Position numbers and translations under genes: made by a program
The notes under the pieces: generated by a model
What the model was told of the DNA's origin: nothing
Databases searched by the model: none
The model's input: the letters and a program-made list of their open reading frames with translations, nothing else
In this document: one piece after another, positions 1-64,000 of the stretch
Position numbering within the stretch: the first letter of the stretch is position 1
Layout of the letters: each line of letters begins with the position of its first letter
Assembly (NCBI GenBank): GCA_024102915.1
Contig: JAGFJG010000075.1
Span: 1-64,000, forward strand
Direction of reading: 5' to 3'
Length of the DNA stretch: 64,000 nt
DNA from: Caldilineales bacterium
GTDB lineage: Bacteria; Chloroflexota; Anaerolineae; J102

Positions 1-125
1 AGTTGACGATAGACCATTGACGATGGACGATGGCAAAACGCACTGGCAAAACGTGCTCCATCGTCTATCGTCCGCCGTCTATGGTCGAGAACAAAACTAT
101 TGGTTTCGTCGTGACTTCAGTTTAG
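1..125. repeat. Palindromic heptamer repeat, family A, copy 1
   Basis: The left arm (3-33) is built of 7-bp words GACGATA, GACCATT, GACGATG, GACGATG. The right arm (58-87) is the reverse-complement type CCATCGT, CTATCGT, CCGCCGT, CTATGGT, so one strand can fold into an imperfect hairpin. The whole 2-125 segment recurs inverted at 3915-4037: 33 bp are identical at one end (2-34) and 15 bp at the other (111-125). A third copy, in the same orientation, starts at 63973. The rest of the stretch up to the first gene (126-312) holds only a possible promoter. Confidence 0.9.
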
Positions 126-127
126 TA

Positions 128-158
128 TTGCTAAGCGCGGTACAGTATACAGTATAAT
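128..158 (+). promoter_or_regulatory. Candidate promoter for the secreted-protein gene
   Basis: A perfect TATAAT lies at 153-158. The only nearby -35 candidate is TTGCTA at 128-133, with a long 19-bp spacer. A short direct repeat (ACAGTATA twice, 142-156) overlaps the -10. The transcript would have a leader of about 150 nt before the ATG at 313. Confidence 0.35.
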
Positions 159-312
159 GATTCTCGCCGAGTTAACCCAGCGAATCGCGCTGCGGGCCGT
201 TCCGACCGACATACTCCCTGCTCTTCAGAGCCGAAGAATATGGGTTGACAGACAATGCAGGCGTATCATTTTTCAAGGCGTTTCGCTGGAGTGGTTACGG
301 AGGGAATGACCT

Positions 313-1107
313 ATGAATCGTCGGAAGTTGATCATATTCACGATAGCGCTCATGCCTGCCCTGCCATTTCTGTCAACGGCAATCCGTTCCGAAGCAGCGC
401 CTTCACAGCCAGCAGGTTGGGTGACGCTGATGTCAGAGGATTTCGAGGGCGTGTTTCCTTCCGACCACTGGCACATCGGACGCGAAGGCGATCCCTACCT
501 GTGGGGTCAGCGCAACTGCAATCCGCACGCAGGAACGTACAGCATGTGGGGCGGCGGCGGCGGAACCCAGGGTTCCCAGATTCCATGCACGGGCATGTAC
601 ACCACAGGCTATGCCACAACGCTCTCCTATGGCCCCTTCGACCTCAGCGGCTGCACTGATGTCAGGGTCAATTTCGCCCATTGGACATGGCTGTCCGATA
701 CCGATTCGCTCGGCGTCGGCTATTCGATTGACGGCGGCAAGGTGTGGCATCTGATTCCTCTCACCGGTAATGCAGTCTCTATTTGCGACGGCTGGTGCGA
801 AGAATCTTTCAGCAAAGAGCGTTGGCCGATCCAACTCTGTGGTCAGCCTAAAGTCTATCTGTTGTTCCGCTTCGCATCGAACAGCGCCGGGGTCAGCTAC
901 GGCGCATTTGTGGATGACGTCTCGCTTGAGGCGCTGTATGAGATCACGCCATCAACGACGCCGACTGCCACTGGCTCGCCGACGCTGACGGCCACATTGA
1001 CGCCCACGCTGACGCCGACAGCGACAAGTACGCGCACCGCCACGGCCAGCGCCACGCCGACCAAACTGCGTGATCTCTACTTGCCTCTGATGATCAAGGC
1101 GACGTAG
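313..1107 (+). CDS. Secreted Thr/Pro-rich protein with C-terminal YLPL motif
   Basis: This is a 264-residue predicted exported protein. It starts with a basic, hydrophobic signal peptide (about residues 1-28, ending near SEAAP). A compact domain follows (about 35-210), opening with a SEDFEG motif and ending in AFVDDVSL. Those two features recall the MAM/immune-inhibitor-A-like beta-sandwich domains of secreted peptidases and adhesins, but no catalytic motif is visible. Residues 215-255 are a Thr/Pro/Ser/Ala linker, and the protein ends DLYLPLMIKAT. A Y-L-P-L-hydrophobic-basic ending after a Thr/Pro linker is common in my recollection of Chloroflexota exported proteins and may be a retention signal (inference). 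GGAGG sits about 8 nt before the ATG. The function is unknown. Confidence 0.75.
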   Translation: MNRRKLIIFTIALMPALPFLSTAIRSEAAPSQPAGWVTLMSEDFEGVFPSDHWHIGREGDPYLWGQRNCNPHAGTYSMWGGGGGTQGSQIPCTGMYTTGYATTLSYGPFDLSGCTDVRVNFAHWTWLSDTDSLGVGYSIDGGKVWHLIPLTGNAVSICDGWCEESFSKERWPIQLCGQPKVYLLFRFASNSAGVSYGAFVDDVSLEALYEITPSTTPTATGSPTLTATLTPTLTPTATSTRTATASATPTKLRDLYLPLMIKAT

Positions 1108-1181
1108 CGTCTTTCCATTTGAAGGCCAACCCATAAGTGGATTGGTTTTCTGACCCGCGGCGAACGTCGTGCGGGCCATCG

Positions 1182-1210
1182 AGGACAATCGTCATGCCTT
1201 CCATTATAAT
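1182..1210 (+). promoter_or_regulatory. Promoter placing transcription start on the ATG (leaderless)
   Basis: AGGACA at 1182-1187 (four of six matches to TTGACA), a 17-bp spacer, then a perfect TATAAT at 1205-1210. A start point seven bases past the -10 would fall at 1217, the A of the ATG. No Shine-Dalgarno sequence precedes that ATG, which fits a leaderless mRNA. Confidence 0.55.
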
Positions 1211-1216
1211 GGCTCC

Positions 1217-3847
1217 ATGTCCAGCGACCTGCTGCAAACGAAACTCTACGCGCCGAGGATGCGCCCGGCCCTGGTTCCTCGCCCCCGGCTCATCGAAAAG
1301 CTCGACCGGGGCTGGCGACAAGGCGGCAAGCTCACCCTCGTCTCCGCCCCGGCCGGTTTCGGCAAGACCACCCTGGTCAGCGAATGGCTGACAGGCGGCG
1401 GGCGGCCATTTGCGTGGTTGTCGTTGGATGAGGGCGACAGCGATCTCGTACGATTCCTGCTCTACTTCGTCTCGGCTTTGCAGGGCATCTCCGCCACTGT
1501 GGGAAAAGGGGTATTGGCTGCGCTGCAATCCGCCCAAACGCCGCCGGGCGAAGCGCTTCTCACAGCGCTGCTCAACGATATAGCAACCATCCCGAACGAT
1601 TTCTCCCTGGTGCTCGACGATTATCACATGGTCGATTCCCAGGCCGTTGACAACGCCCTGACCTTTTTCCTCGACCGCCTCCCCCCGTCCATGCATCTCG
1701 TGATCACGACGCGCGAGGACCCCAACCTGCCCCTGGCGCGATTGCGCGTGCGGGGCCAATTGACCGAAGTGCGGGCGAGCGACCTGCGCTTCAACGTGAC
1801 CGAAGCGGCTGATTTCCTCAGGCAGACGATGGGGTTTGATCTCTCGGAGGACAACGTCGCCGCCCTGGAAGCCCGTACAGAGGGCTGGATCGCCGGGCTG
1901 CAACTGGCCTCGATTTCGTTGCAGGGTCATCAGAAGGATATGGCGGACTTCATCGACGCCTTCACCGGCAGCCATCGCTTTGTGCTGGATTATCTGGTCG
2001 AGGAGGTCCTGCATCAGCAGCCCCCGCCTGTTCAGCGATTTCTCTTGCAGACTTCCATCCTCGACCGTTTATGCGGTCCCCTTTGCGACGCCGTGTGTCT
2101 CAGTACGGATGGTCAGACAACCTTGGAAGCGCTCGAACGCTCCAACCTGTTCCTCATCCCCCTGGACGATGACCGGCGCTGGTACCGCTATCACCATCTT
2201 TTTGCCGATTTGCTGCGGCAACGATTGCAACAAGCAATGACAGGGATTGAAGTGGCTGAGCTGCACAGCCGGGCCAGTCATTGGTATGAAACCAACGGTC
2301 TGGAACTGGAAGCATTTCATCACGCAGCTATGGCCAATGATGTTGAGCGCTCAGCGCGTCTGATTGAGGGGAATGGGCTTCCCCTTTACTTTCGAGGTGA
2401 AGCGCCCTCTGTGCAGAACTGGCTGGAGTCTTTGCCAGAAGCCGAATTTATAGCCAGACCGTCACTGTGGGTGACCTATGCCTCTGTGCTCACCATGACG
2501 GGTCGGCTACAAAATAATATTGAAGAAATCCTCCAGAAAGCGGAAACGGCGCTGCAAAACGCAGGGCGTGATGAAAAAACGAATGATCTGCTTGGCCGAA
2601 TTGCCGCGATACGGGCCATGTTGGGCGTCCCGAAGAATCAGGTAGAAACGATCATCACGCAGTCGCACCGCGCCCTGGATCTCCTGCAGCCCAACAACGC
2701 GCCGATGCGGACAACCACAACCTGGGCGCTGGGCTATGCCTATCAGGTACAGGGAAATCGGGCGGCAGCCAGCAAAGCTTACACGGAAGCCATCACCCAC
2801 AGCCAGGCATCGGGCAACATCATGACGACAATAGCCGCGACGACATGCCTGGGCCAGATTCAGGAAACAGAAAACCAACTCCGCCAAGCATCAGAAACCT
2901 TCCAGCAAATCTTGGAATTGATGGGTGATCCGCCGTGGCCGGCGGCGTGCGAAGCGTGTGTGGGCTTGGCCCGCATTCATTATCAATGGAACGATTTGGA
3001 GGCGGCGGAGCAGTATGGGCGGCAGGGTTTGGCGTTGGCGCGGCAGTTGGAAAATGTGGATACGCCTGCCGCCTGCGGCGTTTTACTGGCGCGAGTGAAA
3101 CTGGCGCAAGGGGATATAGAGAGTGCGTTGACGACGTTAGCGGAAGCAGATCAATTCGTGCAGCGACATCATTTTGCACATTGGCAAAACGGGATAACGT
3201 CCGTTCGCATTCAAACGTTGCTGCAACAAGACAATCTGGCAGAGGCGGCGCAATTGGCCGAGACGTATGATCTCCCTATCAGCCAGGCTCGCATTCATCT
3301 GGCGCAGGGCGACCCAAACGCAGCATTGGCGGTGCTGGAACCGATACGCCGTCAGGCAGAAGCAAAAAACTGGGCGGACGAGCGGCTGCAGGCAATGGTG
3401 TTACAGGCATTGGCCTATGATGCCCTGGGTGATACGAAGGCGGCGATGCAAACCCTGAGCGGTGCCCTGGCCCTGGCAGCGCCCGGCGGACTTATCCGCA
3501 TCTTTATCGATGAAGGCCCGATCATGGCGGCGCTGCTGAAAGAGGCCGTGAACCATGACATCGCCCCGGACTTTGTGCAACACTTGCTTCATGCTTTTGG
3601 CGAGGTCGAAATTGCACCGGCCATCGCACAATCACCAATTTCACAACCCCTGCTCGAACCGTTGACCGATCGTGAGATGGACGTGCTGAGGCTGCTCGCA
3701 ACCGAATTGACCGGCCCGGAAATCGCCCGTGAACTCGTGGTTTCGCTGAATACCATGCGCACGCACACCAAGAATATCTACGCCAAGCTTGGCGTGAGCA
3801 ACCGGCGGGCGGCCGTTCGTCGGGCCGAAGAACTCAATCTGATATAG
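1217..3847 (+). CDS. MalT/LuxR-family ATP-dependent transcriptional regulator
   Basis: This is an 876-residue signal-transduction ATPase of the MalT (LAL) type. A P-loop (APAGFGKTT, about residues 45-54) and Walker B (LVLDDYH, about 130) define an NTPase module. A long helical TPR-like region spans about 330-780. A LuxR-type HTH closes the protein (about 815-876: LTDREMDVLRLL through LGVSNRRAAVRRA). Such proteins bind an inducer in the TPR region, oligomerise with ATP and activate transcription. The inducer cannot be read from the sequence. The frame is open further upstream to a GTG at 1169, but the ATG at 1217 is chosen because the N-terminal family motif (LLQTKLYAPR) follows it directly and a promoter fits it. 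The gene and its upstream neighbour lie between inverted family A repeats. Confidence 0.92.
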   Translation: MSSDLLQTKLYAPRMRPALVPRPRLIEKLDRGWRQGGKLTLVSAPAGFGKTTLVSEWLTGGGRPFAWLSLDEGDSDLVRFLLYFVSALQGISATVGKGVLAALQSAQTPPGEALLTALLNDIATIPNDFSLVLDDYHMVDSQAVDNALTFFLDRLPPSMHLVITTREDPNLPLARLRVRGQLTEVRASDLRFNVTEAADFLRQTMGFDLSEDNVAALEARTEGWIAGLQLASISLQGHQKDMADFIDAFTGSHRFVLDYLVEEVLHQQPPPVQRFLLQTSILDRLCGPLCDAVCLSTDGQTTLEALERSNLFLIPLDDDRRWYRYHHLFADLLRQRLQQAMTGIEVAELHSRASHWYETNGLELEAFHHAAMANDVERSARLIEGNGLPLYFRGEAPSVQNWLESLPEAEFIARPSLWVTYASVLTMTGRLQNNIEEILQKAETALQNAGRDEKTNDLLGRIAAIRAMLGVPKNQVETIITQSHRALDLLQPNNAPMRTTTTWALGYAYQVQGNRAAASKAYTEAITHSQASGNIMTTIAATTCLGQIQETENQLRQASETFQQILELMGDPPWPAACEACVGLARIHYQWNDLEAAEQYGRQGLALARQLENVDTPAACGVLLARVKLAQGDIESALTTLAEADQFVQRHHFAHWQNGITSVRIQTLLQQDNLAEAAQLAETYDLPISQARIHLAQGDPNAALAVLEPIRRQAEAKNWADERLQAMVLQALAYDALGDTKAAMQTLSGALALAAPGGLIRIFIDEGPIMAALLKEAVNHDIAPDFVQHLLHAFGEVEIAPAIAQSPISQPLLEPLTDREMDVLRLLATELTGPEIARELVVSLNTMRTHTKNIYAKLGVSNRRAAVRRAEELNLI

Positions 3848-3870
3848 CGAATCCCCAACCGTTAGTTCCA

Positions 3871-3915
3871 GCCCTGACAGATGGTTTGATCCATCTGCCG
3901 GGGCTTTTGTTTTTC
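3871..3915 (+). terminator. Rho-independent terminator of the MalT-type gene
   Basis: CCCTGACAGATGG (3872-3884) pairs with CCATCTGCCGGGG (3891-3903) around a six-base loop, with two mismatches. CTTTTGTTTTT follows. It begins 24 bp after the stop codon and abuts the inverted family A repeat. Confidence 0.85.
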
Positions 3916-4037
3916 TAAACTGAAGTCACAACGAGAACAGTAGTTTTCTATTCGACGATGGACGGCGGGCGATGGACGATTGAAGGTAGTTCGCCAGCGT
4001 AATCGCCATCGTCCATCGTCAATGGTCTATCGTCAAC
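3915..4037. repeat. Palindromic heptamer repeat, family A, copy 2 (inverted)
   Basis: This is the reverse complement of the copy at 2-125. Positions 4005-4037 match 2-34 exactly, 3915-3929 match 111-125 exactly, and the middle is diverged but almost equal in length. It again contains GACGATGG and CCATCGT heptamer words. The two copies bracket the secreted-protein and MalT-type genes. The rest of the stretch to 4170 holds the operator-like palindrome listed next. Confidence 0.9.
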
Positions 4038-4096
4038 GGCTGGTTGCAAGCGGCAATCTCAAATTGACGTCAGTTTGGCAACGATCACCACCACAA

Positions 4097-4112
4097 TCAC
4101 CACATGTGGTGA
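4097..4112. promoter_or_regulatory. Operator-like palindrome TCACCACATGTGGTGA
   Basis: This is a perfect 16-bp dyad. Further TCACCAC half-sites lie at about 4085 and 4120, so three spaced copies of one half-site occur in 40 bp, 60-90 bp upstream of the ATG at 4171. A weak -10 (TATGCT, 4136-4141) lies downstream. This is typical of a dimeric repressor or activator site, but the regulator is unknown. Confidence 0.5.
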
Positions 4113-4170
4113 TGACGCCTCACCACATCGCCCGGTATGCTCTGAACATCGAACTCGACAAGGCAACGAC

Positions 4171-4428
4171 ATGACTGAATCACACGCAACACCTGAGCGC
4201 CAAAGTGAGTATGACATTTACCAGATTCGGCTCAAAGGGCATCTCGACGAGCGCTGGACCGACTGGTTTGATGGACTGACCATCACCCAGGAAGCGAATG
4301 GTGACACCCTTCTGACCGGACCGGTGATCGACCAAGCCGCCCTGCACGGTCTACTCAGAAAAGTGCGTGATTTAGGCCTGCCGCTGCAATCAGTCACCCA
4401 TCTTGGCCCCGACCGCCCGGCTCAATAA
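4171..4428 (+). CDS. Small conserved hypothetical protein (85 aa)
   Basis: The protein is small, acidic and probably cytoplasmic. Its core reads YQIRLKGHLDERWTDWFDG, then a Thr-rich strand, then DQAALHGLLRKVRDLGLPL. I recognise this pattern from uncharacterised actinobacterial and chloroflexotal proteins often found beside DUF4386 membrane proteins, as here. The alternation of strand and helix suggests a small alpha/beta fold. The ATG at 4171 is preferred over an upstream in-frame ATG at 4075, because the extra segment would run through the operator-like palindrome. It ends 51 bp before the DUF4386 gene and is probably co-transcribed with it. No function is known. Confidence 0.7.
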   Translation: MTESHATPERQSEYDIYQIRLKGHLDERWTDWFDGLTITQEANGDTLLTGPVIDQAALHGLLRKVRDLGLPLQSVTHLGPDRPAQ

Positions 4429-4479
4429 GAGCGCAATCCACCACCCCACATTGATCGTTTGATTAAAGGAGAACTTCTG

Positions 4480-5214
4480 ATGAGAACCCACATGACTGAG
4501 ACCTCACCCAACACCTTGGCCAGAATTGCTGGCGTCCTGTACCTGATTATCACTATTGCTGCTGTATTCACCCATATGTATGTTCCCGGACAACTGGTCG
4601 TGGCCGGGGATGCCGCCGCCACAGCCGCCAACATCGCCGCGTCCGAGTCCCTGTTTCGCTTCGGCGCCATTGGCAGTGAGTTGATCATCCTGCTGTGCGA
4701 AGTGGTGTTGTCCATCGTCCTCTACGTGCTGTTCCGACCGGTGAACAAAACCCTGTCGTTACTCGCCGCCGTTTCCCGCCTGATCATGACCACAATCCAT
4801 GGTCTGAACCTGTTGAACTACTACTTCATCTTGCGGCTGCTGAGCGGCGCAGATTATCTGTCCGTCTTTGACCCGAATCAGGTGAATGCTTTGGTGTCGT
4901 TGTTCCTTGATGCACATGGCTACGGCTTTACGATCGGCATCGCCTTCCTAGTCCCGCACGTCCTCATCCTGGGCTACCTGATCTATAAGTCGGGTTACTT
5001 CCCCAAAGTGTTGGGCGTCCTGTTCCTCATCGCCGGGGCCGGATACCTGTTCGATAGCTTCGCTCTGCTGCTCGTGCCCAGTTACCAGACTACGCCGATC
5101 TTCATCGCCCTACCCATCGCTGTCGCCGAGATCGCCTTCCCGCTGTGGCTGTTGATCAAAGGCGTCAACACCGAACAGTATCAGCAACGAGAGCTTGTGC
5201 TGGAAGCCGCCTGA
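4480..5214 (+). CDS. DUF4386 integral membrane protein
   Basis: This 244-residue protein has about six hydrophobic helices. It opens with the family signature LARIAGVLYLIITIAAVF and includes a conserved loop near FGAIGSELIILLCEVVLSIVLY, matching DUF4386, a family without a known function. The start is the ATG at 4480, preceded by AAAGGAG with an 8-nt gap; an upstream in-frame TTG is ignored. It probably forms a two-gene unit with the small protein before it. A perfect 30-bp hairpin lies downstream. Confidence 0.85.
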   Translation: MRTHMTETSPNTLARIAGVLYLIITIAAVFTHMYVPGQLVVAGDAAATAANIAASESLFRFGAIGSELIILLCEVVLSIVLYVLFRPVNKTLSLLAAVSRLIMTTIHGLNLLNYYFILRLLSGADYLSVFDPNQVNALVSLFLDAHGYGFTIGIAFLVPHVLILGYLIYKSGYFPKVLGVLFLIAGAGYLFDSFALLLVPSYQTTPIFIALPIAVAEIAFPLWLLIKGVNTEQYQQRELVLEAA

Positions 5215-5255
5215 CGCATAGCGTCACAAATTACCCGTTGACGACGCACATGAAA

Positions 5256-5285
5256 GAGGAGCGGCGTTTGCAAACGCCGCTCCTC
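5256..5285. terminator. Perfect 30-bp hairpin, probable terminator
   Basis: GAGGAGCGGCGTTTG (5256-5270) is followed at once by its exact reverse complement (5271-5285). The stem is GC-rich with an AT-rich tip, 41 bp after the DUF4386 stop. There is no long T-run, so termination strength is uncertain. The rest of 5215-5430 shows nothing else. Confidence 0.6.
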
Positions 5286-5430
5286 GCTGGTTTGGATGCG
5301 TAAATGATGCGAAATATTACCCGGGTGACTGGAATGATTCGTACGGCGGCCAGAAATAGTGGCATATCAATCTGGTGCTGATGGAACAGCGAGAAGAATT
5401 TTTGTATAACTAAAATAGTTTCAATAAGAA

Positions 5431-5459
5431 TTGACAGGACTCCAATATTTGTATATCAT
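5431..5459 (+). promoter_or_regulatory. Sigma70-type promoter for the first XRE-cupin gene
   Basis: A perfect TTGACA at 5431-5436, a 17-bp spacer, then TATCAT at 5454-5459 (five of six matches). The surroundings are AT-rich compared with the window average. The mRNA leader would be about 35 nt. Confidence 0.75.
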
Positions 5460-5499
5460 ATTTAGCTATAGTCAATAACGCTCCGTGAGGCTCTGATTC

Positions 5500-6063
5500 A
5501 TGGAAAGCAAAATTGCTTCGGTCGGCTTAATAGCTAAGGAAATGCGTTTGCAGCGAGGGTTGACGCTGGAAGAGGTGGCCGAGCGTAGTGGATGTACGCC
5601 CGGATTTTTGTCTCAAGTCGAGAGGAACAAGGCAGTTCCATCGATCAGCCTGCTTTATTCATTGGCGAAGGCGTTGGACACGCAAGTTACGCAATTTTTC
5701 CCGGAACCAATCAAGGCGGCCAAGATCGTCCGCCACCAGAGTCGAGATTCGTTTCACTTTGAGGGCTCGCCAACCCATTACTCGTTGCTAACAAGCAAAT
5801 TCCCTCATTCGGGGATCGATGGCTTTTTGCTCAACGTGATTCCAGCCCACAAGGCTTTACCAACCGACGAGCATCGCGCACATGAGGGTGAAGAGTTCTA
5901 TTACGTTTTGAAAGGCGTCGTCCGTTTTTGGCTGGAAGAGGAGAGCTACGATCTCTACCAGGGCGATAGCATTCACTTCAGATCGAACGTGCCGCATCGG
6001 CTCGAAAACCTGAGTGATGACTTAAGCGAAATATTTAGCATTATCAATCCGGCGATCTTCTAG
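5500..6063 (+). CDS. XRE-family regulator with C-terminal cupin domain (first)
   Basis: This is a 187-residue cytoplasmic regulator. An HTH_3 domain covers about residues 11-62 (LTLEEVAERSGCTPGFLSQVER). A cupin follows at about 100-185, with HRAHEGEEFYYVLKG and later NVPHRLEN supplying the His/Glu residues typical of a metal or ligand pocket. In this family the cupin senses a small metabolite, and members often sit beside the amino-acid or amine catabolic genes they control. The neighbours here are a peptide/opine-type ABC importer and hydantoinase genes, so autoregulation and control of that cluster is the likely role (inference). A good promoter lies just upstream. Confidence 0.88.
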   Translation: MESKIASVGLIAKEMRLQRGLTLEEVAERSGCTPGFLSQVERNKAVPSISLLYSLAKALDTQVTQFFPEPIKAAKIVRHQSRDSFHFEGSPTHYSLLTSKFPHSGIDGFLLNVIPAHKALPTDEHRAHEGEEFYYVLKGVVRFWLEEESYDLYQGDSIHFRSNVPHRLENLSDDLSEIFSIINPAIF

Positions 6064-6065
6064 AC

Positions 6066-6138
6066 AGATCAATGCTTGAAGGCTAAGTATCGAAGCTCGA
6101 TCCGCTCTGACGACAACCACGACAATCCTCAGTCACTC
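6066..6138. repeat. Diverged heptamer-type repeat, family D
   Basis: The segment from 6066 (GATCAATGCTTGAAGGCTAA and onward) parallels the family D copy at about 19711-19743 position by position. The right part (CAATCCTCAGTCAC, about 6122-6135) parallels CAATCTTCAGTCAC at 19781-19794. The arms have decayed. Confidence 0.5.
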
Positions 6139-6169
6139 ATTTATTACCCTGAGGGGCATAAACAAGTCA

Positions 6170-6225
6170 GCAGTAATCAGTTTTCGGTGGCGGCACTCAA
6201 CTGATCACTATCAACTGATTACTGC
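6170..6225. repeat. Palindromic heptamer repeat, family C
   Basis: GCAGTAATCAGTT (6170-6182) has its exact reverse complement AACTGATTACTGC at 6213-6225. The words CAACTGA, TCACTAT, CAACTGA, TTACTGC keep a 7-bp phase in the right arm. The same words recur at the 3' end of hypF (52653-52716). It lies between the two XRE-cupin genes. Confidence 0.8.
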
Positions 6226-6288
6226 CGAACCGCACGATAGCCTCTACGATTACTTCACTTATCAGTTCACATAGCGAGAAATGACCCG

Positions 6289-6897
6289 ATGGAATGGAGT
6301 GAAAACGGCAACATCGGCCAACGTATCAAAGAGCTTCGGAAGGAACAGAATTTGACGCTGGCGGAAGTCGCCGCCGCCGCCAATCTTTCATCCAGCCACC
6401 TATCGCAAATCGAACGCAGCAAGACGTCGCCTTCTTTGATGACCGTCGCCAGTATCGCCGAAGCGCTCAGTGTAAACATACGTGAGCTATTCACCGATGT
6501 GAGCGACCCCTACTACTTTGTGCACCGGGCGGATCGCCCTGGCGTTAGACAAACGCAATCTCAGTCCATCGACGCTACATTATTGACTGCAAGCACCGGC
6601 GCCTGGCAAATTCAGGTTACCAAGTTGACCATCCAGCCCGACGTCGCGCCAATGCGTTTGCCCGCATTCACGGGTGAGGTGCTGGGGTTTGTCATTGAGG
6701 GGAGGTTGGGCATCGAATTAGGTGAGGAAGCCTATGAACTCAATGCAGGTGATTCCATTCACTTCGATGTCGCTGAAGACCAGTGCATCCGATGTATGGG
6801 CGATTCAAAGTGCACCATTCTGTGGTGTAGTTCACCGCCGATCCATGGCGTCTTCGCCGCATCGAACGGTGAAAACCAGGCAACTGCGGAGAGCTAA
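6289..6897 (+). CDS. XRE-family regulator with cupin-like domain (second)
   Basis: A 202-residue paralogue of the preceding regulator type. The HTH is at about residues 9-62 (LTLAEVAAAANLSSSHLSQIER). A cupin fold follows at about 115-190 (GEVLGFVIEGRLGIELGEE through AGDSIHFD). Unlike the first regulator, the sensory domain lacks the HxH-Glu metal motif and instead has four clustered Cys (CIRC, KC, and one more Cys near 186-188). That could suit a thiol-based or metal-cysteine sensor (inference). It lies 125 bp upstream of the ABC-importer operon and is the best candidate for its local regulator. Confidence 0.82.
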   Translation: MEWSENGNIGQRIKELRKEQNLTLAEVAAAANLSSSHLSQIERSKTSPSLMTVASIAEALSVNIRELFTDVSDPYYFVHRADRPGVRQTQSQSIDATLLTASTGAWQIQVTKLTIQPDVAPMRLPAFTGEVLGFVIEGRLGIELGEEAYELNAGDSIHFDVAEDQCIRCMGDSKCTILWCSSPPIHGVFAASNGENQATAES

Positions 6898-7022
6898 AAC
6901 GATACTGCCGCCATTCCACTCGCCCCATCTGTCAGGAGGTGATGCAAAAGAGAAGCTAACACTGGATTCACCACTGCGCGAATGTCATCCGACCCACTCA
7001 CTCAAGACGAGGAGATGAAGAA

Positions 7023-8720
7023 ATGAAATCTTCGCAACGAAACTATCTTTTGATGCTATTCCTGCTGATTGGCATCCTGGCTTTAGCAGCCTGTGCTGGC
7101 GCTGCCACACCCGTCCCCTCTGCGCCGGCAGAAGAGGCGCCCGCAGCCGAAGAAGCGCCGGCGGAGGAAGCTCCGACCGAAGCTGCTCCGGCTGCCGAGG
7201 GAGGTGCATCCACACTGAGGGTTACCTTCTCCTGGCCGAACTTCATTGACCCGGCTGTGGGGAACGACTACTCCGGTTCGTCCTCGCTGATCAATCTCTA
7301 TGACACGCTGGTCTTCCCCAACCCGGCGGGCGGCGTCGATCCCTGGCTGGCCGAATCTTGGGATGTTTCTGACGATGGCCTGACCTACACCTTCAAACTG
7401 CGCCAGGGCGTGAAGTTCCATGATGGCAGCGAACTCACCGCCAGCGACGTAGTGTACAGTTTCGATCGGCTGAAGGCGATTGGCGAAGGATTCGCCTACA
7501 TGTTGGCAGATGTCGATTCAGCCACAGCGGTTGACGACAATACTGTATCGATGACGTTGGCGAAACCCAGCGGCTTGTTTTTGCCCAGCCTCATGCGCCT
7601 CTTTATCCTCAACGAGGATCTGGTAAAAGCGAATACCGCAGCCGAAGGCCCCTATGGCGAAAACGGCGATTACGGCAAGGATTGGCTGCTGACTCACGAC
7701 GCTGGCTCCGGGCCCTACATGGTCAAGGAATTCCCGCTGGAAGAATTCCTGCTGATGGAAAAGAACCCCGACTGGTGGGGCGAGTGGGTCGCTAACGCCC
7801 CAGACGAAATCCGATTTATCGGCACAACCGAAGCCGCCACCGTCCGGACGCTTCTGGCGAACAAGGAACTCGAAATCAGTGACCAATGGCAGAGTGTCCA
7901 GGCTTTGGAGGCGTTGGATGAGATCGACGGCGTGGATGTCGCCGCCCTGCCCACGATGACCGAGTTCTATTACATGGTCAACACCAAGATCCCGCCCACC
8001 GACGATGTCCACTGCCGCCGGGCCATGGCCTACGCCTTCGACTACGAGACGGCCGTCTCGCTGGAATGGCCGGGGACGGAACAGTCGCAAGGGCCGGTTC
8101 CGGCCAGCCTGGGCGGCCACAACCCGGATGTATTTGTGTTCTCTCGTGATCTGGACAAGGCCAAAGAAGAATTAGCTCAATGCGCCTACGCCGATGACCT
8201 GGAATCTTATCCCGTGGAAGTGAACTGGGTGTCAGAAGTGCCGGACGAGGAGAAATTCGCCCTGCTGTTCCAGTCCAACATGGCTGAGATCGGCGTCCCG
8301 GTGAAGGTCGTCTCCACGCCGTGGCTGAGCACGGTCGAGAACACCAGCGCCCAGGAGACCAGCCCGCACATCGTCACAATCTACGTCTCCTCGGACCTGC
8401 CCGAGGCTGGCACCATGCTTTTCCAACGCTACCATTCAAGCACTGCCAACCAGTGGTTGCAAAACGAGTGGCTGCTCGACGATGAATTCGATGCCAAGAT
8501 CGAAGATGCCCTCGCCACAGTCGATCAGGATGAACGCTTCGCCAAGTACTACGAGCTGCAAGATTACATCGCTGAACTGGCGCCATCCATCTTCCTCTAT
8601 GATCAGGTGGAAAAGCATGCCTATCAGGATTATGTCGATTGGCCAGCGACGCGTGGCGAAGTAAGTTCCGTCATGGGTTACTATTTCTTCGGCCCGCAGT
8701 TCGGGCTCAATCCCCACTAA
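7023..8720 (+). CDS. Dpp/Opp-type ABC transporter substrate-binding lipoprotein
   Basis: A 565-residue family 5 solute-binding protein (SBP_bac_5). The signal peptide ends in the lipobox LAAC with Cys24, followed by a flexible Ala/Pro/Glu linker (about 25-60) that is usual in Chloroflexota lipoproteins. The mature domain has the family signature (AESWDVSDDGLTYTFKLRQG, about 116-135) and binds peptides, opines or related amides outside the membrane. GAGGAG precedes the ATG at 7 to 12 nt. It is the first gene of a five-gene importer operon, separated from the permease genes by a strong hairpin (8742-8786). The nearby hydantoinases suggest cyclic-amide or peptide substrates (inference). Confidence 0.92.
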   Translation: MKSSQRNYLLMLFLLIGILALAACAGAATPVPSAPAEEAPAAEEAPAEEAPTEAAPAAEGGASTLRVTFSWPNFIDPAVGNDYSGSSSLINLYDTLVFPNPAGGVDPWLAESWDVSDDGLTYTFKLRQGVKFHDGSELTASDVVYSFDRLKAIGEGFAYMLADVDSATAVDDNTVSMTLAKPSGLFLPSLMRLFILNEDLVKANTAAEGPYGENGDYGKDWLLTHDAGSGPYMVKEFPLEEFLLMEKNPDWWGEWVANAPDEIRFIGTTEAATVRTLLANKELEISDQWQSVQALEALDEIDGVDVAALPTMTEFYYMVNTKIPPTDDVHCRRAMAYAFDYETAVSLEWPGTEQSQGPVPASLGGHNPDVFVFSRDLDKAKEELAQCAYADDLESYPVEVNWVSEVPDEEKFALLFQSNMAEIGVPVKVVSTPWLSTVENTSAQETSPHIVTIYVSSDLPEAGTMLFQRYHSSTANQWLQNEWLLDDEFDAKIEDALATVDQDERFAKYYELQDYIAELAPSIFLYDQVEKHAYQDYVDWPATRGEVSSVMGYYFFGPQFGLNPH

Positions 8721-8741
8721 GCTCACACTCCCAATCCGCTA

Positions 8742-8786
8742 GCTGGCGGAAGTCTGGCCTGAAATCCAGATTGGACTTCCGCCAGC
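8742..8786 (+). promoter_or_regulatory. mRNA-stabilising hairpin between binding protein and permease
   Basis: GCTGGCGGAAGTC (8742-8754) pairs perfectly with GACTTCCGCCAGC (8774-8786). A nested TCTGG/CCAGA pair overlaps the tip. No T-run follows, so it is unlikely to stop transcription fully. Such hairpins commonly protect the 5' cistron and give a binding-protein excess over membrane components (family knowledge). Confidence 0.6.
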
Positions 8787-8817
8787 ATCCAAGCCCGCTC
8801 ATTATTCACCAAGCAAC

Positions 8818-9846
8818 ATGAAAACACTTTCATTCATCGGCCGGCGCAGTTTCCATGCAATCTTCGTGTTGTTTGGGTTATCCATCGTCATCTTCATCAT
8901 CGCCCGCATTATGCCAGGCGATCCGGCGCGGGTGGCCGTTGGCGCTCGCGCCCCGGATTGGGTGGTCGATAATCTGCGCGAACAGATGCATCTCAACGAC
9001 CCGCTGCCGGTGCAATACTTTTACTGGCTGACCGATGCAGTGCAGGGCGATTTCGGTATTTCGCTGGTCACCCGTCGTTCTGTCGCCCAGGATATCAAGG
9101 AATTCTTTCCCGCCTCGCTGGAACTGGCGCTGTTCGCCCTCATCATCACCGCCACACTAGGAATTGGCCTGGGCACACTATCGGCGCGTCATAAAGACAA
9201 ATTCCTCGACAACTTTGTACGCGTGATCTCGTATATGGGCGTGGTCACGCCTTCATTTATCTTTGCGATCATCTTTCTGCTCCTATTTGGCTATGTGCTG
9301 GGTTGGTTCCCCACCATCGGTCGTCTCAGCGAGGGGATTCAGCGACCGCCGCCGGTGACCGGGTTTATGACGATCGACACCCTGTTGGCGGGTGATATCC
9401 CGGCCTTCTTTGATTCGGTCCACCACCTGGTGTTACCAGCCCTGGCGCTGGCGATGGGCTCGATGGCTCAGGAAGCGCGCATCACCCGGGCCAGCATGTC
9501 GGAGAACCTGTCGAAAGACTACATCGCATCCAGCCGGGCATTTGGCGTGCCCGAACGCACCGTGACGGGCAGATTCCTGCTCAAACCCTCCTTGATCGCC
9601 ACTATCTCAATTCTTGGCCTCGACTTCGCCGCAGGGTTAGCCAACGCCTTTTTGGTGGAATTGATTTTCGTGTGGCCGGGGTTATCACGCTATGGCATGA
9701 ACGCCATTCTGCGTAAAGACCTCAACGCTATCTCCGCCGTGATCCTCATCCTGGGCATCGTATTCATTATCGTGAACATCGTCGTTGATCTGACGGTCGC
9801 CCGACTAGACCCACGCATCGGCCTGCGCTCGGCGAGGAGTGACTGA
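8818..9846 (+). CDS. ABC transporter permease, DppB-like
   Basis: A 342-residue inner-membrane permease with six predicted helices. The N-terminal signature MPGDPARVA is typical of DppB/OppB. The cytoplasmic EAA loop (ARITRASMSENLSKDYIASS, about 218-237) contacts the ATPase. It ends two bases before the DppC-like gene and is coupled to it in the importer operon. Confidence 0.93.
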   Translation: MKTLSFIGRRSFHAIFVLFGLSIVIFIIARIMPGDPARVAVGARAPDWVVDNLREQMHLNDPLPVQYFYWLTDAVQGDFGISLVTRRSVAQDIKEFFPASLELALFALIITATLGIGLGTLSARHKDKFLDNFVRVISYMGVVTPSFIFAIIFLLLFGYVLGWFPTIGRLSEGIQRPPPVTGFMTIDTLLAGDIPAFFDSVHHLVLPALALAMGSMAQEARITRASMSENLSKDYIASSRAFGVPERTVTGRFLLKPSLIATISILGLDFAAGLANAFLVELIFVWPGLSRYGMNAILRKDLNAISAVILILGIVFIIVNIVVDLTVARLDPRIGLRSARSD

Positions 9847-9848
9847 TC

Positions 9849-10778
9849 ATGGCCCAACAAGCTGTAGAATGGAGCGGCTTTGACATCAGCGACCACGAAC
9901 TGCGGCGCATGCGCAGAGAAACCCGGCGTGAAAATATCGGGCGTTCCTGGTACAAATTCTCTCGCAATCCGCTTTCCGTCGTCGGCGGCGCCATTATCCT
10001 CATCATCGTGCTGATGGCGGTCTTCGCCCCATACATCGCCCCCTATCCCGACCACGCCACCAAGCCCTTCACCGATTTCGCCAACGCCAGCCAGCCCCCC
10101 AGCCGTGAGCACTGGTTCGGCACCGACGAGATTGGCCGAGACGTGCTCAGCCGCACGATCTACGGCTTTCGGTTTTCATTGACCATGGGCTTTATCGTGT
10201 TGATAATGGTGGTGCCGGTGGGCGTGCTTTTGGGGCTGGTTGCCGGCTACCGGCAGGGCACACGCACCGATACCTTTATCATGCGCATCACCGACATCTT
10301 TCTGGCGGTGCCGCCCTTGATTCTGGCCCTGGCCATCGCGTCGGTATTGGAACCCAACCTGACCAATTCCATGATCGCCGTGTCGCTGATGTGGTGGCCC
10401 TGGTACACGCGCCTGGTTTACGGCCAGGCCAGCGCCTTGCGCAACGAGTACTTCGTCAGTTCGGCTGAGGTGACAGGCGCCAGCACCAGCCATATCCTCT
10501 TTCGCGAAATCCTGCCCAACACACTTTCGCCTATCTTCACCAAAATCAGCCTGGATATGGGCTGGGTGATTATCATCGGCGCCTCGCTCAGCTTCGTGGG
10601 GCTGGGGGTGCAGCCGCCCAAGCCGGGGTTGGGCACCATGGTCGCCAGCGGGGCGAAATTCCTGCCCGACCAATGGTGGATATCGCTCTTCCCCGCCCTC
10701 GCCATCGTCGTTCTTGTCCTGGGGTTCAACCTCCTTGGCGATGGTTTACGAGACCTCTTTGCCGCTGAGGAAGGTTAG
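9849..10778 (+). CDS. ABC transporter permease, DppC-like
   Basis: A 309-residue partner permease. Its N-terminal cytoplasmic stretch leads into SRNPLSVVGGAIILIIVL, followed by the DppC signature HWFGTDEIGRDVLSRTIYG (about 93-111). Five or six helices follow, with an EAA loop near ALRNEYFVSSAEVTGAS. The gene ends one base before the ATG of the first ATPase gene, so translation is likely coupled. Confidence 0.93.
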   Translation: MAQQAVEWSGFDISDHELRRMRRETRRENIGRSWYKFSRNPLSVVGGAIILIIVLMAVFAPYIAPYPDHATKPFTDFANASQPPSREHWFGTDEIGRDVLSRTIYGFRFSLTMGFIVLIMVVPVGVLLGLVAGYRQGTRTDTFIMRITDIFLAVPPLILALAIASVLEPNLTNSMIAVSLMWWPWYTRLVYGQASALRNEYFVSSAEVTGASTSHILFREILPNTLSPIFTKISLDMGWVIIIGASLSFVGLGVQPPKPGLGTMVASGAKFLPDQWWISLFPALAIVVLVLGFNLLGDGLRDLFAAEEG

Positions 10779-10779
10779 C

Positions 10780-11799
10780 ATGGCGACAACGCCCATACTC
10801 GAAATCAAGGATCTACGGGTCGAATTCAAGGTCTATGGCGGGGTGCTGAAAGTGCTTGATGGCATCAACTTCCGGGTGAACCCAGGCGAGAAAGTGGGGT
10901 TGGTGGGCGAAACCGGCTGCGGCAAGACCACGACTATGAAAGCGGTGCTGCGTATTTTGCCCATTCCGCCCGCCCGCATTGCCAGCGGCGAGATTTTATT
11001 CAAGGGGCAGAACATCCTGACCATGAAAGACAAAGGCCTGCGCGACATGCGTGGACAGGGCATCTCCATGATCTTCCAGGACCCCACCTCCGCCCTAAAC
11101 CCGGTGTTCACCATCGGCGATCAACTGGAACCCGTGATCAAATACGCCTCGCCGGAAAACCAGAAGCTTTCGAAAAAGGAATTACGTCAGCGAGCGATTG
11201 TCCCCCTCAAAGAAGTGGCTTTGGCCGACCCCGAACGCCTGCTCGACGCCTATCCTGTGCAATTAAGCGGTGGGATGCGCCAGCGCGTGTGCATCGGCAT
11301 GGCCCTGGCTACCGACCCCGAACTGCTCATCGCCGACGAACCCGGCACCTCGCTCGATGTCACCATTCAAGACCAGGTTTTGCGTTTGCTGCAAAGACTG
11401 GTGGAGCAGAAGGGCAGCTCGGTCGTTCTGATCACGCATACTCTGGGCATCGTTCGCCAGATGTGCGACCGGGTCTATGTGATGTATGCCGGGAACATGG
11501 TCGAGGTAGCGCCCACGCCCAAGCTCTTTGCCAGTCCCTTGCACCCCTACACCCAGGGTTTGATGGACGCCGTACCAAAGCTCAGCGGCGGCGGCGTGGC
11601 TATGGGCATCCCTGGGCGCATTCCCAGCTACAAGACTCCGCCCACCGGCTGCCGCTTCCATCCTCGTTGCGCTCACGCCATGGACATCTGCAAACAGCAA
11701 AAGCCGCCCTTCATCCAGGCGGACGCGGATCACGAGGTGGCCTGTTTCCTGTACGATCCGAAGGTCATTGGTCAGAAACAGGAGGCGACATCCGCATGA
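10780..11799 (+). CDS. ABC transporter ATP-binding protein, DppD-like
   Basis: A 339-residue oligopeptide/dipeptide ATPase. Walker A is GETGCGKTT (about 43-51), the ABC signature is LSGGMRQRV, and Walker B is LLIADEP. The C-terminal oligopeptide extension carries the Cys-containing motif TGCRFHPRC followed by CKQQKPP. The D-loop side reads EPGTSLDVT rather than the usual EPTTALDVT, a mild deviation. The ATG at 10780 follows GAGGAAGG. A longer in-frame extension into dppC is ignored. The stop overlaps the next start (ATGA). Confidence 0.93.
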
Positions 11800-12800
11800 G
11801 CGAGCAATCAAAATCGACGAACAACGAAATCCTGGTTGTCGAGAATCTGAAAAAGCATTTCGTGATCGGGCAGGAGGGCGTCGTCGATCGTAAACCCATT
11901 ACGGTCAAGGCGATCGATGGCATCTCTTTCAGCATCCGGGAGGGCGAGACCCTAGGGTTGGTGGGTGAATCCGGTTCGGGCAAGAGTACGGTCGCCTATA
12001 TCACGGTGGGGATGTACCAGCCCACGTCGGGGGCGATGTATTTGAATGGCGAAAATCTTTTTGCGGATGGCGATAAGCGTTCATTAAAACACAAGAAAGA
12101 GATTCAGATCGTTTTCCAGGACCCCGGCTCTTCTCTCAACCCCCGCCGCAACATCAAGGATATCCTGGAACTGCCTTTGCGCATTCACCAGCCGGGCAAG
12201 GATCGTCAGCGCGAGGTGCTGCGCCTGTTGCATGAGGTCGATCTGCCGCCGGAGTATATGCACAAATACCCCAGGCAGCTCAGCGGCGGCGAAAAACAAA
12301 TCATCGCCATCGCCCGCGCCCTGGCCTCGGATCCCACACTGATCGTGCTGGATGAGCCTACCTCCGCATTGGATGTATCGGTGCAGGGCAAGGTCATCAA
12401 CCTGCTTATCCGCTTGCAGCGCGAACTCAACCTCTCCTACATGTTCATCACCCATGATCTTAGCCTGATGCGTAATGTCGCGTCGCGTGTGGCCATCATG
12501 TACCTGGGCAAGATCTGCGAGGTGGCGGATACGGCGGAGTTTTTCCAAAGGCCGCAGCATCCTTATACCCAGATGCTTCTCTCCTCCATTCCCGTGATCT
12601 CGGAAAAGGAAGAAGCGCTCAAGCCCTCCCGAGTCCATTCTCAGGGCGAAATCCCCAGCCCCGTCAATTTGCCGCCTGGGTGCAGTTTCCACCAGCGTTG
12701 TCCGTATGTGATGGATGTGTGCAAACAGGTTGACCCGGTGATGGTCGAAACCGGGTCGGGGCATATCGTGCGATGCCATTTGTTCGAGCAACCTTCATGA
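11796..12800 (+). CDS. ABC transporter ATP-binding protein, DppF-like
   Basis: A 334-residue second ATPase of the importer. Walker A is GESGSGKST, the signature is [15 protein letters not shown], Walker B is [13 protein letters not shown], and the C-terminal oligopeptide motif is [17 protein letters not shown]. The ATG overlaps the upstream stop by four bases, and GGAGG lies about 10 nt before it. It is the last gene of the importer operon. The hyuA gene starts 96 bp downstream, after a heptamer palindrome. Confidence 0.94.
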
Positions 12801-12813
12801 AAACAAGGTCCTG

Positions 12814-12889
12814 GGATATTGGGTATTGGATATTGATGCCCATCCTCATGCGCGAATATTGAATGCCAAATACCTAATATCGAATCCCC
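12814..12889. repeat. Palindromic heptamer repeat, family B, copy 1
   Basis: The left arm (12814-12835) is made of ATTGGGT and ATTGGAT words. The right arm (12866-12889) carries the complementary CCAAATAC, CTAATAT, CGAATCC words. It fills almost the whole gap between the importer and the first hyuA. Related copies are at 17548-17627 and 22652-22721. Confidence 0.8.
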
Positions 12890-12896
12890 ATTTCTT

Positions 12897-14945
12897 ATGC
12901 GAATCGCAACCGACATCGGCGGCACTTTTACCGACCTCACCTTTCTTGATGAGGAAAGCGGCCGGCTGGGCGTGACCAAGGTGCCGACGACGCCTGCCAA
13001 CTTTGCCGAAGGGGTCATCGCCTCGCTGCATAAAGCCCAAATCGAGCCCGGCCAATCCAGCTTTTTCGTGCATGGCTCCACCGTCGTCATCAACGCCCTG
13101 ACCGAGCGCAATGGGGCGAAAACGGCCCTGCTCACCACCCAAGGGTTTCGCGATGTGCTTGAGATCGGGCGAGCGAACCGGCCCGATCTCTATAACCTGT
13201 ATTACGTCAAACCCAAACCTTTCGTACCTCGCAATCTGCGGCTGGAAGTGCGGGGGAGGATGAATTTTCGGGGCGAGGAATTGGAGCCGTTGCATGAGGA
13301 AGATGTGCAAGCTGCGCTCGACCTGTGCCGTCGGGAAGGTGTGCAGGCTGTTGCCATCTGTTTCCTGCACTCATACGCCAATCCCGCCCACGAAGCCCGC
13401 TGCGCCGAGCTCATCCGCCAACTTGCGCCAGAGCTGGCAGTCACCGCCTCGTCCGAGCTGACGCAGGAATGGCGAGAATTCGAGCGCACGAACACGGCCG
13501 TGCTCAACAGTTTCGTACAACCGACAGTTCAACGATACCTCGGCAGTCTCGAAAACCAGTTGGCCGGGCTGGGCATGAAGCGTGTTTACCACATCATGCA
13601 GTCCAACGGCGGCACTGCCACTTTCGAGCGGGGCAAGCAGGCTCCGATCTACGCCGTGGAATCTGGCCCGGTCGCCGGTGTGATTGGCGCCGCCAGACTG
13701 GGCGAACTGATCGGCGAACCCAACGTCATCGCTTTCGATGTGGGCGGCACCACGGCCAAGACCTCGCTGATCAAGGATGGCAAGCCTCGCATCACCACCG
13801 AATACAAAATCGAATGGCGGCGCGACTTTGCCGGATACCCGATCCTGGCCCCCACCATCGACATCGTCGAGATCGGGGCAGGTGGAGGCTCGATCGCCTG
13901 GGTGGATGAGGCTGGTTCATTGCACATCGGCCCGCAAAGCGCTGGCGCTGATCCCGGCCCGGTTTGCTATGGTCTCGGCGGCGAGCAGCCCACTGTCACC
14001 GATGCCAATGTCGTGGCCGGGCGAATCAATCCCGATTATTTTCTGGGCGGCGAGATCAGGCTGAATCTGGAGCGCGCCCGTCAGTCCATGCAGCCGATCG
14101 CCGACCGCTTTCAATGCAGTATCGAGGAGGCCGCAATCGGCATCATCCGCCTGGCCGATGCCAGCATGATCAACGCCATCAAACTGGTTTCGGTACGGCG
14201 AGGGCATGATCCCCGTGATTTCGTGCTGACGGCATTTGGCGGTGGCGGCCCCATGCACGCGGCGGCGTTGGCCCGCGAATTGCGGGTGAAAAAGGTGGTC
14301 ATCCCCACCGAGCCGGGCGTGTTTTCGGCCTGGGGCATGTTGATGACCGACCTGCGCCAGGACTTGATCCGCACCTCGATCCGTCGCACCGACCGCATGA
14401 CATCGGCTGAGTTGTCGGCGCTGTTTTCCGAGATGGAAGGTCGGGCGAGCGAGGACCTGCGGGAGCAGGGTGCGGATGCTGGGGCCATACGTTTCCAGCG
14501 GTTCGCCGATATGCGTTACAAAGGCCAGGAACATACGGTCAAGGTTCCCATCCCAATTGGGGAACTAAACCCGACCGGTCTGGCTGATATCGACGACCAG
14601 TTCCATCGTCTGCATGAGCAGGCCTATTCCTTCCGCTTGCAGGCGCCTATCGAACTGGTCAATTATCATCTGACTGCTTTCGGCGTTGTGGCCAAAGCTG
14701 AGATGCAACGAGCGGACGCGGGCGGCAGCTTGCAGCAGGCAGCCAAGGGCAGTCGCCGCGTCTATTTCGATGATTTCGGCTACGAGCAGACACCCGTGTA
14801 CGAGCGGGCGCGGCTGCCGTTGAACAAACCCATCCCCGGCCCCTTGGTGATCGAAGAACCGACCTCCACCACCGTCGTGTTCCCCGACCAGACCCTGCAC
14901 CGTGATGAATTCGGCCTCCTGCACATCGAGCAAGTAACTCCATGA
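12897..14945 (+). CDS. hyuA: Hydantoinase/oxoprolinase subunit A (first copy)
   Basis: A 682-residue HyuA-type subunit. In this family the A subunit uses ATP to activate a cyclic amide (N-methylhydantoin, 5-oxoproline, caprolactam) for ring opening. The N-terminal nucleotide site reads TDIGGTFTDLTFLDEE. The second phosphate motif is DVGGTTAKTSLI (about 280). GAGGGSIAW and GPQSAGADPGPVCYG (about 322-360) and AFGGGGPMHAAALARELRVK (about 445-465) are family signatures. The start falls eight bases after the heptamer palindrome and no ribosome site is visible. The 3' end overlaps hyuB (ATGA). The exact substrate cannot be deduced. Confidence 0.9.
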   Translation: MRIATDIGGTFTDLTFLDEESGRLGVTKVPTTPANFAEGVIASLHKAQIEPGQSSFFVHGSTVVINALTERNGAKTALLTTQGFRDVLEIGRANRPDLYNLYYVKPKPFVPRNLRLEVRGRMNFRGEELEPLHEEDVQAALDLCRREGVQAVAICFLHSYANPAHEARCAELIRQLAPELAVTASSELTQEWREFERTNTAVLNSFVQPTVQRYLGSLENQLAGLGMKRVYHIMQSNGGTATFERGKQAPIYAVESGPVAGVIGAARLGELIGEPNVIAFDVGGTTAKTSLIKDGKPRITTEYKIEWRRDFAGYPILAPTIDIVEIGAGGGSIAWVDEAGSLHIGPQSAGADPGPVCYGLGGEQPTVTDANVVAGRINPDYFLGGEIRLNLERARQSMQPIADRFQCSIEEAAIGIIRLADASMINAIKLVSVRRGHDPRDFVLTAFGGGGPMHAAALARELRVKKVVIPTEPGVFSAWGMLMTDLRQDLIRTSIRRTDRMTSAELSALFSEMEGRASEDLREQGADAGAIRFQRFADMRYKGQEHTVKVPIPIGELNPTGLADIDDQFHRLHEQAYSFRLQAPIELVNYHLTAFGVVAKAEMQRADAGGSLQQAAKGSRRVYFDDFGYEQTPVYERARLPLNKPIPGPLVIEEPTSTTVVFPDQTLHRDEFGLLHIEQVTP

Positions 14946-16627
14946 GCACAGACCCCTTCACCCTGGAGATCATCCGGGAACAGTTGATCGCAGCCGCGGA
15001 GGAGAGCTTTATCGCCCTGGGTCGCAGCAGCCAGAGTCCCATCATCTATGAGGTGCTGGACTATGCCTGCGCCATCACCGATCACACCGGCGACATCATC
15101 GCCCAGGCCAATGGCGTGCCCGGCTTTCTCGGAACCCTGACCTTCGCCGTCAAGGCGATTCTAGAGAAATTCCCGGCAGCGTCCATCGTACCCGGCGATG
15201 TGTTCATGAACAATGACCCCTATCGGGGCGGCGGCAACCATCTCTCCGATGTGGCTTTGATAGCCCCCATTTTCTTTGAAGGAACATTGGTCGGCTTTGC
15301 CGTGAACAAAGCGCATTGGACCGAGGTGGGCGGCATGGCGGCGGGCAGTTGGACTACCGACAGCACCGAGATTTATCAAGAGGGCCTGCAATTCCCCGCC
15401 ATTCGTCTGTACCAGGGCGGAGCGATCATCCAAAGTCTGGTGGATTTGATCGCCGCCAATGTGCGCACACCGGAGGCTACTCTGGGCGATATGTTTGCGG
15501 GCGTGGCCTCGTTACGTCGGGCCGAGCAACGCTTGGTGGAGATCTGCCGCCAGTACGGTCTGGCGGCTGTGCAGGAAAGCATCCGCACCAGCCTGGATCA
15601 GGGCGAAATCCTGGCGCGCAAGGCTCTGGCAACTTTGCCGCAAGGGGAATTTTATGCCGACGGTTGGATGGACGACGATGGCCTCACCGACACGCCGGTT
15701 TACGTCTGTGTGAAGGTCACCATCGACGCCGATCGCTTTGTCGCCGATTTCACCGGGTCGTCGCCGCAGGTGCCCGGCCCGATCAATTGCACTCGCACCC
15801 GGCTGTATTCTGCCTGCCGCACCATCTTCAAGGCCGTGGCTGATCCCAGTACGCCTGTCAATGACGGCTGGTTCCGGCCGGTCGAGATCATCTGCCCCGA
15901 TGGCACTGTGTTCACCGCTCAGCGCCCGGCTCCGGTGTCGACCTATTGGGAGACGGGCGCGTATGCCGTCGATCTGTTGTGGCGGGCGTTGTTCCCCGTC
16001 CTGCCCGACCGCCTGACCGCCGGGCACCACCTCAGCGTTTGCGGCACCCTCATCGCCGGATTCAACGACGCGGGCGAGCGATTTATCCTGGTTGAGCCGC
16101 AAGCCGGAGGCTGGGGCGCAGGCGCCAGCAAAGATGGCGAGAACGGCCTGGTGCCGGTGGGTGATGGCGAAACCTATGTCATCCCCGTGGAAGTGTGCGA
16201 AACCCGGTATCCCCTGCTCGTAGACCAATACGCCTTCAACGAGACGCCGGCCGGGCATGGCCGGTATCGGGGGGGGCTGGGATTGGTGCGGGATTATCGG
16301 CTGCTGGCCGATGAAGCCCTGCTCACGACCACGTTTGGACGTCACAAATACCCGCCCTGGGGTGCGAACGGCGGCAGCGATGGCTCGGCCAATGGCGTCG
16401 AGGTTTACGTGAACGGCCAACCTGAGCCCGTGCTTTGGCGGGGCAAGATCGCCCGCTACAAACTCAGACGGGGTGATGTCGCCCGTCTGATTACGGGGGT
16501 TGGCGGCGGCTACGGCAATCCCACCGCACGGCCCCATACGGAAGTGCTCGCAGACATCAGGAACGGCTACATCTCGCCGCAGACAGCGGTGGAAATCTAC
16601 GGCTTGTCTCCACAAGAATTGCCTTAG
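14942..16627 (+). CDS. hyuB: Hydantoinase B/oxoprolinase subunit (first copy)
   Basis: A 561-residue HyuB-type subunit, the partner of the upstream A subunit. It begins with the signature DPFTLEIIREQLIAAAEESF and continues with NDPYRGGGNHLSDVALI and NKAHWTEVGGMAAGS, typical of the family. The start overlaps the hyuA stop by four bases, giving 1:1 translational coupling. A racemase gene follows 80 bp downstream. Acetone-carboxylase-like alternatives exist in the superfamily, but no third small subunit is present, so a hydantoinase or oxoprolinase is more likely. Confidence 0.9.
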   Translation: MSTDPFTLEIIREQLIAAAEESFIALGRSSQSPIIYEVLDYACAITDHTGDIIAQANGVPGFLGTLTFAVKAILEKFPAASIVPGDVFMNNDPYRGGGNHLSDVALIAPIFFEGTLVGFAVNKAHWTEVGGMAAGSWTTDSTEIYQEGLQFPAIRLYQGGAIIQSLVDLIAANVRTPEATLGDMFAGVASLRRAEQRLVEICRQYGLAAVQESIRTSLDQGEILARKALATLPQGEFYADGWMDDDGLTDTPVYVCVKVTIDADRFVADFTGSSPQVPGPINCTRTRLYSACRTIFKAVADPSTPVNDGWFRPVEIICPDGTVFTAQRPAPVSTYWETGAYAVDLLWRALFPVLPDRLTAGHHLSVCGTLIAGFNDAGERFILVEPQAGGWGAGASKDGENGLVPVGDGETYVIPVEVCETRYPLLVDQYAFNETPAGHGRYRGGLGLVRDYRLLADEALLTTTFGRHKYPPWGANGGSDGSANGVEVYVNGQPEPVLWRGKIARYKLRRGDVARLITGVGGGYGNPTARPHTEVLADIRNGYISPQTAVEIYGLSPQELP

Positions 16628-16707
16628 CGTCCGATGGACGCCTGGTTTTGCATCTCCCACGCCAGCTCGCCACCCGCTCAATTCACTCCACACCACGAGG
16701 TAACCTC

Positions 16708-17538
16708 ATGAAACCGATCAAAGTGATGTTTCTCGACCCCGTCGGCAGTTCCGACTATGATCAATTCATGGCGAACTGGATCGCTGACTACAAGTATCCT
16801 GGCACTGAAGCCCACGTCACGTCGTTTTCCCCAGATTCGATTGGCCCCATCACTAACCTTGAATATCGCGCCTATGAAGCTATTGTGACAGCCGAAATCG
16901 TCAAGGCGGCATATCAGGCTGCGGCAGAGGGATTCGACGCCTTTGTGATCGGTTGTTTTTACGACACGGCCCTCCACGACGCCCGCGAGATCTCCGGCGA
17001 CATGATCGTCACCGCCCCCTGCCAGGCATCCTGCCAGATTGCCCTGACCCTGGCGAACAATTTCTCCATCATCGTCGGCCAGCGCAAGTGGGTGAATCAG
17101 ATGCACAACACCGTGCGCGACTACGGCTACGGCGACAAGCTCATGTCGTTCCGCCACGTGGGCATGAACGTGGTCGAGTTCCAAAAAGACCATGATTGCA
17201 CGCGCGACCGGCTGATCTCCGCCGGACGGCAGGCCGTGGAAGAGGATTATGCCGAGACGCTGATCCTGGGCTGCACGCTGGAAACCGGGTTCTACCAGGA
17301 AATGGAAGCCGAGTTGGGCGTGCCAGTGATAGACCCCTCCATCGCCGCCTTCAAATCGGCCGAACATGCAGCGCTGCTCAAGCAACAATGCGGGTGGAAG
17401 CCCAGCCGCAAGTGGGGCAGTGAGGCACCGCCTGCATATGAGATGGCTGATTTCGGCGCCTTCAGCAAACCATATGCATTTGGGAACAGGATTGTCGTCC
17501 CAAGTGTGGAGCCTACGCTGGAACCCGTTCACGCTTAA
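16708..17538 (+). CDS. Asp/Glu/hydantoin racemase-family protein
   Basis: A 276-residue cofactor-independent racemase of the Asp/Glu/hydantoin type. The two catalytic thiols expected of the fold are Cys83 (VIGCFYD) and Cys189 (LILGCTLETGF). Such an enzyme interconverts D- and L-hydantoins, letting stereospecific hydantoinases use both, which fits its position between two hyuAB pairs. The ATG at 16708 follows ACGAGG. An upstream in-frame ATG gives an unconserved extension. At 276 residues it is somewhat longer than the usual 230-250, with extra residues mostly at the C-terminus. Confidence 0.86.
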   Translation: MKPIKVMFLDPVGSSDYDQFMANWIADYKYPGTEAHVTSFSPDSIGPITNLEYRAYEAIVTAEIVKAAYQAAAEGFDAFVIGCFYDTALHDAREISGDMIVTAPCQASCQIALTLANNFSIIVGQRKWVNQMHNTVRDYGYGDKLMSFRHVGMNVVEFQKDHDCTRDRLISAGRQAVEEDYAETLILGCTLETGFYQEMEAELGVPVIDPSIAAFKSAEHAALLKQQCGWKPSRKWGSEAPPAYEMADFGAFSKPYAFGNRIVVPSVEPTLEPVHA

Positions 17539-17547
17539 ACACAAACA

Positions 17548-17627
17548 GGTATTGGATAGTGGGTATTGATGTGATATCGCCAATCCTTACTACCCGCTCT
17601 CCAATCTCCAATACCCAATACCAAACC
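17548..17627. repeat. Palindromic heptamer repeat, family B, copy 2
   Basis: The left arm (17548-17570) carries GGTATTGGATAGTGGGTATT. The right arm (17601-17627) carries CCAATCT, CCAATAC, CCAATAC words in 7-bp phase. It lies between the racemase and second hyuA genes, where copy 1 lies before the first hyuA. Confidence 0.8.
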
Positions 17628-17658
17628 GGAGTTCACTGACACTTCCAGGAGAGATATC

Positions 17659-19707
17659 ATGACCAGAGTAGCGACTGATATCGGTGGCACTTTCACCGAT
17701 CTCGTCAGCGTCGAAGCGGACGGCAGAGTGAGCACGGCCAAAAGTCATAGCACGCCCCACCAGTTTGAGCAGGGCGTGATGGACGTGATTGCCGCGGCCC
17801 AGCTTCAGCCCGACGAGTTCATTTCTTTTGTGCATGGCACCACCATCGTCATCAACGCCATCACCGAGCGCAAAGGCGCAAAAACAGCGCTCATCACCAG
17901 CGAGGGTTTTCGCGATGTGCTGGAAATCGGCCGTGGCAATCGCCCCGACTATTTCAATCTCGAATACGACAAGCCCAAACCCTTCGTGTCTCGCTATTTG
18001 CGGCGGGAAGTGCCGGGCCGGATCAATTACAAAGGCATCGAGACTACGCCGCTCGATCTATCCGGCTTGCCGGCTATCTTAGAGGATTTCAAGGCCGAAG
18101 GCGTGGAAGCGGTGGCCGTGTGTCTGCTCAACTCGTACGCCAACGCCGCCCACGAGGAAGCGGCCATCGCCCAAATCAAGGCCTTGTGGCCCGATGTTTC
18201 GGCAGTGGCTTCGTTCCAGATCACCCGTGAATGGCGCGAATACGAACGCACCAGCACCGCTGTTCTCTCCGCTTATGTGCAGCCCATCGCCCATAAATAC
18301 CTGGATGACCTCACCGGGCGGCTGGCGACGGATGGCATGACCTGCACCCCCTATATCATGCAATCCAATTGCGGTATCGATACGATCAAGAACGCCCGTG
18401 AAATTCCCATCACCATGATCGAGTCCGGCCCGGCCAGCGGCGTATGGGGGGCGGCTATCCTCGGCCGGCTGATCGGCGAAAAGGAAGTGATTGCCCTGGA
18501 TATCGGCGGCACCACCGCCAAGTGCGGGTTGATCACAGGGGGCGAGGTCAAGCTCAACACCAACTACATGGTGGAGCAAACCGATGTGTCCGCCGGTTAT
18601 CCGGTAATGGTTCCGGTGGTCGATCTGGTCGAGATCGGACAGGGCGGCGGCTCCATCGCCTGGATCGATGAGTTCAAACGCCTGCATGTCGGCCCGCAGA
18701 GCGCCGGGGCGGACCCGGGGCCATGCTCCTATGGCATCGGCGGAAACGAAGCCACCACCACCGACGCAAATCTGGCGCTGGGCCGGATCAATCCCAACTA
18801 TTTCTGCGGCGGCACCCTGATCGCCAACATGGAAGAAGTGAACAAAGCGCTGGACGGGTTGGCAACGACGCTCGGCATCAGCCAACAAGAGGTTGCGCGA
18901 GGCATCGTGCGTCTGGCCAACAACAACATGGTCAATGCCATCAAGCTGATTTCGGTCAACCGGGGCCATGACCCCCGTGACTTTACGCTAATCGCCTTTG
19001 GCGGCGGCGGCGGCATGCACGCCTGCGCCCTCGCTACCGAATTGGGCATCAAAAAGGTGGTGATCCCGCACCTGTCGGGCGTATTCTCGGCCTGGGGTAT
19101 GTTGCTCAGCGACTTGCGCCGCGACTATCTGCTCACACGAATCGTCGATCTCTCAGCGGCGGGCTCGGCGCAACAACTGGCTGACACCTACGCCGATTTA
19201 GAAGAACAAGCCTATCAGGAATACGAGGCGGAGAACATCGACCGCTCCCGCGTCAGCTTTTTGCGTTATGGCCGTTTCCGCTACCAGAATCAGGAGCACT
19301 CGACCGAAGTTGACCTGCCCTCCGGCCCCATCACTGCCGATGTGCTGGATGAAATCCGGGAGCATTTCCAGGTCAATTACGAGCGTGAATACACCTATCG
19401 TCTGAATGCACCGGTCGAACTCGTCACCTATCATCTCATCGCCATGGCGGAGGTGGATAAACTGGAGCCGCACAAGTTGCCTTCGGACAACGGCAGGGTC
19501 GAGGATGCGATCAAAGGCCGTCGACAGGTTGATTATCTGGAAGCAGGGATGCACGAGGCGACCATTTACGACGGCGACCGCCTGACCCCAGGCATGCGTT
19601 TCGTTGGCCCAGCCGTGATCGAGGAAGCCGAAGCCACGGTGGTGATCCCGCCCGGCATGCCCTGCGAAGTCGACGCTTATGGTAACTATCAGATCATGAC
19701 CGCCTGA
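17659..19707 (+). CDS. hyuA: Hydantoinase/oxoprolinase subunit A (second copy)
   Basis: A 682-residue paralogue of the first HyuA with the same motif order: TDIGGTFTDLVSV at the N-terminus, DIGGTTAKCGLI (about 284), GQGGGSIAW, GPQSAGADPGPCSYG and AFGGGGGMHACALATELG. The length is identical but the sequence is clearly diverged, so this is an old duplication or separate acquisition rather than a fresh repeat. AGGAG lies 8 nt before the ATG. The gap to the second hyuB (103 bp) holds a heptamer palindrome, unlike the overlapping first pair. Confidence 0.9.
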   Translation: MTRVATDIGGTFTDLVSVEADGRVSTAKSHSTPHQFEQGVMDVIAAAQLQPDEFISFVHGTTIVINAITERKGAKTALITSEGFRDVLEIGRGNRPDYFNLEYDKPKPFVSRYLRREVPGRINYKGIETTPLDLSGLPAILEDFKAEGVEAVAVCLLNSYANAAHEEAAIAQIKALWPDVSAVASFQITREWREYERTSTAVLSAYVQPIAHKYLDDLTGRLATDGMTCTPYIMQSNCGIDTIKNAREIPITMIESGPASGVWGAAILGRLIGEKEVIALDIGGTTAKCGLITGGEVKLNTNYMVEQTDVSAGYPVMVPVVDLVEIGQGGGSIAWIDEFKRLHVGPQSAGADPGPCSYGIGGNEATTTDANLALGRINPNYFCGGTLIANMEEVNKALDGLATTLGISQQEVARGIVRLANNNMVNAIKLISVNRGHDPRDFTLIAFGGGGGMHACALATELGIKKVVIPHLSGVFSAWGMLLSDLRRDYLLTRIVDLSAAGSAQQLADTYADLEEQAYQEYEAENIDRSRVSFLRYGRFRYQNQEHSTEVDLPSGPITADVLDEIREHFQVNYEREYTYRLNAPVELVTYHLIAMAEVDKLEPHKLPSDNGRVEDAIKGRRQVDYLEAGMHEATIYDGDRLTPGMRFVGPAVIEEAEATVVIPPGMPCEVDAYGNYQIMTA

Positions 19708-19715
19708 AGAGATCA

Positions 19716-19793
19716 ACGATTGAGGATTAAGTATCAAAGATTGCTTGTCGCTTGCAACGGCGGGTTGAATCTTTAATCATCAATCTTCAGTCA
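19716..19793. repeat. Palindromic heptamer repeat, family D
   Basis: The left arm has GATTGAG, GATTAAG, TATCAAA, GATTG (19719 on). The right arm (about 19768-19793) has AATCTTT, AATCATC, AATCTTC, AGTC in strict 7-bp phase. It starts nine bases after the hyuA stop and lies inside the hyuA-hyuB gap. Confidence 0.82.
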
Positions 19794-19810
19794 CAAAGGA
19801 GCCAAATCTT

Positions 19811-21481
19811 ATGACAAATAACTATGACCCAATCACCCTGGAGATCATCCAGAATTCCTTGCAGGCTGCGGCGGACGAAATGTTTGCCGCCATGCGCCGC
19901 ACTGCCATGAGCGCCATCATCTACGAGGTGCTCGATATGGGAACCGGCATCACCGATCGGCATGGCGAGCTGGCCGGTTCCGGCGCCGGCATCCCTGCCT
20001 TCGTGGGCGTGCTAGACAAAACCGTCAAGCAGATCATGCGCAAGTTCGACCAGCCGGGTGAAATCGAGGCGGGCGACGTATTCATCACGAATGATCCATA
20101 TAATGGCGGCGTCACCCACCTCAACGATATGGTGCTGACCATGCCTGTGTTTGTGGGCGATGAGATCGTGGCCTGGACGGCCAACATCGCCCACTGGAAC
20201 GACGTCGGCGGCATGGTGCCGGGCAGTATGTCCACCGAAGCGACCGAGATTTTCCAGGAAGGCATGATTTATCCCGGCGTCAAGCTGATCTCCCGGGGCA
20301 AGCCCATCCGCTCGGTGTTCGATATCCTCACCTCCAATTGCCGCATGCCCGATTACCTCACCGGCGACTTGTGGGCGGGCGTGGCATCAGTGCGTGTGGG
20401 CGAGCGCCGCGTGCTGGAAATTGTGAACAAGTACGGCAAGGATGTGTTTCTGCATGCCCTGGAAGCTTATATGGACTACGGAGAACAGGTCAGCCTTAGT
20501 GCTCTCAAGCAATTGCCCAACGGCGTCTATTCGCTGGCCGAGGAGCAGGACAGCGGGCAGGTCTACAAAGTGACGGTGGAGGTCAAAGATGATGAGTTTA
20601 TCGTCGATCTGCGTGACAACCCCAAACAGGATCCTGGCCCCTTCAACATGAGCGCCGACGATGCCATCATCGCTGCCCAAATCGCTTTCAAGAACGTGAC
20701 ATCACCGGAGCGGATCGCCAATGGCGGCACTTTCCGCCCACTCAAGGTTTTGCTGCGCCAGGGCACCGTGTTCAATCCCAATTACCCGGCGGCGATGGGC
20801 ATCTATTACGAGATCAGCATCCGCCTGCACGATCTGATCGTGCGTTGCCTGGCCCAGGCCATGCCCGACTTGTTGCCAGCGGGCGGTTTCGCCTCGATCT
20901 GCGGCACGTTGTTCGGCGGCATCCATCCCGACACCGGCAGACCCTATGCCGTGATCGAGCCGGAACTGGGCGGCTGGGGCGGCTCGCCTCATACGGATGG
21001 CGAACCCGGCCAATTCTCCGCCTTCCACGGCGAGACCTACAACTGTCCAGCGGAGGTGGCCGAGGCCCGCTATGGCGTCACCGTCGATTACCTCAGTTTC
21101 CACGACGAAGACGGCGGGGCGGGACTGCACCGGGGCGGCAAGGGCGTGCGCATCGATTATCGCATCCGCTCGGATAACGCCTGGCTGACCGTGGCCTACA
21201 CGCGTGATAATGTACCCCCGTGGCCCTTAGAAGGCGGCCAGTCCGGCTCGCCCAATCATATCGTCATTCGCCGGGCCAAGGGCGGACAGGAACGATACTC
21301 GGTGATCAGCGGCCTGACGCTCAATACCGATGACGTGATCCAGGTAATGACCGGCACCGGTGCAGGCTGGGGTGATCCCAGGCAGCGCGACCTGGCCCTG
21401 ATAGAAGATGATCTGAAGAACGGCTACATCACCCCGGAACAGGCCGAGCAATATTACGGCTTGAGCCAGCGCAACGGCTGA
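19811..21481 (+). CDS. hyuB: Hydantoinase B/oxoprolinase subunit (second copy)
   Basis: A 556-residue HyuB-type subunit. It has the signatures DPITLEIIQNSLQAAADEMF, NDPYNGGVTHLNDMV and NIAHWNDVGGMVPGS, and a C-terminal TGTGAGWGDPRQRD. AAAGGAG precedes the ATG by about 9 nt. It pairs with the second hyuA upstream. A terminator follows after the stop. Confidence 0.9.
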   Translation: MTNNYDPITLEIIQNSLQAAADEMFAAMRRTAMSAIIYEVLDMGTGITDRHGELAGSGAGIPAFVGVLDKTVKQIMRKFDQPGEIEAGDVFITNDPYNGGVTHLNDMVLTMPVFVGDEIVAWTANIAHWNDVGGMVPGSMSTEATEIFQEGMIYPGVKLISRGKPIRSVFDILTSNCRMPDYLTGDLWAGVASVRVGERRVLEIVNKYGKDVFLHALEAYMDYGEQVSLSALKQLPNGVYSLAEEQDSGQVYKVTVEVKDDEFIVDLRDNPKQDPGPFNMSADDAIIAAQIAFKNVTSPERIANGGTFRPLKVLLRQGTVFNPNYPAAMGIYYEISIRLHDLIVRCLAQAMPDLLPAGGFASICGTLFGGIHPDTGRPYAVIEPELGGWGGSPHTDGEPGQFSAFHGETYNCPAEVAEARYGVTVDYLSFHDEDGGAGLHRGGKGVRIDYRIRSDNAWLTVAYTRDNVPPWPLEGGQSGSPNHIVIRRAKGGQERYSVISGLTLNTDDVIQVMTGTGAGWGDPRQRDLALIEDDLKNGYITPEQAEQYYGLSQRNG

Positions 21482-21493
21482 ATCTCACTTTCT

Positions 21494-21546
21494 GGCGTCT
21501 CTGGTCGCTGAGCAATGTATGATCGGCCAGAGACGCCGTCCTTTTT
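21494..21546 (+). terminator. Terminator after the second hyuB
   Basis: GGCGTCTCTGG (21494-21504) pairs exactly with CCAGAGACGCC (21527-21537), followed by GTCCTTTTTCC. It separates the hydantoinase genes from the M24 peptidase, whose ATG is only 14 bp further on, so it could also act as an attenuator. Confidence 0.75.
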
Positions 21547-21560
21547 CCGAGAATATCAAC

Positions 21561-22640
21561 ATGAATGATCGAATCAATCGCCTGCAGGAATCGCTACGAG
21601 ATCAGGAGATCGACCTGGTGGCCGTTGGCCCAACCGCCAATATGCGTTACCTGGCCGGTTACGCCTCTCATCCCGACGAACGCCTTTGTCTACTGCTGAT
21701 CACGCCGGATGAGGTCAGGGCTGTCGTCCCCACCCTGAATGCCGAAGACTGGATCGCCCATTGCGATATCACGCCCGTCACCTGGGCGGACAGCGACGGC
21801 CCCAGTCGAGCCCTTTCATCCGCGCTGTCCGCACGACAGCCAAGACGCGTGGCGGTGGACGGGACCATGCGGGCGGATTTCCTGCTGACCCTTTTGGAAG
21901 CGACCAAGCCTGAGACGGCAAGAGTCGCCGATTCGCTGATCTCCCCATTGCGGGCGCGCAAGTCGGCGGATGAGATCGAAGCGTTGCAACGATCGGCAGC
22001 GCTGGCGGATCGGGCGGTGCAGGCCGTGATGGATGCCTGCGCGCCGGGCGTGACCGAAGCCGAATTGACCTGGGTGGCCGAGACAACCTTCCGCCAGGGT
22101 GGAGCCAGTAGGGTCGAGTTCACGTTGATCGCTTCGGGACCGAATGGAGCTTTCCCGCATCATCATAGCGGCGCTCGCAGACTGCAACGGGGCGATGCCG
22201 TTATCATCGATATCGGCGCTACTTTGGACTATTACGTATCCGACGTCACCCGTGTCATCTTCCTGGGCGATCCTCCGTCCGAATTTCTGAGACGCTATGC
22301 CGCGGTGAAAGCGGCGAACGAGGCGGGCAGGGCAGCGGTGCGGCCGGGCGTAGCGGCGCAAGATGTGGACCGGGCGACGCGCAGCGTGTTAGCTGAAGCC
22401 GGTCTGGGCGAGCATTTCGTCCACCGCACCGGCCACGGCCTGGGATTGGAAGTGCACGAGCCGCCCTGGATCATGGCGGGCAACGATGCGCCGCTGGCTG
22501 AGGGCATGGTGTTCAGCGTGGAGCCTGGCATCTATCTGCCGGGTCGCTATGGCATCCGCATCGAAGATATCGTCGTCGTCACTACAGACGGCGTGCGCAC
22601 CCTGACCGGATTCGATCACGAACTGGCGGTAAGACCTTAA
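21561..22640 (+). CDS. M24 (Xaa-Pro/creatinase-type) metallopeptidase
   Basis: A 359-residue pita-bread-fold enzyme: N-terminal creatinase-like domain (about 1-125) and C-terminal catalytic domain. The five metal ligands are visible: Asp in DIGATLDYYVSD (two Asp), His in HRTGHGLGLEVHEPP, Glu in FSVEPGIY and Glu in GIRIEDIVVV. The family cleaves Xaa-Pro peptides or hydrolyses creatine-like amides, so it could process the ring-opened carbamoyl or peptide product of the hydantoinases (inference). The ATG at 21561 is chosen; an upstream in-frame ATG lies inside the terminator stem. Confidence 0.9.
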   Translation: MNDRINRLQESLRDQEIDLVAVGPTANMRYLAGYASHPDERLCLLLITPDEVRAVVPTLNAEDWIAHCDITPVTWADSDGPSRALSSALSARQPRRVAVDGTMRADFLLTLLEATKPETARVADSLISPLRARKSADEIEALQRSAALADRAVQAVMDACAPGVTEAELTWVAETTFRQGGASRVEFTLIASGPNGAFPHHHSGARRLQRGDAVIIDIGATLDYYVSDVTRVIFLGDPPSEFLRRYAAVKAANEAGRAAVRPGVAAQDVDRATRSVLAEAGLGEHFVHRTGHGLGLEVHEPPWIMAGNDAPLAEGMVFSVEPGIYLPGRYGIRIEDIVVVTTDGVRTLTGFDHELAVRP

Positions 22641-22651
22641 TGATGTTATGA

Positions 22652-22721
22652 GATATTGGGTATTGGATATTGAGACTCGTCGTCAGCGAATACCAAATAT
22701 CCAATATCCAATACCAATATT
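22652..22721. repeat. Palindromic heptamer repeat, family B, copy 3
   Basis: The left arm (22652-22674) holds ATATTGGGTATTGGATATT. The right arm (22689-22721) holds CCAAATAT, CCAATAT, CCAATAC words. It lies between the M24 peptidase and the next small gene, which starts 12 bp after the arm. Confidence 0.85.
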
Positions 22722-22733
22722 GAGCCATTTAAC

Positions 22734-23072
22734 ATGATCAAACTAACGGTTCTCTACAACCTGCCGCCGGAAGCCAATCACGAGGAATTCCTGCGATGGC
22801 GCACCACCGAGCATCAGCAGTCCAACATGGCGGTGCCAGGTGTGATCAAAAGCGATTTTTACGCGGTGCGCGAAACCTGGCAGCGTGATGGCCTGCCGTA
22901 TCGCTACATGACCGAGGCCTATTTCCCCGACATGGAAACCTTCCGTTCATCCTTCTTCGATCCAGATTATCAGAGTGAGCTGGCAATCGCTTTGCAGCGC
23001 ATCGTCGACCCGCTATTCCTGATCTCGGAGGAGGTGTTGAGCGAGCAGGCGTCTGGGGATCAATTGGGCTGA
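22734..23072 (+). CDS. EthD-like dimeric alpha/beta-barrel protein
   Basis: A 112-residue protein with the ferredoxin-like dimeric-barrel pattern of EthD and related families: MIKLTVLYNLPPEANHEEFL, then RWRTTEHQ, then a second half with MTEAYFPDMETFRSSF. These small proteins often accompany degradation clusters and may act as small isomerases, lyases or oligomeric accessory factors. The role here is unknown. It is the last plus-strand gene of the hydantoin region. No ribosome site is evident because the heptamer repeat lies immediately upstream. Confidence 0.65.
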   Translation: MIKLTVLYNLPPEANHEEFLRWRTTEHQQSNMAVPGVIKSDFYAVRETWQRDGLPYRYMTEAYFPDMETFRSSFFDPDYQSELAIALQRIVDPLFLISEEVLSEQASGDQLG

Positions 23073-23088
23073 AGCGAACTCGCCAAGT

Positions 23089-23457
23089 TCAATCCATCTG
23101 CGAAATCCAGATCTTGGCTTCGTCGAGTTGCGAATTACCGTATAGCTTGACTTCACCGGGAATCAGGAAGGCGAAGGCTTTGATTGCGCGGGTGATCCAT
23201 TCGTCATCGGTGACGACGGCGATTTTCTCCCAATGGGTAAGATGGGCGAACCCCACTTTGGCGTCGTCCCACATCGCCCCGGCTTCATACCCGGAGAACT
23301 CCGAACCCAGATTGTAGAGTAGTCGCAGCTTATCGTATTTCTTCAGCTTTTCTTCCACCAGGGGGATGAGCACTTTTTCGTAATCATCCCCGGACACTTT
23401 GCCACTGGCTGTCGCCGCAATGACATTGTCGGGTACGTCGTACATGATCTCAAGCAT
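23089..23457 (-). CDS. SpoIIAA-like (STAS-related) protein
   Basis: A 122-residue protein of the SpoIIAA-like/DUF3478 type: start VIAATASGKVSGDDYEKVLI, central KLRLLYNLGSEFSGYEAGAMWDD, then KIAVVTDDEWITRAIKAFAF. The fold is a small STAS-like alpha/beta domain of unclear function, possibly lipid or protein binding. It converges with the EthD-like gene, 16 bp apart. AGGAGAAATCCC precedes the ATG. The stretch 23458-23681 upstream shows no gene. Confidence 0.8.
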   Translation of the reverse strand: MLEIMYDVPDNVIAATASGKVSGDDYEKVLIPLVEEKLKKYDKLRLLYNLGSEFSGYEAGAMWDDAKVGFAHLTHWEKIAVVTDDEWITRAIKAFAFLIPGEVKLYGNSQLDEAKIWISQMD

Positions 23458-23681
23458 GGGATTTCTCCTTTGTTGAATGTCGAGACTGGCCGATATCGAA
23501 CCATAAAAGGGTTCTGCCGCTCAGCCAGTAAAGATGAAAAATGAGTCTTTGCTCACCAATCGCATTAAATCTCGCGCAAACCCACAAAGCGTTTTGAATT
23601 TCGTGGCGTCTGCGCTCCTCTGCGGTTGATTGAACCACATTCTACCACCCATTCCCGAGATTGGGCATGAATCCGGACAAT

Positions 23682-24465
23682 GGAGTGGCGAAGCTCATGG
23701 GCACACGAAGTCGATCCAGTGAGCAGGATAGTGAGGGTGAGAACGCTTGAAAAGCTGTCTGCGATTCCAGACGTAGACGAAGGGTTGTACAGCATGTCGC
23801 AATGCCTGGACACAATGAGAGATGCAGCGCTAGCGACGTGCCAATCGTGCCAGATAATGACGCAGTTCAGCTTCATCGGCCTCCGCGGAGTAGGTTTGGC
23901 TCTTGTTTGGCGTGGGAAAGTGCACAGATGGCCAGTAGACCAAAGTCTGATAAGCCTCCAGCATATTGCTGTAATAGCGATGACCCTGAGCAGATTCGGT
24001 CAGTATGGTTTGCAGCGCCTCCCCCGTACGTTCCAAGACGGCACGCCCCCCAAGATGCAGCGTATGGCACGATCCACAAACGTTACCAGGTAGACCCTGT
24101 TTTTTTATCGCCGACAAAGGTGTAGAGTTCGTCCATCTCCACAACCTCCACATCTTCAGGCACAGGCGCTTCCGGCAATGCTTCCGCATCGGCATTCACC
24201 CAGTTGCTCACACTCGCCCATATGCCGGGCGGAGCGCCGCAAGTTCATGCCATCGACATACATGCGGACTGCTTGCTCACGCATTCCCGCTGCATACCCA
24301 GCCTGTTTTAGCGCTGACGTATACTTCTTGCCGTACTGCATGAACTTGTATCGTTGACTGCCGGCTTCTGTAAAACCATTTTTGCTCTGGCGCTCTGTTG
24401 CACCACATCGTGGGCATTGATTCATGCCTCTCATTATTCAATATGCCCAGATATTTCGCCACTCC
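23682..24465 (-). mobile_element. Decayed IS1-family insertion sequence
   Basis: A 784-bp element with imperfect terminal inverted repeats: GGAGTGGCGAAGCTCATGGGC (23682 on) against the reverse complement of 24445-24465, matching over GGAGTGGCGAA and GGGC. Minus-strand transposase remnants are ordered from 24434 down: an N-terminal zinc finger (CPRCGATERQSKNGF) and HTH (GMREQAVRMYVDGM), then after a frameshift or deletion near 24200 VSNWVNADAEALPEA and MDELYTFVGDKK, then TFVDRAIRCILG and the DDE-core region ending WNRRQLFKRSHP. There are in-frame stops after GSTW (about 24095) and at LARR (about 23830). It is not functional. No target duplication is evident. Confidence 0.8.
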
Positions 24466-24504
24466 CGCACACGAGTAAGTTGTGAAGATGGTGGGCATGA
24501 ATGA

Positions 24505-24690
24505 CATTGGTCAAAAGACCGGGCTACTTTGGCTGCCCGCTTCGAGCAGAACTTTGACGAGAACCTGCTGGCAGATGATAATCGACAGCCCGCGCGGCAG
24601 TCGCTCACCTACCGGCTGACCATTCCCCTGGTGCGTCGCCTGGCGGGTGCTGTGTGGGCAGCGGTGCGGAGTGTAGTGAACCACTCATAG
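24505..24690 (+). pseudogene. Orphan 3' gene fragment (about 61 codons)
   Basis: An open stretch from after a TGA to TAG reads like a protein C-terminus (ATLAARFEQNFDENLLADDN, later RLTIPLVRRLAGAVWAA) but has no start, promoter or full domain. I do not recognise the family. It lies directly beside the IS1 relic and is probably the remains of a gene cut off by rearrangement. Confidence 0.35.
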
Positions 24691-25102
24691 TCATGTACAC
24701 CGGACTGATCGCTATCCTGGTCAGCCATGAGATCGTCCCGGTGTTACAGCCGATTTTTTTTCGGCTTTGGCTGGAAGGGTTTGAGTGTGGCGGGCAAGGT
24801 CGTCCCGCCTGGCGAGTACGCCTGTTATTGTCGTTATCTGGTGGGAGGCGATGGATCGGGCTATGAAACACAAATGCCAGCCGGTGGAAAGGAAATCGAG
24901 CGTTGGGCCATCACGGGCAGCCGACACGCATTCAATCAAGACGAGGATTCGTCCAAATCCTAACCTCAGTGCACAGGTCACATAGGGATGCGGGATATTC
25001 TTGGCCGCGAAGCTGGTGTGTCCTGTTCTCCCAAATAACCTCTGAGTTCTTAGCAATCCACCAATGCTGTAGATGAAGTCGTTACAGAGCGCAGCCAATC
25101 CA
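24691..25102. other. Gene-poor debris between IS1 relic and glycan locus
   Basis: No complete gene is supported. A plus-strand open stretch (about 24770-24963) reads GLSVAGKVVPPGEYACYCRY and onward, with ordinary protein-like composition but no credible start, and could be a second fragment of the same lost gene. There is a run of T after TTACAGCCGA at 24741-24758 that could end plus-strand transcripts. Nothing else was seen. Confidence 0.4.
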
Positions 25103-26104
25103 TCAATTATCTCCGCCTGCCAAAACCTTCCTCACACGCCGAAACTCCACAGATAGTTTTCTTGCAGCCTTCCGGACAAAGCGCACATACTCTTGTGATG
25201 AGCGTAAAGCCAGGTTTGTTTGTATGTTTTCCTGGTCATCAGATGCAGGTCTCCTCAATTCAGCCAAAACATGGTCGGAAATGACTAAACCCAGCTTCGA
25301 TCCCAGGAAACTCAACAATTCAGCCAGGTAGAGCGATTGATTGCGCCGGCGACTCTGCGATATCACATAATCCCAATTCAAATCCTTCGCATTAGTCAGG
25401 ATTAACCACATATGCGTCAACCAGCGCAATGTCGGCCAGCCATGACCGGCTAATCCATATTCCAGCCAGAACAAAATCTGGTCGGCAGGATCGAGCATGA
25501 ATATGGTCAGGCCTTGCGACGATATCTCATGTGACGAATTCCAATGGCGTTGATCAACGCTAAGTCTTTCCGCTGGAGACAGTCCATGAACGATGCGATC
25601 ATGCATGCCAATGTATAGCCCGTTCTCCTTGCAATAAATGACCGCATCCGCGGCCCTGGAAACGATCTGCCAGCCAAGTCCAGTCAAGATCTCCTCAACA
25701 CTCTTCACCTGTCCCGGCCTGATGAGCAGTTCCACATCATCTACGGGGTAAATAACTATACCGTCACGTAACTGGCTAATCGCTAGGTTTCCGCCAATCA
25801 ATTGGAAGTCGTGTGCGGCGGTTTGTAAAGCAAGCAGGGCATCGCGGTATTGCTGCCGTGCAAGTTGATTGGCGTACCAGGTGCGACGGTAAATGCCACG
25901 CAGCCGCGGCGTCAATTCATCCTCAATCTCCATTGCCTGAAGGTTGTCATACAACAACGGCAACAGGCGGTATGATTCATAGTCAATATCGTCAAAGGGG
26001 ACGAGCGACTTCCATTTGGCGTAGGCGCGGATGGCAGGGTCACCCCGCAAAAACGCCGCCTGCAGCACTAGCTCATGCTCAGGCCTTAGATAGTTTGCGT
26101 CCAT
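25103..26104 (-). CDS. Nucleotidyltransferase-family protein (NTP_transf_5-like)
   Basis: A 333-residue protein resembling the uncharacterised nucleotidyltransferase family seen in exopolysaccharide loci. The diagnostic stretch is IGGNLAISQLRDGIVIYP followed by VDDVELLIRP (about residues 103-130), equivalent to the usual G-A-x-L and RxxDDIDLLV motif, though the first Lys-Gly is changed to Gly-Gly. A second motif, WFLEYG-like (ILFWLEYGLAGHGW), follows. In other genomes this family travels with an HprK-related kinase and a PqqD-like protein, and both are present in this locus. The ATG lies inside the end of the upstream gene (19-bp overlap). It is the last gene of the minus-strand glycan cluster. 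Confidence 0.72.
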   Translation of the reverse strand: MDANYLRPEHELVLQAAFLRGDPAIRAYAKWKSLVPFDDIDYESYRLLPLLYDNLQAMEIEDELTPRLRGIYRRTWYANQLARQQYRDALLALQTAAHDFQLIGGNLAISQLRDGIVIYPVDDVELLIRPGQVKSVEEILTGLGWQIVSRAADAVIYCKENGLYIGMHDRIVHGLSPAERLSVDQRHWNSSHEISSQGLTIFMLDPADQILFWLEYGLAGHGWPTLRWLTHMWLILTNAKDLNWDYVISQSRRRNQSLYLAELLSFLGSKLGLVISDHVLAELRRPASDDQENIQTNLALRSSQEYVRFVRKAARKLSVEFRRVRKVLAGGDN

Positions 26105-26979
26105 GGCTTTCGTTTGCGCAGGATATCGAGTAGGCGGTGTACGCGGTCATGCTGACGGCGTACGCGGCCATTGGGCAATCGTGCATAGTAAGCGGCCTCG
26201 AAGTAGCGAAGCAGGTGACCGTTACGATTGGCGGAAAAAATCGTCTTCTTCGGGCCAGCGTAGTGCAGAAGAAAACGATAGGGCGACTGCGAATGCAGAT
26301 TGCGAATGCGTAGCGAACGCGGCGGCTGAAACCCGGCCCATCGTTGCATTTTCAGTCCACGAACGGTAAGTCGCCCCGATTGCGCAAGCTTAAAAACGAC
26401 ATAGTTCAATACACCTTGCTCACTATTTCGAAACACCTTTTGATCACGCACTTGCGGAAGACTGCCGGGTCCAATTCCATGAGCGATGAATTCATCAAAG
26501 TCGGAACGATTCAGGACGCCTGTCAAAGCAACGACAGCGCCGCCATTGAAAACGAAGTCTGGCAAAATAAATTCGGGATCCATGTTCAGTAGTCTGTCCG
26601 GACTAAAATAGAATGCATCCACGTTGCCTGGGGGTTGGTAATGATTGTCGACAAGAAAATCCTCTTCATAACGATCCCACTCCTCCAGCACGGGGCCCAG
26701 AAACAGGATATCGCTATCGACTATCAGAATTCGCTCACCTGGAGACGCCATCAACGGCTCCAGCTTGATCATGCCCCAGCCAAAAACGCGCCCGCTCGTA
26801 TCGAAAATATCCACATCCCATGCCGTTTCCAGTTCACTTGTATCGTAAGCGCCACGGTATTCATCTTTGAGCAAGGTGATGCGAATTTCCGGATACCAGT
26901 GACGGATGCTGGCTACGCAACATTGCGTCCAGCGCAGGTCATTCCGATAGCCCGCAATGCAGATGCGTTCGATCTTCAT
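26086..26979 (-). CDS. Glycosyltransferase with DSD motif (GT8-like), paralogue 2
   Basis: A 297-residue soluble GT-A-type enzyme. Its N-terminal strand starts MKIERICIAGYRNDLRW. The metal/nucleotide-sugar motif is the DSD of LIVDSDILFLG (about 86-96). The middle contains FVFNGGAVVALTG and a SEQGVLNYVVFK acceptor-side segment. It is clearly homologous to the gene just upstream and overlaps it by four bases (ATGA), a tandem duplication. It probably adds one sugar to the exported glycan. Donor and acceptor cannot be inferred. Confidence 0.78.
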   Translation of the reverse strand: MKIERICIAGYRNDLRWTQCCVASIRHWYPEIRITLLKDEYRGAYDTSELETAWDVDIFDTSGRVFGWGMIKLEPLMASPGERILIVDSDILFLGPVLEEWDRYEEDFLVDNHYQPPGNVDAFYFSPDRLLNMDPEFILPDFVFNGGAVVALTGVLNRSDFDEFIAHGIGPGSLPQVRDQKVFRNSEQGVLNYVVFKLAQSGRLTVRGLKMQRWAGFQPPRSLRIRNLHSQSPYRFLLHYAGPKKTIFSANRNGHLLRYFEAAYYARLPNGRVRRQHDRVHRLLDILRKRKPWTQTI

Positions 26980-27899
26980 CCGAAATGCCGCATCAATTCG
27001 CGCGCCTGACGACGTCCGATAGATAGATCGTGTTTCGATCTGCGCCGCAATCGATGGAATTCCAGGCCGACGGCATTGCCGACCAGCGACTGTAAGCGAC
27101 GAACGCGCCCGGCTGGTATGCGGGAGTAGTAAAGCCGTTCATAGAAGTCGAGTACATGCGGCTGCGGCATATGCCGGAACAGGTGCGTTTTGCTCCCCGC
27201 CCAGTGCAAGACGATTGGGACTCCCTCACCCGTCATCAGTTCGGGTTTGATCACCAGGTGGGGATCTCCCGCCCACCACATGAAGCTTCTCCCTGCCAAA
27301 GCGAGCTGACCGTTCTGCCATTTCTTGAGTACGACATAGTTGAGCAAGCCCTGATCAGAAGCAAAAAACACATCAGGATACAAGAGTTCCTGCGGTTCCC
27401 CGTCACTCAGCCAGGGGGAAAAATCCTGTCGATTTATTAGCCCGGTTGATGTGACATATTGGCCGGAATTGAAGGCGTTCCCACGGTATGCGAATTCTGG
27501 GTCTAGACTCTTGAGTCGATCGAGATCGAAGAAGAATGCTGCTACATTTTCGGGAGTGTCTGATTCGTTGATAACAAAATCCGACTCGATCGATTCCAAT
27601 CTGTCGAGCACTCTGCCCAGAAACACGGTATCGCTGTCAAGGATGAAGCACCGTTCCACCCGGTCCTGCACCAAAGGTTCGAGTTTGGCCAGACCGCCAC
27701 TAAACCTGCGTCTCGGCATTTGGAAACAATCGACATCCCAATACCGTTCGATTTCAGATGTGTCGTAGACGCCGTTGATTTCGTTCTTGACCAGCGAAAT
27801 GGGGATATCCGGATACCAACGCCGGACGCTGGCGATGCAACAGCGTGTGTATCGCAGATCGCCACGATGACTGGCGACGTAAATACGCTCGATCTTCAT
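26976..27899 (-). CDS. Glycosyltransferase with DSD motif (GT8-like), paralogue 1
   Basis: A 307-residue homologue of the following gene: start MKIERIYVASHRGDLRYTRC, DSD motif in FILDSDTVFLG (about 90-98), then AFNSGQYVTSTGLI and SDQGLLNYVVLKKW. Divergence is even along the length, so both copies are probably active. It follows a 76-bp gap after the large membrane glycosyltransferase gene in the same direction. Confidence 0.78.
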   Translation of the reverse strand: MKIERIYVASHRGDLRYTRCCIASVRRWYPDIPISLVKNEINGVYDTSEIERYWDVDCFQMPRRRFSGGLAKLEPLVQDRVERCFILDSDTVFLGRVLDRLESIESDFVINESDTPENVAAFFFDLDRLKSLDPEFAYRGNAFNSGQYVTSTGLINRQDFSPWLSDGEPQELLYPDVFFASDQGLLNYVVLKKWQNGQLALAGRSFMWWAGDPHLVIKPELMTGEGVPIVLHWAGSKTHLFRHMPQPHVLDFYERLYYSRIPAGRVRRLQSLVGNAVGLEFHRLRRRSKHDLSIGRRQARELMRHFG

Positions 27900-27975
27900 C
27901 CTGGATTCACATCCACCAATGATATACGGTCATTACGGCCAACACGCCACAGAGCGTTCGGGGTCATGCATTCAA

Positions 27976-29571
27976 TCATGGTGGGTCTTTGCGCATGAGG
28001 ACGGCGATATTCTGTTCTCGATTTTCCAGTATCTTCTCCCAATGTTCATTGAATCCGCCGCCCATCCAAAGAATATCCACGAGATCAACCCAATCGACGA
28101 TATAACGAGCAGGCGTACTGAGCACATAGTCCTCAGTCTGTCCGGTAATACGTGCTTCCAGAGCAGCGGGGTCGACTTTACCATCCAGATTGATGGTGCG
28201 CTCATGAAAGTAACCCAACGTTCCAGTCTGGATTGCAGCCACCCAGACATCATCTGGAACATTTTCCTCCACCCATTCAATGACCTGAAAATGCATATGA
28301 TAGTCGCCCCATGTGTAAGCCTGGATATTCATGTGCACGACGATTAGGGTCAAAAAGGCGGGCAGGATGACCGCCACTCGGCCAAGCGGAATCCGCCACA
28401 GAAAACGCATGACGTAAGCTGCAAGACCAATAGTAAGAATCACAAACGAAGGTGAGAGAGGCGATAGGAAACGACTCAGAAACCAGGGGGCATTGAAAAA
28501 TAGACCGTAGAATATGCATATCGTCATAGTGAAGACGCCGGAAAGTGATAGAAAACGGAATCCGTCGGAATCGCGTTGTCGATAGAGCCAGCCGACCGCC
28601 AAGGCAAAAGCTCCGGCGATGATCAGAAAACCAAACGTCGATAGCGGAGAATCTTCCACCTTGGGGTCTATGTCGTAGATGACAGTGATATACTCGACGA
28701 GTTTTGCCGGAACGAATCGGAGATTTGCTGCGAAATGGATGGGATATCCTTCGGCAATGCCGCTATTGGGGACGATGTGACCGAAGTTGAGTTTGTTATA
28801 GATCAACCACGGGGCTGCAATCGCCAATGTTGTGAATCCGACCAGCAGCAGTTCGGTCACCACGCGTGATGGGGATCGGTCTCTGTCGAGTCGTGCCAAT
28901 AGCGTCCATGCGATACCAATCGCAGCCGCCAGCAAAACGGCGTCGTTGCGAATCCAAAACGCCAGCCCCAATAACAAACCCATAAGTAAAGCGTAATGGA
29001 GTCTTTCCCGCCGGTCATACCAGACAAGGAAAACGAACATGACAACGGTGACGATCAATAAATAGGCGCCAGTTTCCTGGGCATTCATCGTATGCCTGAT
29101 CAGGGGCGGGGAGGCGTACCAAAGCAATGCAGCCACAGCAGCCAGGTATGCAGCCCCTGGCAGCGGCTTATAGACTCGTCGTCCCAATAGAAAAATCACC
29201 CAGGCGGTAAGGCTGCTGATCACAATGGAGGCGATCAGAACCAGCCGGACGCCGGCGACCTTATCTCCGCCCGACAGTTTATATAAAACCGCCCACAACA
29301 TCGTCACCAATGGCTGCGTTCCATTCGTGGCAACCGCGCCATCAGAGACGGTCATGCCCTTACCAATGGCGATATTGCGGGCAATCGTGAGCATAAGATA
29401 CCCGTCTTCCGCAGGAAATTGCCGCAGCAAACGACCATCCCGGTCGAGCACTGGGGCGGCGCGAGCGATCAGCCCTGTTAGGAACAGGCATAGGAGAAGA
29501 CCCAGCAGGAGAACGCGCCAGGTTAGTCCACGTGGTTGAGTCACTCTGCCGGTGTGATCAGAAATCGCCAT
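27976..29571 (-). CDS. GT39/ArnT-like polytopic membrane glycosyltransferase
   Basis: A 531-residue protein with 11 to 13 predicted helices. The first periplasmic-type loop carries FPAEDGYLMLTIARNIAIGK, the acidic motif region of lipid-phosphate-sugar-dependent glycosyltransferases (GT39/GT83/PMT class). A soluble C-terminal domain (about 440-531) follows, with WVAAIQTGTLGYFHERTI. It probably transfers a sugar from a polyprenyl-phosphate donor on the outer face of the membrane. The ATG at 29571 is preferred, since the longer frame to 29661 would overlap the preceding gene by 68 bp and adds an unconserved basic extension. Confidence 0.8.
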   Translation of the reverse strand: MAISDHTGRVTQPRGLTWRVLLLGLLLCLFLTGLIARAAPVLDRDGRLLRQFPAEDGYLMLTIARNIAIGKGMTVSDGAVATNGTQPLVTMLWAVLYKLSGGDKVAGVRLVLIASIVISSLTAWVIFLLGRRVYKPLPGAAYLAAVAALLWYASPPLIRHTMNAQETGAYLLIVTVVMFVFLVWYDRRERLHYALLMGLLLGLAFWIRNDAVLLAAAIGIAWTLLARLDRDRSPSRVVTELLLVGFTTLAIAAPWLIYNKLNFGHIVPNSGIAEGYPIHFAANLRFVPAKLVEYITVIYDIDPKVEDSPLSTFGFLIIAGAFALAVGWLYRQRDSDGFRFLSLSGVFTMTICIFYGLFFNAPWFLSRFLSPLSPSFVILTIGLAAYVMRFLWRIPLGRVAVILPAFLTLIVVHMNIQAYTWGDYHMHFQVIEWVEENVPDDVWVAAIQTGTLGYFHERTINLDGKVDPAALEARITGQTEDYVLSTPARYIVDWVDLVDILWMGGGFNEHWEKILENREQNIAVLMRKDPP

Positions 29572-29593
29572 GTCCAATAATGACCGTTTTCGC

Positions 29594-30823
29594 TCAGCCT
29601 TGAACGACGGAAGTCGTCGGTAACTCGGCAGGCGCGAGCAAGGGACGGAATTGTCTGCCAACTCTACGGCTCAGCGCCATAAATGGCTTCTCGAACAACA
29701 CAAAAAGCACGGCGGATATCACAAGGATGGCCGGGATCAGAAGAAGGCATTGCAACATGAAATCATAGCGGAGAGGGCGATCAGGCGAAGCAAGCTGCAT
29801 CGTCCAGGGAGCCAGCAGGTCGATGATCAGAAAATGGTAGAGATAGATGGTGTAGCACATGCCTCCGATCACGACGATCCAGCGCTGCCGGATAAAGAAC
29901 TGTCCCACCAGGCCCAGGAAAAGTCCGGCGTACAGGAGCATGATGAGGATTGGCGTCAGAAAATAAAGGTCATATCGGCGGGTAAGAATGGCGAAGATGC
30001 TCACGCCAGCAAAGATCGTCAACGCATCCCAAAGAAATCTGCGCCGAAACCCTCGCGCCGCGAACTCATGATACAGATCGGCCAGCAAAAAGCCTGCGAG
30101 GAAGAACTGCAAGTAGTGTAGGACGGTTATATCAAGACGCGGGTGTTGACCCGCCTGGAAAAATCGACCCGCCCAGTATGCCTGGGCCAAAACGATTGTC
30201 AGCAAAAGGAGTCGCCGCAGGAGGGCGGATCGCACAACGAAGATGAAGGCAAGCAGCGGCATGATCAAATAGAACTGCACTTCTACTTCCAACGACCAGG
30301 CCACGCCGTTGATCCAGCTCGCCTGTCCGAAGATGGGCCCATGCAGATAGGTGAGGCTGGCGGGATAGTGAGGGAGGAAGGTACGCCAGCCTGGGTTTGT
30401 CAGGATGATGATCAGGAAGGCAATGGTGATGTTGATAAGGTAGGGCGGTTCCAGCCTTATCAGTCTGCGCAGATAGTAAGAGCCCAAGTGTGGGCGAGGC
30501 TTTTGCAGGCGATAGCTGCGCACATAGGGCAAGGCCAGGATGAAGCCGCTGATCACAAAAAACAACTGGACGCCGAAATGACCAGCATACCCAAGCATGA
30601 TCACGCCCGATCGGGAAAACACGTCCCACCATTGGGCGGGCAAATCGACGACGCCTAACCTCTGTGTAGTTCGCAAATAAGAGGCAGTGATGTGGTGGAG
30701 GACGACGGCGGTGATTGCGATGAAGCGCAGGCCATCCACTTCTGGGATGAATTCGCCGGACGAAGTCGTGCGCGAAAGACGCAGCAACAGGCGCTCGTTG
30801 AGCCTCGACAATCTCTTATGCAT
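29594..30823 (-). CDS. Membrane O-acyltransferase (acyltransferase 3 family)
   Basis: A 409-residue integral membrane enzyme with about ten helices. The family signature FIPEVDGLRFIAITAVVLHH lies at about residues 22-43, with the catalytic His in VLHHI. Later hallmark segments are FGVQLFFVISGFILALPY and LEVEVQFYLIMPLLAF. These proteins O-acetylate surface polysaccharides, which fits the Wzm/Wzt locus around it. The start overlaps the upstream glycosyltransferase by eight bases. Confidence 0.9.
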   Translation of the reverse strand: MHKRLSRLNERLLLRLSRTTSSGEFIPEVDGLRFIAITAVVLHHITASYLRTTQRLGVVDLPAQWWDVFSRSGVIMLGYAGHFGVQLFFVISGFILALPYVRSYRLQKPRPHLGSYYLRRLIRLEPPYLINITIAFLIIILTNPGWRTFLPHYPASLTYLHGPIFGQASWINGVAWSLEVEVQFYLIMPLLAFIFVVRSALLRRLLLLTIVLAQAYWAGRFFQAGQHPRLDITVLHYLQFFLAGFLLADLYHEFAARGFRRRFLWDALTIFAGVSIFAILTRRYDLYFLTPILIMLLYAGLFLGLVGQFFIRQRWIVVIGGMCYTIYLYHFLIIDLLAPWTMQLASPDRPLRYDFMLQCLLLIPAILVISAVLFVLFEKPFMALSRRVGRQFRPLLAPAELPTTSVVQG

Positions 30824-33800
30824 CGTCTGGACTCGAATCGACCTTCAGTTGTTCGTAGATCGATGACGAAGCTACAGCCTGGAGGAAGGCTTTGCTCGTC
30901 AAATTGGGGCGAAGGGGATGGGTGAGCAGGTAGCGATGCGTCTGTTCGATCAATGCAATGTCTTCGGCTTTGCGGGCTGCCTGCTCACGATTCACGAAAT
31001 AAAATGGATAATCCTTGCCTAAATACTCCACGACAGCCGGCAAAGGATTGACCAGAATCGGCGTCGCCCGCGCGATACACTCGATTACCACATTGTTGGC
31101 GCTACTGTCGTAGAGTTCCATGTAGACGAGATTACTGGCCAACAATTCGTCATAAGCATCGTCATCCAAAAAGGGCAAGATTTCCACCAATGTCTCATCC
31201 GGTCGAAGCCCGAATACTGTTCTCTCCCTGGCCGTCAGTTCGTCGATATAAGGCCGGTGCTGGTGGACGATGGCGCGTCTGAGCCTGCCAACCGGCAGAT
31301 AATAGATCGAATTGAGTTTGCGCAGCCACGCGCCAATCTGCACGATACGTTTCTGCGGATTCGTCGTGAATCGCTCGAAACTGAAGCATTGCGCCGACTC
31401 ATCCGTGGGATGCTTCAGCACAGCAATGGGCGCGTCCAGTCGTTCCCGCCACCAGGCTGCCAGGTATTCCGACAGACAAAATAGGCCAAGGCAATGCGGC
31501 AAACTTTGCTGAAACGATTGGTTTGCCAGCAGGCTTTGTGGTGATTGATTGTACACAAACCAATCCGGCATATTCGGCGGGTTGTGCAGGAAGCCGATCC
31601 ACGGGCGCGTGTGCGGTTGTTGGCGGCCGGCCTTATCCTCACCGAAGGTATGTTCGGGAAAGGGCTCGACCCAGATTCCGTCGTCCCTGTGTAACGAAGC
31701 CAAACTGCGCATTGCGAACGACCATCCAGAGCGATGCCGCCCGTAATCGCGCGCCAATGCGCCGGAAAGATTCAGCTTGGGTTCATTCAACAGCGCGGGG
31801 AGGGACGAGTCCGTGACCGACAGACTCTGTTCAGGCCGGATTTTAACGTGCGGGGCCATACTCAATCCGACCGAAAACTCCACACCGCCATACTCATTCA
31901 AAGATTGGCCAATGAGTTGGGTTTTCACCAATGTACGCCACTCGGCTGCTGAAGTTAAGGCATAGACGTCCAGGCCTTCGCCGAATTCAGTCCGAAGAGT
32001 GTATTCGAAGCTATCCAGCCAGGCCTCAAAATATGCGGAGGGCGATGCAAACAGGCCCAGTGATAGCGTTTTCTGGAGCAGGCGTGCCATGTCGGCCAGG
32101 GCGCCGTGCCGGTAGTATTGCAGTCCCAGCCAACACAACACGCCGAAACGCACACGAGGCGCCAATCTGCGCACATCTTCCGCGAGGCTGGGACGCGAGA
32201 AAAACCGGGCCAGCACGGTCTCCACGTCAGCTTCCGTCTCTGCCAGCCGACGGGTGGCGTTTCGTTCGTGCTGGCGATAGGCTACCGTCACCTCTTTGAG
32301 CCAGACGGTTTCGAAGCCTGCTTCGGTTATCCGCAACGCCAGATCGAAATCCTCGGCGTGAGCAAGCGATGGATCGAATCCGCCAATGTTCAGCAATGTC
32401 TGGCGTCGCACCATCATGGCGCTGGGCAAAGCCGGTTGCCAAAGCAACCATACTTTCAAATCCAGATTCGGAGCCTGCAGCCAGGGGCGGCGTTCGGCCA
32501 GAAGGCCGCCTGTTTCATCCACCAACCGCCAGCCGCTGTGGACGATGCCGACCTCAGTCCGGGCGCTGAGAATGACAGATTGATCGGCGAGTTTGGTGGG
32601 ATTAAGAAACCAGTCGTCGGCGTCGAGGAAAGCGACATATTCGCCGCGGGCCGCCTGGATTCCGCAATTGCGCGCTGCGGAAACGCCGGCATTCGTTTGG
32701 CGAATCAAGCGGATGCGATCACGATGCACCGTCACGAAACCGGCGGCGATCTCCACTGTGTCATCCTCGGAACCATCGTCGATGATGATGATTTCCAGAT
32801 CGTCCAGCGTTTGGGCCAACACGCTTTCGATGGCAGCAGCCAGGTAGCGCCCCGCGTTGTAGGCCGGGATGATCACGCTGACGAGACAGGTGGGCGGCCC
32901 GGCGGGCGTGAGCGGTTGCAGGCGTGGAGGAACGGGCTGGCTTCGGCGAACCGGTTCGCTGCCGATTTGATGAGTCCCGGCGTCGCCCATCAAATCCCGA
33001 TGATAAGTGGTGAAGATTGGGCGTAAATCCGGCCTTTGCGCGAAATCGAAATGCGTGAAATGGCTGGTGATGGAGTCGGGTTTTTCGGATGAGTAACCGC
33101 TGAAATGATAGAAAATCAAAGGCTGACCGTTCACGTAGAAATGGCCGTCGCGCTCCGCATAGGTGCGCTCATGCAAATTCCAATACGCCGCATTCAGACC
33201 TGGGTGATTGCTGATGCGGTAGTTGAGATCGAAGCCAGGCAACAGATCCAGCCAGCGCTGATCACAGTTCAGTCCTTCCTCCAGCTTCTTCTTGCCCAGA
33301 TGCCGGGTGCGATCACCCCACCAGTGCAAAAACCTATCGACGTCTTCGCTGCGTCGCAGACCTATGAAGCCGCCGTTGTAAACGCCGTGTTGCAGTACCG
33401 CCAGGTCTCGCCAGATCAGGTCACGATCATTGTCGGGCAGCCTGATCAGATGGGGCGTAATTAGAATGTTACGTTGCTGTAACTCGTCCCAGACGGAGGA
33501 TTGCATGGAATCGAAGAAATAGATGTCGCCGTCGAAATAGCAGAGGTGATCGATGCCTGTAGTACGAAACAGGTGGTCGAGCAAGAAGGGCTTGAGGGCG
33601 TTGCACAACTCGAACAGGTTATAGCGAGCGTGCATTCCCGCCAGACCGGCAATCCGCATATCGGCCAGACTCAGGCGCGTGATGCCCGGCCTATCCAGTA
33701 ATGGTTCTGGCTGCGGTTCATCGACACAGAGGATGTAGCAACTCTCGCCGGGGTGATGCTGCAAATAGGAGTTCAGCATGCAGGCTGCCTGCCGCAGATA

Positions 33801-33863
33801 ACCCGCGGTTGCGATCGTGCAAATTGCCCGCGACCCTGTTGCATCGATAGGTCTTATAGCCAT
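30816..33863 (-). CDS. Three-domain glycosyltransferase (GT-A + GT2 + GT4-like)
   Basis: A 1015-residue multidomain enzyme. Domain 1 (about 10-290) is GT-A type with the DGD of LCYFDGDIYFF and HGVYNGGFIGL. Domain 2 (about 325-560) is GT2: CLVSVIIPAYNAGRYLAAAI, then IIIDDGSEDD and AFLDADDWFL. Domain 3 (about 700-1000) is GT-B/GT4-like: GFLHNPPNMPDWF, LFCLSEYLAAWWRE, VLKHPTDE and a donor-site segment NNVVIECIARATPILVNPLP. Three sugar-transfer centres on one chain suggest processive addition of a fixed oligosaccharide unit (inference). The ATG at 33863 shares its A with the upstream TGA (TGATG). A start seven codons earlier is possible. Confidence 0.85.
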   Translation of the reverse strand: MAIRPIDATGSRAICTIATAGYLRQAACMLNSYLQHHPGESCYILCVDEPQPEPLLDRPGITRLSLADMRIAGLAGMHARYNLFELCNALKPFLLDHLFRTTGIDHLCYFDGDIYFFDSMQSSVWDELQQRNILITPHLIRLPDNDRDLIWRDLAVLQHGVYNGGFIGLRRSEDVDRFLHWWGDRTRHLGKKKLEEGLNCDQRWLDLLPGFDLNYRISNHPGLNAAYWNLHERTYAERDGHFYVNGQPLIFYHFSGYSSEKPDSITSHFTHFDFAQRPDLRPIFTTYHRDLMGDAGTHQIGSEPVRRSQPVPPRLQPLTPAGPPTCLVSVIIPAYNAGRYLAAAIESVLAQTLDDLEIIIIDDGSEDDTVEIAAGFVTVHRDRIRLIRQTNAGVSAARNCGIQAARGEYVAFLDADDWFLNPTKLADQSVILSARTEVGIVHSGWRLVDETGGLLAERRPWLQAPNLDLKVWLLWQPALPSAMMVRRQTLLNIGGFDPSLAHAEDFDLALRITEAGFETVWLKEVTVAYRQHERNATRRLAETEADVETVLARFFSRPSLAEDVRRLAPRVRFGVLCWLGLQYYRHGALADMARLLQKTLSLGLFASPSAYFEAWLDSFEYTLRTEFGEGLDVYALTSAAEWRTLVKTQLIGQSLNEYGGVEFSVGLSMAPHVKIRPEQSLSVTDSSLPALLNEPKLNLSGALARDYGRHRSGWSFAMRSLASLHRDDGIWVEPFPEHTFGEDKAGRQQPHTRPWIGFLHNPPNMPDWFVYNQSPQSLLANQSFQQSLPHCLGLFCLSEYLAAWWRERLDAPIAVLKHPTDESAQCFSFERFTTNPQKRIVQIGAWLRKLNSIYYLPVGRLRRAIVHQHRPYIDELTARERTVFGLRPDETLVEILPFLDDDAYDELLASNLVYMELYDSSANNVVIECIARATPILVNPLPAVVEYLGKDYPFYFVNREQAARKAEDIALIEQTHRYLLTHPLRPNLTSKAFLQAVASSSIYEQLKVDSSPDDA

Positions 33864-35149
33864 CAGCCCGATTCCGTCGTCCATTGCAGAAGCGGGCGCA
33901 CAAACCCCGGTATATGCCCCGCATAGTCGCCACGCGCCGTGATGGTTTGTTCGTCATTCAGCGGCGGATCGGTGAGCAACAAGGAAATGACCCGCGACTC
34001 ATCGACATGCTTTTTCCACGGGGAAAAGGATTGGATGCCGACGCCAACCGAAAGCGGGCCGTCGGCAAAGAGATGGGCAGGAAGCGAAGCTGTGCTGCGG
34101 TAGCGTCCGGCCGGTCGGGGACGGCGATGCCAGGGTGAGTCCACCTCGAATGACCAGAACAGGCAGGCGCCTTCGGCATTGCAGAATTCCAGCCTGGGCA
34201 CAATGATATGTCCATCTGTGAGGACATCGAAGGAAAGCTCGACGTTGAAAGGCCGCCCGACATCGCTGACATCGAGATCACCGCCCTGTTCGCCGACAAA
34301 ACGAATACTGCGCAGACGCACGTCATCGTCTCCCGGCGCAATCGCGATGTCGTCCCAGACACGTCGCGAGGGCGACTCCGGATCGGAATCGAGATAGGCC
34401 GAGACGGCGAGATGTGCGTCGCCATCATAGCGAACCTCACCCGCTTCCAGCCACAAAGCCCGCTGGCTGAGTTGAGGAACAACCTGCATGCTATGAGTGA
34501 CAAAGACGACGGTGCGACCGCTTTGCCCGATCTGGCGGATTCTATCCTGGCAACGGCGCTGGAATTCGGCGTCGCCCACGCCCAATGCTTCATCAATGAA
34601 GAGGATTTCTGGCTGCAAACTGGAAGCGATCGAGAAAGCCAATCTCAGGTACATGCCGCTGGAATAGAACTTGACCGGCATGTCGATGAATTTCTCGATA
34701 CCGGAGAAGTCGACGATCTCGTCGAATTTCTGGCGGATTTCCGCCCGCGACATGCCCATGACCGCACCGCTGAGAAAGATGTTTTCACGCCCGCTCAATT
34801 CGGCATGAAAACCCGCCCCGATCTCAAGCAGGCTGCCGGAGTGGCCGTAGAGCGCCACATGACCCTCCGTGGGCCACGTAATGCGCGAGAGTATTTTGAG
34901 CAGTGTCGATTTGCCAGCCCCATTGCGGCCAATGATTGCCACAACTTCGCCAGGATGCACCTGAAAATTCACATTGCGAAGCGCATAGAACGACCGCTCG
35001 ACCTCTTCGTTGGCGCTGCCGCGTCCGAGCAAGCGTCTGACAGGCTGCGCCGAACGCAAGCTGGAAGCCAGGGAATCGCGTAAGGTCAGGTAGCGCGGCG
35101 CGCTGACGCCAAAGTTGTAACGTTTACTGACGTTCTCGACCAGGATCAT
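33863..35149 (-). CDS. wzt: Polysaccharide export ABC ATPase, Wzt-like, with C-terminal domain
   Basis: A 428-residue ATPase of the O-antigen/teichoic-acid exporter type. Walker A is IIGRNGAGKST (about 72-82), followed by the family's LSGRENIFLSGAVMGMS, signature SSGMYLRLAFSIASS and Walker B ILFIDEALGVGD. Residues about 265-420 form a beta-rich C-terminal domain like the Wzt carbohydrate-binding domain that recognises the modified chain end. It follows the permease gene with a 46-bp gap. The exported glycan is therefore probably finished in the cytoplasm, then exported through Wzm/Wzt. Confidence 0.9.
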   Translation of the reverse strand: MILVENVSKRYNFGVSAPRYLTLRDSLASSLRSAQPVRRLLGRGSANEEVERSFYALRNVNFQVHPGEVVAIIGRNGAGKSTLLKILSRITWPTEGHVALYGHSGSLLEIGAGFHAELSGRENIFLSGAVMGMSRAEIRQKFDEIVDFSGIEKFIDMPVKFYSSGMYLRLAFSIASSLQPEILFIDEALGVGDAEFQRRCQDRIRQIGQSGRTVVFVTHSMQVVPQLSQRALWLEAGEVRYDGDAHLAVSAYLDSDPESPSRRVWDDIAIAPGDDDVRLRSIRFVGEQGGDLDVSDVGRPFNVELSFDVLTDGHIIVPRLEFCNAEGACLFWSFEVDSPWHRRPRPAGRYRSTASLPAHLFADGPLSVGVGIQSFSPWKKHVDESRVISLLLTDPPLNDEQTITARGDYAGHIPGFVRPLLQWTTESG

Positions 35150-35195
35150 AAGGCGCTAAGGATGGGGCTCATGAAGGAGGTTGATGCACGTGAGA

Positions 35196-36068
35196 CTACA
35201 GATAATCGGCAAGGTATTTCTCCATGCGCACAAAGAGAACGCTTCCCGTAAGCAAGAAGACGCCGCAAAGCAGCATGGAGACGCCAAGATGAGACCAGGG
35301 AATAGGCAAGCCCAAAAACACGGCTCGAAAGGTTTCGACCAGACCGGTGACAGGGTTCAACGTCAGCAGCCATTGCCATTCGGGCGGCACGATCGTGCGG
35401 GCGTAGATCACGGGCGTCAAGAACATCCATAATTGCAGAATCAGGGGCAGCGCCTGGCGAACATCGCGGTAGATCGTATTCAGCGCTGCGAAGTTGAGAC
35501 CGATGGCAAAAACCAACAAAGCCAGACAGGCGATAACTATAGGCAGCAAGGCCAGTTGCCACGTGAAAGGGAAACCGTAGATGACCAGGAGCACGAACAA
35601 TAAACCGCAGCCGACGGCCATATCCACCAGGCCGGCCAGAGTAGTGGCGCTGGGCAAGACAAGCCGCGGGAAATAGACCTTGGAAATCATGCTGGCATGA
35701 CTGACCAGGCTGTTGCTGGCATTGCTAATGCCGATCGAGAAGAAGGTCCAGGGGACAAGGCCGGACAATACGAATATCGCGTAGGGAACTTCGCCGACCG
35801 GCACCTTGAGAAACTGGGTGAAAATCAGCGTGAATACCAACATGGGGCCGAGCGGTTGCAGGATCGCCCAAAACACACCCAGAAATGTCTGCTTATAGCG
35901 CACCTTGATATCGCGTTGCACCAACAATAAAAGCATGTCACGATGACGCCACAGCCCAGCCAGGTCGATCTCATGCCATTTCTTCGACGGCGTGATGTCA
36001 ACGACAGGTTGCCCGGTGAAGGGTCTGTCTTTGGTGAAATTGTCGCCTTGCGGCGGTACCAGTTGCAT
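35196..36068 (-). CDS. wzm: Polysaccharide export ABC permease, Wzm-like
   Basis: A 290-residue ABC-2-type permease. A short cytoplasmic amphipathic segment (KKWHEIDLAGLWRHRDMLLL) precedes VQRDIKVRYKQTFLGVFWAI, the family signature. About six membrane helices follow, including GLVPWTFFSIGISNASNSLV and a LNPVTGLVETFRAVFLG periplasmic-type loop. It is the membrane partner of the ATPase encoded next. Confidence 0.92.
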   Translation of the reverse strand: MQLVPPQGDNFTKDRPFTGQPVVDITPSKKWHEIDLAGLWRHRDMLLLLVQRDIKVRYKQTFLGVFWAILQPLGPMLVFTLIFTQFLKVPVGEVPYAIFVLSGLVPWTFFSIGISNASNSLVSHASMISKVYFPRLVLPSATTLAGLVDMAVGCGLLFVLLVIYGFPFTWQLALLPIVIACLALLVFAIGLNFAALNTIYRDVRQALPLILQLWMFLTPVIYARTIVPPEWQWLLTLNPVTGLVETFRAVFLGLPIPWSHLGVSMLLCGVFLLTGSVLFVRMEKYLADYL

Positions 36069-36086
36069 GGAATCGATATCCGGAAT

Positions 36087-37184
36087 TCAGGCAGGCACGG
36101 AGATTTCTGAGCAATGCAAACGCGTGAGTGTGGCTTCGTGACTTTGCCAACGCACCATGCGATTGAAGAAAACAGAGTCCCACTCGTCGGCAAAGCGCTT
36201 GCCCACGCCCTCTTTATCGTAAATGTTTTGGACGGTGGCGACAAAACGCTGGCGGTGCTCTGCCACTTTGGCCAGTGTGCGTTGACGAATGATCGCCGTA
36301 TCGGGTTGACGTCTCACCATTTCCTCCACACCCGCAGCCACGGCTTCAGGCGTTTCGTCGACAATCAAAGTGCAGGAATCGTCGAAGAAGAGATCACGAC
36401 CGCCCTTGCTCGGTGTGGATACAACGGGCAGGCCAGCCAACAGATATTGGATACTGGCGTAGTTGGCGTCTTCGATGGCCGAGAGACAAAGCCCGACCCG
36501 GCACTCGTCCAGGCAGGCGTTCACTACGGCGTCTTCCAGATTGACGTACTCGCCTGCAGGATTGCGATTGAAAAGATGGGCGTGATCAAAGTCGCCCAGA
36601 ATGCGAGCCGCTGTTTCGGGGTCATCGATCCCCGGCGTCACTGCGTAAATGAGGGCCAGATCGTCAAGACCGGATGCAAGCCGGTGTCGTTTGTAGTCTT
36701 TCAGGCGAGCGTCGTAGACGGCGTCGAAACGTTTGGGCGTGTCAGGTAAGGGCCGGTAGATGCGTTCGTCGATCAGGGCGTTATGGCTGCATAGAATCGC
36801 TTCCAATCCTGCCGTGTGAAAGGATTCAAGTTGAGAAACCGAATTGCAGAGATGGATGAAGCGATGACCGGGATACTTGCGTTTATGTTGGTGTTCGTAT
36901 CGGTACACCCAGGCAACGCGTTCGGGTTCATCGATATGCCACTGCCAGATCAAAATAAAGAAGGCGCGTTCTGCCGCCAAAGAACCGTAGAGTTGTTCCA
37001 TCGGGTTGGTGAAACGCAAATCCTCATCCAACCATTGTGCGACGACGAAGATGGGCGGGCTGGCGCACACAAGTCCGTAGGCTGCATGGGTTGAGTCAGG
37101 CGAGAGATAACGTACTGTCAGGTCATCTCCTCGTCCGTCAATGTTGCGTCGGGAAAAGCGCCTGAGCAGCGCCAATGGGTTCAT
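36087..37184 (-). CDS. GT4-like glycosyltransferase
   Basis: A 365-residue GT-B enzyme. The N-terminal half has VAQWLDEDLRFTNPMEQLYG and HLCNSVSQLESFHTAGLEAI. The C-terminal half has VGLCLSAIEDANYASIQYLL, then AGLPVVSTPSKGGRDLFFDD, the usual donor-binding E/GGR region of GT4 enzymes. The ATG at 37184 is chosen to avoid a 70-bp overlap with the preceding gene; the frame is open upstream. It lies between the TPR-glycosyltransferase gene and wzm. Confidence 0.8.
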   Translation of the reverse strand: MNPLALLRRFSRRNIDGRGDDLTVRYLSPDSTHAAYGLVCASPPIFVVAQWLDEDLRFTNPMEQLYGSLAAERAFFILIWQWHIDEPERVAWVYRYEHQHKRKYPGHRFIHLCNSVSQLESFHTAGLEAILCSHNALIDERIYRPLPDTPKRFDAVYDARLKDYKRHRLASGLDDLALIYAVTPGIDDPETAARILGDFDHAHLFNRNPAGEYVNLEDAVVNACLDECRVGLCLSAIEDANYASIQYLLAGLPVVSTPSKGGRDLFFDDSCTLIVDETPEAVAAGVEEMVRRQPDTAIIRQRTLAKVAEHRQRFVATVQNIYDKEGVGKRFADEWDSVFFNRMVRWQSHEATLTRLHCSEISVPA

Positions 37185-37227
37185 GCAACGTGATTCCTGG
37201 AAACCATGATCAGCGACATCGAAAGCG

Positions 37228-39933
37228 CTAATAATCCTGATATCCGTGTGCAACTGCCTGCGCATAATATTCAGCCGCCTCTTCGATCTGTCCCGCACCT
37301 GTCAGCAGGTCGCCCATCTGTTTGTAAAGGGCAGGCTGATTGGGATCGAGATCAAGTGAGCGTCGATACGCTTTCACCGCACCATCCATCTCACCCTGCG
37401 TCAACAGCAATGCGCCAAGCTGCAAATGATAGTCGATCTGTTCGCCATCAAGTATGATTGCCTGGCGACAGCAGGCGATAGCGTTGGCGAGGTCGTTATT
37501 TTTCTGTAAAATCTTTGCCAAACGGAAATACGTGTCAGCATCATCAGGCCGAACCTGTAGGGCAAGCTGGTAATAGAAAATAGCCTTGGTACGCTGATTT
37601 TGTCTTGCCAGGGCATCGGCGAACTGAATGCAAAGGTCAGGATCGGGCGGGTGCAGATCGCTGGCTTCATGGTAAATATTGATATCGTCGGGAACAAGCG
37701 CATTGGCCTGACCATACCATTTCTGCGCCTCGCACACGAGTTCTTTGGCCTGACTTGAGAGTGCGCGGGCGAGTTGGCGGGCAGCGTTGGGCAAGTCGGC
37801 CTGCAAAGCCAGGGCTTGACGATAGCGCTCTGCCGCGTCGGGCCACCGTTCCTGTTGCGAATACACTTCGCCTAGATTGAAATGAGATGCGGCGAAATGA
37901 GGATTCAGTTCGATGGCGCGTTGATAGGCGTCAATCGCTTCCGGCCACTTCCTTTGCGCCATGTATGCGTCACCCAGATAATGGTACGACCAGGCAAAGC
38001 CGGGCGCTTCGGCGATAGCCGTCTCGAAACCGGCTACAGCTTCGCTCCACCTGCCTTGCTTCAACAGATTCACCGCCAATGCGTATGGGTGGTCTTTTTG
38101 CGATTTCTGCGCTTTGATCATGCTGCGCACCTGGCGCAACAGTTGCGATTTTTCGTCGGGCATGGGCGCCTCCGGGCGGGCGAGCGTTGATTCGGATGGC
38201 GGATGCGTAGACAACGGATGCAATAAACCCATGGCTGCCAACTGCGAACTGTCCTTGTAGACCACCGAAAGAGCCGGGTCGAATAAGCAAAGATCGGGAT
38301 GAGAACGTAGGGTCTGGGCATAGGCGTCATACTGTATCCCGCCCTGCCAGTGCTCCCGGCGTTCCGCCTCCTGTTCCGCCTGCTGCACGAAATCATCGCA
38401 GAATTTGAAATGGAGCAGCGCCGCTGCCTGGATGGCCACATCGCGGCAGTTCGTCCAATGGAGATTGTCGCTGAGGACGAAAGTCGGGTCGTATTTCAGT
38501 AGCGGGATTTTGTTCAGACAATAGAAATAGCGCTCGTCTTTCCCTGGCTCGTGGCCGCCGAACACCCGCCGCCGCACGCCGCCGAATAGGCTGGGATGTT
38601 CGTCGTGTTCGTAAAAACGCTCGACCCTTTCGTGATAAACCTTGCGATCGAAATAGCGACAGGCATCGAGAAAAGGCTGATTGGCCTGCAATGTCGTCTC
38701 GCGAATCGGTCGGTCTGAATACATATCGATCATCAGGGCCATTGCCGCCCGATAACCGGACTGCTCCAACTCGGCGCATAAGGCGGGCAGAGATTTCGTC
38801 TCACTGTTCGGGTACACCAGCAACTCGTCGGCATCGATAACCAGGCACCAGCGATTCTGGCCATAAGTTCTGAGCAGCGACTCGGTCCAATCGGTGCCGC
38901 AACGCGATGCCCGAAATGAAGCCGGAGTGCGCCACACGTGCACATCGGGCTGCGCCAGGAGCCAATCGAGCGTACCATCTTCGGAGGCATTATCGACCAC
39001 GAAAAAGCGGGACACGCCCAGCCGCCGGTGGTAATCCAGATTGTGCGGCAGGCGTTTCGCTTCGTTGCGCACGACCATGAAGGCGACCACGGCTTCGTCG
39101 TGTAGGTCGATTGTTTTATCGTCGCAACGTTCGAGGTGTGGCTGCGATCCCCCACCGGCAGCCGCTTGCCCGGCCCCCTGATTTCTCTCCCAACCTTCCG
39201 CTTTCCCCCGGCCAATAAAATCGACCAACGACGGATAACCTGGTGGAGTATGCATCAAATCGGCGTTCCGGCGTCGCCGCTCGGCGGCTTTGCGATGGAC
39301 GCTCGCCATGCCGATATCGTGCAGGCTGCGGTCATGGGTTATGGATTGCGAGTGGATGCGATACATCAGTGTCGTGGCATCGATACGGCGTTTCGGAATT
39401 CGCAGGTCGTATGCGCGTATCCACCAATCGTAGTCATCGCATATTTGCGTCGCCGGATCAAACAGACCGACTTTTCCGAACACACCGCGACGAAAAAGAG
39501 CGCTGCCCAGGTTGACGTAGGCGTACGGCGAGCCGATCTTCGTCCAATCTTCCCCCTCACCCTGAAACTCTTGAATGCGCCCTTGCACGATGTCATTTTG
39601 CTCGTCCGCCAACAAAACGTGAAGCGCCTCTTGCACCGTGTCACTCACCCAAAGGTCATCGGCATCGACTAAACCGATCACCTCACCCCTGGCCGCCTCA
39701 AGCCCGCGATTGCGCGCCGCGGCGGGGCCGGCATTCGCCTGCGAGATCAGCCGCACGGTAGCGCCGAAGCTGGCGGCAATCTCAGCGCTTTTATCCGTCG
39801 AGCCGTCATCAACCACGATCACCTCGGCGGAAGGTATTCCCAACGCCAGGAGATTGGTCAGGGTTTCGGCCAGGTAGCATTCGCCATTGAAAACGGGGAC
39901 GATGACGCTAAGCTGGGGCAGGGCGGCTGTCAT
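37228..39933 (-). CDS. Dual glycosyltransferase with C-terminal TPR array
   Basis: A 901-residue fusion. Residues 1-240 are GT2 (LSVIVPVFNGECYLAETL, VIVVDDGSTDKS, GLVDADDLWV). Residues about 270-560 are a second GT2-like domain of the Glyco_tranf_2_4 type (VVAFMVVRNEAKRLPHNLDY, FFVVDNASEDGTLDWLL, CLVIDADELLVYP). From about 610 to the end there are at least seven TPR units (for example WPEAIDAYQRAIELNPHFAA and ADTYFRLAKILQKNNDLANA), probably a scaffold for assembling the other enzymes. The ATG shares its A with the kinase stop (TGATG), so it is translationally coupled to the HprK-like gene. Confidence 0.86.
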   Translation of the reverse strand: MTAALPQLSVIVPVFNGECYLAETLTNLLALGIPSAEVIVVDDGSTDKSAEIAASFGATVRLISQANAGPAAARNRGLEAARGEVIGLVDADDLWVSDTVQEALHVLLADEQNDIVQGRIQEFQGEGEDWTKIGSPYAYVNLGSALFRRGVFGKVGLFDPATQICDDYDWWIRAYDLRIPKRRIDATTLMYRIHSQSITHDRSLHDIGMASVHRKAAERRRRNADLMHTPPGYPSLVDFIGRGKAEGWERNQGAGQAAAGGGSQPHLERCDDKTIDLHDEAVVAFMVVRNEAKRLPHNLDYHRRLGVSRFFVVDNASEDGTLDWLLAQPDVHVWRTPASFRASRCGTDWTESLLRTYGQNRWCLVIDADELLVYPNSETKSLPALCAELEQSGYRAAMALMIDMYSDRPIRETTLQANQPFLDACRYFDRKVYHERVERFYEHDEHPSLFGGVRRRVFGGHEPGKDERYFYCLNKIPLLKYDPTFVLSDNLHWTNCRDVAIQAAALLHFKFCDDFVQQAEQEAERREHWQGGIQYDAYAQTLRSHPDLCLFDPALSVVYKDSSQLAAMGLLHPLSTHPPSESTLARPEAPMPDEKSQLLRQVRSMIKAQKSQKDHPYALAVNLLKQGRWSEAVAGFETAIAEAPGFAWSYHYLGDAYMAQRKWPEAIDAYQRAIELNPHFAASHFNLGEVYSQQERWPDAAERYRQALALQADLPNAARQLARALSSQAKELVCEAQKWYGQANALVPDDINIYHEASDLHPPDPDLCIQFADALARQNQRTKAIFYYQLALQVRPDDADTYFRLAKILQKNNDLANAIACCRQAIILDGEQIDYHLQLGALLLTQGEMDGAVKAYRRSLDLDPNQPALYKQMGDLLTGAGQIEEAAEYYAQAVAHGYQDY

Positions 39934-41072
39934 CACAGATGCTGTTTGAGAATATCATGCAGCGCCGGGGCGATGAGGCTGGTGTCGGCGGTGACGCCCA
40001 GCAAGTAGCATGGCAATTGTCGAGTCAGCCCGGACATGGCTTGCAGCGCCGCACTGCCGCTTCCCGTGAGCTGGAGGATGGTGGATTCGGCCAGCACTTT
40101 CAGGGCGCTGGCTGAGGAGACGGGGACGATCTTCGGCTCGGCCAGCTCGGGAATATAGCGCGGCAAAACGATGGCCTTTAGCGGAAATCCGGGGATGAGT
40201 TCAGCAGCATGATGCTCATGCAAAAACGCCATCGGCTTCTGCCCGTCCGCTTCCAATTTGTCCGGATTGATCACCCTGTCCGCCAACCAGGGAAAACGAG
40301 CGAAGTCATCCTTGCCCTTGACCTTGGCGGTGTTATAAAGGCTATGGACATAGGGCTGCGCCTCTGCCCGGTTCTCGACTAGACAGTAGTCGTCACCGAC
40401 GTAACGAAGATCCGATCCCAAACAGGCAAGGGCCGCCGTCGACTTGCCGGAACCACCCCGCCCGCCCAGGAGCAGCCCCCCCGTTGGCAGGCCGACGGCC
40501 CCGCCGTGGAGCACATGCAGCCCTGCGCTCTCGCACCACCAGGAAAGCAATGTGCGCAGCGGTGCGCCCGATTCGTACCAGGGAAAGGTGCGCCAATCGG
40601 GCGTCCACAAAATCCCCAGGTTCTGTTCCAGGTCGAGCAGATTGAGGATGTCCGTATCGTATCCTTCGAGAGCGCCGCGTAGATCGATATCGTTGAGATC
40701 CAGAATTTCGCCGCGGATACCGCGGTCTTCCAGCCAGGTGATGCGTAACAATCGCACGAGGCTGGCGGCCAGAAAGGGCAGAGGGCGACCGGTCGAGGCG
40801 CTGTCCCAAATGCTGATTGTTAATTCCGGCTGGGCATCGATGTCGGCGCGGAGATGAGCCAGAGCGCGGGTGACGCCGGGCATGAGCGCATCGCCAGCGA
40901 ATCTCAGCCTGATGACGCGACCGCCAATAATAAATCGCTGCTCGCACAGGCCCCCCGCCAGCATCGCGGCCTCGTCAAAGGCATCCCCCATGATGCGAAT
41001 CAAGGTTCGCCTGTCGGCCTTCAGCATCGAATCAAGCATCATCGCTTTTGGCGTGAGGCCAACCCTGCTCAC
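39933..41072 (-). CDS. HprK-related kinase of a PqqD-linked system
   Basis: A protein of up to 379 residues with an HPr-kinase-like C-terminal half. HVLHGGAVGLPTGGLLLGG leads into the P-loop GGRGGSGKST (203-212), then GSDLRYVGDDYCLVE, where the DD lies at the expected catalytic/Mg position. There is no HPr protein nearby. HprK-related kinases of this type occur with PqqD-like proteins and nucleotidyltransferases in exopolysaccharide loci, and a related kinase phosphorylates a lasso-peptide precursor in paeninodin biosynthesis (family knowledge). The 5' end overlaps the PqqD gene by 41 bp. Internal ATGs at 41042, 41039 and 41027 are alternative starts. Confidence 0.82.
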   Translation of the reverse strand: MSRVGLTPKAMMLDSMLKADRRTLIRIMGDAFDEAAMLAGGLCEQRFIIGGRVIRLRFAGDALMPGVTRALAHLRADIDAQPELTISIWDSASTGRPLPFLAASLVRLLRITWLEDRGIRGEILDLNDIDLRGALEGYDTDILNLLDLEQNLGILWTPDWRTFPWYESGAPLRTLLSWWCESAGLHVLHGGAVGLPTGGLLLGGRGGSGKSTAALACLGSDLRYVGDDYCLVENRAEAQPYVHSLYNTAKVKGKDDFARFPWLADRVINPDKLEADGQKPMAFLHEHHAAELIPGFPLKAIVLPRYIPELAEPKIVPVSSASALKVLAESTILQLTGSGSAALQAMSGLTRQLPCYLLGVTADTSLIAPALHDILKQHL

Positions 41073-41478
41073 CTACGTCGTGGATCGGATCAAGCAGGAG
41101 GAGTTCCTGCATGTCGTCGAAGCGCTCGAATCGCGGGCTGGTGTAGGGCTTTTTGCCCCCGTCCGGCGCAGGGGGTAAGGATGGTTTTCCTGTATTGTCC
41201 GCGCTCACCACGATCAGGTCTTCTTCAAGTAAGCCGGTAACAAGGTCGTTGGCATCGTTGATGATTTGCGCCAGGCTGCCATCATAGCGCTGCATGACGA
41301 TCTCAACCACGTCACCCAGGCTGTATCCCTGGTCGATCAGAGCCCATATCTCGGCGCCGATCGGGTCCAGGCTATAGTAGGCGCCGCTCTTGAGGTTGAT
41401 AAGGGCGGCTTCGCCATCTTCAAAGATTTCGTGAATGACATGGGGAGAATTGACGCGATAACTGCTTGAACTATTCAA
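41032..41478 (-). CDS. PqqD-family protein with leader-like C-terminal tail
   Basis: A 148-residue protein. Residues about 7-92 form a PqqD-type winged-helix, peptide-binding domain (VIHEIFEDGEAALINLKSG, then YYSLDPIGAEIWALIDQG). A Pro/Gly linker (93-109) leads to a tail, 110-148, containing PYTSPRFERFDDMQELLLLD and then PIHDVGEQGWPHAKSDDA. The YxxP near the tail start resembles leader motifs recognised by PqqD-type domains in lasso-peptide systems, so the tail may be a self-carried substrate (inference). The start is TTG at 41478, with GGAG 7 nt upstream. Its 3' end overlaps the HprK-like kinase gene, pointing to a joint function. Confidence 0.82.
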   Translation of the reverse strand: MNSSSSYRVNSPHVIHEIFEDGEAALINLKSGAYYSLDPIGAEIWALIDQGYSLGDVVEIVMQRYDGSLAQIINDANDLVTGLLEEDLIVVSADNTGKPSLPPAPDGGKKPYTSPRFERFDDMQELLLLDPIHDVGEQGWPHAKSDDA

Positions 41479-41541
41479 AGTTGGGCTCCGAAATGTCGAT
41501 TGGGGAAGCGGGAAAAAGGATGTTAGGGGTTCTTGGAAGCG

Positions 41542-43530
41542 TCAGGCATTCATTGGGCGATCAGGATTGATCTTCGCCAGAATTTGGGCCGCCCGTTTCC
41601 AGGCCTGTAGTTGTGAGTTGAATTCATCGATCTGCGCCCAGAGCGCTCTCGTCTCCGCCGCGGAAAGAATGCCCAATGGGGCAGGATCGGTCAAGGTTGT
41701 AGAGCTGCTTTGGGTGCGCAACACTTGCTCGATTGCAATGACGATCTCTCGGCTTTGGGCCAGGGCCGTCGCGAAGTCATCTGCGAGCAGGCTGTCTCGC
41801 AGGATATCAACCGCCCAAATCATGGAACCTTTGAGGGCTGCTATGGACGTGGTTTCTTCGATGTAGGTGGGGAGATAGGCAGACGACAACTCGACGGAAC
41901 GGCGGCGGTCGGCCAGATCGGAGCCGTCCAATCGCAAGCGCGCCGAAGTCGACTTGTCATGTTGCCGCCAACAGGCCAAATTGGCCGGTTCGTACCAGAT
42001 CGGCCCCAGCACGGCCAGGCGTTTGTACATGTCCCAGTCGGCGCAATAGGGCAAACCCTGATGGTATCCGCCAATCGCTTCATAAGCGCGGCGGTGAACG
42101 ACGATACAGGGGGTGAGGATGCGCTGTTCAATCGCCAGTCGTTTTGTGAATTGCTGCAAAACGCCGGCTGTCTGACGCTCAGGCTCCTGCACCCACACTT
42201 TCTGACCTCGACCATCGATGCCTGTCCCTCGGCAAAATGCGGCAACCAGATCGGGTATGGTTTCGCAGGGTGAACGCATTTGTCTGTAAAATCCAACGAG
42301 AGGCAGATCGTCCTGATGGAGGAGATGCACCCATTCGCCTTTTGCTCTTTGCAGGCACTCGTTCCAATTGCGCGCCATTCCGATATTTTCGGGCTGGCGG
42401 TGGAATCCGATGCGCCCCTGCCCTACATCGGCTACGATTGCAGCCACATCGATGTCACTCGCATCGTCAACCACTTCGATCTGCATGTCGTCCGGCCCAG
42501 GCGACTGGGTCAAGAGACCGTTTAGGGTTTGGCACAGCAGCGATGGATCAGGGTTGTAGGTCGGGATCATTACGGACCAGAACGGCCTGCGTTCGTCGGA
42601 AACGCGCGCGATGTCGGGAATGGCGCCGCCTTGCGACACTTTGAATTCCTGTAAAAGCATGCGTCCGTTGCTGCGCACTTGCATCGACCTTGTCGATTTG
42701 TCAGGGTTCACCTCGACGTTGGGAGCGAGGATTGGATCGCTCACCCAGAAATGGCGTCGCCAGGGCGAGGATTTATCGAAGGATTCGGAGCCGTTGAGGT
42801 GTTTGAGTGCGGCACGCGAAGGCCAGGAGAAATCGCCCCCATTCAGTTTCACCCGGTCGCTGTGCCATTGACGTGCACGCTCATCGGCGGCAAAGACCCT
42901 GGAACCATATTTGGCGTGAGCGTGGGCGCGGCTCAGGAAAATGTAGTGGCGTAGGATAAAGGGCTGAGGATAGACTCGCCGCCCAGGGAAGATGACCTGG
43001 TGTCCAGCATGGGTGTGCAGGTCAATTTCAGGTTGATTCTTCCAGGCGTTGATGCGATAGCGGTCGGGCGAGCCCGGCTCGAAGTAGTAGTACCATCGCA
43101 TTCCGGCCACAAAGTCACGCCCTTCGTACGATTCTTCATCTGACGCGGGCACGAACACGAACTCGTCGAAATCGATGGCGTTGTAGCCTGCTTCATCGAC
43201 CGCTACGATTGCCTGATGAAGCGACTTATAGGGCGGGGGCGCTTCCCGAATTTCATCGGCGTCGAGGTGGATGAACCAATCCGCTCCGATTTCGGTCGCC
43301 AATCGCTCTTTATGTCTGAGCTGGTCTTCCAGGCTGAATTCGCCTGTAAAGGGTATGCGTTCTATGTGGAAAACGCCACGTCCTCGAAATGATTCAGCTA
43401 TTTCGAGTGTGTCGTCAGTCGAATCATGATCTACCAGGCAGGTCTCGACCCCTTGCTCATAGAGATGCTGGAGACAGCGACCCAGTACCTTGTCTTCGTT
43501 TCGCACAGTAAGTAGTGCAACGACTCGCAT
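41542..43530 (-). CDS. Two-domain GT2-type glycosyltransferase
   Basis: A 662-residue enzyme. The first domain (about 1-290) is Glyco_tranf_2_4 type: MRVVALLTVRNEDKVLGRCL, CLVDHDSTDDTLEIAE and WFIHLDADEIREAPP. The second (about 315-560) is GT2: WSVMIPTYNPDPSLLCQTL, then VVDDASDIDVAAIV and EWVHLLHQDDLPLVGFY. The C-terminal 90 residues are helical. The ATG at 43530 follows the previous stop by four bases. A start ten codons earlier would overlap it. It lies between the first glycosyltransferase of the locus and the PqqD gene. Confidence 0.83.
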   Translation of the reverse strand: MRVVALLTVRNEDKVLGRCLQHLYEQGVETCLVDHDSTDDTLEIAESFRGRGVFHIERIPFTGEFSLEDQLRHKERLATEIGADWFIHLDADEIREAPPPYKSLHQAIVAVDEAGYNAIDFDEFVFVPASDEESYEGRDFVAGMRWYYYFEPGSPDRYRINAWKNQPEIDLHTHAGHQVIFPGRRVYPQPFILRHYIFLSRAHAHAKYGSRVFAADERARQWHSDRVKLNGGDFSWPSRAALKHLNGSESFDKSSPWRRHFWVSDPILAPNVEVNPDKSTRSMQVRSNGRMLLQEFKVSQGGAIPDIARVSDERRPFWSVMIPTYNPDPSLLCQTLNGLLTQSPGPDDMQIEVVDDASDIDVAAIVADVGQGRIGFHRQPENIGMARNWNECLQRAKGEWVHLLHQDDLPLVGFYRQMRSPCETIPDLVAAFCRGTGIDGRGQKVWVQEPERQTAGVLQQFTKRLAIEQRILTPCIVVHRRAYEAIGGYHQGLPYCADWDMYKRLAVLGPIWYEPANLACWRQHDKSTSARLRLDGSDLADRRRSVELSSAYLPTYIEETTSIAALKGSMIWAVDILRDSLLADDFATALAQSREIVIAIEQVLRTQSSSTTLTDPAPLGILSAAETRALWAQIDEFNSQLQAWKRAAQILAKINPDRPMNA

Positions 43531-43534
43531 GGAA

Positions 43535-44284
43535 TCAGAAAATCTCCTCGATCGGTGCATGGAGACGCTGCTCTCCGCGTTGCCCGGTCACGCGGCCAAG
43601 CGCATTCGCTCCTTTTTGGCGTTCAATTGAGCGCTTCACCGTTTTCAGCAGTTCCCGATTATTCAATGCGATATCGAATGAAGCATTGTTTCCATGAATG
43701 CGCTTATACAGCAATGTCCGCGCCAGCACTTCCATCGGCACGTCTAGATGTCGGGCGCGGCTAAACCAATCCACATCCTCGGCCAGTTGCAATCTGGTAT
43801 CAAACAAACCGACCTTATCCCAAACCGAACGTCGGGCCACAAGCGTTTCCATAATCAACGCTGTATATTCGCCGTTCAACAATTCAGGCCGGAACCCAGG
43901 AGGTGGGCACTCATCCGATTCCAAGATGAACCGAACTCTACCGACCGTATAAAGGAGTTGCGGATGCACCAGCATATGACCGATCTGCACCTCCAGCTTG
44001 TCTGGCGTCCAGAAGTCATCGCTGGATAGGAAGGCCGTGAACTCGCCTCGACTGGCGCGAATGCCGGTGTTATAGGCGTCTGCGATGCCCGAACCCTTTT
44101 GTGTGATGATGCGCGCCTCTGCAAAAGAACCGGCGATTTCCTGCGTGCGGTCCCGAGAATTTCCATCGACAATGATCAATTCAAGCGGGCGATACGACTG
44201 ATCGAGAATGCTCTGGATAGCCTCAGCTATGTATTTTTCGCCGTTCTTGACAACGACAATTGCACTCACAAGGGGTGAAGTCAT
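43535..44284 (-). CDS. GT2-family glycosyltransferase (first gene of the glycan locus)
   Basis: A 249-residue single-domain GT2 enzyme: PLVSAIVVVKNGEKYIAEAI, LIIVDGNSRDRTQEIA, GEFTAFLSSDDFWTPDKL (the DxD equivalent is SDD) and LAEDVDWFSRARHLDVPMEV as the acceptor/catalytic Asp region. It is the first gene downstream of the promoter at 44328-44357 and opens the 14-gene minus-strand cluster. Confidence 0.88.
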   Translation of the reverse strand: MTSPLVSAIVVVKNGEKYIAEAIQSILDQSYRPLELIIVDGNSRDRTQEIAGSFAEARIITQKGSGIADAYNTGIRASRGEFTAFLSSDDFWTPDKLEVQIGHMLVHPQLLYTVGRVRFILESDECPPPGFRPELLNGEYTALIMETLVARRSVWDKVGLFDTRLQLAEDVDWFSRARHLDVPMEVLARTLLYKRIHGNNASFDIALNNRELLKTVKRSIERQKGANALGRVTGQRGEQRLHAPIEEIF

Positions 44285-44327
44285 ACTGATAAGTTAAATG
44301 GTAATTCTAGCTTATAATTGATGAGCG

Positions 44328-44357
44328 ACTATACCCTGTGTCGTAACAGAAGGTCAA
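44328..44357 (-). promoter_or_regulatory. Promoter of the glycan locus
   Basis: On the minus strand, TTGACC (44357-44352), an 18-bp spacer, then TATAGT (44333-44328), 44 bp before the ATG at 44284. It lies in the AT-rich divergent gap 44285-44479. That gap also holds a plus-strand TATAAT at 44413-44418 without a good -35, possibly serving the aminotransferase gene. Confidence 0.55.
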
Positions 44358-44479
44358 GCAAAGTAGAATCCGCAAGTTGAGCAGTGAAGGGGGTTATTAT
44401 TTACATCGCAATTATAATCGCGCTACACTAAGAGGAATTCATCCGCAGATTATACAGAATTTCAAGGAGTACTCCGGCC

Positions 44480-45736
44480 ATGAATGCAACCACAGAACTC
44501 TTGGCTCCGGTTTGGACGCATGTCACCGACATCCAGCCAGCGCGCGGTGAGGGCATTTACCTGTATGATGCCGAAGACAGGCGCTATACGGATTTCACGT
44601 CCGGCATTGGCGTGACCAGCACCGGCCACTGCCATCCCCGCGTAGTGCAGGCGGTGCAGAACCAGGCCGCGCAATTGTTGTTCGGGCAGATGAACATCGT
44701 CATGCCGCCGGCTGCGCTCGCCCTGGCCGAACGCCTGAACCAGGTGACGCCGCCAGCGATCAATCGCTTCTTCTTCTCGAACAGCGGGGCCGAGGCGGTG
44801 GAGGCAAGCGTCAAACTCGCCAGACATGCCACCGGTCGGCGCAACATCATCGTGTTTCAGGGCAGCTTTCATGGCCGCACCGCCCAGACCATGGCCATGA
44901 CCACCTCGAAATACATCTATCGCTACAACTATCAACCCCTACCCGGCGGCATCTTCGTCGCACCCTTCCCCTATAGCTATTACTTCGGCTGGGACGACGA
45001 AACCACCTCGGATTTCTGCCTGCAACAACTCGACATGCTGCTGCACAGCCAGACCGCGCCGGATGAAACGGCAGCCGTGATCATCGAGCCGGTGCTGGGC
45101 GAGGGAGGCTATGTTCCGGCACCGCCCACGTTCTTACAGAGTTTGCGACGGATCTGCGACGAACATGGCATCCTGTTGATCGCCGATGAGGTGCAGAGCG
45201 GGTTCGGGCGCACGGGCAAATTCTTCGCCTACGAATACGCTGACATCGAACCCGATGTGATCGTCATGGCGAAGGGCATGGGCAGCGGCCTGCCGATTTC
45301 CGCCATCGGGGCCAGCGCCGATCTGATGGCGAAGTGGCGGCCCGGCACACATGGCGGCACCTACGGCGGCGGCGCAGCGGTCTCTTTGGCCGGGGCCTGC
45401 GCCACCATCGATGTCATCCGCGACGAAGGGCTGGTTGAGAATGCCGCCAGCATGGGAGCGCATCTCATGACGGGCTTGCGAGAATTGCAGGCCGAATACC
45501 CCGTGATTGGCGATGTGCGTGGGCTGGGGCTGATGATTGCGACCGAATTTTCCATGCCCGATGGCAAGCCCGACCCCGAAACGGCCGCACGGGTTCACAA
45601 AGCCTGCATCGCGCGGGATCTATTGTTGCTCACCTGTGGCAGCTATAATAATGTCATCCGCTGGATCCCGCCGCTGGTCGTCACACCGGCGCAGATCGAT
45701 GAGGCTCTGGCTATCTTCAACGAAGCGCTCAATTAA
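44480..45736 (+). CDS. Class III (GABA/acetylornithine-type) aminotransferase
   Basis: A 418-residue PLP enzyme of the 4-aminobutyrate/ornithine aminotransferase class. FFFSNSGAEAVEASVKLARH and FQGSFHGRTAQTMAMT form the cofactor-phosphate site. LLIADEVQSGFGRTGKFF contains the Asp that pairs with the pyridine nitrogen. The Schiff-base lysine is K265 in VMAKGMGSGLPI. Substrates are omega-amino acids or diamines. AAGGAG lies upstream. It ends two bases before the acylase gene, so both form a unit that could release and deaminate an amine (inference). Confidence 0.92.
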   Translation: MNATTELLAPVWTHVTDIQPARGEGIYLYDAEDRRYTDFTSGIGVTSTGHCHPRVVQAVQNQAAQLLFGQMNIVMPPAALALAERLNQVTPPAINRFFFSNSGAEAVEASVKLARHATGRRNIIVFQGSFHGRTAQTMAMTTSKYIYRYNYQPLPGGIFVAPFPYSYYFGWDDETTSDFCLQQLDMLLHSQTAPDETAAVIIEPVLGEGGYVPAPPTFLQSLRRICDEHGILLIADEVQSGFGRTGKFFAYEYADIEPDVIVMAKGMGSGLPISAIGASADLMAKWRPGTHGGTYGGGAAVSLAGACATIDVIRDEGLVENAASMGAHLMTGLRELQAEYPVIGDVRGLGLMIATEFSMPDGKPDPETAARVHKACIARDLLLLTCGSYNNVIRWIPPLVVTPAQIDEALAIFNEALN

Positions 45737-45738
45737 CC

Positions 45739-48180
45739 ATGTCCCCTTCCCTCGCCATTATCCTGAGTGTGCTCCTGATCTTGGGGGCTGCGGCGATATT
45801 GCTCATTTACTGGGCGCTGATTTATCGCCCCCACCCGCGTATCGAGGGCAGCCTGCGAATCCGGGGTTTGCAGGCGCCGGTCGAAGTGTTGCGCGACCGT
45901 TGGGGCGTACCGCATATCTATGCTCAGAATGAACACGATCTATGGTTCGCTCAGGGTTTCGTCCATGCCCAGGATCGTCTCTGGCAGATGGAGATGTTCA
46001 GGCGCATCGTGTCGGGCAGGTTGAGTGAGGGGGTTGGGGAAGAGGCATTAGCCGTCGACAGGCTGGCGCGGGTGGTCGGCTTTCGACGGCTGGCTGAAAT
46101 GGAAGTGACTTGCCTGAACGAGGATGCTCGCGAGGCGCTGGAAAGCTATGTCGCGGGCGTCAACGCATTCCTGGCTGCGTATCGCAATCGCCTGCCTATG
46201 GAATTCGCTTTGCTGGGGATCAAACCCGGCCCCTGGACTGTAGCCGACAGTCTGGGCATCGGCCTCTTGTTAGGCTGGGGCCTAACCCATAACTGGCAGG
46301 AAGAACTGGCTCGCGTCACTCTGTACACACGGCTTGGTCCCGAACGGGCTGCCGAATTGATCCCGGACTATCCGCCGGACAGCCCGCTCGTTCTCCCCGG
46401 CGAACTGGACGAGGACCTCAGCCGAGAATTGTTGGACGCTTATCGCCGCATGGGCGATTATATCGGGCTGACGGCCCCCGGCACAGGGAGCAACAATTGG
46501 GTGATCAATGGCTCCAAAAGCCTGAGCGGAAAACCCTTGCTGGCGAACGATCCGCATTTACCGATGTCGATGCCCGGCCTTTGGTACCTTGTCCATTTGG
46601 AATCGGCAAACGGCAAAGCGGGCAGACCGATTCGGTTGATCGGGGCTGGCATGCCGGGCGTACCGGCGATCATGGTGGGGCACAACGAGCACATCGCCTG
46701 GGGCGCGACATCCGCCGCACCCGATACGGCTGACCTTTTTGTGGAGCAACGCCATCCGCAGAACCCCAGCCTGTTTCGCTTCGGCGAGGATTGGGAGGAA
46801 GCGCAAGTCTGGGACGAAGAGATCTGGGTGCGGGGTTTGCGAGAACCGGTCGTCCAGCGTGTCACCGTCACGCGGCATGGGCCGATCCTCAACGACGTTT
46901 TGGCGGAGCACGAATCGAATTTCCCGCCCCTGGCTCTGCGCTGGGTCGCGCAAGAGCCCGTGTCCAGCGCCAACGCCCTGATGGGAATCATCCGTGCAAC
47001 CAATTGGGAAGAGTTTCGCGCCGCGGCCATGCAGATGACTACGCCCGCCATCAGTTATGTGTATGCCGACACGAACGACAATATCGGGTACATAGCAGGC
47101 GGCACCATCCCCGTGCGGTCGCAGGGCCTGGGTCTGGTTCCCAGCCCGGGTTACACCGGCGAGAGCGAATGGTCTGGCTTCATCCCGCCAGAGGAACTGC
47201 CCCAGGCTTTCAATCCCGACAACGGCCAGTTATTTTCCGCCAACAATCGCATCACGCCGAGCAATTACCCCTACTGGTGGGGCGCGGATCAGTTCCCGGG
47301 GTATCGGGCGCGGCGGATCGCCGAAATGCTGCAAACCAGGCCTCGCTTCTCATTGCGCGATTTCCAGAGCATGCAGCTCGATACTTACAACTATCTGGGC
47401 CAGGCCATCGCCCCCTATTTCACCCTGATCGATCCGACCGATACCTGGGAGCGGCGGGCGCAGAAAGCGCTGGTCGAGTGGAACTATCGCATGGATAAAG
47501 ATAGCATGGCCGCCATCGTCTTCGAATTGGTCGTCTATCATTTATTGCAGCTCGTTTTCGTCGATAAATTAGGGCCGGGGGCGGCGGATTACATCGGGGT
47601 AGCCCGGATGCGCGAGCTTGGCTCGACCGCTTTCTCGTATCAGGCGGCGGCGAAGTTGGCCGAATTGCTCCAGGCGGAAGAAAGCTGGTGGTTTGGCGAA
47701 GGGACGACGGGCAGAGAGCGAACGCGTGAGCAACTTCTCAGCCAGGCGCTGACGCTGGCAGTCGAGACCCTGAAACGAGAGATCGGTGATGACGCCCGCC
47801 GTTGGCAGTGGGGGCGACTGCATCAGGTGTTGTGGCGGCATCCGCTGGGCGAATTGCGTTTCCTGCGCGGTATGCTGAATCGAGGCCCCTACCCGGTGGC
47901 GGGCAACGGCTTCACGGTCAATGCCCAACACCTGGAGTTTTCCATGCCGATTCGCACCGTCACGGTCGGCCCCACATTCCGCATGGTGGTCGATCTGGCG
48001 AACTGGGATCGCTCGACCTTTGTCTGTGCACCCGGCCAATCGGGGCTGCCCGGCCATCGCTTTTACGATAGCATGATGCACATCTGGTTGGAAGGCGAGA
48101 TGATCCCGATGGCTTTCTCCCGCCAGAAAGTCGAGCAGTCTGACAGGCTTTATCGTCTGGAATTGACGCCTGCCGCCTGA
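45739..48180 (+). CDS. Penicillin acylase (S45) family N-terminal-nucleophile hydrolase
   Basis: An 813-residue Ntn-hydrolase precursor. One N-terminal hydrophobic helix (LAIILSVLLILGAAAILLIY) may act as a membrane anchor or uncleaved signal. The alpha part has DRWGVPHIYAQNEHDLWFAQ and GFVHAQDRLWQMEMFRRIVS. Autocleavage is expected at G250/S251 in APGTGSNNWVI, exposing the catalytic Ser. The beta chain contains GKPLLANDPHLPMSMPGLWY and the oxyanion Asn region SANNRITP. The family hydrolyses amides, including beta-lactam side chains, acyl-homoserine lactones and N-acyl amines. The true substrate is unknown. It is translationally adjacent to the aminotransferase. Confidence 0.9.
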   Translation: MSPSLAIILSVLLILGAAAILLIYWALIYRPHPRIEGSLRIRGLQAPVEVLRDRWGVPHIYAQNEHDLWFAQGFVHAQDRLWQMEMFRRIVSGRLSEGVGEEALAVDRLARVVGFRRLAEMEVTCLNEDAREALESYVAGVNAFLAAYRNRLPMEFALLGIKPGPWTVADSLGIGLLLGWGLTHNWQEELARVTLYTRLGPERAAELIPDYPPDSPLVLPGELDEDLSRELLDAYRRMGDYIGLTAPGTGSNNWVINGSKSLSGKPLLANDPHLPMSMPGLWYLVHLESANGKAGRPIRLIGAGMPGVPAIMVGHNEHIAWGATSAAPDTADLFVEQRHPQNPSLFRFGEDWEEAQVWDEEIWVRGLREPVVQRVTVTRHGPILNDVLAEHESNFPPLALRWVAQEPVSSANALMGIIRATNWEEFRAAAMQMTTPAISYVYADTNDNIGYIAGGTIPVRSQGLGLVPSPGYTGESEWSGFIPPEELPQAFNPDNGQLFSANNRITPSNYPYWWGADQFPGYRARRIAEMLQTRPRFSLRDFQSMQLDTYNYLGQAIAPYFTLIDPTDTWERRAQKALVEWNYRMDKDSMAAIVFELVVYHLLQLVFVDKLGPGAADYIGVARMRELGSTAFSYQAAAKLAELLQAEESWWFGEGTTGRERTREQLLSQALTLAVETLKREIGDDARRWQWGRLHQVLWRHPLGELRFLRGMLNRGPYPVAGNGFTVNAQHLEFSMPIRTVTVGPTFRMVVDLANWDRSTFVCAPGQSGLPGHRFYDSMMHIWLEGEMIPMAFSRQKVEQSDRLYRLELTPAA

Positions 48181-48213
48181 GGCTTAGTCAGCAATGTGAA
48201 ACGTGAGAACGCC

Positions 48214-49320
48214 TTACGGCAAAACCAATAGCGGATCGATCAAATACCCGTAATCTCGAATCTCGAAGTGCAGGTGCGGGCCTGTGGAATTGCCCGTCGA
48301 ACCCACCGCCCCGATCACATCCCCCTTCTTCACGATATCGCCCGGCTGCACATAGTACTCGCTGAGGTGAGCATAGAGGGTGAGATAGTCGTTACCGTGG
48401 TCGATGACGATGCGATAGCCATAACCGATATCACTCCAACCCGCCTTTGTCACCTGACCGGTGTCCGCAGCCACCACCGGCGTATCGGCGTTGGTCGCCA
48501 TATCCACAGCCATGTGCTTGCCGTGCCGGAAGCCCTGGCTGACCCAGACCTTCGCGCGCGGCACCGGCCAGACGAATTGACCGTCGCCGTAACGCCAGTT
48601 GTCACGGGGCTGCCGGATCGCGCCAACTTCGCCGGGATCACGATAGGCGCTGGCCGAGTCCGGGACCAGGAGATATTGGCCAGCGCTCAATTTTCCTTCT
48701 GCGCCGATCCGGGTCTGCGCCGATTCCCGCAGGCTGTCCTCATCGACGCCATACCAGGCGGCAATCGATGCCAACGTCTCACCGCTTTTGACTTTGTGAC
48801 ATAGATCGGCCAGAGCAGGGACGACGATGCGCTGCCCTGGCGTCAGTTTGGATACCGGGCTGCCATCCTCGGCGACGATGCATTGCATGCTGCTGACATC
48901 GCGGCCAAATTCGACCGCCAGATCCTCGATCGTGTCCCCTGCTTTCACATCATACACGAAGCTGGCTGCCCAGGAATCGTGCGGATCACCATGTATCGAC
49001 GAGGGGGAATCTGCATCGGACACAGCCGCATTGCGGCCAGGAACTCCGCTCCCCACCAACGGCAGAAAGAGCACCCTGAACGCCGTTGCGCCCTGCCCGG
49101 AATCAGAGAGTTCGGGAGTTGCCGTTGCGGTCGCCGTCACAGGGGATGGCGTGGCCGCAGCCGTCATCTCAGCCGGTGCAAATGTAACTGGCGTGGGTGC
49201 GGGTGGTGATCGGAAGAAACTGCCGGGCGGCACAGGGCCAGCCGCGACCACAGGCAACCCAATTGCCAGGAAAAGGATGGCGATAAGACCGGAGCGGATC
49301 AGCAATGAGGGGCGCATCAT
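48214..49320 (-). CDS. Exported LysM and M23 metallopeptidase
   Basis: A 368-residue exported protein. After the signal peptide (about 1-27) comes a Thr/Pro/Ala-rich stretch and a FRVLFLPLVGSG segment (about 85) echoing the YLPL motif of the first gene. Two LysM domains follow (about 128-170 and 178-222; YDVKAGDTIEDLAVEFGRDV, KSGETLASIAAWYGV). The M23 domain is at the C-terminus, with Zn ligands in HGKHMAVDMA and the HLHFEI at the end. It most likely cuts peptidoglycan cross-links or acts as an amidase activator. It converges with the acylase gene, 33 bp apart. Confidence 0.9.
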   Translation of the reverse strand: MMRPSLLIRSGLIAILFLAIGLPVVAAGPVPPGSFFRSPPAPTPVTFAPAEMTAAATPSPVTATATATPELSDSGQGATAFRVLFLPLVGSGVPGRNAAVSDADSPSSIHGDPHDSWAASFVYDVKAGDTIEDLAVEFGRDVSSMQCIVAEDGSPVSKLTPGQRIVVPALADLCHKVKSGETLASIAAWYGVDEDSLRESAQTRIGAEGKLSAGQYLLVPDSASAYRDPGEVGAIRQPRDNWRYGDGQFVWPVPRAKVWVSQGFRHGKHMAVDMATNADTPVVAADTGQVTKAGWSDIGYGYRIVIDHGNDYLTLYAHLSEYYVQPGDIVKKGDVIGAVGSTGNSTGPHLHFEIRDYGYLIDPLLVLP

Positions 49321-49484
49321 CGATAAATCAGGTTTCGATTGGGGTTAGACAAATACTCCCAACCACCCTATCATACCAGTGTGGAGGCTAGACAGCAATA
49401 GCCCATTCTGACTATTCGCAACCATTTATTCTGACGTTCGCTCAACTGACTTCTGGACTGGCCGCAAAGGCCTGAAAACAACCG

Positions 49485-50225
49485 ATGGGAAAGGCAGACC
49501 TGCACATTCATTCCAACCTTAGCGATGGCACCGCCACGGTGACCGCCATCCTGCACCACGCGTCGGCGCACACCGATCTCGATGTCATTGCTATCACCGA
49601 TCATAATACATTGGAAGGGGCGTACATCGCCCGTGATCTGGCCGCCGACTATCGCGTGGAGGTTGTGCCCGGCATGGAGATCAGCACACGCGAAGGGCAT
49701 CTGCTGGCGCTGTTCTTAGAAACGCCGGTCAAAGCGGGTATGTCCTTTGTCGAGACTGCGGAACAGGTGAGATTATTCGGCGGACTCCCCTATGCGGCGC
49801 ACCCCAATTCCTCCTTTGCCAGCAGCATTGACAAACAACGTCTGCGCCAGATTGTCCGTGATTATCCGGGCTTGCTGGCCGGCGTCGAAGCCGAAAATGG
49901 CTCGGTCGTTCATCTCAGGGAAAATGCAGTCGGTCGGGCCTTGCGCTGGCAAACTGGCATGCCCGGCATCGGCAATTCGGATGCGCATAATCTGCACGAT
50001 ATCGGCTGCGCCGCCACTGCTTTCGCCGGACAGAATGCCGCCGATTTGCGGCGGGCGCTGGAAAGTGGGGCGGTTGTGCCATTGCCGGTGCAGCGAACAG
50101 GACGCTTCTGGCGTCGCAATGCGGCGTATTGGGCGATGCGATATGGGGCGGGTCTGGTCGAAGCGTTGGAGGTGCGAACGGGGCGGTCGCCCCACATTCG
50201 CTGGATGCGACACAAGGCGGCGTGA
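49485..50225 (+). CDS. PHP-domain phosphoesterase
   Basis: A 246-residue enzyme of the polymerase-and-histidinol-phosphatase fold. Metal ligands appear in order: DLHIHSNLSDGT, AITDHNTLEG, GMEISTREGHLL, AHPNSS and GNSDAHNL. Standalone PHP proteins of this type hydrolyse small phosphoesters such as nucleoside 3',5'-bisphosphate or histidinol phosphate. The gene starts 164 bp after the divergent peptidase gene (no clear promoter) and ends 15 bp before hypF. Confidence 0.88.
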   Translation: MGKADLHIHSNLSDGTATVTAILHHASAHTDLDVIAITDHNTLEGAYIARDLAADYRVEVVPGMEISTREGHLLALFLETPVKAGMSFVETAEQVRLFGGLPYAAHPNSSFASSIDKQRLRQIVRDYPGLLAGVEAENGSVVHLRENAVGRALRWQTGMPGIGNSDAHNLHDIGCAATAFAGQNAADLRRALESGAVVPLPVQRTGRFWRRNAAYWAMRYGAGLVEALEVRTGRSPHIRWMRHKAA

Positions 50226-50240
50226 AAACGAACTGTTTCC

Positions 50241-52679
50241 ATGACCGATAACTGGTCTGCAATCGAATCCCGGCAACGATTGCGCGTCGAACTGCACGGC
50301 GCTGTCCAGGGCGTGGGATTTCGGCCATTCGTCTACCGGCTGGCCGTCGGGATGGGTCTGGCGGGTTGGGTGATCAACGACAGCCGGGGTGTGGAGATCG
50401 AGATCGAGGGGACGACGCCCGACCTGCTGCGGTTTCTCGACCGGCTGGACGCAGAGAAACCGCCCATCGCTTTCATCCATAACCAGCAAACGCAATGGCT
50501 GGAGCCGACCGGCCAAACAGAGTTCGAGATTCGGCGCTCGCAAGAGCAAGGCGGCAAGACCGTCCTCATCTTGCCCGATCTGGCGACCTGCCCCGAGTGC
50601 CTGAGTGAAGTCTTTGCAGAGGATGACCGCCGCTATCGCTACCCCTTCACAAATTGCACCAATTGCGGGCCTCGCTTCAGCATCATCCGCGCCCTGCCCT
50701 ATGACCGGCCTCACACCAGCATGCGGGGCTTCGTCATGTGCCCGCAGTGCCAGGCCGAATACGAGAATCCATCCGACCGCCGTTTTCACGCCCAACCCAA
50801 TGCCTGCCCGGTTTGCGGGCCAAACCTTAGCAGTTTTCAGTCATCAGGGGGCAGTGATCAGTATTCAGGGAGCAGGGGGCAGTCAGCAGGCACGCGCCTT
50901 GCACCTTGCACCTCGCACCCTGCCGCCCTCCTCGAAGCCGCCGCCGTTCTGCGCGCAGGCCAGATTGTGGCAGTGAAAGGACTGGGCGGTTTTCATCTCA
51001 TGTGCGACGCTGGCAATGCCGAAGCCATCGCCCGACTGCGCGCCCGCAAACCCCGCCCGCACAAGCCACTGGCGATCATGGCTCGCGACCTTGCGCAAGC
51101 CCGAACGTTAGTGGAAATCCCCGACCCGGCGGCGGCGCTTTTGCAATCGGTGCAATCGCCCATCGTCTTGCTGCCGCGACTTGCCGACGCGCCCGTGGCC
51201 GCAAACGTGGCTCCGGACAACGCCTATTTGGGCGTGATGCTGCCCTACACGCCTTTGCATCATCTGCTACTGGCCGAGCTTGACTTCCCGGTGGTGGCGA
51301 CCAGCGGCAACCTCAGCGACGAGCCGATCTGCACGGACGAGGTCGAAGCCGCCGAACGCCTGGGACACATCGCCGACCTGTATCTGGTGCACAACCGCCC
51401 CATCGAACGGCATGTCGATGACAGCATCGCCTGGGTGATCGACGGCGCGCCTCGCCTTTTACGGCGTGCCCGCGGCTACGCTCCCCTGCCAATCTCGCTG
51501 CCCCGACCTGTGCCCGCCATCCTGGCTGTGGGTGCGCACCTCAAGAACACGGTGGCGCTGAGCATCGACGATCAGGTTTTCATCAGCCAGCACATCGGTG
51601 ACCTGGAAACTGCCGAAGCCATGCAGGCGTTCGAGCGAGTTATCGCCGACTTCTTGCGCCTGTACGAATCGCAGCCGGTCGCCGTCGCCCATGACATGCA
51701 CCCAGACTATCTCTCCACGAAATGGGCGCACGATACAGAGGTCAGAGGTCCGAAGTCCGAAGTCAGCGCTTATCTCCGATCTCCGATCTCCGATCTCCGA
51801 CCCCTGGTTCCCGTCCAACATCACCACGCCCACCTGGCCTCAGTGCTAGCCGAAAACCAGATCGAAAGTCGGGCTTTGGGCGTCATTTGGGATGGCACGG
51901 GCTACGGGCCGGATGGCACGATTTGGGGCGGCGAATTCCTGCTCGGCGATGCCAGCAGCTATGAACGCGTCGCCCATCTCCGACCCTTCCGCCTGCCCGG
52001 TGGCGATGCCGCCGTCCACGAACCCCGCCGGGTAGCACTGTCCCTGCTGTGGGAGCTTCTCGGCGCGGAAGCGTTGGAACGGGATGATCTGGCGCCGCTA
52101 CGCGCCTTCAGCCCCGCCGAGCGCCGATTGTTGGGCCAGATGCTTGAGAAAGGCGTCAACGCGCCGCTGACAACCAGCATGGGCCGGTTGTTCGATGGCG
52201 TCGCTGCCCTGCTCGGATTGCACCAAACCGTCAGCTTCGAAGGCCAGGCGGCGATGGCGCTGGAATTCGCCGCCGACCCGGAGATTAGCGATGCTTATCC
52301 GGTCAACCTGGAAACGGATGATCAGAGACTTGAAAATTCATCGCGAAAACAATCCTTAATCATCGACCATCAATCTTTGATCTCCGCCATCCTCGCCGAT
52401 CTCGACCGGTTGACGCCCATCCCCACCGTCGCCGCCCGCTTCCACAATACCCTGGTCGAGTCGATTGTCGCCGTGGCGGAGCATGTGGGCGAACCGCGCG
52501 TGGCGCTCAGTGGCGGGGTCTGGCAGAACCGGCGGCTGACCGAGCATGCCGTCAAACGCTTGCGAAATTCCGGTTTCGAGGTGATACTACATCGGCAAGT
52601 CCCCCCCAATGACGGCGGCATCAGCCTCGGCCAGATCGCCGTAGCCGCCGCCCAGTTAGCAGTAGCCAGTAATCAGTAA
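50241..52679 (+). CDS. hypF: Carbamoyltransferase HypF with three heptamer-repeat insertions
   Basis: An 812-residue [NiFe]-hydrogenase maturation enzyme that makes the CN ligand from carbamoyl phosphate, passing thiocarboxamide to HypE. Domains: acylphosphatase (about 12-98; LHGAVQGVGFRPFVYR), two zinc fingers (CPECLSEV to CTNCGPRF, and CPQCQAEY to CPVCGP; about 112-195), YrdC (about 225-400; GQIVAVKGLGGFHLMCDA), Kae1-like (about 410-812; VQHHHAHLASV, GTGYGPDGTIWGGEFL, ALSGGVWQNRRL). Typical HypF is about 750-780 residues. The extra length falls at three linkers where the DNA is heptamer repeat (50831-50921, 51741-51800, about 52318-52385). All catalytic motifs are intact. A fourth repeat covers the stop codon. 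hypC follows. Confidence 0.95.
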   Translation: MTDNWSAIESRQRLRVELHGAVQGVGFRPFVYRLAVGMGLAGWVINDSRGVEIEIEGTTPDLLRFLDRLDAEKPPIAFIHNQQTQWLEPTGQTEFEIRRSQEQGGKTVLILPDLATCPECLSEVFAEDDRRYRYPFTNCTNCGPRFSIIRALPYDRPHTSMRGFVMCPQCQAEYENPSDRRFHAQPNACPVCGPNLSSFQSSGGSDQYSGSRGQSAGTRLAPCTSHPAALLEAAAVLRAGQIVAVKGLGGFHLMCDAGNAEAIARLRARKPRPHKPLAIMARDLAQARTLVEIPDPAAALLQSVQSPIVLLPRLADAPVAANVAPDNAYLGVMLPYTPLHHLLLAELDFPVVATSGNLSDEPICTDEVEAAERLGHIADLYLVHNRPIERHVDDSIAWVIDGAPRLLRRARGYAPLPISLPRPVPAILAVGAHLKNTVALSIDDQVFISQHIGDLETAEAMQAFERVIADFLRLYESQPVAVAHDMHPDYLSTKWAHDTEVRGPKSEVSAYLRSPISDLRPLVPVQHHHAHLASVLAENQIESRALGVIWDGTGYGPDGTIWGGEFLLGDASSYERVAHLRPFRLPGGDAAVHEPRRVALSLLWELLGAEALERDDLAPLRAFSPAERRLLGQMLEKGVNAPLTTSMGRLFDGVAALLGLHQTVSFEGQAAMALEFAADPEISDAYPVNLETDDQRLENSSRKQSLIIDHQSLISAILADLDRLTPIPTVAARFHNTLVESIVAVAEHVGEPRVALSGGVWQNRRLTEHAVKRLRNSGFEVILHRQVPPNDGGISLGQIAVAAAQLAVASNQ
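50831..50921. repeat. Heptamer array in hypF, insertion 1
   Basis: Nine phased 7-mers beginning CAG (CAGTTTT, CAGTCAT, CAGGGGG, CAGTGAT, CAGTATT, CAGGGAG, CAGGGGG, CAGTCAG, CAGGCAC; 50831-50893). Four of the type GCGCCTT, GCACCTT, GCACCTC, GCACCCT follow (50894-50921). It is translated in frame as a Ser/Gly/Gln-rich linker between the zinc fingers and YrdC domain. Confidence 0.92.
51741..51800. repeat. Heptamer array in hypF, insertion 2
   Basis: GTCAGAG, GTCCGAA, GTCCGAA, GTCAGCG (51741-51768), then TCTCCGA four times exactly (51773-51800). The right arm's reverse complement (ATCGGAG words) resembles the left arm. It is in frame, just before the HHHAH motif of the Kae1-like domain. Confidence 0.92.
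52318..52385. repeat. Heptamer array in hypF, insertion 3
   Basis: The right arm is perfectly phased: AATCCTT, AATCATC, GACCATC, AATCTTT, GATCTCC (52351-52385), the same words as the family D element at 19716-19793. The left arm (GATGATCAGAGACTTGAAAA, from 52318) is weaker. It is translated in frame as a Ser/Gln/Leu-rich segment. Confidence 0.85.
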
Positions 52680-52716
52680 TCAGACTGCCAACTGATTACC
52701 GCACACTGACCACTGA
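52653..52716. repeat. Palindromic heptamer repeat, family C, over the hypF stop
   Basis: CAGTTAG, CAGTAGC, CAGTAAT, CAGTAAT, CAGACTG (52653-52687), then a complementary arm with CAACTGA and CACTGA words to about 52716. The last HypF residues and its TAA stop lie inside the array, so the repeat has supplied the gene end. Confidence 0.88.
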
Positions 52717-52731
52717 AAACGGAGTCTCAAC

Positions 52732-52989
52732 ATGTGCCTCGGCGTTCCCGGTAAAGTCATCGAAATTACCCCCAACGAATTGGGCATGACCATGGGCAGG
52801 GTCAGTTTCTCAGGCGTTGTCAAAGAGGTCTGCCTGGCCTACACGCCCGATGTGCAGGTTGGCGATTACGTCGTCGTCCACGTGGGCTTTGCCATCAGCC
52901 AGGTGGACGAGCACGAGGCGCAAGAGGTGTTCCGCTATTTACAGGAGATGGAAGAGTTGGGCGAGTTGGATATCCCGCAGCCGCAGTGA
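52732..52989 (+). CDS. hypC: HypC/HybG-family hydrogenase chaperone
   Basis: An 85-residue protein starting MCLGVPGKVIEI, the HypC signature in which Cys2 binds the Fe(CN)2CO precursor and HypD. A beta-barrel (VSFSGVVKEVCLAYTPDV, GDYVVVHVGFAISQV) and a C-terminal helix follow. The chaperone carries iron ligand sets to the hydrogenase large subunit. GGAG precedes the ATG. The pair hypF-hypC is not accompanied here by hypA, B, D or E or hydrogenase subunits. Confidence 0.95.
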   Translation: MCLGVPGKVIEITPNELGMTMGRVSFSGVVKEVCLAYTPDVQVGDYVVVHVGFAISQVDEHEAQEVFRYLQEMEELGELDIPQPQ

Positions 52990-53001
52990 TTCCTCATCCT
53001 T

Positions 53002-53040
53002 GGTTTCAGGTTCAAAGTTCTGGGTTCAAAGTTGGAGTTC
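53002..53040. repeat. Single-arm heptamer array
   Basis: GGTTTCA, GGTTCAA, AGTTCTG, GGTTCAA, AGTTGGA in 7-bp phase just after hypC. No convincing complementary arm follows, so it may be half of a decayed palindrome. Confidence 0.6.
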
Positions 53041-53126
53041 TCCAAAATCGCTTATTCATCATAATAAGGTCGCGAAAGGCGTAAAGAGAATCCTTGGGTT
53101 TGGGATCGCAATAAGCGGAAACAGAA

Positions 53127-53161
53127 ACAGCCCTGGCAAACCCGGCCAGGGCTGTTTTTTG
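53127..53161. terminator. Bidirectional terminator between hypC and osmC-like gene
   Basis: ACAGCCCTGGC (53127-53137) and GCCAGGGCTGT (53145-53155) pair perfectly around a seven-base loop, followed by a run of seven T on the plus strand. An A-rich stretch upstream gives T on the minus strand, so both converging genes could use it. Confidence 0.9.
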
Positions 53162-53178
53162 CTGTATGAGCCTGTGGT

Positions 53179-53598
53179 TTACGCCGGGGCAGGCGCTTCG
53201 CTGAATATCACAAGTTCGTGCGTGACGGGCGCTTTCAACGAAGCCGACACAGTGCAATAGCGCGTCTCGGCCAATTCGATGGCACGCTCCACTGCCGCCT
53301 GGTTGATATCGACGCCGCTGACCTTGTAGATCATGTGAATGGCCGTATAGGCTTTGGGCCAGTCAGGCTGTTTTTCACCCACGATCTCGATCTCGAAACT
53401 GGTGATCTGCTGTCGTTTTTTCTCCAAAACCCCCATGATCGTGGTCGACACGCATCCCCCCAACGCGGCCAACAGAAGCTCACTCGGCCCCAGGCCGCTG
53501 CCGTTACTGCCGCCATCGATGGCGACGACATCGCCTTCCATATTTGTCGCCAAAAAAGACTTTTGGCTTTGCCAGTTTACATTAACCTGTACGCTCAT
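53179..53598 (-). CDS. OsmC-family peroxide/organic hydroperoxide-type protein
   Basis: A 139-residue OsmC/Ohr-fold protein. The two redox Cys are visible: one in LGGCVSTTIMGVLEKK (about residue 49), the other in ETRYCTVSASL (about 115). It starts MSVQVNVNWQSQKSFLATNM, with GPSELLLAALGG before the first Cys. It probably reduces hydroperoxides or handles sulfur species. AAGGAG lies 8 to 13 nt before the ATG. It converges on hypC via a shared terminator. Confidence 0.9.
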   Translation of the reverse strand: MSVQVNVNWQSQKSFLATNMEGDVVAIDGGSNGSGLGPSELLLAALGGCVSTTIMGVLEKKRQQITSFEIEIVGEKQPDWPKAYTAIHMIYKVSGVDINQAAVERAIELAETRYCTVSASLKAPVTHELVIFSEAPAPA

Positions 53599-53678
53599 GG
53601 TTTGCGACTCCTTCAGCGCGAATAGAATTTCGTGAAATCATGCGCATTGTAGCAGGCGACCACCATGGAGGCCAACTC

Positions 53679-54542
53679 TCACGCCTTAGCATTCAGCGTC
53701 AGGGTCAATTCATGCTGCCGGTAAATCACCGCATAGCCGGTCGCTTCAAGGGCGGACGTCAGTGGCGAACGCTCCGGTTCGTTGCGCAAATAGACGCTGG
53801 CTGTCGGGTATTTGAAGTGCAGCGCCTCCAGCAACATGCGCCCGGAATCCGAGGGCAGGGCGTGTGGATTAACAGCCAGATCGACGAGATTCATGCTGTC
53901 CAGTTGCGGCGGGAACCCCAACGCATATGCAATCAGTTCTCCCCCATCTTCGACGCCCCATCCCAACAGCCCCAGATCGAGCATCGCCTTCACTGTCTCT
54001 TGTTGCCGTTGCCAACACGGCGGCTGGGTGTGCCAATCGAAATAACGCGACGCCAATTCAGCCGGATCCATTTGAACGAGGCTGAATCGAGGCACAACAT
54101 CGGAGCCATTACCGGCCGGTCTGCGCCATCCCCACAGGTCGCGCTGATGCTGCCAGCCCAACTGACGATAAAGCTGTTGCGCCGCCCGGTTTTGGTGCAG
54201 GACTTCGAGTTGCAGTTGTGAGATGCCCGCTGCCGCCGCATTCGCCGTCAGGGTCTCCATCAGGCCACGAGCGATGCCATGCCGCCTTGCCGCGGGCTTC
54301 ACCCCCAGACCCGCCACCCAGCCCCTATCATCCCGCCGGGCCAATTGCGCCAGCCCGGCCAGCTTTCCATCCAACTCGGCCACGACCGACAAGGCCATAT
54401 CGACATCATGCGTGCGCAGAAACTGGCGATATTGGTGCACATCGAAATGGATGTCAACCGGGTAATCAATGTAGCTGGCATTCAGCGTCTGCACCAGGGC
54501 GACGATATCGAAATCGGCGGCGGGACGGATGCGAACGGGCAT
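53679..54542 (-). CDS. GNAT acetyltransferase with two GNAT-like halves
   Basis: A 287-residue protein. The N-terminal half (about 1-150) is a typical GNAT: VRIRPAADFDIVALVQTLNA, then the acetyl-CoA loop VKPAARRHGIARGLMETLTA and NRAAQQLYRQLGWQHQRDLW. The C-terminal half has HALPSDSGRMLLEALHFKYP and the ending SALEATGYAVIYRQHELTL, another GNAT-like pattern lacking the clear Q/RxxGxG loop. The acceptor is unknown. It lies 9 bp downstream of the adenosine deaminase gene in the same direction. Confidence 0.82.
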   Translation of the reverse strand: MPVRIRPAADFDIVALVQTLNASYIDYPVDIHFDVHQYRQFLRTHDVDMALSVVAELDGKLAGLAQLARRDDRGWVAGLGVKPAARRHGIARGLMETLTANAAAAGISQLQLEVLHQNRAAQQLYRQLGWQHQRDLWGWRRPAGNGSDVVPRFSLVQMDPAELASRYFDWHTQPPCWQRQQETVKAMLDLGLLGWGVEDGGELIAYALGFPPQLDSMNLVDLAVNPHALPSDSGRMLLEALHFKYPTASVYLRNEPERSPLTSALEATGYAVIYRQHELTLTLNAKA

Positions 54543-54551
54543 GCGATGGCG

Positions 54552-55619
54552 CTAAAGCAATTGGGCTCGCAGCCGGGCGAACTCTGCACGGAACTCGGAC
54601 GCCATTTCCGTCTTGCGTTCATCCAGCAGGAAGCTTGCCTGCAAGGCGTTGAGTGAAATCTGTTCGAGCATAGCGGCGTCGAAACCGAAGTGGTCGATCA
54701 GTACGCGATATTCCTGGCTGAGCGTCGTGTTGAACAGCGGCGGATCGTCACTGTTCACAGTCACATACGCGCCCGCGTCCCACAGCCGCCGCAAAGGATG
54801 CTGCTCATATCCGGGATACACGCCGAGGCGAATATTGGAGGTCGGGTTCACCTCCAACGGTATCTGATGTTCGACCAGATAATCGATCAATTCCGGGTCC
54901 TCGATGGCGCGCACGCCGTGGCCGATGCGCTCGGCCCCCAGCGCCCGCAATGCCCCCCACACGCTGGCTGGCCCCACCGTCTCACCGGCATGGGGCACGC
55001 TGTGCAGCCCTCCATCATGGGCGGCAGCGAAGGCATGGGCGAACGGCTCCGGCGGCGCTCCCACCTCGTTGCCGCCCAAACCCAGAGCCACCACGCCCCG
55101 ATCCTGCCAGGCCAGGGCCATCTCCACGGTGGGGTCGCTGGCAAAGCCGGTATAGTCCTCGCCGTCGAAACTGAGATTGCGCGGGATATCCAATACCCAG
55201 GCGATCTCGACGCCGAAATCCCGTTTCGCTTTTTGCCGTCCCGCCTCCAGCCCATCGATCAGATCATCAGCCGTCAATCCCTTGTCCTGCCAGATATGTG
55301 TGAAGGGCGTGAATGTGGCTTCAGCGTAACGCGTATTGTGCCGCCGCATCTCGCGCCCGAAATCGTACGTTATCAATTCGAAATCGGCGGGCGAGCGCAG
55401 CAGGTTTTGGATCGTGAGATAGATTTCGATGAAGTGCCGGAAATCCCGAAACTGATACCACTTGCGCAGACTGGCCTCGCTTTCGACAGGCAGTTTGATG
55501 CTGTGCCGCCGCGCCAGTTCCAGCACCGTGCCCGGCTGAATCGCCCCTTCCAAATGCACATGCAGTTCGACCTTGGGCATGGCGACGGCGAAGGCATGAA
55601 GCGCCGTGGTTTGATACAT
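54552..55619 (-). CDS. add: Adenosine deaminase
   Basis: A 355-residue zinc amidohydrolase converting (deoxy)adenosine to inosine. Zn/catalytic motifs: MPKVELHVHLEG (HxH), VVALGLGGNEVG, LHSVPHAGETVG, GAERIGHGVRAIED, and the final VTVNSDDPPLFNTTLSQEY. The ATG at 55619 is chosen. An upstream ATG at 55676 would read through the heptamer repeat. It lies just after the permease genes of a BMP-type nucleoside importer, so it most likely handles imported adenosine. Confidence 0.93.
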   Translation of the reverse strand: MYQTTALHAFAVAMPKVELHVHLEGAIQPGTVLELARRHSIKLPVESEASLRKWYQFRDFRHFIEIYLTIQNLLRSPADFELITYDFGREMRRHNTRYAEATFTPFTHIWQDKGLTADDLIDGLEAGRQKAKRDFGVEIAWVLDIPRNLSFDGEDYTGFASDPTVEMALAWQDRGVVALGLGGNEVGAPPEPFAHAFAAAHDGGLHSVPHAGETVGPASVWGALRALGAERIGHGVRAIEDPELIDYLVEHQIPLEVNPTSNIRLGVYPGYEQHPLRRLWDAGAYVTVNSDDPPLFNTTLSQEYRVLIDHFGFDAAMLEQISLNALQASFLLDERKTEMASEFRAEFARLRAQLL

Positions 55620-55628
55620 TGGCGGATT

Positions 55629-55690
55629 AAGAGTTGGAAAGTTGGTAGGTTGGTTAGGCTGTTCCCGATCTGCCAACCCACCAATTTACC
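55629..55690. repeat. Palindromic heptamer/octamer repeat
   Basis: The left arm AAGAGTTGG, AAAGTTGG, TAGGTTGG, TTAGGC (55629-55659) has a complementary right arm, GCCAACCCACCAATTTACC (55672-55690). The period drifts between 7 and 8 bp. It sits between the permease and adenosine deaminase genes. Confidence 0.7.
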
Positions 55691-55696
55691 TTCACC

Positions 55697-56662
55697 TTAC
55701 AACCCTCGTTCGCCGCGAATATAGGGCACTCCCAGGGCGGCGGGTGCGCCGATGCGTTTGCGAATAGCGGTGCGTGAGCCGATGACCAGGGCCAGGATCG
55801 TGAGCAGATAAGGGGCCATCTGCAAGAAGAAACCCCAATTGGAATTCACGTAAAGCGGGTTGGTGAATCCCAAAAGCACAGCCGGCCCTTGCAAATCAAG
55901 GATGGCGCGGCGCAACGCCCCGAACAGATACGCGCCCAGGGCTGCCCGCCACGGATTCCACTGGGCGAAGATCACGAGGCCGATGGCAATCCAGCCCTGA
56001 CCTGAGGTGGTCTGAGCGCTGTACCAGCCGGGCGAAACCGAGAGGCTGATCGCCACGCCCGCCAGCCCGGCCAGACAGCCGCCGACAAAGGTATAGAAAT
56101 AGCGAAGACGATAGACGTTCACACCCAGCGTATCGGCTGCCTCAGGCTTTTCGCCCACCGCCCGCAGGTGCATGCCGGGACGGGTTTTGTAAATGTAGTA
56201 AGCGACAAAGGGCGTCAGCAAGTAGCCCACATAGACCAGCACGCTCTGATCGGCGAAGAACACGGGGCCGACGAAGGGAATTCCTGCCAGAAGGGGGATG
56301 TCGAAATCGGGCAGCAAAGGCGGATTCTTACCGGTCAAGCCTTCCCCCAAAACCAGGGCTAAGCCCGTGCCCAGGAATGTGAGCGAAAGGCCGCTGACAA
56401 CCTGATCCGCCTGGAATTGGATGCACACAAGGCCGTGCGCCATACTCAGAATCCCGCCCACCAGCATCCCCATAATCAATCCTACCCAGGGATTTCCGGT
56501 AGCCAGCGAGATGCTGAAGCCGGTCATGGCGCCGAGCAGCATCATGCCCTCAACGCCCAGATTGAGGATGCCCGAACGTTCGGCCAGGAGTTCGCCGATT
56601 GCCGCAAAGAGCAGGATGGTTCCCGTGGCAATGCCCGCGTGTAAGATGATTTCTAGATTCAT
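55697..56662 (-). CDS. Nucleoside ABC importer permease (second, NupQ/YufQ-like)
   Basis: A 321-residue BPD_transp_2 permease with eight to ten helices: GTILLFAAIGELLAERSGIL at the start, the conserved NLGVEGMMLLGAM loop, then GMHLRAVGEKPEAADTLGVN as the cytoplasmic coupling segment. It is typical of BMP/purine-nucleoside importers and pairs with the permease encoded just before it. Confidence 0.92.
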   Translation of the reverse strand: MNLEIILHAGIATGTILLFAAIGELLAERSGILNLGVEGMMLLGAMTGFSISLATGNPWVGLIMGMLVGGILSMAHGLVCIQFQADQVVSGLSLTFLGTGLALVLGEGLTGKNPPLLPDFDIPLLAGIPFVGPVFFADQSVLVYVGYLLTPFVAYYIYKTRPGMHLRAVGEKPEAADTLGVNVYRLRYFYTFVGGCLAGLAGVAISLSVSPGWYSAQTTSGQGWIAIGLVIFAQWNPWRAALGAYLFGALRRAILDLQGPAVLLGFTNPLYVNSNWGFFLQMAPYLLTILALVIGSRTAIRKRIGAPAALGVPYIRGERGL

Positions 56663-56671
56663 GGCTTCACT

Positions 56672-57796
56672 CTAGCTGGTTGCCGTAGAAAGGTCGGCGG
56701 AGTTGGAAGAGGATTTGACCAGCCGGATCTTGTAACGGAGGAGCACGTCGCTGCTGATGAGCATGAATAGGACAATGCCCTGCAACAATTGCGTCAGGCC
56801 GGAGGGCTGTATCTCACGTCCGGCCACGATCAATGCCCCAAACAGGATCGAGACGAGCACCACGGCGAAGGGATTTAGCTTCGCCAGCCAGGCGATGATA
56901 ATGCCGGTGAAACCGTAGCCGGGCGAGATGCGTTCTTGCAGGCGATGGACGACGCCGCCGATCTCGGACATGCCCGCCAACCCGGCCAGCGCCCCCGAAA
57001 ACATCATGACCAGGATGATATTGCGGGCGATGTTCAGGCCGGCATATCGCGCCGCTTCTTTGTTGTCGCCGATCAGCTTGATCTCATAACCCCAGCGGCT
57101 GTACTTGAAAATCCACCAGACCAGCGCCGCCGCCGCCAGAGCGATGATAAAGCCCAGGTGCAGGGTGATGCCGGAGAAAGCACGGTAGTCCCTGGCGTAA
57201 TCGGCCAGACGAGGCAGCCACGCACTCTTGGGAAAGACGGGCGTCATCTGGAAACCGGCGTCGCTCCAGGAATTGAAAATCCAGAAATTGTTCCACAAGA
57301 CAGCCACATAGTTCAGCATCAGGGTCGTGATGATCTCGTTGACCATGAAGCGGGCTTTGAGGAAGCCAGGGATGAAACCCCACAGCGCGCCCCCGATCAT
57401 GCCCATGATCATCATCGCCGCCAGCACAATCACCTTAGGCGTTTCGGGCGGTAGAATGGGGACGAGCACGACCAGGCTGGCGAAGAAGGCGCCGATATAA
57501 AACTGCCCCTCCGCCCCGATGTTCCACAGCTTCATCTTGAAAGCCACCGTGCAGGCCAGACCCACCAGAATCAGCGGCGTGGCTTTCACCAAGGTATCAG
57601 ATAATGTGGGCCAACTGCCGAAGGTGGCATTCCAGAAAAACCTGCCCACCACCAGTGGCTGTCCCCCGATCAATTTCAAAATGATGCCGCTGACAATGAA
57701 CGCCACGATCACAGCCCCCACCGAAGTGGCGGCGGGCAGCCAGCGGGGATAGTCTTCGGTGCGTTTTTCAAAGCTAAGAGAATAGGGCAGGTTCAT
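56672..57796 (-). CDS. Nucleoside ABC importer permease (first, NupP/YufP-like)
   Basis: A 374-residue permease. A cytoplasmic N-terminus leads into PAATSVGAVIVAFIVSGIIL. KMKLWNIGAEGQFYIGAFFA and KARFMVNEIITTLMLNYVAV are family signatures, and the coupling loop is YEIKLIGDNKEAARYAGLN. The ATG overlaps the ATPase stop by four bases. It acts with the second permease as a heterodimer. Confidence 0.92.
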   Translation of the reverse strand: MNLPYSLSFEKRTEDYPRWLPAATSVGAVIVAFIVSGIILKLIGGQPLVVGRFFWNATFGSWPTLSDTLVKATPLILVGLACTVAFKMKLWNIGAEGQFYIGAFFASLVVLVPILPPETPKVIVLAAMMIMGMIGGALWGFIPGFLKARFMVNEIITTLMLNYVAVLWNNFWIFNSWSDAGFQMTPVFPKSAWLPRLADYARDYRAFSGITLHLGFIIALAAAALVWWIFKYSRWGYEIKLIGDNKEAARYAGLNIARNIILVMMFSGALAGLAGMSEIGGVVHRLQERISPGYGFTGIIIAWLAKLNPFAVVLVSILFGALIVAGREIQPSGLTQLLQGIVLFMLISSDVLLRYKIRLVKSSSNSADLSTATS

Positions 57797-59340
57797 GGCT
57801 GAGCCTCCACGGTGCTATGGATATCTTCCAACCTGGTCCCGGTCATCATCAAGCCGATGGTATCAACGTCAGCTTCGGCTGTCTTCAACGTCCCCATGAT
57901 CTGCCCGTGGAACATCACGGCGATGCGATCACTCAGAGCGAACAGTTCCTCCAATTCCTCCGAAATCAGGAGGATTGCCGTACCCGTATCGCGCTGCTCC
58001 AGCAGCAGGCGTTGAATCGCCTCGATAGCGCCGACATCCAACCCGCGCGTGGGTTGGACTGCCACCATCAGCCGGGGTTGAGCAGTGATCTCGCGGGCCA
58101 GGATCACCTTCTGCAGGTTGCCGCCCGAAAGCTTGCGGGCCTGAGTCCCAACGCTTGGGGCCAGGATCGCATATTCATCCTTCAATTCAGTGGCAAAACT
58201 CTGGGCATTCCCCTGATTGATCGTGACGCCATTGCCGACAGGCGACTGGCGATAGCACTTCATGATCGTATTATCGGTGATCGTGAGATTGGGGGCCGAA
58301 CCGACGTGCGTGCGGTCCTCGGGGATATGAGCGACGCTGGCCCTGATCGCCTTGATCGGTTGAGCATTACTCAACTCCTCCCCATCGACAACGATGTTCC
58401 CTTCACTGTTGCGCAGCCCGGTGATACATTCGGCCAATTCGCTCTGTCCATTTCCGGCCACGCCGGCGATGCCCAGGATTTCGCCGCTGCGGATCTCAAA
58501 CGAAACGCCGCGCAGCGCGGGCACGCCTTTATTGTTGATCGCATGCAGATCACGCACCGCGAGCACGACGTCGCCCGGCTCCCTGACATCCTTTTCCACC
58601 TCGAAAACCACATCACGCCCCACCATGAGTTGGGCCAGCTTGCGCTTATCCAGCCCGGCCATATCTAGACCCTCGGCAGTGACCTTGCCCTTGCGCAGGA
58701 TGGTGATGCGGTCGGCCACGGCTTCCACTTCATGCAGTTTGTGGCTGATGAAAATGATGGATTTGCCCTGCGCCGTCAATGCCTGCATCGTCCCCATTAA
58801 TTCCTCGATCTCGCGGGGGGCGAGCACCGCAGTTGGCTCATCCAAAATCAGCACATCCGCGCCCCGATACAGCATCTTCAGGATCTCGACCCGCTGCTGT
58901 TCGCCCACCGATAGCTGCCAGATCAGGGCGTCCGGAGCCACGAAAAGGCCGCATTGCTCCTGGATCGCCAGAATCTCCGCTTCGTACTTCTTGGTGTTCA
59001 TGCGGAAGCGCGGCTTATCCAGGCCAAGCAGGATATTCTCTGTCACGGTTTGTACCGGAACCAGCATAAAGTGCTGGTGTACCATGCCGATGCCTTTGGC
59101 GATGGCGTCGCGCGGTGAATTGAAATTGACCAGTTCCCCATGCACACGGATCGTGCCCGAAGTCGGTTTATACAATCCCGACAATGCATTCATCAGTGTG
59201 CTCTTCCCCGCCCCATTCTCACCCAGCAGGGCGTGTATCTCGCCCTGTTTCAAAGTTAGATTGACATGGTCATTGGCCAGTACGCCTGGAAAGCGTATGA
59301 CGATGTCTCTCATTTCGACGGCGTTTGGCGTGGTGTTCAT
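57793..59340 (-). CDS. Nucleoside ABC importer ATPase (NupO/YufO-like)
   Basis: A 515-residue tandem ATPase with two nucleotide-binding domains. NBD1 (about 1-245): Walker A LLGENGAGKST, signature LSVGEQQRVEI, Walker B VLILDEPTAVL. NBD2 (about 255-510): degenerate Walker A GVAGNGQSELAE, signature LSGGNLQKVILAREI. This one-intact, one-degenerate arrangement is the usual sugar/nucleoside importer type. The ATG at 59340, with GGAG upstream, is chosen; the frame is open far upstream without homology. A terminator separates it from the binding-protein gene. Confidence 0.92.
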   Translation of the reverse strand: MNTTPNAVEMRDIVIRFPGVLANDHVNLTLKQGEIHALLGENGAGKSTLMNALSGLYKPTSGTIRVHGELVNFNSPRDAIAKGIGMVHQHFMLVPVQTVTENILLGLDKPRFRMNTKKYEAEILAIQEQCGLFVAPDALIWQLSVGEQQRVEILKMLYRGADVLILDEPTAVLAPREIEELMGTMQALTAQGKSIIFISHKLHEVEAVADRITILRKGKVTAEGLDMAGLDKRKLAQLMVGRDVVFEVEKDVREPGDVVLAVRDLHAINNKGVPALRGVSFEIRSGEILGIAGVAGNGQSELAECITGLRNSEGNIVVDGEELSNAQPIKAIRASVAHIPEDRTHVGSAPNLTITDNTIMKCYRQSPVGNGVTINQGNAQSFATELKDEYAILAPSVGTQARKLSGGNLQKVILAREITAQPRLMVAVQPTRGLDVGAIEAIQRLLLEQRDTGTAILLISEELEELFALSDRIAVMFHGQIMGTLKTAEADVDTIGLMMTGTRLEDIHSTVEAQP

Positions 59341-59376
59341 GAAGACATCTCCATCCTGGTCGACGGACGAGATTAG

Positions 59377-59410
59377 AAAAAGGCCAGGGCAGTTGACACC
59401 GCCCTGGCCC
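59377..59410 (-). terminator. Intra-operon terminator between binding protein and ATPase
   Basis: On the minus strand GGGCCAGGGC pairs with GCCCTGGCC (59401-59409 with 59382-59390), a nine-base perfect stem with a ten-base loop, followed by TTTTTCTAAT. It lies 16 bp after the binding-protein stop and probably lowers ATPase/permease expression relative to the lipoprotein. Confidence 0.8.
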
Positions 59411-59425
59411 AGGTTATTTTGGAAC

Positions 59426-60709
59426 TTACTCGAGTTCTGGCAACTCAGCCGTAATGTTCTCGTTCCACCAGTACATACAGGTTTCGCAGGGGCTGCCGAA
59501 CTGTTTGAATCCGTCCAGGTCGGCTTGCTCCAGACTCTGGCCTTCAGGCAAAACCAGATTGCCCTGGTTGTCGGTGATGGGGCCGGAGAAGACATCGAAG
59601 CGGTCGAGTTCGCCGTTGAGGAACTTGGCGTAGGTCTCGCGGATGACAGCCATATCCTCTTCCGGGATGCTGGCTGCGCCCGGCTGCAATTCTTCACCTT
59701 CGCCAAAGCCGAACAGGCCCATGCCGCCGGTGTCGCTTTCGAAGTATTCCCAACCGCCGACCCAGGTTCCTTCCCGAGAGCCTTCTACGATGTTGGCATA
59801 GACCGGGCCCCAGTTCCAGTACATGGATGTAAGACAGCGGGGGTTGTTGCAGTTGTATTGGTAGTCGTAGGTAATGCCCCACTTGCCCTCAGGAGCGGCC
59901 TCGGCGGGTGCGGGCGTGTCGGCGCCGGTCATAACCACCTGAACGCCGCTGTCAAACAGGGAAGAAGCGGCTTCTTTCTCGAGAATGGGATCGTGCCAGG
60001 TGAAGATCCAGCGCACATCGATCGTGCATTCCGGGCATGTCTGCTCGGCGCCTAGAGCGAAGGCATTGCCCAGGCGTAATTCTTCGGGGATGGGGAAGGT
60101 GGCGATGTACCCCAGCTTGGGGTTGCCGTCGGCCTTAGCGCGAGCGCCAGCCAGCATGCCCGCCGTATATTTCATGTTCTCCATGGCGCCCATCAGGTTG
60201 CCGAAATTGGCTTCATTGGACTTGAAACCAGAGATGTGGATGATGTCGATATCCGGGAACTCTTCGGCCACAATCTCGGAAGCGTCCATGAATCCGAACG
60301 ACGTGGTGAAGATCACGTCGAAGCCCTTGCGAGCCAGGGAGCGGATGACCTGCTCGGCGTCAGCGCCTTCCGCCACATTTTCGACATAGGCGGTGTGGAC
60401 GTTTTCCACATTCTCTTCCACATACATGCGGCCCTGATCGTGCGCCTGGGTCCAGCCGCCGTCATCATGGGGACCGACATAAACAAAGGCGACGTTGTAT
60501 TTCCCTTCCTCGATGGTGGGAATCTGATACGCGCCCTCGGTTGACGCGGCTGGCTGCTCAGCCGGCGCTTCCGCAGCAGGCTGTTCTTCGGCGGCAGGCT
60601 GTTCCTCGGCTGCGGGGGCGGCTGGGGCAGGAGCCGCCTGCGCGCAGGCAGTCAGCGCCAGCGCCAGGATGATGAGGGCCAAAATGGGTAACGCAATACG
60701 TCGACTCAT
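59426..60709 (-). CDS. BMP-family nucleoside-binding lipoprotein
   Basis: A 427-residue PnrA/BmpA-type solute-binding protein. The signal peptide ends in the lipobox LTAC with Cys22, then an Ala/Pro/Glu linker (about 23-58). The mature domain opens YNVAFVYVGPHDDGGWTQAH, the family signature, and continues with ARKGFDVIFTTSFGFMDASE and YIATFPIPEELRLGNAFALG. A pair of Cys near CNNPRC and one near CETC are unusual and could form disulfides. It is the first gene of the importer unit, with its own promoter and AAGGAG. Confidence 0.93.
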   Translation of the reverse strand: MSRRIALPILALIILALALTACAQAAPAPAAPAAEEQPAAEEQPAAEAPAEQPAASTEGAYQIPTIEEGKYNVAFVYVGPHDDGGWTQAHDQGRMYVEENVENVHTAYVENVAEGADAEQVIRSLARKGFDVIFTTSFGFMDASEIVAEEFPDIDIIHISGFKSNEANFGNLMGAMENMKYTAGMLAGARAKADGNPKLGYIATFPIPEELRLGNAFALGAEQTCPECTIDVRWIFTWHDPILEKEAASSLFDSGVQVVMTGADTPAPAEAAPEGKWGITYDYQYNCNNPRCLTSMYWNWGPVYANIVEGSREGTWVGGWEYFESDTGGMGLFGFGEGEELQPGAASIPEEDMAVIRETYAKFLNGELDRFDVFSGPITDNQGNLVLPEGQSLEQADLDGFKQFGSPCETCMYWWNENITAELPELE

Positions 60710-60790
60710 GGCAAATCTCCTTCTATTCTATAGAAAACGGGAAGTGGGTAGGGACCGCGCTGTGTTGGATGTCACAGCCTTCATTGCAAG

Positions 60791-60820
60791 AATATACTCT
60801 GTGAGATCGACCTCTGTCAA
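60791..60820 (-). promoter_or_regulatory. Promoter of the nucleoside importer
   Basis: On the minus strand, a perfect TTGACA (60820-60815), an 18-bp spacer, then TATATT (60796-60791). The leader is about 80 nt before the ATG at 60709. AAGGAG lies at 60722-60717. Confidence 0.8.
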
Positions 60821-60837
60821 AGCAAGTGGCGCGCTGA

Positions 60838-61650
60838 TTAGGGGATGCGCCGCCATTTCGACAGCCATTTTTGGGCGAAATCTACAGCCGCTCGTTGCCG
60901 AAACAATCGGGCCTCCGCCCTGCCGACCCTGCCGATCGCTATCTTATTCGTTTCCTCGAACGCAGCGCCCAGTTCAGGGAAATCGTCATCGTCGTAATCG
61001 ATATCTTCGTAGACCCTCCAAACTCGCTCGCCATTCTCGAAAACAGCCGCACCCTGCCGGGCTGTAGGGGAATCGGGCAGGCTGTATTCGGCCAGATGAA
61101 ACGATGTATTGTTGCCGTAGCCAACGCCCAACAGCATCACCCAGGCGTCCAGCTCATAAAGACGCCTCAGCGGCGAACCCTCTCCCAGGCTGTAGTCCAG
61201 GCTATGATTTTCGATGACCGCCGCGGCGTGACGGCCCCAGGCGGCGAACGATACGCTGGGGTGATAGCTGCGCTGCACGCCCGGCCAATTGCGGAACACC
61301 TCGACGATCCGCCCCATCAGCCGCGTGGGCGTGATGGCCGGATCGAAGGCGGGCGTATGCTCGCGGATAATCGGCCACCAGGGTTCGGGAACGGGCGGGT
61401 GCTGCCAGAGGGCGGGATCCGAATTCGCCCCAGTGAAAGCGGGCATCACCAGCGTGCCGGAGGGGGTTAGTACATCGGTCAGGGCCTGCACCACCGCCAC
61501 GGGCCCGCCCGCCGTCCAACCCAGGGAACTGAGCGAGGAATGCGCCAGCACGATCATTCCTGGCCGCAAACCCAGGCGTCGGAAATCGGCGACAAGGCTG
61601 GCGCGCGTGTTCGGCATTTCCAAACCGTCAATGACGTCCGCTTCACTCAT
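60838..61650 (-). CDS. AAC(3)-family (aminoglycoside 3-N-type) acetyltransferase
   Basis: A 270-residue Antibiotic_NAT-family protein. The signatures are in order: PGMIVLAHSSLSSLGWTAGG, GTLVMPAFTGANSDPALW, AITPTRLMGRIVEVFRNWPG, SYHPSVSFAAWGRHAAAVIE, GEGSPLRRLYELDAWVMLLG and NNTSFHLAEY. Members acetylate the 3-amino group of aminoglycosides, but many chromosomal ones act on other amines. Resistance is not implied. The start overlaps the RarA-fusion end by eight bases, so the two are coupled. Confidence 0.87.
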   Translation of the reverse strand: MSEADVIDGLEMPNTRASLVADFRRLGLRPGMIVLAHSSLSSLGWTAGGPVAVVQALTDVLTPSGTLVMPAFTGANSDPALWQHPPVPEPWWPIIREHTPAFDPAITPTRLMGRIVEVFRNWPGVQRSYHPSVSFAAWGRHAAAVIENHSLDYSLGEGSPLRRLYELDAWVMLLGVGYGNNTSFHLAEYSLPDSPTARQGAAVFENGERVWRVYEDIDYDDDDFPELGAAFEETNKIAIGRVGRAEARLFRQRAAVDFAQKWLSKWRRIP

Positions 61651-63877
61651 GGCGCGTCGCTGTTATGTAAACCGTCGTGGTCGCCCAGGCGACGGTCTGA
61701 TTGGTCAACTGGCGGCGATAGAGCGCTTCGACTTCGCCGAGTTGTTCGCCATTGAGCGCCTCCCCCAACCGCTGGCGATAACTCGGCTTTCCCGCTTCCC
61801 CCTCGCCAAACCACCGGTCGAGCACGGCCTGCGATAGATGCGTGTCAGTTCGCACGGTTTCGCTTGTGACATCGGCCTCGAATCCAACCGCAGCCAGCAT
61901 CTCCGCAAGGTCATCGACATCCCAATTCACGGCGGGGTCAGCGGCGTCGGCGTAGATTGTTTCCTCGGCCGCACGCAACAAGTCCGCCAGCCCATCCGCC
62001 AACGACCGGACATCGACCAATTCGTACAGGCGTTGCGTGCGGCGGGGAACGGCATTCGCCAAAACCAGTCGCCCGTTCATAGTCAGCCAGTGTAACAACG
62101 AGCCAAGAAAACCAGCCTTATCGGCGCAAGTCGTCAGGGCATTGCGCCCCAGGATGGCATCGAAACGCAGGTCGGGCGAGAAAGCCGCCAGCAGGTCGGA
62201 CAGACGAGACAATTCGCCTTCGAAAATGATCGGGCGACGCAGATCCGGCAATCCAACTGAAAGCTGTTCCAGCGCTGCGGCCTCCTGAGCGGAGTGTGCC
62301 AGTGCATAGACGCCGCCTTCGGGCGCGCGGCGCAACGCCTCCCAGGTCAGCAACCCGCTGCCTGCGTGCAGATCGAGCGCAACATCATGGCGCTGCAACC
62401 GGGCGGCGGCGAAGATCCGGTCACGCTGTTCGGCCAACCTCGCCCCCGCATTCGAGATCGTGCGTTGCAGCCAGTGGTCGCTCTGCCGGTCTACCTCCCC
62501 ACCCGTGAAGGTGAGGACCTCCGGCGCGGCGGCGAAATCGCCCTCCACCATGGCCGCCAGTTGCGCCTCCCGGCGTTGGGCCACCTTCTCATTGATGACG
62601 GCCTCGTACCCCTGTTGCGACGGCTGATAAAAGGCCTTGCCTTGCAGCGCGTCAGGCAGATATTGTTGGGCGACCCAATGGTCACGGAAAGCGTGGGGGT
62701 AGAGATAGCCATCGCCATGCCCGAAGCCCTCGCGGTCGCGATTGGCGTCACGCAAATGCGATGGCACCTCGCTCTCGCGCTCGTGCTCGACCGCGCTCAG
62801 CGCCTCGAAGAAGCCCAGTGTGCTGTTGGATTTGGGTGCAGTCGCCAGATAGATCGCAGCCTCGGCCAGATGAAAACGGCCTTCCGGCAGGCCCACATAA
62901 TCGAAGGCCTGGGCGCAACTGGTCACCACACGGATGGCGTTGGGGTCGGCCATGCCCACATCCTCGCCCGCAAAGATGAGCATGCGCCGAAACATGAAGC
63001 GGGGATCCTCGCCCGCGTAGATCATTTTCGCCAGCCAATACAGGGCTGCGTCCGGGTCGGAACCGCGTAATGATTTGATAAAAGCGCTGATGGTGTCGAA
63101 ATGGACATCGCCCTCTTTGTCGTACAGCACCGCCCGCCGCTGGATGCTCTCCTCGGCCACGGCCAGATCGACGACGATGACGCCGTCTCCGTCCGGCGGC
63201 GTGGTCTCGACGGCCAGTTCCAGGGCGTTGAGCACGGCGCGGGCATCGCCATTGGCGACATCGACCAGATGATCGAGCGCCTCCTCTTCCAGCCGAATAT
63301 TCAGCCTGCCATAGCCGCGTTCGGGATCAACCAGCGCTGCCCTGGCGATACCGTACAAATCCTTTTCTTGCAAAGGTTTTAGTTGGAAGATGCGCGAGCG
63401 CGAGACCAGGGCCTTGTTCACCTCGAAATAGGGGTTCTCGGTGGTGGCGCCGATCAGGGTGACGGTTCCGTTCTCGACATGCGGCAACAACGCGTCCTGC
63501 TGCGATTTGTTGAAGCGGTGCACCTCGTCCACGAACAGGATCGTTTTCTGCCCGTGCATCCCGCGTCGCTCCTGCGCCGTGGCTATCCCCGCTCGGATGT
63601 CGGCCACCCCGGCCAGCACGGCGTTGATGGCGATAAAATGGGCGCGGGTGGTGTTGGCAATAATGCGGGCCAGCGTGGTCTTGCCGGTGCCGGGCGGGCC
63701 ATAAAAGATGAGCGAGGAAAGTTGGTCAGCCTGGATGGCGCGGCGCAACAACCGCCCCGGCCCCACGATGTGTTCCTGGCCGATGAATTCGTCCAGGGTG
63801 CGGGGGCGCATGCGGGCGGCGAGCGGCTGTTCCTTCTCGATTAGGGCTTCGCGGCGGGCGTCAAACAGGTCGGGCAT
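61643..63877 (-). CDS. rarA: RarA/MgsA ATPase fused to a methyltransferase-like domain
   Basis: A 744-residue fusion. The N-terminal 430 residues are RarA: RPRTLDEFIGQEHIVGPGRL, Walker A YGPPGTGKTTLAR, Walker B LFVDEVHRFNKSQQDALL, sensor IGATTENPYFEVN, and the C-terminal MgsA tetramerisation segment ending at the YLPDALQGKAFYQP motif. RarA acts at stalled replication forks. The C-terminal 300 residues look like a class I methyltransferase: DVALDLHAGSGLLTWEALRR as motif I, RFDAILGRNALTT as motif IV. This arrangement is known in cyanobacteria and related genomes as a RarA/unknown-domain fusion. The function of the added domain is not established. Confidence 0.9.
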   Translation of the reverse strand: MPDLFDARREALIEKEQPLAARMRPRTLDEFIGQEHIVGPGRLLRRAIQADQLSSLIFYGPPGTGKTTLARIIANTTRAHFIAINAVLAGVADIRAGIATAQERRGMHGQKTILFVDEVHRFNKSQQDALLPHVENGTVTLIGATTENPYFEVNKALVSRSRIFQLKPLQEKDLYGIARAALVDPERGYGRLNIRLEEEALDHLVDVANGDARAVLNALELAVETTPPDGDGVIVVDLAVAEESIQRRAVLYDKEGDVHFDTISAFIKSLRGSDPDAALYWLAKMIYAGEDPRFMFRRMLIFAGEDVGMADPNAIRVVTSCAQAFDYVGLPEGRFHLAEAAIYLATAPKSNSTLGFFEALSAVEHERESEVPSHLRDANRDREGFGHGDGYLYPHAFRDHWVAQQYLPDALQGKAFYQPSQQGYEAVINEKVAQRREAQLAAMVEGDFAAAPEVLTFTGGEVDRQSDHWLQRTISNAGARLAEQRDRIFAAARLQRHDVALDLHAGSGLLTWEALRRAPEGGVYALAHSAQEAAALEQLSVGLPDLRRPIIFEGELSRLSDLLAAFSPDLRFDAILGRNALTTCADKAGFLGSLLHWLTMNGRLVLANAVPRRTQRLYELVDVRSLADGLADLLRAAEETIYADAADPAVNWDVDDLAEMLAAVGFEADVTSETVRTDTHLSQAVLDRWFGEGEAGKPSYRQRLGEALNGEQLGEVEALYRRQLTNQTVAWATTTVYITATRHE

Positions 63878-63888
63878 GGGGGAGAGCG

Positions 63889-63945
63889 GGATAGGTTGGT
63901 CGGTTGGTTGGTTAGTTGGTTGGGTGGTCGAACTAAACTAACATC
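63889..63945. repeat. GGTTGGT-rich repeat upstream of the RarA fusion
   Basis: Repeated GGTTGG units (GGTTGGTC, GGTTGG, TTGGTTAG, TTGGTTGGG) with a mixed 7- to 8-bp period, then AACTAAACTAAC. Only a weak complementary arm is visible. It lies just upstream of the minus-strand RarA gene, within its probable leader. Confidence 0.6.
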
Positions 63946-63972
63946 ACAATGAAAACGATGCTTTTGTCTGCC

Positions 63973-64000
63973 AGTTGACGATAGACCATTGACGATGGAC
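63973..64000. repeat. Palindromic heptamer repeat, family A, copy 3 (partial)
   Basis: The last 28 bases equal window positions 1-28 exactly (AGTTGACGATAGACC and onward), in the same orientation as copy 1. The element continues beyond the window, so it cannot be judged whether it brackets a further gene. Confidence 0.9.

Follow-up and report, generated by a model that had tools for sequence, protein, structure and literature searches.

The window analysed here, a stretch of 64,000 nucleotides from a Caldilineales bacterium, encodes a small protein in which a PqqD-type peptide-binding domain is followed, on the same chain, by a C-terminal tail resembling the leader of a peptide precursor. The question raised by this locus is what such a tail is for, and whether it is a leader with a short core peptide of its own, which a neighbouring HprK-like kinase could modify, as had been proposed from the sequence alone.

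A PqqD domain with a leader-like tail

The open reading frame is as that sequence-only reading described it, with 148 amino acids encoded on the minus strand and a PqqD domain, a Pro/Gly linker and a tail in this order (Table 1); the numbering Y112-x-x-P115 is also right, provided that the TTG start is M1. The sequence past the linker reads KPYTSPRFERFDDMQELLLLDPIHDVGEQGWPHAKSDDA, with Y112-T-S-P115 followed by DDMQELLLLDPIHDVGEQGWPHAK. The PF05402 match scores 52.6 bits against a cut-off of 23.4 and, together with the RRE fold, places the protein in the class of RRE/PqqD-like peptide-binding domains. No NCBIfam model scored above its cut-off for this protein, the best being lasso_PqqD_Bac with 42.7 of 80 bits. 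Its nearest solved sequence is TbiB1 (5v1u, E 1.9e-8), and other lasso B1 proteins are also near.

Table 1. Features of the window from the tail-protein gene and its surrounding cassette, with genes listed in cassette order and the segments of the tail protein below their gene.
Feature	Positions	Strand	Evidence
GT2 glycosyltransferase	43535..44284	-	Pfam; 268.5 bits to cassette GT2 profile
Two-domain GT2 glycosyltransferase	41542..43560	-	Pfam
PqqD-tail protein, 148 aa, TTG start	41032..41478	-	Pfam PqqD, AF2, Foldseek
PqqD/RRE domain, aa 23-89	41212..41412	-	PF05402 match
Pro/Gly-rich linker, variable, aa 90-111	41146..41211	-	~0.9 bits/column over aa 90-110, 83 homologues
Leader-like segment, aa 112-123, YTSPRFERFDDM	41110..41145	-	P115, D122, M123 invariant; AF2 111-120
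Conserved, putatively presented segment, aa 124-141, QELLLLDPIHDVGEQGWP	41056..41109	-	LLL, DPIH, GW invariant in 83 homologues
HprK/PEPCK-fold kinase (predicted), 379 aa, GTG start	39933..41072	-	P-loop, H189, D227, K279; AF2/Foldseek
GT2 / Glyco_tranf_2_4 / TPR fusion	37228..39936	-	Pfam
Probable GT-B glycosyltransferase	36087..37298	-	Weak Glyco_trans_1 matches
ABC-2 polysaccharide-type exporter permease (Wzm-like)	35196..36068	-	PF01061 64.8 bits
Polysaccharide-type ABC ATPase (Wzt-like)	33863..35149	-	PF00005 74 bits
GT2-containing protein, 1022 aa	30816..33884	-	Pfam
Membrane acyltransferase (Acyl_transf_3)	29594..30823	-	Pfam
PMT_2-type protein mannosyltransferase-like membrane protein	27976..29661	-	Pfam
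307-aa and 297-aa proteins, consecutive	26976-27899 and 26086-26979	-	No Pfam match
Nucleotidyltransferase NTP_transf_5 (PF14907)	25103..26104	-	Pfam 74.1 bits; cassette NTase profile 186.9 bits

The AlphaFold2 (AF2) model, built on an alignment of 69 sequences, has a mean pLDDT of 87.8. The two blocks covering residues 101-120 average 91 and 97, the latter value belonging to residues 111-120, which contain a strand at 117-120. The top Foldseek match of the model is TbiB1 with the TbiA leader (5v1v; TMt 0.90, E 8.8e-6), and RRE-bound leaders are known to add a fourth strand next to strand 3 (PMC5067487). This mode of binding, taken with the ordered strand, leads us to infer that the leader-like stretch is probably docked in the groove of its own RRE. 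The expectation that the tail would be predicted to dock in the PqqD groove thus holds for the order of its leader part, with the groove as the likely partner, and not for the rest, since residues 121-148, which carry the DPIH..GWP segment, are loose (pLDDT 55-68). No relative was found when the tail profile was compared with PDB sequences (best Tektin-3, E 1.7), and a BFVD fold search matched nothing.

Conservation and distribution of the tail

Over 83 aligned homologues, mean information is 3.42 bits per column in residues 112-141, 2.04 in the PqqD domain and 0.89 in the linker, and no other part of the protein is as well conserved as the tail. P115, D122, M123, L126-L128, D130, P131, I132, H133, G139 and W140 are invariant in this set, which was retrieved with the pattern LLL[LM]DPIH[DE] and retained by similarity, so that the conservation of those columns is partly selection; the consensus is [FY]xxPxLxKY[TS]DMxxLLLLDPIH[DE]VDExGWP. 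Because of this choice, the searches were repeated free of the pattern, with a shortened tail profile (A6) ending before the LLL..DPIH stretch and with a kinase profile, and both again recovered the same tail, plus variants (LLMADPLHDVDEFGWP, LLQLNPIHDVSEEGWP, IMTMDPVHEVDPDLGWP and LLLADPIHEVKEETGW). The possibility that the tail might prove variable among homologues, which would have spoken against a functional role, is therefore not what we find. As had been noticed, the tail opens with a YxxPxL motif of the leader type. YxxP is the recognition motif of lasso peptide systems (PMC12710340), and its proline, here in Y112xxP115, is invariant in the 83 homologues. A conserved Thr at the penultimate leader position, as in lasso precursors, is not present; residues 126-129 are LLLL.

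The partial order predicted for the tail would also fit a tail that simply extends the PqqD fold and has no role of its own. We give this very little credence, since most of the invariant residues lie in the stretch 121-148, which is predicted to be loose, and tail-less PqqD proteins (open frames of 93-135 amino acids) co-occur in tail-bearing genomes.

Two further forms of the tail were recovered. The first has an LLALDPPMP....PW core after an intact leader, and is sited in locus L192 (genome G305) and at about 9150-9700 (+) of L190 (genome G763). The second belongs to small-genome members of the cyanobacterial phylum that, by size and sequence, resemble Gastranaerophilales, and in which the tail reads EYxDAQELLLADPIHEVKEETGW[TS]PEK, having lost the YxxP proline and kept DPIHEV..GW. 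In these lineages (L188, L189 and L205-L217) the PqqD-tail proteins have a conserved extension past GW[TS]PEK.

No Ser, Thr, Tyr or Cys of the tail is invariant among the 83 homologues. Position 121 is Thr or Ser in 76 of them and was considered as a universal phosphosite; it was rejected, as the window carries Asp there and some others Asp, Ala, Val, Gly or Glu. A Thr or Ser at this position would fit a helix cap equally well.

Searched with the tail only, 100 related genomes yielded eight copies, distributed over five of them; one is a second copy in the genome of the window (contig C133). The alignment of these eight tails, searched against one genome per species (84,980 species), gave 162 confirmed loci, of which 80 were kept and read. 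All 80 encode the tail, preceded by an intact PqqD domain in 79. The remaining locus (L032), at first a candidate lone tail, reads as a frameshifted PqqD remnant, and no stand-alone tail was found among the 80. According to the record titles, with those of MAGs accepted as given, these loci come from Chloroflexota, Cyanobacteria, Bacteroidota, Ignavibacteriae, Acidobacteria, Nitrospirota, several delta-, gamma- and alphaproteobacterial lineages, Verrucomicrobia, Lentisphaerae, planctomycetes, Gemmatimonadetes, Bacillota, Actinomycetota, Aminicenantes and Bipolaricaulota, a spread of about 15 bacterial phyla. The plasmid search gave one full-length match, on pCRI9333.04, a mobilizable plasmid of Crinalium epipsammum PCC 9333. 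This plasmid carries a copy of the cassette, whose genes are annotated there simply as PqqD family protein, nucleotidyltransferase family protein, HPr kinase, FkbM methyltransferase, glycosyltransferases and ABC transporter.

Among 9,510 small open reading frames within 6 kb of the loci, no separate motif-bearing precursor was found; the two motif matches were the tail frame of L032 itself and one chance frame. This result bears on the idea that the tail is a pseudosubstrate, which would occupy the groove until it is displaced by a separate, unlinked precursor. A leader-like stretch predicted to dock in order is what such a plug would look like, but no second motif-bearing precursor lies within 6 kb and conservation is highest in the segment that follows the groove motif, and we hold this idea to be quite improbable.

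The window's genome contains two other arrangements of PqqD proteins. One (L129:5119-5646 (-); contig C35 at about 57118-57645) is a fusion in which the PqqD domain is followed by a Tat-like signal (TRRQALKWIGG..AQA) and a Cys-rich C-terminus (CTTSNECASGCCKKSGAGENTC), and looks like an RRE joined to a secreted Cys-rich peptide. The other (L130:3796-7950 (-); contig C167) is a separate RiPP-like cluster with a possible 66-aa precursor ending in GGGGICT, a radical SAM/SPASM protein, a 100-aa PqqD protein, an HprK-related protein, an S26-like peptidase and an NTase-like protein.

The kinase and the probable glycan cassette

The adjacent gene, which overlaps the tail gene by 41 bases in the window and frequently abuts or overlaps it across loci, was taken in the sequence-only reading to encode an HprK-like kinase. 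Its product matches Hpr_kinase_C only weakly (18.6 bits, under the cut-off). The AF2 model has a pLDDT of 92.0, and its top Foldseek matches are phosphoenolpyruvate carboxykinases (PEPCK; E 1.3e-10). By this predicted fold and its P-loop the protein belongs to the HprK/PEPCK kinase superfamily, and the residues invariant in its family include a GxxGxGKS P-loop, H189, D227 and K279; the P-loop Lys/Ser, His189 and Asp227 suggest kinase activity.

The kinase nearly always accompanies the tail. Where at least 6 kb of downstream sequence was available (58 loci), it is found in 54, GT2 glycosyltransferases in 53, an NTP_transf_5 nucleotidyltransferase in 48 and an ABC transporter in 35; sulfotransferases, NDP-sugar epimerases, GT4 enzymes and methyltransferases are other frequent neighbours. 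In 400 genomes of the window's phylum (thresholds of E < 1e-5 for the tail and E < 1e-60 for the kinase), the tail occurs in 7 (weak matches with E values of 0.003-0.1 were taken as chance), the kinase in 6 and both in 6 (p 1e-12), and in 292 genomes of the cyanobacterial phylum, that of Oscillatoria PCC 10802, the same eight of eight carry both (p 8e-16), these p values ignoring the relatedness of the genomes. Four genomes whose loci have no adjacent kinase were checked: it is encoded elsewhere in three (L085, L079 and L080), and the fourth (L050, in genome G488) has the tail and no kinase match.

Gene fusions join the same partners. Sixteen loci encode the kinase joined to one or two GT2 domains, and two lineages have it fused to PqqD-like domains. 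In the Gastranaerophilales-like genomes its C-terminus is a PqqD-like domain of its own, followed by a degenerate strand without DPIH..GW, and its gene adjoins the tail gene; the lineages with the extended tail listed above carry this diverged version. In genome G763, a single polypeptide (L191:7174-9120 (-)) contains PqqD and the tail (LLLLDPVHEVDAAAGWP), followed by a second PqqD-like domain and then by the kinase. The second PqqD-like domains were identified by inspection of the sequence and not by profile search. The tail therefore need not be a free C-terminus, and the kinase of these lineages itself carries an RRE-type domain.

The absence of an invariant hydroxyl residue makes a docking motif the main rival to a tail that is acted upon. 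The DPIH..GWP tail would, itself unmodified, recruit the kinase, the glycosyltransferases or the exporter to the PqqD domain. This is possible, if distinctly short of an even chance: it agrees with the near-invariance of the tail across phyla, the missing conserved nucleophile, the strict company of the kinase and the internal position of the tail in G763, but it leaves the cargo of the PqqD domain unexplained, as the groove is predicted to be filled by the protein's own tail and no other motif-bearing precursor lies nearby.

The window cassette runs from 44284 to 25103 on the minus strand, in the order of Table 1, and reads as an export-linked glycan cluster. The product of the gene at 37228-39936 has three fused parts, two domains of the glycosyltransferase-2 type and a TPR array. 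The probable GT-B product clusters with GT-like genes beside the tail gene in L055 and L084. For the putative exporter, the best NCBIfam match of the permease is galactan Wzm/RfbD and the ATPase matches Wzt/TagH-like models, all under their cut-offs, and polysaccharide-type ABC exporters are encoded in both the window and the L195 cassettes. Pfam detected no B2 protease, lasso cyclase or other peptidase in the window cassette, and no radical SAM protein was found there. In related loci, the lasso peptidase, the lasso cyclase and leader peptidases are absent from the 25 commonest families of 98 neighbours.

These genes weigh on the classical RiPP model, in which the C-terminal segment would be a core peptide, modified and then cleaved from the chain for export in free form. 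The RRE, the YxxP leader, the exporters and enzymes of the tailoring type are all there; the lasso peptidase and cyclase are missing from the window cassette and from those 25 families, the core hardly varies, and the tail is internal in G763. We regard this model as unlikely.

Relation to known systems and a possible role

Pairs of PqqD and HprK-type proteins are already known from lasso K genes, HPr-rel-A and SynChlorMet. The lasso B1 proteins TbiB1 and PadeB1 share the PqqD/RRE fold and bind a motif like the [FY]xxPxL segment; here, in contrast, the leader is on the same chain and neither a B2 protease nor a cyclase accompanies it, and lasso leaders differ also in their conserved processing Thr and in their cores, which are not nearly invariant as in this family. 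In pseudomycoidin, PsmK phosphorylates the C-terminal Ser of the lasso peptide and PsmN, a nucleotidyltransferase-like enzyme, adds hexoses (PMC9266682). Paeninodin and pseudomycoidin (PadeK, PsmK, PsmN) resemble our loci in placing a kinase and a nucleotidyltransferase-type enzyme in a peptide-modifying cluster. PadeK/PsmK-type kinases act on the C-terminal Ser of a separate lasso precursor, whereas our loci lack both an invariant Ser and the lasso enzymes and encode several GT2 enzymes. HPr-rel-A (TIGR04352/TIGR04353) and SynChlorMet (ScmC/ScmD) also pair a PqqD-like protein with an HprK-related one, but the window kinase scores 26.7 bits against the HPr-rel-A cut-off of 200, the window PqqD protein has no TIGR04353 match and reaches 25 bits against 100 with the ScmD model, and the window cassette has no detected radical SAM protein.

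In borosins, the precursor is fused to its modifying methyltransferase. They likewise join a substrate peptide to a protein of its own pathway in a single chain, although the fused partner here is a binding domain and not an enzyme, with the exception of G763, where the kinase is on the chain.

The earlier interpretation thus survives in its leader motif, its conserved tail and its kinase partner. Its placing among lasso peptides does not, as we found neither a B2 protease nor a lasso cyclase nor a conserved Thr for leader processing, and its short released core is weakened because the core is nearly invariant and the tail internal in G763. In the literature we found no report of the tail motif and no relevant fusion of an RRE to a precursor; the combination of an in-cis leader, an invariant presented segment and a set of GT2, NTase and exporter genes is not described in what could be searched.

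The explanation that we put first, at about even odds, is that this widespread family consists of single-chain RRE-plus-leader proteins, each serving a cassette of kinase, nucleotidyltransferase and glycosyltransferase as its dedicated client, be it a substrate or a scaffold. The PqqD/RRE domain would grip its own C-terminal [FY]xxPxLxx[YF] in the peptide groove, where a lasso B1 protein grips a separate leader, and would so display the DMxxLLLLDPIH[DE]VxxxGWP segment in fixed register. The HprK-like kinase, NTP_transf_5 and the GT2 enzymes would act on the displayed segment, perhaps by covalent modification, or assemble at it, and the resulting phospho- and/or glyco-product, possibly a glycoconjugate, would be moved out by the ABC exporter. 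This explanation draws on the fusion itself, the conservation of the tail, the near-obligatory company of the kinase, the gene fusions and the lack of a separate precursor near the loci, along with the predicted ordered docking of residues 111-120. Its closest experimental precedent is pseudomycoidin (PsmK and PsmN; PMC9266682). A substrate or scaffold kept on the chain is favoured over a released peptide because there is no lasso protease or cyclase, the core barely varies and the tail lies mid-chain in one lineage. Against the client explanation stand the lack of an invariant Ser, Thr, Tyr or Cys for an HprK-type kinase, the near-invariance of the presented segment, which is also typical of docking motifs, the Gastranaerophilales-like tails without the YxxP proline, and G488 without a kinase match.

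More tentatively, and with the odds against it, the protein could be a ribosomal scaffold of a new class, in which an RRE with its leader in cis displays the near-universally conserved DPIH..GWP as the covalent primer of an exported phosphoglycan made by the HprK-like kinase, NTP_transf_5 and GT2 enzymes, in about 15 phyla and on at least one mobilizable plasmid.

RiPP clusters are found through RREs by seeking a nearby precursor. Where the leader and a conserved segment are on the RRE itself, such searches would see a RiPP cluster lacking a precursor. The cassette system reaches the Gastranaerophilales-like lineages as well as the culturable cyanobacteria Oscillatoria sp. PCC 10802 and Crinalium epipsammum PCC 9333, and its RRE-tail protein, kinase, nucleotidyltransferase, glycosyltransferases and exporter form a compact, testable set in which peptide recognition of the RiPP type may be coupled to the assembly of glycans.
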